A DNA stretch of 18,698 bases from Deltaproteobacteria bacterium RIFOXYA12_FULL_61_11 (GTDB lineage: Bacteria; Bdellovibrionota_F; JAHFAK01; YA12-FULL-61-11): assembly GCA_001799195.1 (NCBI GenBank), contig MGSU01000016.1:2722-21419 (forward strand), given 5' to 3'. Both the position numbers and the translations under genes were made by a program. Within the stretch, counting starts at the first letter, position 1. Each line of letters starts with the position of its first letter. The notes below the pieces were generated by a model that was not told the DNA's origin, did not search any database, and saw only the letters and a list, made by a program, of their open reading frames with translations. Positions 1-18,698 of this stretch are shown here, piece by piece.

Positions 1-1
1 C

Positions 2-511
2 GTGCTCGAATGCTCGGTTCCCCATCGTCAGATCACGATCGGTCTGCACGCCAAGCTGGCACGGGAGGAGCACAACCTTCCCCGAGGCGGCCATGACTAT
101 GGTTTCGAATTCCTGGACCTCTCCCCCGAGAGCTTCGAGACCCTGCTCACCTATCGGCACGATCTCGAGGCCAACCTGAACTTCCTCGGTCCGGAGAGCG
201 CGCGAGAACTCCACCTCAACGTCACCTCCAACTATCGGTGTTTCGACATTTTCTACAACAGGGAGTACAGCGACTTAGCCCAGGGGGTGATCACCTTCCG
301 TACCACCCTCGATCTCAGCGCGAGCGAGCGGGTTCGCCTCAATTTCCCCGGTGGCCAGCGCCGGGAATATCGCTGCCGTTTGCTCGAGCGATTGCCGGGT
401 GAAGGCATTGAGGCCGGCTATCGTCTTCAGCTCGAAGCCTTTTCGGAAGAGGACCAGCGCCTGATCGATGTCTTGATGGCCGAGATGCTCGAACGTTCCC
501 TGGCCGAGTGA
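2..511 (+). CDS. C-terminal part of a possible PilZ-like protein (5' truncated)
   Basis: The reading frame is open from the left edge, so the true start is probably outside the window; the GTG at position 2 need not be the start. The 169 visible residues contain two stretches that resemble the end of a PilZ beta-barrel. The first runs through GFEFLDLSPESFETLL. The second runs from VRLNFPGG to GYRLQLEAFSEEDQRLID, followed by a short helix. This alternation of beta strands, a glycine-aromatic turn and a terminal helix led by acidic and glutamine residues is typical of PilZ tails, and PilZ domains often bind cyclic di-GMP. The RxxxR and D/NxSxxG binding motifs are not visible, so nucleotide binding is not supported. 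The stop lies 11 bp from the convergent stop of the acyltransferase gene. The PilZ call is tentative; that this is a coding region is more secure. Confidence 0.5.
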   Translation: MLECSVPHRQITIGLHAKLAREEHNLPRGGHDYGFEFLDLSPESFETLLTYRHDLEANLNFLGPESARELHLNVTSNYRCFDIFYNREYSDLAQGVITFRTTLDLSASERVRLNFPGGQRREYRCRLLERLPGEGIEAGYRLQLEAFSEEDQRLIDVLMAEMLERSLAE

Positions 512-522
512 GGCTTGGGAAT

Positions 523-1401
523 TTATCTCTGCTGCTCGATCTTACTCAACAAGCTCGAGAGGACCGTGCCCGGACCGAGTTCGAAGAAGCGTGGCTCCGG
601 TTGTTCGAGCAAGTAGCGCATACTCTGGAGCCAGCGAACCGGCTTGCCGAGTTGTTCGGCGAGCAGGTGCGAGGTTTTGTCTGGTTCGTAGGGACGAGCG
701 GTGACATTGGCCACGACTGACAGGTTCGGACGGGTAAAACTGAATTGTTCGAGGAACGTACGGAACTCGGTTTGAGCCTCGAGCATGTAGCGCGAATGGA
801 AGGCCGCGCTGACCTTGAGCGGCCAAAAGGTCTGTGCTCCACCGGCAAGGAAGTGCGGTTTTGCCGCGAGGATGTCCTGGGTCGGCCCTGAGATCACGGT
901 CTGTCGCGGAGCATTGAAGTTGGCCAGATCCAACGTGTGTAGCCCTTGCTCCTCGAGGATCGCAGCGACTTGTTCGGCGGTCAGGCCGATGACCGCCGCC
1001 ATGCCGCCGCCCGTTGCCCTGCCCATCAATTCCCCGCGCTTCTTGACCAGTCGTAGACCGGTGAGGAAGTCAAAGGCGCCTGCTGCCAGGAGAGCATTGT
1101 ATTCTCCGAGGCTATGACCTGCGACGAAATCGGGGAGGCGGTCGTCCTCCTCGATCCGGGCGAGATACGCCATCGCATTCACCACGTACAGGGCAGGTTG
1201 GGTATAGTGGGTCAGGTCGAGGTGCCGTCCGGGGTCTTGCAAACACAGTTCTCGGATCGAGTAACCGAGAACGTCGTCCGCTTCTTGTTCCAGATCGGGG
1301 AAGCGGTCGAACAGGTCGGACCCCATACCGACTTTCTGGGATCCCTGACCGGGAAAAAGATGAATAGTAGTCACCACCTGCCAACGCCTCCCCGTGTTCA
1401 T
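523..1401 (-). CDS. Discrete malonyl-CoA acyltransferase, trans-AT PKS type (FabD superfamily)
   Basis: This 292-residue protein would transfer malonyl units from CoA to acyl carrier domains. It has the N-terminal GQGSQ motif at residues 18-22, the nucleophile elbow GHSLGE with Ser97, a conserved arginine in KKRGELMG (Arg122), and the FHS motif with His202. A phenylalanine before the active-site histidine is the usual sign of malonyl rather than methylmalonyl specificity. The stretches YTQPALYVVNA, GHSLGEYNALLAAGAF and LVKKRGELMG closely match stand-alone trans-acting acyltransferases of PksC/BaeC type, as I recall them, more than housekeeping FabD. No fabH, fabG, acpP or fabF neighbours are present, as expected for a PKS-linked copy. 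With a C-ACP-TE terminus at the other end of the window, it probably loads a trans-AT assembly line. The ATG at 1401 has only a weak AGAGGG ribosome site, and a GTG start a few codons later is possible. Housekeeping FabD is the alternative. Confidence 0.88.
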   Translation of the reverse strand: MNTGRRWQVVTTIHLFPGQGSQKVGMGSDLFDRFPDLEQEADDVLGYSIRELCLQDPGRHLDLTHYTQPALYVVNAMAYLARIEEDDRLPDFVAGHSLGEYNALLAAGAFDFLTGLRLVKKRGELMGRATGGGMAAVIGLTAEQVAAILEEQGLHTLDLANFNAPRQTVISGPTQDILAAKPHFLAGGAQTFWPLKVSAAFHSRYMLEAQTEFRTFLEQFSFTRPNLSVVANVTARPYEPDKTSHLLAEQLGKPVRWLQSMRYLLEQPEPRFFELGPGTVLSSLLSKIEQQR

Positions 1402-1473
1402 GGCTATCGCGCCCTCTTACTCTTGCCCCGGCAGAGTTGCAATGTGAAACGATCCCGGTGAGAGGTCTGCGGC

Positions 1474-1502
1474 TTGACAAGGTGGAAGCCCCACCGTACA
1501 GG
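1474..1502 (+). promoter_or_regulatory. Possible promoter before the TolC-like gene
   Basis: A perfect -35 hexamer TTGACA lies at 1474-1479. Seventeen bases later is a weak -10 candidate TACAGG at 1497-1502, with only three consensus matches. The spacer holds an inverted repeat, GGTGG-AAGCC-CCACC at 1481-1495, which could be an operator for a repressor or activator. The implied leader is about 55-60 nt to the ATG at 1567. The rest of the divergent 1402-1566 gap shows no convincing minus-strand promoter for the acyltransferase. The weak -10 keeps this call low. Confidence 0.27.
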
Positions 1503-1566
1503 TTCGCAAGGCCTGTGTGGGAGCAAGGCCGCGATTCTTGAAGGGCCGGACCTGGAACAGGACAGG

Positions 1567-3177
1567 ATGATGAAGCACCTCCGAGGAAGCCGAGAGAGCC
1601 GGACCGCTGGATGGTTCTGCCTCCTCTTCCTCTGGGGGCTGTCCCTGTCTGCACTGGAAGGACCGGGCTTCCCCGAGCGGCTCACCCTCGACGACTACCT
1701 GGCTCGTAGCCGGAAGCTGCAAAGCCTGATGCGTCGGCAGGAATTGGTCCGGAACGCTCGGCGAGAAGACCGAGCAGAGCAACGTGCCCACTCGCTTCCG
1801 GAATACCTGTTGGAAACCTCGGTGAGCAGCACCTCCATGGTGTATCCAAACAATCTGCTCGGGCTCAGTCACCTCCACACGGCCAGGATCGGTGCGAGCC
1901 GGGCGCAGCTCCTTCCCTCGACCGGCGGGCAGCTCTCGTTCGGCGTCGACTACCAGTTCTCGAACTTCGGTTATGCACCGTTGCTCGAAGCCTTGACCAC
2001 GGTTCCTGCCGCGGCTCCTGCCGGGGGATGGTACCTCGAAGGGGCCAAGGCCCAGGCTGCAGCGCCCACGGCAGCCCTAGGTGGGACCGAACTCTATGAA
2101 TACGGTTATCGTCCGGGGGTTTTCCTGAAACTGAACCAGCCCTTGCTGGGTAGTCCCGGCAGGGTTCGCCATCAACTCCCTCTGGAAGTGTTGGAACTGG
2201 AACAAGATCTGTTGCGGCTGCGCCAATTGGAAGAAACCGAGTCGGCCCTGCTCGGGTTGCTCCAGACCTATTATGGCTATGCGCTGTTGCAGCGGCAAGC
2301 CGGTTTGATCGAAAGGATGATCGCCAAGGCTCAACAATTGCGCAACACGACGAAGAATGCCGCTGCCTTCACCGTTGGCAACAAGGTCGATCTTTATTCC
2401 GTCGAAGACATGGTCCTCCGGTTTACCGCCGAACTCGCGGCGGTCGATGCCCAACTCGCCATCGTGCGTGCCTCTCTTGCAGCGGACCTCTTCGAAAATC
2501 CTCCTGCGGACCCACCGAAATTACTGCCGACAGAGTTACTGGATCCGGATTCCGACCCACAAGGTGCGGAGTCCGGGACAGCCTCGCTGCGACAAGTCGA
2601 AATACTGAGCCTGCTCGGAAAGCAATTCCGGCTCCGTCGTCAAGAGTTCGAATTGCAGGGAGGGTCTAGCCTGGACCTCCTGGGTTCGGCCGAACTGCAG
2701 GACCTCGAATCCTCGGCCGCGAAAGCTTGGCGAGTGTTCGAGTATCCACAGCTCTTCCTGGGGTTGCAGTACCGTCCCGAAGGACGAGTCGAACTCAACA
2801 GGGCTCGCGCCACCAGATTTCGTTGGGAGGAACAGGCCCTGGCAACAGAGGAAGAACAGGTGCAAAGAGAACTCAACGCATCGATCGCCGAGCATCGCGG
2901 TCGATTGCAGTGGCATATCGCCAATCTGGCCCTGTACGACCGACGGCTCGAACTGGCGGGTAAGCTCGGTTCGCAGGTGCAACAACGCTACAGCAAGGGT
3001 CTCGCACCGATCGGACCGGTCATCGACAACGAACTTCGTACCATCGAACTCGAGTTGCGCCGGGTGCAGGAGTTATCCTCCTATCACCTGACCAAGGCCT
3101 CGCTGGAAGCCCTGCTCGACCGTTTGCTCGACCGCCTGCCAACCCCCATGCCTGACGGCCGTGGGCCCGATTCGTGA
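1567..3177 (+). CDS. TolC-like outer-membrane efflux protein
   Basis: This 536-residue protein would form the outer-membrane channel of a tripartite exporter. ATG-ATG at 1567/1570 is preferred over an upstream TTG frame extension because it gives a clean signal peptide. That peptide has a basic n-region (KHLRGSRESR), the hydrophobic core WFCLLFLWGLSLSA and a likely cleavage near SLSA-LEG. GGACAGG immediately precedes the ATG. The mature N-terminus (RLTLDDYLARSRKLQSLM) and the C-terminal segment around QQRYSKGLAPIGPVIDNELRTIE, followed by a long heptad-rich helix, fit the two alpha-helical hairpin repeats of the OEP family. It is divergent from the acyltransferase and convergent with rSAM-A (47 bp gap, no strong terminator). 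It could pair with the RND pump encoded at 4775-8140, but no periplasmic adaptor gene is present. The sequence is a divergent family member, so its partner and cargo are inferred. Confidence 0.82.
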   Translation: MMKHLRGSRESRTAGWFCLLFLWGLSLSALEGPGFPERLTLDDYLARSRKLQSLMRRQELVRNARREDRAEQRAHSLPEYLLETSVSSTSMVYPNNLLGLSHLHTARIGASRAQLLPSTGGQLSFGVDYQFSNFGYAPLLEALTTVPAAAPAGGWYLEGAKAQAAAPTAALGGTELYEYGYRPGVFLKLNQPLLGSPGRVRHQLPLEVLELEQDLLRLRQLEETESALLGLLQTYYGYALLQRQAGLIERMIAKAQQLRNTTKNAAAFTVGNKVDLYSVEDMVLRFTAELAAVDAQLAIVRASLAADLFENPPADPPKLLPTELLDPDSDPQGAESGTASLRQVEILSLLGKQFRLRRQEFELQGGSSLDLLGSAELQDLESSAAKAWRVFEYPQLFLGLQYRPEGRVELNRARATRFRWEEQALATEEEQVQRELNASIAEHRGRLQWHIANLALYDRRLELAGKLGSQVQQRYSKGLAPIGPVIDNELRTIELELRRVQELSSYHLTKASLEALLDRLLDRLPTPMPDGRGPDS

Positions 3178-3224
3178 AGCATCTCCGAGAAAGGACGATG
3201 CAGGTAGCGCTCTTCGTCTGATCC

Positions 3225-4667
3225 TCAATACCAGCGCACTGCTCGATATTCGTCGTAGCGTTGCAGCCAGCGGGTGAAGAAGAAGCTGCTGACCAGGCTC
3301 TGGCTGAGGAAACGTCCCCGGCGGTGGGCCAGGAAGCGCGGGGTGAAACGTGCCGGACGCAGGAAGAAGGCCCGTAAGGCGCGGTCGCGGAGGGCGACCA
3401 GCGATTTTCGGTCGAGGTGGTGGGTGTCGGCCAAGGGGTGCAAACAGGTGTAATAGCGATAATTGAAGACCTTGATGAGGCCGGCCTCGAGCATGGTGCG
3501 ACGCATCCGGGTGCCCGGGAAGGGGGTGAGGAAGAACACCGAGGGGACATCGGGGTTGGCCTTCTGCAGGTGCTCGAACTGGAAGAGGAGATCCTCGCGG
3601 GTATCCTCGGGAGCGCCGATGATGAAGGACATCGAGGAATACATCCCGTGTCGGCGCAACACGTCGATGACCTCGATGCTCATCTCCGGCCGAGCCCAGG
3701 TCTTGCCGTAGGCTGCAAGATTCTTCCGGTTGAAGCTCTCAACACCGAGTACGAAGTCGCGGACCCCGGCTTCTTTGAGCAGGGGCAACAAGGAGAGATC
3801 CTGCAGCAAGGAACGCGGTGAGGTAATGATAGTGAAATGAAATTTATTGAATTTGTTAGAAATAATTTCCTCGAGGAGGCGGCGGAAGTGCGCGGGGTCC
3901 TGCAATGGGTTCTCGTCGGTGAGCAGGATCTGTTTCGCCCCGCGCCAGGAGAGTTGTTCGAGGTCTGCGAGGATCCGTTCGAGGGGGAAGGTGCGGTAGC
4001 TGTGTTCGTTGATGGTCTTGGTGCAGCAGAAGGCGCAGTCGTATTGGCATCCGCGTGAGGTCTCGAGGCCGTGGACCGTCAGACCGAACCGCCGCCCGTA
4101 GATTTGTTCGGGGTGGAGGTAGGCTTCTCGCGCCGGAGGAGGCAGGCGGTCGAAGGACGTGTACTCGGCCTTCGGGTTGATCTGCAGTTCGCGACCGCGG
4201 TTGACGATGAGGTTGGGCACGGTGGAGAAGTCGGTGACGCCAGCCTCGAGGGCGTCGCACAAGGCTTTGAGCGCTTGCTCCCCTTCCCCATAGATGGCGA
4301 AATCGATATTGCGCAAGGTGCGTGGGTCCAGAGTACCCTCGACGAGCAGCCCCGAGACGTGCCAGCCGCCGACCACAATAGGGAGGCTGGGATGACGGAA
4401 TTTGAGATAGCGGGCGATATGGGCGGTCGCTTCGAACTGACAGGCCATGCCGTTGAGCGCGACTAGGTCGATCTCGTACCGTTCGACAGCCTCGGCGATC
4501 AATTCCAACAACGAGCGCTTGCGCAGGGCTGCGTCGAGCAGGACCTCATACACCAGACCCTTGTGCGGCGCAATGCTGGCAGCGAGAGAGGTCATGGTGC
4601 TGTTGGCGAGGTAGAAATTCTTCGTGCTGATCTTAATCGGGTTTTCGACGAACAGGACCTTGAGCAT
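3225..4667 (-). CDS. B12-binding radical SAM protein (rSAM-A)
   Basis: This 480-residue enzyme has an N-terminal cobalamin-binding Rossmann-like domain (about residues 1-140), with VVGGWHVSG near residues 98-106 and IYGEGE near 125-130. The radical SAM barrel follows, with the [4Fe-4S] motif at Cys207, Cys211 and Cys214 (sequence GCQYDCAFCC). A basic C-terminal region of about 80 residues comes last. The architecture matches the BchE/HpnP/HpnJ class, whose members methylate or cyclise unactivated carbons. The cobalamin-ligating DxHxxG motif is absent, as in several known members. The ATG at 4667 is chosen because MLKVLFVENP aligns with the other three paralogues and GGAGGA lies upstream, although the 13-nt spacing is long. 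The open frame continues upstream to 5147 but overlaps the RND gene there. The gene follows the RND gene by 107 bp on the same strand and is probably cotranscribed. The substrate is unknown. Confidence 0.87.
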   Translation of the reverse strand: MLKVLFVENPIKISTKNFYLANSTMTSLAASIAPHKGLVYEVLLDAALRKRSLLELIAEAVERYEIDLVALNGMACQFEATAHIARYLKFRHPSLPIVVGGWHVSGLLVEGTLDPRTLRNIDFAIYGEGEQALKALCDALEAGVTDFSTVPNLIVNRGRELQINPKAEYTSFDRLPPPAREAYLHPEQIYGRRFGLTVHGLETSRGCQYDCAFCCTKTINEHSYRTFPLERILADLEQLSWRGAKQILLTDENPLQDPAHFRRLLEEIISNKFNKFHFTIITSPRSLLQDLSLLPLLKEAGVRDFVLGVESFNRKNLAAYGKTWARPEMSIEVIDVLRRHGMYSSMSFIIGAPEDTREDLLFQFEHLQKANPDVPSVFFLTPFPGTRMRRTMLEAGLIKVFNYRYYTCLHPLADTHHLDRKSLVALRDRALRAFFLRPARFTPRFLAHRRGRFLSQSLVSSFFFTRWLQRYDEYRAVRWY

Positions 4668-4774
4668 GATGGTGTTTTCTTCCTCCAGGACTTCTCGTGG
4701 ACGATCGAGATGATTGCACACCCTAGCCCGCTGGTTGTGGCATGTCGAGCGGGAAAGGAGCCTCGGAAGGATCC

Positions 4775-7700
4775 TCAGCGGCGGAGTTTTGGTAGTAACT
4801 TGGTCCGGTCGGAGTCCTTGGGGATAGCCTGAGGTGGGTCGGTTGGGGGATGCTTGCCTCGGGCCGGGCGGGACTTGGTTGGATCGATCTCGGTGAGGTC
4901 GATCAGGTCTTCGTCCTCGAGGTCGGGTGAGGGGTCGGAAGGTAGGGGAGAGTTCGTCCTGGAAGGAGGACGCGCAGAATCGCCCCCGGTCATCCGGCGG
5001 AAGGTCACCCCGGTGACCTCGGCCAGGGGTTCTCCGATCCTGCGCCGGAACAGGCAACTCAGGTCGTGGTAGGCCCCGTAGAGCGCGGGCGTGAAGAAGA
5101 GGGTCACCAGGGTTGCGAAGAACAAACCACTGCCCACGGCCAAGCACATCGGCAGGATGACGAAGTCCTTCCCTCCGATTTCGAGAATAGTCGGGAGCAT
5201 GCCCGCGACCGTGGTTACGGTGGTGAGGACCACGGCACGCACCCTGGTGCTGGAAACCTCAGCCAGCCTCTCTGCGAGGTTGGGCACCGGTCGCCCGGGG
5301 GGGAGCTTGTTGCGCAGGGCGTCAATCATGACGATGGCATCGTTGACCACGATGCCACTCAGTCCGACGATGCCCATCATCCCGAACATGGAAAGTGGTA
5401 TACCTTTAAGGAGGAAACCGTAGATCACCCCCACGAGGCCGAAGGGTATGATACTGGAGATGAGCAAGGGTATGAAAAAGCTGTCGAAGAGCAGTACCAT
5501 GATGGTATAGATCAAAAGAATTGCAACCAACCCTATGATTTGCATCGACCCCATGAGTTTCTGCTGCTCCGCGATCTCCCCCTCGAAGAGAATCTGCAGA
5601 TCTGGATGATCCTCACGGAGTTGCGCGAAGCGCTCGAGCAGATGTTTTTTAGCTAGCAATGGATTGAGCAGATCGAGATCCAACTCGAAACCGACCGTGG
5701 AGCAGGGATCGCCATTGTAGTGGTGCAGGTCCTCGCCTCCTCGTTGGGGTTCGAACGAAATGAGGTGTTTGAGTCTGATGAGTTGGCCCAGGTCGTTCAG
5801 GATGACCGCGTCGTCGAGTCGAGTGTAATCATCGCGCAAGGGACGATCCATCAAGAGCCTGACGCCGATACTCTCGCCGCCCTCGCGGATGGTGGTGACA
5901 ATGTCTCCCATGTAGATCGCGCGGACCAGATGAGCGATGTGGCTGCTCGTCAGGCCGAAGCGCGAGAGATTTCCCTCGTCGAGCACGATGCCGATCTGCT
6001 GTTTGCCGCTGTGGGTGTCGGTGACATGATATTTATAGCCTTTGCGGTTCTCGAGGACCGTGGTGAGGTCCCCGATTACGGCGGTGCGTTCCTCCAACGT
6101 CCCTCCGATAACCCTGACGTTGAGGGACATACCGAAGTCGGGACCGAGGTTCTGGTCTTTGAGATAGAGCAAGGGGAACATGCCCCCGGTTTTGAATGGT
6201 TCGAGGAGCTCCTCGACCCTGGCTACGAGGAAGGGCGTGGAATGCTCGCGGGCATGGGGTTCCTTGAGGTGGACCTTGATGATGGCCCAGTTGTCGCGAC
6301 GGCTGCCGACCTTGCCGAAGGCATCCCGGTCGTGGTGTCCGATCTTGGTGGTAAAAGACCGCAGTGCTTTGTATTTACTATCGAATCCAAGAAGAGCCTG
6401 CTCGATCAGAGCCACCTTCTCGGTCGTAGCGTCGAGGGAATCTCCGAGGTCGGTCTCGACGATGATATCGAAGTTCTCGAGGATCTCCCGCGGGTTGAAG
6501 ACTACCTCGAGGCGTTGGTAACCGATCCAGAGGCTGGTTCCGAGGATACCGAGGAAGCCGAGTAGGGCGAGGTATCGGTGCCGGAGCACGAAAGGAACGA
6601 GCGCTTCATAGGGGCGCTGGATCAGAAACCCAAAAAGCACTTCCTGGAAGGACTTTCCGGGACGTAGCCGGGAGTGGGCTAGATGCGAGGTGAGGATGAA
6701 GAAGGCCTCGAACAGGGAAATCAAGAGTGCGAGGGTGATCACGATCGGGATGGGCCTGAACATGGAGCCCACGGCGCCGGGAACGAACAGGTACGGGAGG
6801 AAGGCAATGATGGTGGTCGAGATGGAGGCCGTGACCGGGAGGAGCAGCTCTTTGAGCGTGAGTTTGGCGGACTCGATCCCGCGGAGACCTGCCTTGCGAT
6901 GCGTATAGAGGTGCTCGGCGATGATCATGCTGTCGTCCGCGAGCATGCCGACGACGATGATGAGCGCGAGTAGTACCATCATATTGATGGTCAGATCGAA
7001 GGCCGGCAAGAGGGCGAACAGGGCCGCTAACGTGAAGAGGAAGCCGGTCGAGGTCCACCAGGCAGTCGTGAAGTTGAGGAACAAGGCCAGGGTGAGAAAG
7101 AGCAGCAGGAAGCCGATGGCCGCGTTCGTGGCCGTTGCTCCGAGGTTCTTCTTGAGGTTTGAGGACAGGTCGAAGAGGTGGTGTAGGTCGAGGTCCTCCG
7201 GGAGGTCTTTTTCGAAGGCCGAGACGATTTCCTTCAGCTTGTCCACGGTACGGATGACATCCGCGTCTTTCGACTTGGTAATGATCAGGGAGATGCCCGT
7301 ACGGCCGTTGAGGCGTAGCCGTATGTCTTCGGGGCTCCACTGGTAGCTCACCGTGCCGAGATCGGCAAGCCGAACATGGCGCCCTTGGAGATTGGAACGG
7401 ACGATCAGGCGCTCAATATCTCGTCGGTCTTTGAGATTCCCGAGAGTGTAGATATCGACTTTATCCTTGTAGGCGCTGGTAGTTCCACCTCCGATCCTGA
7501 CATTATTGAGCTGGATAGCGGCGGTGACCTGGGCTAAGGAGAGCTGGTACTCCAATAGTTTCTGGCTCTCGAGCTGTATGTGGATCTCACGCTCGCGCGA
7601 GCCCTCTACGCCGATGTATCCGATGCGGTCGATGTAGCGCAGGCGTTGCTTGAGGGCTTCGGCCGTGCGTTCGAGAGCTTCGCGATCTTCGCTCTCCGAG

Positions 7701-8140
7701 GTCAATCCTACCTCGTAGATCGGCAGGTTGTCGGTCGAGAACTCCTTGAGCATAGGCCGTCCCGACTCGCGCGGCAGATCCCGGAGGTTGTCAAGGATGC
7801 CTCGAATCTCGATGATTTTCTTGTCTTTAGCTGCGGGGGATAGGTCAACTGGGAAAAAGACCGTCACGAGCGAGAGCCCCTCGGTCGACGTGGAGACGAT
7901 GCGGTCGATTCGCTCGAGTTCGCGGAGCCGTTCTTCGATAGGGTTGGTGAGGGATTTTTCCACGTCCTTCTGGGTTGCCCCAGGATATGCGGTCACGATT
8001 TGCGCGAAGTCGAATTGCAGATGTCCCATGATCTCACGGCGGGAGATCGAAAGAGTATAGAAACCGTAGAGCAGGACGGCAAAGAAGACGAGATTGGTCA
8101 GTTTCTTGTTGTGCAGGAACAGCTCGAGGAACGTGTTCAT
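4775..8140 (-). CDS. RND-family efflux transporter (AcrB/HAE-like)
   Basis: This is an inner-membrane proton-driven exporter of 1121 residues from the ATG at 8140; a GTG lies directly before it at 8143. Visible family features are TM1 near residues 16-35, the porter segment starting AYPGATQKDVEKSLTNPIEE, TM4 with the proton-relay pair Asp402-Asp403 in GMLADDSMIIAEH, and TM10 with GIVVNDAIVMID (Asn933, Asp934). In place of the AcrB TM10 lysine it has the Asn-Asp form common in other RND branches. The protein is longer than the usual 1030-1050 residues because of a soluble tail after about residue 1040, rich in Pro, Ser and Asp/Glu (LEDEDLIDLTEIDPT). No membrane-fusion protein is encoded nearby, so that partner must be elsewhere or the complex is unusual. 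The gene is divergent from rSAM-B and upstream of rSAM-A on the same strand, suggesting export of the tailored product. Confidence 0.93.
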   Translation of the reverse strand: MNTFLELFLHNKKLTNLVFFAVLLYGFYTLSISRREIMGHLQFDFAQIVTAYPGATQKDVEKSLTNPIEERLRELERIDRIVSTSTEGLSLVTVFFPVDLSPAAKDKKIIEIRGILDNLRDLPRESGRPMLKEFSTDNLPIYEVGLTSESEDREALERTAEALKQRLRYIDRIGYIGVEGSREREIHIQLESQKLLEYQLSLAQVTAAIQLNNVRIGGGTTSAYKDKVDIYTLGNLKDRRDIERLIVRSNLQGRHVRLADLGTVSYQWSPEDIRLRLNGRTGISLIITKSKDADVIRTVDKLKEIVSAFEKDLPEDLDLHHLFDLSSNLKKNLGATATNAAIGFLLLFLTLALFLNFTTAWWTSTGFLFTLAALFALLPAFDLTINMMVLLALIIVVGMLADDSMIIAEHLYTHRKAGLRGIESAKLTLKELLLPVTASISTTIIAFLPYLFVPGAVGSMFRPIPIVITLALLISLFEAFFILTSHLAHSRLRPGKSFQEVLFGFLIQRPYEALVPFVLRHRYLALLGFLGILGTSLWIGYQRLEVVFNPREILENFDIIVETDLGDSLDATTEKVALIEQALLGFDSKYKALRSFTTKIGHHDRDAFGKVGSRRDNWAIIKVHLKEPHAREHSTPFLVARVEELLEPFKTGGMFPLLYLKDQNLGPDFGMSLNVRVIGGTLEERTAVIGDLTTVLENRKGYKYHVTDTHSGKQQIGIVLDEGNLSRFGLTSSHIAHLVRAIYMGDIVTTIREGGESIGVRLLMDRPLRDDYTRLDDAVILNDLGQLIRLKHLISFEPQRGGEDLHHYNGDPCSTVGFELDLDLLNPLLAKKHLLERFAQLREDHPDLQILFEGEIAEQQKLMGSMQIIGLVAILLIYTIMVLLFDSFFIPLLISSIIPFGLVGVIYGFLLKGIPLSMFGMMGIVGLSGIVVNDAIVMIDALRNKLPPGRPVPNLAERLAEVSSTRVRAVVLTTVTTVAGMLPTILEIGGKDFVILPMCLAVGSGLFFATLVTLFFTPALYGAYHDLSCLFRRRIGEPLAEVTGVTFRRMTGGDSARPPSRTNSPLPSDPSPDLEDEDLIDLTEIDPTKSRPARGKHPPTDPPQAIPKDSDRTKLLPKLRR

Positions 8141-8328
8141 CACCGGGCACCGCGGGAGAGGGGAACCCTGCCGCCTGGTCCCCTTAGGTCTTCCAGTAGT
8201 TCGGACCTGGGGCTAACAACGGCCAGAGGGGAGTACCACACTATGGTGGGTAAGGTCCACCTTGGAGGGCGAGGCCACACACACGGCCTTTCCCTCAAAG
8301 ACCCACTTCTTGGTGTTTCATTGCTTCC

Positions 8329-8357
8329 TTGCACCAAGGGGAGGGCTCACCTATACT
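8329..8357 (+). promoter_or_regulatory. Sigma70-like promoter for the rSAM-B operon
   Basis: TTGCAC at 8329-8334 and TATACT at 8352-8357 are separated by exactly 17 bp. This is the best promoter match I found in the window. Transcription would begin near 8364, giving a leader of about 54 nt before the rSAM-B start. The site lies in the 277-bp divergent gap between the RND gene and rSAM-B. I saw no equally good minus-strand promoter for the RND gene in that gap. Confidence 0.6.
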
Positions 8358-8417
8358 CGGTCCCCTTCCACCCCCTCCCCATGCGGGGTACGTGGTTCTT
8401 CGATGAGGTTATTGAGG

Positions 8418-9908
8418 ATGAAAGTTCTGTTTTTACTCAGCCCGGTACGCGAATTACCCCAGGTATTGGAGTTGGCGATACCGACCCTGGTCGGCAACCT
8501 CGGCCCGCACGAAGGAGTCATGCTCGATCTGTATTACTCGGACAAACCGGTGTTCAAGGCGGTTCGAGAGGCGGTCGAGACGGTCCGTCCCCAGATAATC
8601 GCTCTTGGCGGGATGTCTTGTCAGTTCAGCGTGACCCGGCGTATCGCCGAATTCCTCCGAACGAATTATCCCTCGATCCTGCTTGTCGCAGGCGGTTGGC
8701 ACGTGTCGGGTTGCTTGGCCGATGGGTTGGAGAACCCGGGTAGTTTCCTGCCCTTCGATGTTTTGATCTATGGTGAGGGCGAGCATCGCTTGCGTGAGGT
8801 CTGTGACCTGGTTGCAGCGGGCGATAGGGACTTCTCGAAGGTTCCGGGCATAGCCTTCCGGCAAGGTGAGACTTTTCAACGAACCGCTGAACGTGGTTTG
8901 CAGGAACTCTCGACCTTGGCCGTGCCGTCGCGGCAAGCCTATTATAAGGAGGGCGGACAGCGCTTTTTCAAACGGAGAGCGTATTTCATCCATTGCGTCG
9001 AGACCACCCGCGGTTGTCTCTATAATTGTTCCTTCTGTTGCTCACCGGCCATCTACGGCAGCAAGTTGCGAACCTTTCCGATCGAACGCACCCTGGCTGA
9101 TCTTACGCAGTTGCGCGAGCTCGGAGCCCGCCACATTCTGTTCACCGATGAGAATATGACCAACGATCTTGAACACTTCCAAAAGCTGTGGTTGGAGATC
9201 GAGCAGGCCCGAGTGCATCAGATGCACTTCGCCCTGTACACCTCGACAAGGCAATTAGTACGGCATCCTGAAATCATCGATGTGCTCGAACGGTTCGGGA
9301 TTATCCCCTTGATCGGCATCGAGAGCTTCACAAAAGCTAAGTTGGCGTATTTCAATAAACAATGGATCTCCGGGGACACGAATCTCGAAGCCTTGGAGCT
9401 GCTGCGCAAGCGGCGCGTCTATCCCTTGGTCTCCTTCATCCTCGGCAGTCCCGAGGATCAGGTCGACGACCTCCGCCTCCCCTTCCGGACCCTTGCCTCG
9501 ATCGATCTCAACGTTATGATCTCCCCGGCGGTGCTCACCCCTTTCCCAGGGACAAGGTTGCGCAAACAGGTACTCGAGGAGGGGTTGGTCGAAGATCTCG
9601 AGTATGACCATTACAACGGGATCACCCCGGTGCTGAGGACCCGCTACCTGAGCAGGAAAGAGGTTTCCCGGCTGCGCAACGAAGAGCTGGTCAGATACTA
9701 CTTTCGGCCGCGGTACCTCAAGAACCTTGCCCGGGAAGTCTGGCGCCGGCGACTTCCCCTGGTGCTCATCCAGTTCCTCCAGATGTTCACCCCGATCTAT
9801 TACCTCAACAGCGATTTCAGCGTGAGGCTCGATCGGCGTTGGCTGCGCCTCCTGTTGAAACTCATTCGCACACCTACGAAGCGCATCGACCAGGTCTCCT
9901 GGAAGTAG
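8418..9908 (+). CDS. B12-binding radical SAM protein (rSAM-B)
   Basis: This 496-residue paralogue of rSAM-A has a cobalamin-binding domain over about residues 1-140 (VAGGWHVSG near 90-98, IYGEGE near 117-122). The radical SAM cluster is at Cys200, Cys204 and Cys207 (GCLYNCSFCC), followed by a basic, amphipathic C-terminus (WRRRLPLVLIQFLQMF and RRWLRLLLKLI) that may touch the membrane. It shares with rSAM-A the extra cysteine right after the third cluster cysteine. The segment VPGIAFRQGE after the B12 domain is typical of class B-like enzymes. The ATG at 8418 is preferred: it aligns with paralogue starts and has TGAGG 9 nt upstream. An in-frame ATG at 8403 would add five residues. It is the first gene after the 8329-8357 promoter and heads a five-gene plus-strand run. 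A C-methyltransferase or radical cyclase role is likely; the substrate is unknown. Confidence 0.88.
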   Translation: MKVLFLLSPVRELPQVLELAIPTLVGNLGPHEGVMLDLYYSDKPVFKAVREAVETVRPQIIALGGMSCQFSVTRRIAEFLRTNYPSILLVAGGWHVSGCLADGLENPGSFLPFDVLIYGEGEHRLREVCDLVAAGDRDFSKVPGIAFRQGETFQRTAERGLQELSTLAVPSRQAYYKEGGQRFFKRRAYFIHCVETTRGCLYNCSFCCSPAIYGSKLRTFPIERTLADLTQLRELGARHILFTDENMTNDLEHFQKLWLEIEQARVHQMHFALYTSTRQLVRHPEIIDVLERFGIIPLIGIESFTKAKLAYFNKQWISGDTNLEALELLRKRRVYPLVSFILGSPEDQVDDLRLPFRTLASIDLNVMISPAVLTPFPGTRLRKQVLEEGLVEDLEYDHYNGITPVLRTRYLSRKEVSRLRNEELVRYYFRPRYLKNLAREVWRRRLPLVLIQFLQMFTPIYYLNSDFSVRLDRRWLRLLLKLIRTPTKRIDQVSWK

Positions 9909-10022
9909 TACCAGTTGTTTGCTCGAGAACGCTGCCTAGGATCAAGGCGAAGGATTTCTTGCCTTTTGCCGACCTATCGTACAACATACGCGGCCATTTG
10001 ACGGGCTGGGGAAGTTCACGTC

Positions 10023-10601
10023 GTGCATCAACTCCAGGACAAGCTTGATGAGGCGACCCTGCGGGGGATGCATCTCCAGGAGCGGAGCGTCCATTTTCTC
10101 GAAGGTCATCTCCAGCGCTGGTTCGACAATGACCCCTCCTTCGAGGATCAACAGGTCGTACTCGATAAGGTCGCGCGGGATCTCCTGGCTGTGTATTCCT
10201 ATCGTTGCACCTCGTCCTTGGCCAGGATCAAAGAAATATTCAGTTCTCCCAGCCGGGTGATCGACCATTGTCACAGCAATCTCCTCCTGGGGAAGGGCGA
10301 GTTCACGTATGATCCGGCTCGCAAGCTCTACCGGTTCGGTTACAAGATTCTCAACTACCGCATCGAAGCAGACCTGGAACTCGGGTTGCACGAGGTTTCG
10401 CCCGAAGAGTTCTATCTCATCCTCAATATTCGAGATCGCAATCTCGTCAAGAACGACGTTTATTATTTCAAAGCATTGGGAGAATCCGCCACGAGGGGGA
10501 TCTTCATTAGCATTTTTCCGACTTTCTCCTTCCCCTTACCCGATTTCCTGTTGCGGAAGCTGATCGAGAAGCTCTGCCAGAATTTCTTCGCCAGCCTGTG
10601 A
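10023..10601 (+). CDS. Hypothetical protein, possibly START/SRPBCC-like
   Basis: This is a 192-residue protein of uncertain family. The GTG at 10023 is the first usable start after an in-frame stop at 9999-10001, and GGGGAAG lies a few bases upstream. Residues about 70-190 alternate predicted strands (FTYDPARKLYRFGYKI, LNYRIEADLELGLHEV, EFYLILNIRD, GIFISIFPTFSF) and end in an amphipathic helix introduced by PLPDFLLRKLIEKL. That order, with a proline-led C-terminal helix, resembles the helix-grip fold of START/SRPBCC lipid- and polyketide-binding proteins. No signal peptide or membrane segment is seen. It sits 114 bp after rSAM-B and 39 bp before rSAM-C on the same strand, so it is probably cotranscribed and might hold a hydrophobic substrate for them. 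The fold call rests on pattern only. An overlapping minus-strand frame (9942-10391) is less likely to be real because this frame shows the high third-position GC of its neighbours. Confidence 0.62.
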   Translation: MHQLQDKLDEATLRGMHLQERSVHFLEGHLQRWFDNDPSFEDQQVVLDKVARDLLAVYSYRCTSSLARIKEIFSSPSRVIDHCHSNLLLGKGEFTYDPARKLYRFGYKILNYRIEADLELGLHEVSPEEFYLILNIRDRNLVKNDVYYFKALGESATRGIFISIFPTFSFPLPDFLLRKLIEKLCQNFFASL

Positions 10602-10640
10602 AGCGCTTCGGACACCATCCATGAGGAGCAACTGCCGGCC

Positions 10641-12089
10641 ATGAACGTTCTGCTGGTCGTCAATCCGCGCAAACCGGTCTTTCCTCCGGTCGTGGATATG
10701 TCCTACCTCTCTCTCGTTTCCAACCTCGGCAGCCACCGCGGGAGGATCTATGATCTGTTCATGGACCTCTTGGTGACCGGCAGATCAGTCAGTGACCTGC
10801 TGAGGGAGGCCCTGGTCCGGTTTGCACCGCGGGTGGTGGCGATCGGGGGCATGACGTACCAATTCGCGGCCGCTCAGCGTATCGCCGCCTTCGTCAAAGC
10901 CGAATTTCCCCAGGTGGTCACCGTTCTCGGAGGCTGGCACGTCACCGGTGCGGTCGAAGAGGGGCCGCCCGGAGAAGAATTTGGGGACTTCGATTTCCTG
11001 ATCTACGGCCAGGGCGAAACAACCTTGACCGAGTTGTGCGATGCCCTGGAAGGTGGGGCTGAGGATTTCTCGGGCATCCCCGGACTGTTCTTCCGCGCCG
11101 AGGGGACCTTCGTCAAGAATGCCTGGCGTACCCCGAACGACCTCGACACTCTGGCCTTGCCCCAACGCGATGCCTACTTGAATTTCGACCGAATGGTCCC
11201 CATTCTGCGCCGGTTCTTCACCTCTCACCAGGGTGAGGCCATCCGTGGATGTCCCCATGCCTGTGCGTTCTGCTCCAACGCCTTGATGAACAGGGGGGTC
11301 GTCAGGAAGTCTCCGGTCGAGCGCGTGATCGAGGATATGAAGTTCGTCAAGTTCCTCGGCGGGAGGAGTTTTGCCTTTTCCGACGAGAATACGACCCAGG
11401 ACACCGACTATTTCGAGCAGCTCTGCAATGCAATTATTGCAAATAGACTTAACGATTTAAATCTCATGACCCTGGTGTCCACCATTTCGGTGGTACGCCG
11501 CCCCGAGCTCATGAAGCTCGCCAAGGAGGCGGGGTTTACCGTCTTCGGCGTGGGCGCTGAGAGCCTCTCGAAGAAGAACCTCGCCTTGTTCAACAAGAGC
11601 TGGAGTGCACCGGAGCTTCACCGCCAAGCCGTCGAGCTCATCAATGCTGCAGGTATTCTGCACGGCTCCTTCCTTATCCTCGGGGCTCCTGATGACGACG
11701 CGGCCCTGATCAAACACCAGTTCAGGGCCATGCAACGCATGCGCACGAACCCCTTCCCGCTCTTCCTGACGCCGCTTCCCGGCACTCCTTTCAAGCGCCA
11801 GGCCGAACAATCCGGTTTGATCCGCGTGCGCGATTACCGGCTCTACGATTGTCTGACCCCGATCATGGCCACGCGCTATCTCGAGCCGGAGCAGCTCGAA
11901 GGGTTGCGCACCCGGGAGCTTCTCCGCTTCTATTTGACCTCTAATGTATTCAAGAGATTGATGCCCGTTCGCGGGGATTATTCGAACCTGTTGGCCCTGC
12001 GCTACCTGTCCGCCTACCTCCCTCTGTATGCCCGCGCCTTCATGCGCAGTGAGGGACATCAGGCGATGTACGACTGGTTTCGTTGGTGA
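10641..12089 (+). CDS. B12-binding radical SAM protein (rSAM-C)
   Basis: This 482-residue enzyme is a close paralogue of the next gene. It has an N-terminal cobalamin-binding domain (VLGGWHVTG near residues 95-103, IYGQGE near 121-126), a radical SAM cluster at Cys204, Cys208 and Cys211 (GCPHACAFC), and the C-terminal region LRTRELLRFYLTSN typical of this enzyme class. It ends in the aromatic hexapeptide YDWFRW, shared with rSAM-D. Like its paralogues it lacks DxHxxG. The ATG at 10641 follows GAGGAG with about 12 nt of spacing. It lies 39 bp after the START-like gene and 40 bp before rSAM-D, in an apparent operon. An internal AT-rich patch with two palindromes (11425-11468) stands out from the GC-rich gene. 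The likely reaction is methylation or rearrangement at an unactivated carbon; the substrate is unknown. Confidence 0.88.
   Translation: MNVLLVVNPRKPVFPPVVDMSYLSLVSNLGSHRGRIYDLFMDLLVTGRSVSDLLREALVRFAPRVVAIGGMTYQFAAAQRIAAFVKAEFPQVVTVLGGWHVTGAVEEGPPGEEFGDFDFLIYGQGETTLTELCDALEGGAEDFSGIPGLFFRAEGTFVKNAWRTPNDLDTLALPQRDAYLNFDRMVPILRRFFTSHQGEAIRGCPHACAFCSNALMNRGVVRKSPVERVIEDMKFVKFLGGRSFAFSDENTTQDTDYFEQLCNAIIANRLNDLNLMTLVSTISVVRRPELMKLAKEAGFTVFGVGAESLSKKNLALFNKSWSAPELHRQAVELINAAGILHGSFLILGAPDDDAALIKHQFRAMQRMRTNPFPLFLTPLPGTPFKRQAEQSGLIRVRDYRLYDCLTPIMATRYLEPEQLEGLRTRELLRFYLTSNVFKRLMPVRGDYSNLLALRYLSAYLPLYARAFMRSEGHQAMYDWFRW
10651..10676 (+). repeat. 26-bp exact repeat, copy 1 (5' end of rSAM-C)
   Basis: This segment is identical to 12140-12165 and encodes the shared LLVVNPRKP / MLVVNPRKP start of the two tandem radical SAM genes. 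Codon-level identity over 26 bp, in genes that otherwise differ at many synonymous sites, points to tandem duplication or local gene conversion. Confidence 0.85.
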
Positions 12090-12129
12090 TATCGGAACCT
12101 CGACTACGTCGAGAAGGAGTGCAAGTACA

Positions 12130-13575
12130 ATGAGGGTAATGCTGGTCGTCAATCCGCGCAAACCGTCATTCCCTCCCTATCTCGACATGTCTCTCCTGTC
12201 CCTGGTCTCGAACCTGGGAGAGCACCAGGCCACGATCTATGACCTGTTCATGGACCTGCTCGCCACCCGACGATCCGCCCTTGCCCTTCTGAGGGAAGCG
12301 ATCCAAGACTTCCGTCCCGATCTGGTTGCCCTGGGGGCCATGTCCTACCAGTTTGCCGCAGCTCAACGTATTGCAACGTTCGTCAAGGCAGCGTTCCCGA
12401 GGGTGAAAACCGTGCTCGGAGGTTGGCATCTCACTGGTGTTGTTGAGGAAGGGTTGCCCGACGAGGATTATCGCGCCTTCGACTTCCTGATCTACGGTCA
12501 GGGGGAGGCAACCCTTACCGAACTGTGCGATGCGCTGGACGGCGAGGGTGAGCTCTCGACCATTCCGGGCCTACTTTTCAGGGACGGTGATCGTTTCGTA
12601 CGCAATGCCTGGCGAAAACCCGAGGCCGGAGCCGTGCTGCATCCACCGAAACGCGATGCCTATCTCAACCTCGAGCGCATGCGGCCGATCATGCGCCGCT
12701 ATTTCACCTCCCATCAGGGCGAGGCCACCCGGGGCTGTCCCCATGCTTGCAGCTATTGCACCAATTTGGTCATGAACCGGGGGGTGATCCTGCGTTTCCC
12801 GGTCGAGCGGGTCATCGAGGACATGAAAGCCGTACAGCGCCTTGGAGGGCGTTCCTACATTTTCACCGACGAGAACGTTCTCGAGGATCCCGACTACTTC
12901 GAACGCTTGTGTCTCGCGATCCTGGACCACAAGCTCAACGGTATGCATCTCATGGCCGGTGTATCCACCGAATCCGTGGTTCGTCGACCTGAGTTGATCC
13001 CCTTAGCCAGGGACGCGGGATTCCTCGCGGTCGGTGTGGGCGCGGAGAGCGTCCTGAGCAAAAACTTGGTTTTCTTCAATAAGTCCTGGAGCGCACCGGA
13101 CCTGCACCGGCGCACCGTGGAGATCCTCAACCAAGCCGGTCTCATCCACGTCTCCTTCCTGATCATCGGCGTACCCGAAGATGATGAGCAAAGGATTCGC
13201 TACCAGTTCCAGATTATGCAACAGCTCGGCACCACGCCCTTCCCCTTCTTCCTCACCCCTTTGCCGGGCACACGTCTCAAACGCCAGGTAGAGGGGTTGG
13301 GTCTGATCAGGATCAAAGACCTGAGTTATTACGACACTCAGACCGCGGTCATGGATACTCTCCACCTCAGTATTGATCAGCTCGAGGCCATCCGGCGTAA
13401 GGAGCTCTTGCGCTACTACCTGACCTCCGGCTTCCTGGCAAGGCTGTTCCCCAGAGGAGGGAAGCTCTCCTTCGGCTTGGCCCTGCGCTACCTCGCGGGC
13501 TACTTGCCGTTGCATGCTCGATCCCTCCTGCATCGTCAGGGAGAGCGATCGGTGTACGACTGGTTCCGTTGGTGA
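12130..13575 (+). CDS. B12-binding radical SAM protein (rSAM-D)
   Basis: This 481-residue tandem paralogue of rSAM-C has the cobalamin-binding domain with VLGGWHLTG near residues 95-103 and IYGQGE near 121-126. Its cluster is at Cys203, Cys207 and Cys210 (GCPHACSYC), with tyrosine in place of the usual phenylalanine before the third cysteine. It ends in YDWFRW, as rSAM-C does. The ATG at 12130 is chosen over upstream in-frame codons because AAGGAG lies 10 nt before it, the N-terminus aligns exactly with rSAM-C, and the longer frame would overlap rSAM-C. The kinase gene starts 16 bp after the stop, so cotranscription is very likely. Two such adjacent copies may act on different carbons of one molecule, or one may have become specialised. 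The substrate is unknown. Confidence 0.88.
   Translation: MRVMLVVNPRKPSFPPYLDMSLLSLVSNLGEHQATIYDLFMDLLATRRSALALLREAIQDFRPDLVALGAMSYQFAAAQRIATFVKAAFPRVKTVLGGWHLTGVVEEGLPDEDYRAFDFLIYGQGEATLTELCDALDGEGELSTIPGLLFRDGDRFVRNAWRKPEAGAVLHPPKRDAYLNLERMRPIMRRYFTSHQGEATRGCPHACSYCTNLVMNRGVILRFPVERVIEDMKAVQRLGGRSYIFTDENVLEDPDYFERLCLAILDHKLNGMHLMAGVSTESVVRRPELIPLARDAGFLAVGVGAESVLSKNLVFFNKSWSAPDLHRRTVEILNQAGLIHVSFLIIGVPEDDEQRIRYQFQIMQQLGTTPFPFFLTPLPGTRLKRQVEGLGLIRIKDLSYYDTQTAVMDTLHLSIDQLEAIRRKELLRYYLTSGFLARLFPRGGKLSFGLALRYLAGYLPLHARSLLHRQGERSVYDWFRW
12140..12165 (+). repeat. 26-bp exact repeat, copy 2 (5' end of rSAM-D)
   Basis: This is the second copy of the 10651-10676 segment, in the same reading frame and the same position relative to the start codon of its gene. 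Confidence 0.85.
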
Positions 13576-13591
13576 AGGTTGAGGAGGTTGC

Positions 13592-14902
13592 ATGGCTCAG
13601 GCGATCAAGACCAGTAAATTTTCCCGCTTCATGGCCCTGACCGGGCTCTCGACGCGGGTCTCCACGAACCTCCTGCTGGGCAAAGGCAGGGCTCTCTTCC
13701 AGTCCGGTGAGGCGGCGAAAGAAAGTGAGCGGAGGGGAAATCTCACCAACGCCAAACACATCGTCCATACGCTCGGCGAGCTGAAGGGCTTCGCGATGAA
13801 GGTGGGCCAGATGCTCTCCATCAGCGGTTCGGAGTTTGGCCTTCTTCCCTCCGAGGTGACCGCGGTGCTGGCTCGGCTGCAGACCGACAGTCCCCCCATC
13901 CCTTACGCGGTGGTCGACGAGGTGGTGAGGAACAGTCTTGGAAAGGGTGTTCGCGAATTGTTCGAGGCCTTCGATGAACTGCCCATCTCAGCGGCCTCGC
14001 TCGGACAGGTGTATCGAGCGCGGCTCCGGGGAGGAGCCCAGGTTGCGGTCAAAGTGCAGTATCCAGAGTCGCGAACGATCATCGAGAACGATCTCAAGAA
14101 TATCCGCCGGGTGGTCGGTCTGATCTTCAAGTTGCAGGGCCGCAACCAGGACCGGCAGGCGATCGAAGACCTGCTCGAGGAGTTCCAGACCAAGCTCAGG
14201 GAAGAGGCCGACTATGTCCAGGAGGGACGCAACCTACAGCGCTTCCGCGAGCTCTTCGCGGGGGAAACGTCGATGTATGTGCCCCGCTTCTACCCCGAGT
14301 ACAGCAGCGAGGTGGTGTTGACCACCGAGTTCGTCGAAGGAACCCATCTCCGAGAGTTCATCGAACAGGATGTACCCCAGGCGCTGCGCAACCAGGTCGC
14401 CTCGACCATGTTCGAGCTGTTCCTGCGCCAGCTCTTCACCTTTCGCTTCATTCATGCCGATCCGCACTATGGGAATTTCCTCGTCCGTTATGACGGCCGG
14501 GTGACGTACCTCGATTTCGGCTGCACCAAAGAGCTGTCAGAAGAAGTCGTGGAACATTACAGGAAGGCCATGGTGGCCGCTTTCAACGAGGACTTCGAGG
14601 TCTTCCTCGAGCATATGGTGCGATTGGGTATGCTCGAGCAGTCGAACGAACACCGCGAACTGCAACGCCGCTTCATGGTCGCTCTCGGCAGGCCTTTCGC
14701 CAGGGACGAGGTGTACTCCTTCCGGGTACACACCGATTACAACACCGAGATCTTCAAGGTAATGAAGGAACTGGAGAGCAAGACCAAGATCGTGCTGCCC
14801 AAAGACTTGCTCTTCGTGCAGCGGGTCTTCGGCGGACTGGTCAACCTCTTCCAGAAGCTCGGCGCCGAGGCCAACTGGCACGAGATGTTCCTGCGTTCCT
14901 GA
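13592..14902 (+). CDS. ABC1/AarF/UbiB-family atypical kinase
   Basis: This 436-residue protein-kinase-like member of the ABC1 (ADCK/UbiB) family carries the family-defining KxGQ motif (Lys70-Gln73), the A-rich loop in ISAASLGQVY (about residues 132-141), and the lysine in VAVKVQYP (Lys154). It also has EEADYVQEGRN (about 204-213), the catalytic-loop-like HADPHYGNF (288-296) and the metal-binding DFG at 308-310. All key residues appear intact. Characterised relatives are ATPases that support ubiquinone and other isoprenoid-lipid metabolism, probably by extracting or presenting hydrophobic intermediates. A strong GAGGAGG precedes the ATG by about 4 nt, and the gene starts 16 bp after rSAM-D. 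Being last in a radical-SAM operon suggests it helps handle a lipid-like substrate rather than acting in quinone synthesis. No C-terminal hydrophobic anchor is evident, unlike many UbiB proteins. No clear terminator follows. Confidence 0.93.
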   Translation: MAQAIKTSKFSRFMALTGLSTRVSTNLLLGKGRALFQSGEAAKESERRGNLTNAKHIVHTLGELKGFAMKVGQMLSISGSEFGLLPSEVTAVLARLQTDSPPIPYAVVDEVVRNSLGKGVRELFEAFDELPISAASLGQVYRARLRGGAQVAVKVQYPESRTIIENDLKNIRRVVGLIFKLQGRNQDRQAIEDLLEEFQTKLREEADYVQEGRNLQRFRELFAGETSMYVPRFYPEYSSEVVLTTEFVEGTHLREFIEQDVPQALRNQVASTMFELFLRQLFTFRFIHADPHYGNFLVRYDGRVTYLDFGCTKELSEEVVEHYRKAMVAAFNEDFEVFLEHMVRLGMLEQSNEHRELQRRFMVALGRPFARDEVYSFRVHTDYNTEIFKVMKELESKTKIVLPKDLLFVQRVFGGLVNLFQKLGAEANWHEMFLRS

Positions 14903-15137
14903 GTACTCTCTTGCCGTTCATTTCCTCGCGAGAGGTGGAATCTTAGGTTGGACTTCGAAGGATCGAATCGACTTCGCGAAGCCTGACGGGGGAGGGATTA
15001 TTCTTGGCCTTCTTTTCGGCAATGCGCGAGGAAGACCGTGGTGCGCCATTTTCTCAGGGGTGGGCGGTATCTCGCTCCTGCGGGTGCGGTTCAGAGCGGC
15101 AAATGATGCGGACAGGACGGCGAGTATCAAGGTATTG
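14903..15137. other. Intergenic gap between converging kinase and toxin genes
   Basis: This 235-bp gap lies between the convergent kinase and GNAT genes. It holds a few short palindromes (GAGTACTC at 14901-14908, CTTCGCGAAG at 14972-14981). No stem followed by a T-run that would make a convincing terminator was seen. A minus-strand frame over 14918-15160 is rich in basic residues and proline with no recognisable pattern, so I do not call it a gene. Confidence 0.5.
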
Positions 15138-15683
15138 TTATAGTGTCTCTCGTTCCTCAAACGCAGTCCGCACTGTTGCTATTGGCAAGAACTGTCGCCG
15201 TGGCCACTGGTCTCGGGTAATGGTGACGAAACCATAGCGTGTATAGAAGCGCTCAGCACTTTCATCCTTGGCGTCAACTATGATTCCGGTGCAGCCGAGG
15301 ATCATCGAAGCATCCAGGATGCGTTTCAGGGCATCAAGGAGCAGTAGTTCACCGTATCTTCGGCCCTGAGCGCGCTTGTCGATCGCAAGACGGCCCAGGA
15401 GCGCAACGGGCATCGGGTACTTCGGCAACTTTCCTTCAATCACCTGTGCGACTTTTGCTGTTTCGGCAAGTGCCATGCTCAAGGTGTAATAGCCGAGAAT
15501 CACCGGCAACGACGGGTCATCTTCATTTCGTCGGCGGAAGACATAGGTTCTGCCAATACCAGCAGCTTCATTTGATATGGCGTGTCGAGAAAAGTATTCG
15601 TCGAGTGGGTGTATGCCGCAGGAAAATCCCGCTACCGCATCTCCTGGCTCGATCGTTGACGTAAGAAAGGGGAAGTCGCTCAT
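15138..15683 (-). CDS. GNAT acetyltransferase toxin of a TacT/AtaT-type toxin-antitoxin pair
   Basis: This 181-residue Gcn5-type N-acetyltransferase resembles toxins that acetylate aminoacyl-tRNA. Family features are the N-terminal FSCGIHPLDEYFSRHA (about residues 20-35), the strand pair LGYYTLSM, the acetyl-CoA-binding motif LAIDKRAQGRRYGELLLLDA (QGRRYG at 106-111), and the C-terminal FYTRYGF with the tyrosine usual in this fold. The length and the pairing with an upstream ribbon-helix-helix gene fit the GNAT-RHH toxin-antitoxin class. The start codon overlaps the antitoxin stop by 4 bp (15680-15683), indicating translational coupling. The specific aminoacyl-tRNA target cannot be read from the sequence. 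The module is not obviously part of the biosynthetic cluster and may be a stabilising or horizontally acquired element. Confidence 0.88.
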   Translation of the reverse strand: MSDFPFLTSTIEPGDAVAGFSCGIHPLDEYFSRHAISNEAAGIGRTYVFRRRNEDDPSLPVILGYYTLSMALAETAKVAQVIEGKLPKYPMPVALLGRLAIDKRAQGRRYGELLLLDALKRILDASMILGCTGIIVDAKDESAERFYTRYGFVTITRDQWPRRQFLPIATVRTAFEERETL

Positions 15684-16024
15684 TGCCTCGTGCGTTTGGC
15701 TGCCTCACGCAGCCGTGTATTCGGGGCTGGCGCGGTATTCATGAGTTTTTTCATATCCTCGATTGCGGAATCTGGTAATTCCAGATTCACTGGCCTCTGT
15801 GCCCATTCAAGTGCTGCAAGCGTTGGCGTGGCAAGCTCGCAAGTGGGTTGCAACGTGGAGGGGTCGAGCATGACCAAGCGACGACCGCGCCGTACCTCGA
15901 GAACGGCCTTGACGAAGAGCGCGAGAGCCTCATCGATAAGCTGACTTCTGCTCAACTGAAGCTCGGCCGCCAACTGTACAAGAGCGGTTGCTCGGTTGTC
16001 GGGGATGGTGGCTTCAATGCGCAT
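15680..16024 (-). CDS. Ribbon-helix-helix antitoxin
   Basis: This 114-residue protein would neutralise the GNAT toxin and repress its own operon. Residues 1-45 fit a ribbon-helix-helix DNA-binding domain: a short strand (MRIEATIPD), helix one (ATALVQLAAELQL), a turn (SRSQ) and helix two (LIDEALALFVKAVLEVRRG). The remaining 65 residues, with Pro-rich and charged stretches ending in LREAAKRTRQ, would be the toxin-binding region, which is often disordered until bound. The ATG at 16024 has GGGAG 7 nt upstream. The gene comes first in the pair and overlaps the toxin start by 4 bp. The palindrome at 16035-16048 just upstream is the probable autoregulatory operator. Confidence 0.82.
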   Translation of the reverse strand: MRIEATIPDNRATALVQLAAELQLSRSQLIDEALALFVKAVLEVRRGRRLVMLDPSTLQPTCELATPTLAALEWAQRPVNLELPDSAIEDMKKLMNTAPAPNTRLREAAKRTRQ

Positions 16025-16034
16025 GCAGGTTCTC

Positions 16035-16059
16035 CCTCAATATTGAGGTATATTTGAGG
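16035..16059 (-). promoter_or_regulatory. Palindromic operator/promoter of the toxin-antitoxin operon
   Basis: A perfect 14-bp palindrome, CCTCAATATTGAGG, lies at 16035-16048. A further half-site, TTTGAGG, follows at 16053-16059, about one helical turn from the preceding half-site. Such arrays are bound cooperatively by ribbon-helix-helix dimers. On the minus strand a weak promoter (TTGCAA at 16086-16081, TATTCC at 16063-16058, 17-bp spacer) would run into this site, and one end of the palindrome overlaps the antitoxin ribosome site. Binding here would block both transcription and translation initiation. The -10 match is weak; the palindrome is clear. Confidence 0.65.
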
Positions 16060-16123
16060 AATACCCTATACCGGATGTTTTTGCAAGACCCACCAAGATT
16101 ATTTTTTCGATTGAGGCATTGAA

Positions 16124-16151
16124 GATGGGGAGACAAAAGTCCCTTCCCATC
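16124..16151 (-). terminator. Stem-loop downstream of the C-ACP-TE gene, possible terminator
   Basis: GATGGGGA at 16124-16131 pairs with TTCCCATC at 16144-16151 (one G-T wobble on the strand shown). An inner GAC-AAAA-GTC extends the stem, with two bulged C bases. It lies about 70 bp past the stop of the minus-strand C-ACP-TE gene, where an operon terminator could be. On that strand it is not directly followed by a T-run, so it may be a weak or Rho-assisted terminator or an mRNA 3'-end stabiliser. The rest of the 16060-16218 gap shows only a repeated CCATGG (16169-16174 and 16185-16190). Confidence 0.35.
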
Positions 16152-16218
16152 GTTGAAAGCCTTTGATACCATGGATGTAATACCCCATGGCGTTACTCCC
16201 GACCAACCTTGACAGGCC

Positions 16219-18698
16219 TCAATCCCTTGTGAGCAGTTCAGCCACCCTCGCCGCGTGCGCGGGGAGGATCAACTCGAGATGGGAGCAAGCGATTTCGAAC
16301 ACGGTAGGTGGGCGGTTGAAGAAGGTGTCCCAACCGTTCAATGCTTCCAGGTCCGAGGGCAACACCGCCAGTTCTGGTCGCGGTACTGCGTAGTCCGCGG
16401 GCCGGGTGCATCGGATCAGCCTTACGTCCAACGTCGCCGGGAACATTGCAGGTGCATAGCGCTGAAGGGCTTGTACCTGTGCGGCCGTGATGGTCACGAG
16501 CCGTTCGAAATAGGCGAGTAACCGGGGTAGATCGTAGGGCGGCTCACCGTGCCCCAGACACCAAGCGGCGAGGTAGGCCAACCTGGCCGCGCTGTCCGGC
16601 AGAGCCTGGAGCGCGGCGTAGGAGGGCTCCTCGCGCAGGTGCCAGGTTGCCGCATGGTTACGGGCGATAGAGAGGACGAAGAAGGCCTCGTCGGCTTGCA
16701 GGGCCTGGATGCGCTGTTGCATCCGACTGCCCGGGGCATAGGTGTCGAGTAGATGGACCGCTTCGACCTCCAACCCCTCGGTCGGAGCGAGGCGCCCCAT
16801 CTCGAGGGCCAAGAGACCACCGTACGAATACCCGCACAGGTTCAGCGGTCGAGATGGTCCCTCGGCCTTGAGCCGCACGAGATAGGCGCGAGCGAAGCCC
16901 TCGAGGGACGAGGGTTTGGGTTCTCCCGCGAGGTCAGGGGACAATGCCAAAATCGTTCTACCGGGAGGCATTCTGGTGGCCAAGGGGATGGCCCAGGTCA
17001 CGTCGCCGGTTGCGGTGTGGAGGACGGCCATAGTACCTTCGCCACCACCCTTGCGCAGGGTGAGCAACCCCTTGGGGAGGAGTGAAGCTGGAGTGGGAAC
17101 CACTGATGGTTGCCGGTCCTCCCGGAGGAAGGCCGTGGCGTGATGTTCGACGAAATAGCGCGCGAGCTGCTCGATACTGGCATGATCGAAGAACAAGGTC
17201 GCGGGTAAGACGCCGACCTTGGCCTCGAGTTTGGCGGCAAGGTCCACGAGGAGCACCGAGTCGACCCCGTATTCAGTAAAATTACGATTAGGATCAATGC
17301 GTTCTTTGGGTATGCGCAGGGTTTCCGCGAAGAATGCCCGGAGAAACGTACGGATTTCCTCGAGGTTAGTCCTTCCGGGAGGGGGGGATGGTGGGGGGGT
17401 TCCGCGGCCTGCCGCAGGGTGTGGTACGGGTCGTCCTACAGGGTGGCCGGAGGGGGGAGGGAGCGTGTGCTCCTCCTTCTCGGGAGTTCGGCGCTGGAGC
17501 AGGCGGCGGAGCAAGCCGTTGCAGACAGCATCGGCTTCAAATGGATGGAAGCGGGAACCCGGGAAACGCACTACGATCCGTACCTGTTCGGGACCCGACA
17601 CCACCGCGACATGGGGGACCATGAGGTTCGGCGGGGGCAGTAGGTAGGGTTGGGCTTCGCAGAGCAGGTCGGAGAACCTCCCGCTTCCGTGCCAATCATG
17701 GAAGGAGGAGGAGAGCACGAGGCTGTAGAAAAAACGGTTCTTGGCAAGCAGGGCCTGGAGATGGGCGCTGCGTTCCGCCGAGGCGTCGAGGTGGTAGGGT
17801 TCTGTCAAGGGCGCGAGCGCATTCCTGCGGTCGGCCAAGAGCTCGCGGAGCTGCCGGTCCCAGCGTCCGGGCAAGGCGTCAAGTTCGGTCAGATCCTCCC
17901 TGGTCGCCTCGAGGAAGGTCCACGAGATCAGATTGCCCAACGCCGGTCCGGGGCCGAGATACCGGCGCAGGTCTATCGGTAGATGCACGCGCAGGAAGTC
18001 GGCGGGAACGCCATGCTGGTCCGAGAAGGAGAAGAGGGTATCCACCAGCAGGGCTGCCAGTCGCATGGTCATGGAGGAGCCGGGGGGCGCTACCAGGGCT
18101 GAGCGGGGCAGGGGACCGAGGTCTCGCAGCACCGTCCCTTTGCTTGCTCCGAGACGGCCGATCAGGGCTGCGGGTCGGCGAACTCCTGAATGGAGGGGGC
18201 CGGCGGGCAAGTCCCCGGCGAAGAGGAGGCGGGGATCGCGCGGGAGGAGTGGTGCGGGAGCGGGGGGTTCGCCGCGGCAGAGGCGCAGGAAATCCTCGAA
18301 CACGAGGTGCAGACTGACGCGATCCCCCACGGCGTGGTGCCAGCGAAGGAAGAGTTTCGTGCTGCTTGGACTGCTGAGCGCGAAGAGCGAGCAGAGGGGG
18401 CCGTCGAGGCTCCAGGGGGTGGTCAGGAATTCGTGTTCGAGGGGTCCGACGGTGTCGCTGATTGTTTCGACCTCGAGGTAACGGAAGGGGAGGGGAGAGG
18501 TGCTCGCAACGAAGCGAAGTCCTTCGCCTGCCCCCGAAAGTCTTGCCTGTAGGAGGGGGTGGCGTCGGGCGAGTCCGTCGGCCGCGGAGCGGAGCGTGTC
18601 AGCCGTCCAGGGCCCTCGAAGGAAGGCACACAGGGTGAGGAAGTTTCCGGCCTCGGGTTCTCCGGCGGCGAGCGCGACGCGATCGGTTTCGACATACA
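16219..18698 (-). CDS. NRPS/PKS terminal protein: condensation domain - carrier domain - thioesterase (N-terminus beyond the window)
   Basis: The frame is open to the right edge, giving 825 visible residues. A condensation-like domain fills about residues 1-400: an N-terminal strand/helix region with LARRHPLL, the catalytic motif HHAVGDRVS (His120, His121, Asp125), and a later LPIDLRRYLGPGPALGNL. A Pro/Gly-rich linker (about 405-445) leads to a carrier domain with the phosphopantetheine serine in GVDSVLL (Ser480, codon 17257-17259). A type I thioesterase follows, with the nucleophile in GYSYGG (Ser624, codon 16825-16827), a likely Asp in HLLDTYAPG and a His in CSHLELI. No adenylation domain is present, so the C domain probably joins an already-loaded chain to an amine or alcohol, or is non-elongating. 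The TE would release or cyclise the product. This is the last enzyme of an assembly line that continues rightwards. The GTG at 18328-18330 is internal (a valine inside the HH motif), not the start. Confidence 0.9.
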   Translation of the reverse strand, partial: YVETDRVALAAGEPEAGNFLTLCAFLRGPWTADTLRSAADGLARRHPLLQARLSGAGEGLRFVASTSPLPFRYLEVETISDTVGPLEHEFLTTPWSLDGPLCSLFALSSPSSTKLFLRWHHAVGDRVSLHLVFEDFLRLCRGEPPAPAPLLPRDPRLLFAGDLPAGPLHSGVRRPAALIGRLGASKGTVLRDLGPLPRSALVAPPGSSMTMRLAALLVDTLFSFSDQHGVPADFLRVHLPIDLRRYLGPGPALGNLISWTFLEATREDLTELDALPGRWDRQLRELLADRRNALAPLTEPYHLDASAERSAHLQALLAKNRFFYSLVLSSSFHDWHGSGRFSDLLCEAQPYLLPPPNLMVPHVAVVSGPEQVRIVVRFPGSRFHPFEADAVCNGLLRRLLQRRTPEKEEHTLPPPSGHPVGRPVPHPAAGRGTPPPSPPPGRTNLEEIRTFLRAFFAETLRIPKERIDPNRNFTEYGVDSVLLVDLAAKLEAKVGVLPATLFFDHASIEQLARYFVEHHATAFLREDRQPSVVPTPASLLPKGLLTLRKGGGEGTMAVLHTATGDVTWAIPLATRMPPGRTILALSPDLAGEPKPSSLEGFARAYLVRLKAEGPSRPLNLCGYSYGGLLALEMGRLAPTEGLEVEAVHLLDTYAPGSRMQQRIQALQADEAFFVLSIARNHAATWHLREEPSYAALQALPDSAARLAYLAAWCLGHGEPPYDLPRLLAYFERLVTITAAQVQALQRYAPAMFPATLDVRLIRCTRPADYAVPRPELAVLPSDLEALNGWDTFFNRPPTVFEIACSHLELILPAHAARVAELLTRD
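17377..17399 (+). other. G-quadruplex-type G-run in the linker of the C-ACP-TE gene
   Basis: On the plus strand, GGG-A-GGG-G-GGG-ATGGT-GGG satisfies the usual four-run quadruplex pattern; G7 runs lie at 17381-17387 and 17393-17399. It sits in the template strand of the region coding for the Pro/Gly-rich linker between the condensation and carrier domains. Long G runs are also slippage-prone. It may simply reflect CCC proline codons. Confidence 0.6.

Follow-up and report, generated by a model that had tools for sequence, protein, structure and literature searches.

The window analysed here, a stretch of 18,698 nucleotides (C16:2722-21419) from a genome of 4.64 Mb that is distributed over 342 contigs and is 87% complete, raises the question as to which pathway might need four B12-binding radical SAM proteins (A–D) encoded side by side, and on what scaffold those proteins would act. 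A reading of the bare DNA (hereafter the sequence-only reading) had seen in them four specialised copies around one exporter, suggestive of a multi-step radical tailoring pathway. As judged from the genes alone, the best explanation of the locus is that its genes serve tailoring and export within a trans-AT polyketide gene cluster.

Gene content and organisation of the locus

The features run in the order of Table 1, with a minus-strand pair of genes—a GNAT acetyltransferase and a ribbon-helix-helix (RHH) gene, at 15138-16024, which overlap by 4 bp and are toxin-antitoxin-like—standing between the ABC1 kinase and the PKS. The GC3 of that pair is 0.55-0.60 versus 0.68-0.80 in its neighbours, and the pair may be an insertion that separates D from the PKS. 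The radical SAM block, at 3225-13575, is enclosed on the same contig by stand-alone acyltransferases (ATs) on one side and by an AT-less type I PKS on the other. Within the block, A follows the RND gene, which it shares a strand with, on the downstream side, and B opens a divergent plus-strand set in which 40 bp separate C from D and 16 bp separate D from the kinase gene, which latter is probably co-transcribed with D.

Table 1. Features recognised in the window, with positions counted from its first nucleotide.
Feature	Position	Strand	Evidence
FabD-type stand-alone acyltransferase	523..1401	-	TIGR00128 327.9 bits (cut-off 260.9); PF00698 96.7 bits
TolC-like outer membrane efflux protein	1474..3177	+	PF02321 25.0 bits (cut-off 22)
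A, B12-binding radical SAM protein, 480 aa	3225..4667	-	PF04055 and PF02310 above cut-off
RND-family efflux permease, 1122 aa	4775..8143	-	PF00873 478 bits
B, B12-binding radical SAM protein, 496 aa	8418..9908	+	PF04055 above cut-off, PF02310 just below
Orphan, 192 aa, between B and C	10023..10601	+	No profile match
C, B12-binding radical SAM protein, 482 aa	10641..12089	+	PF04055 above cut-off, PF02310 just below
D, B12-binding radical SAM protein, 481 aa	12130..13575	+	PF04055 and PF02310 above cut-off
ABC1/UbiB-like atypical kinase	13592..14902	+	PF03109 225.5 bits; below UbiB and MABP-1 cut-offs
PKS 3' end: condensation-like, ACP, thioesterase	16219..18698	-	End of 4,082-aa ORF

The true start of the TolC-like gene is probably downstream of 1474, and no periplasmic adaptor gene was recognised in the window, though TolC-like and RND genes are both present (1474-8143). 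The second profile matched by the kinase is that of the macrolide-binding ATPase MABP-1, with a score well under the cut-off. Two PilZ-like genes lie between the two ATs, one at window positions 2-511, with 21.8 bits against a Pfam cut-off of 22.5, the other at C16:1858-2535. The orphan between B and C had no match in Pfam, NCBIfam or the PDB, nor any relative among 280 genomes; its single-sequence AlphaFold model, with a pLDDT of 37.5 too poor for use, suggests a succession of helices, strands, and a C-terminal helix.

Domains, motifs, and kinship of the four proteins

The four genes are complete, intact ORFs, each with matches to the radical SAM and the B12-binding domains: PF04055 gave 52-78 bits, far over its cut-off in all four, and PF02310 (cut-off 32.1) gave 35.7 bits in A and 40.0 in D, with B (28.9) and C (31.0) just short. 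The single layout of 480-496 residues that the sequence-only reading had ascribed to them is thus borne out, as are the motifs that it had listed; GGWH[VL][ST]G and CxxxCx[FY]C are common to A–D, and the first cysteine of the latter, expected near residue 205, is found at residues 200-207. The similar basic C-terminus likewise recurs in the net charge of the last 65 residues, which is +11, +11, +5, and +8 in A, B, C, and D, respectively. Assignment to the B12-binding radical SAM proteins is based on the radical SAM domain with its CxxxCxxC and on the N-terminal B12-binding Rossmann domain, the latter indicated by PF02310 (marginally in B and C) and by the fold of C, which matches CysS, TsrM, and OxsB along its whole length; we infer that A–D would bind cobalamin. 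The best NCBIfam profile for the four is that of BchE (TIGR02026), with 101.9-130.1 bits against a cut-off of 481.35; the scores with HpnR (TIGR04367, 56-95 bits versus 650) and HpnJ (TIGR03471, 47-72 bits versus 577.6) are likewise far under the cut-offs, and A–D belong to none of the curated families tested. No HpnP model was among the NCBIfam matches.

The partition into two pairs, A/B and C/D, that had been proposed along with those motifs stands only in part. The motifs do split in that manner, and C/D are a true pair; A/B are not clearly one, because C and D share 62.8% identity versus 37.0% for A and B and 33.9-34.8% for the remaining pairings. The kinship of the four was further examined in a quick tree, computed by maximum likelihood from 74 B12-radical-SAM proteins; these came from this genome (of whose B12-binding matches a part was included), from other genomes, and from reference records comprising BchE, HpnJ, HpnR, and two S. 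cattleya megaplasmid proteins. A–D formed one clade (SH-aLRT 100), apart from BchE, HpnJ, and HpnR and holding no other B12-radical-SAM protein of this genome sampled in the tree; the C+D pair had a support of 100, and the tree left A and B unresolved beside it. Moreover, a profile built from A–D gave 783-811 bits for the four versus 134 for the next highest scorer among the B12-radical-SAM ORFs taken from the genome, so that their grouping is not a matter of chance. We consider that A–D arose by duplication, probably within the cluster.

The genome as a whole contains 135 radical SAM and 48 B12-binding domain matches in its 4.64 Mb, and in a first-look count over 145 genomes its 64 B12-binding candidates were among the highest figures, most of the others having fewer than 30 and a few 35-66. 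Further groups of at least two nearby B12-binding or radical SAM genes, which are not close relatives of A–D, occur on C316, C336, C73, C279, C124, C119, and C41. Since B12-radical-SAM genes are so numerous in this genome and are clustered elsewhere as well, clustering alone is weak evidence of a shared pathway.

Relatives in other genomes

No orthologous set of A–D was present in the genomes searched. Scans of genome contigs with the A–D and C/D profiles, a scan of viral contigs, and a tblastn search of phages yielded no close relative, which negative outcome carries little weight for the contig scans because these rest on short peptide patterns; a tblastn search of plasmids gave only matches of 23-31% identity, such as BchE, HpnR, and HpnJ. 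The whole-genome searches (98 genomes with D at 1e-60, 290 with the A–D profile, and 4, 245, and 195 in three other phyla, one of these three having run without a positive control) brought up either nothing at all or no more than single-copy sisters and proteins of greater distance, and the one other genome of the window's class had no match to D at 1e-60. The closest relatives that these searches found are lone genes belonging to two other phyla, G098/G290 and G054/G352/G320/G500/G501. The sister proteins of G098 and G054 scored 261-264 bits with the A–D profile, the next relative scoring 209. At the threshold applied, each of these genomes has a single sister gene, which lies among unrelated neighbours and with no PKS beside them in the stretches read; in G098 and G290 a gene for an FAD-dependent oxidoreductase comes after the sister gene.

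The polyketide synthase context

The PKS that closes the window is encoded by a giant minus-strand gene of 4,082 aa (about C16:18940-31188) with the domains KS, DH, KR, MT, ACP, DH, KS, KR, condensation-like, ACP, and TE, and has an SDR gene upstream. Across the radical SAM block from the PKS lie the two stand-alone ATs, at window positions 523-1401 and at C16:771-1736. No PF00698 acyltransferase match was found in the PKS ORFs of C16 or C103, and a genome-wide search with that profile retrieved three ORFs only, all of them stand-alone. The type I PKS-type KS domains of the genome number seven (two on C16, four on C103, one on C44), every one of them in an ORF without an AT match. The C44 piece (C44:20927-28844) consists of a KS at the contig end, a stand-alone AT, an asparagine-synthase-like gene, and a PfaD-type enoylreductase that scores above its cut-off and is a predicted trans-ER. 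Two other KS matches, on C144 and C307, were rejected as PKS modules since they look like FabF-type single KS proteins.

There are, then, multi-modular KS proteins with no integrated AT and a stand-alone AT within the same cluster; from the AT-less KS ORFs and the free-standing ATs the system is therefore read as trans-AT. The AT at 523-1401 would probably be a trans-acting AT of this PKS, and it may instead have a housekeeping role because its score exceeds the FabD cut-off. The PKS pieces of C16, C103, and C44 may belong to one cluster. As to the arrangement of four copies around one exporter, the TolC-like and RND genes are indeed interleaved with A–D, and a multi-step tailoring is still the best reading; what the sequence-only reading had missed is the main context, namely the trans-AT PKS enclosing those genes, whose polyketide would be a plausible scaffold for A–D, such as had been absent from the earlier proposal. 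The link between A–D and the PKS is one of position, since the cluster has no known product and the searches yielded no orthologous cluster.

Fold and the residue expected beneath the cobalt

A structure model of C, built from four sequences with a pLDDT of 61.8 and with the cluster-binding loop poorly predicted, matched cobalamin-dependent radical SAM methyltransferases and their relatives over nearly its whole length: CysS (Z 24.0, rmsd 4.1, 414 aligned residues), AprD4 (Z 23.4, rmsd 3.7, 385 aligned), TsrM (Z 21.7), MgmA (21.6), OxsB (20.6), and TokK (17.1). The fold does not fix the reaction, because the methyltransferases are equalled in score by AprD4, which is a diol dehydratase of the radical SAM type; AprD4 shares the fold and is not known to use cobalamin.

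In a profile alignment with TokK and CysS that has no gaps between the lower-face region and the GG motif, the position of TokK Trp76 is occupied by Cys76 in A, Cys68 in B, and Tyr73 in both C and D. The two sister proteins aligned share with A–D the Q[FY] following that residue and differ in having Phe at the position itself instead of Cys or Tyr. Known occupants of the lower axial space are Arg in TsrM, Asn/water in OxsB, and Trp in TokK (PMC8992657), and HgcA is thought to use Cys (PMC13331322). The position was highly variable, with two further Cys in the rest of the set, so that a cysteine there is to be taken as a lead and not as diagnostic.

Proposed role and alternative readings

We propose, with a probability of about 0.55, that A–D are cobalamin-dependent radical SAM enzymes acting in trans on a trans-AT polyketide, at different carbons or steps and mostly as methyltransferases, and that the product is exported by the TolC/RND pair. 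According to this scheme, each protein would hold a [4Fe-4S] cluster through CxxxCxxC and cleave SAM to a 5'-deoxyadenosyl radical, which species would abstract hydrogen at an unactivated carbon in the chain, the latter probably being carrier-bound; the resulting carbon radical would be quenched most often by the methyl of methylcobalamin. The chain might be the growing or the finished polyketide, the four copies would divide different positions or consecutive steps among themselves, with the TolC/RND pair expelling the product; the substrate, the methylation, the division of labour, and the export are all deductions of ours. C-methylation is the likeliest outcome, and ring formation a possible one. 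Methylation is favoured as the commonest chemistry of the family and by solved structures of CysS and TokK that contain pantetheinylated substrates (as named in their PDB titles); those structures offer a precedent for carrier-bound substrates. The methyltransferase domains embedded in the PKS could serve the alpha carbons, the inert carbons being left to the radical enzymes.

That the tailoring of the polyketide by A–D consists chiefly in radical chemistry other than methylation—ring formation, dehydrogenation, C–C or C–heteroatom bond formation, or rearrangement, as with BchE, ThnL, and OxsB—appears unlikely to us. Non-methyltransferase members of the cobalamin radical SAM family are established (PMC13331322), and the ring-forming BchE gives the top NCBIfam profile for the four, at about 102-130 bits; that score, however, is far under the cut-off of 481. 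Similarly, OxsB and AprD4 are among the best fold matches of the C model, but CysS and TsrM match it as well as or better than most of the non-methyltransferases, and the Cys that A and B have where TokK and CysS have Trp lies at a position too variable in the family to be diagnostic. An assignment of A–D to some pathway unrelated to the PKS, such as that of a lipid, a cofactor, or a cell-envelope compound, with the genes inside the cluster by chance, is in our estimation improbable: PKS parts flank the block on both sides, and within it RND-A and B-C-D-ABC1 form compact same-strand sets. In its favour are the abundance of such genes in this genome, the solitary sister genes elsewhere with no adjoining PKS in the stretches read, and the toxin-antitoxin-like pair, itself unrelated, that sits between D and the PKS. 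As one instance of such a pathway, hopanoid tailoring of the HpnP/HpnJ type is disfavoured, since a search of the genome (87% complete) turned up no squalene-hopene cyclase and A–D fall far under the HpnJ and HpnR cut-offs. We give hardly any credence to A–D being largely redundant duplicates with one function, maintained for dosage; the adjacency and 63% identity of C and D would suit that notion, whereas A, B, and C/D are just 34-37% identical to one another with their motifs intact and differ in the residue expected under the cobalt, Cys in A/B versus Tyr in C/D.

If the proposal of trans-acting, mostly methylating enzymes were correct, the locus would bear on a hard chemistry, namely the radical methylation of unactivated carbons or ring closure at them, and the four diverged copies would constitute a natural series from which to learn what determines regiochemistry, iteration, and the outcome of the reaction in cobalamin-radical-SAM enzymes, with the split between Cys and Tyr under the cobalt as a testable handle on how the lower-face residue tunes the reaction. 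The cluster would then point to an undescribed and unusually decorated product, in a lineage whose class has one other sampled genome. A bolder version, which we hold to be quite doubtful, would make of this product a new polyketide class in which one trans-AT line has a private four-enzyme family (Cys under the cobalt in A/B, Tyr in C/D) that introduces, at inert carbons, several methyl branches or rings; A and B would then use a thiolate-ligated cobalamin such as is presumed for HgcA.

Comparison with known systems

Both the enzyme superfamily and the type of assembly line are already known; for their combination, a trans-AT PKS with cobalamin-dependent radical SAM enzymes, and for the number of four copies we found no description in the open-access papers searched. 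The nearest case is that of the swf operons, which encode a mono-modular PKS/FAS and occur in sponge symbionts and Poribacteria; in these operons SwfC, a B12-binding radical SAM protein and proposed methyltransferase, is encoded beside a type I PKS (PMC3908369); those operons, likened here by description, nevertheless have one radical SAM gene of 585 aa each and a mono-modular PKS with its own AT (PMC3908369).

BchE, HpnR, and HpnJ, from porphyrin and hopanoid tailoring, have the same architecture of B12-binding and radical SAM domains as A–D, but A–D miss each of their curated cut-offs by far and the three are placed outside the A–D clade. The C-methyltransferases CysS (cystobactamids) and TokK/ThnK (carbapenems), which are cobalamin-dependent radical SAM enzymes, act in systems that are not known to be trans-AT PKSs. 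They differ from A–D in an identity of about 13-16% in the structural alignment, in the 620-660 residues of the solved CysS and TokK chains versus about 480, and in the Trp at the lower-face position in place of Cys or Tyr; they nonetheless resemble A–D in domain order and fold, and likewise work within natural product clusters.
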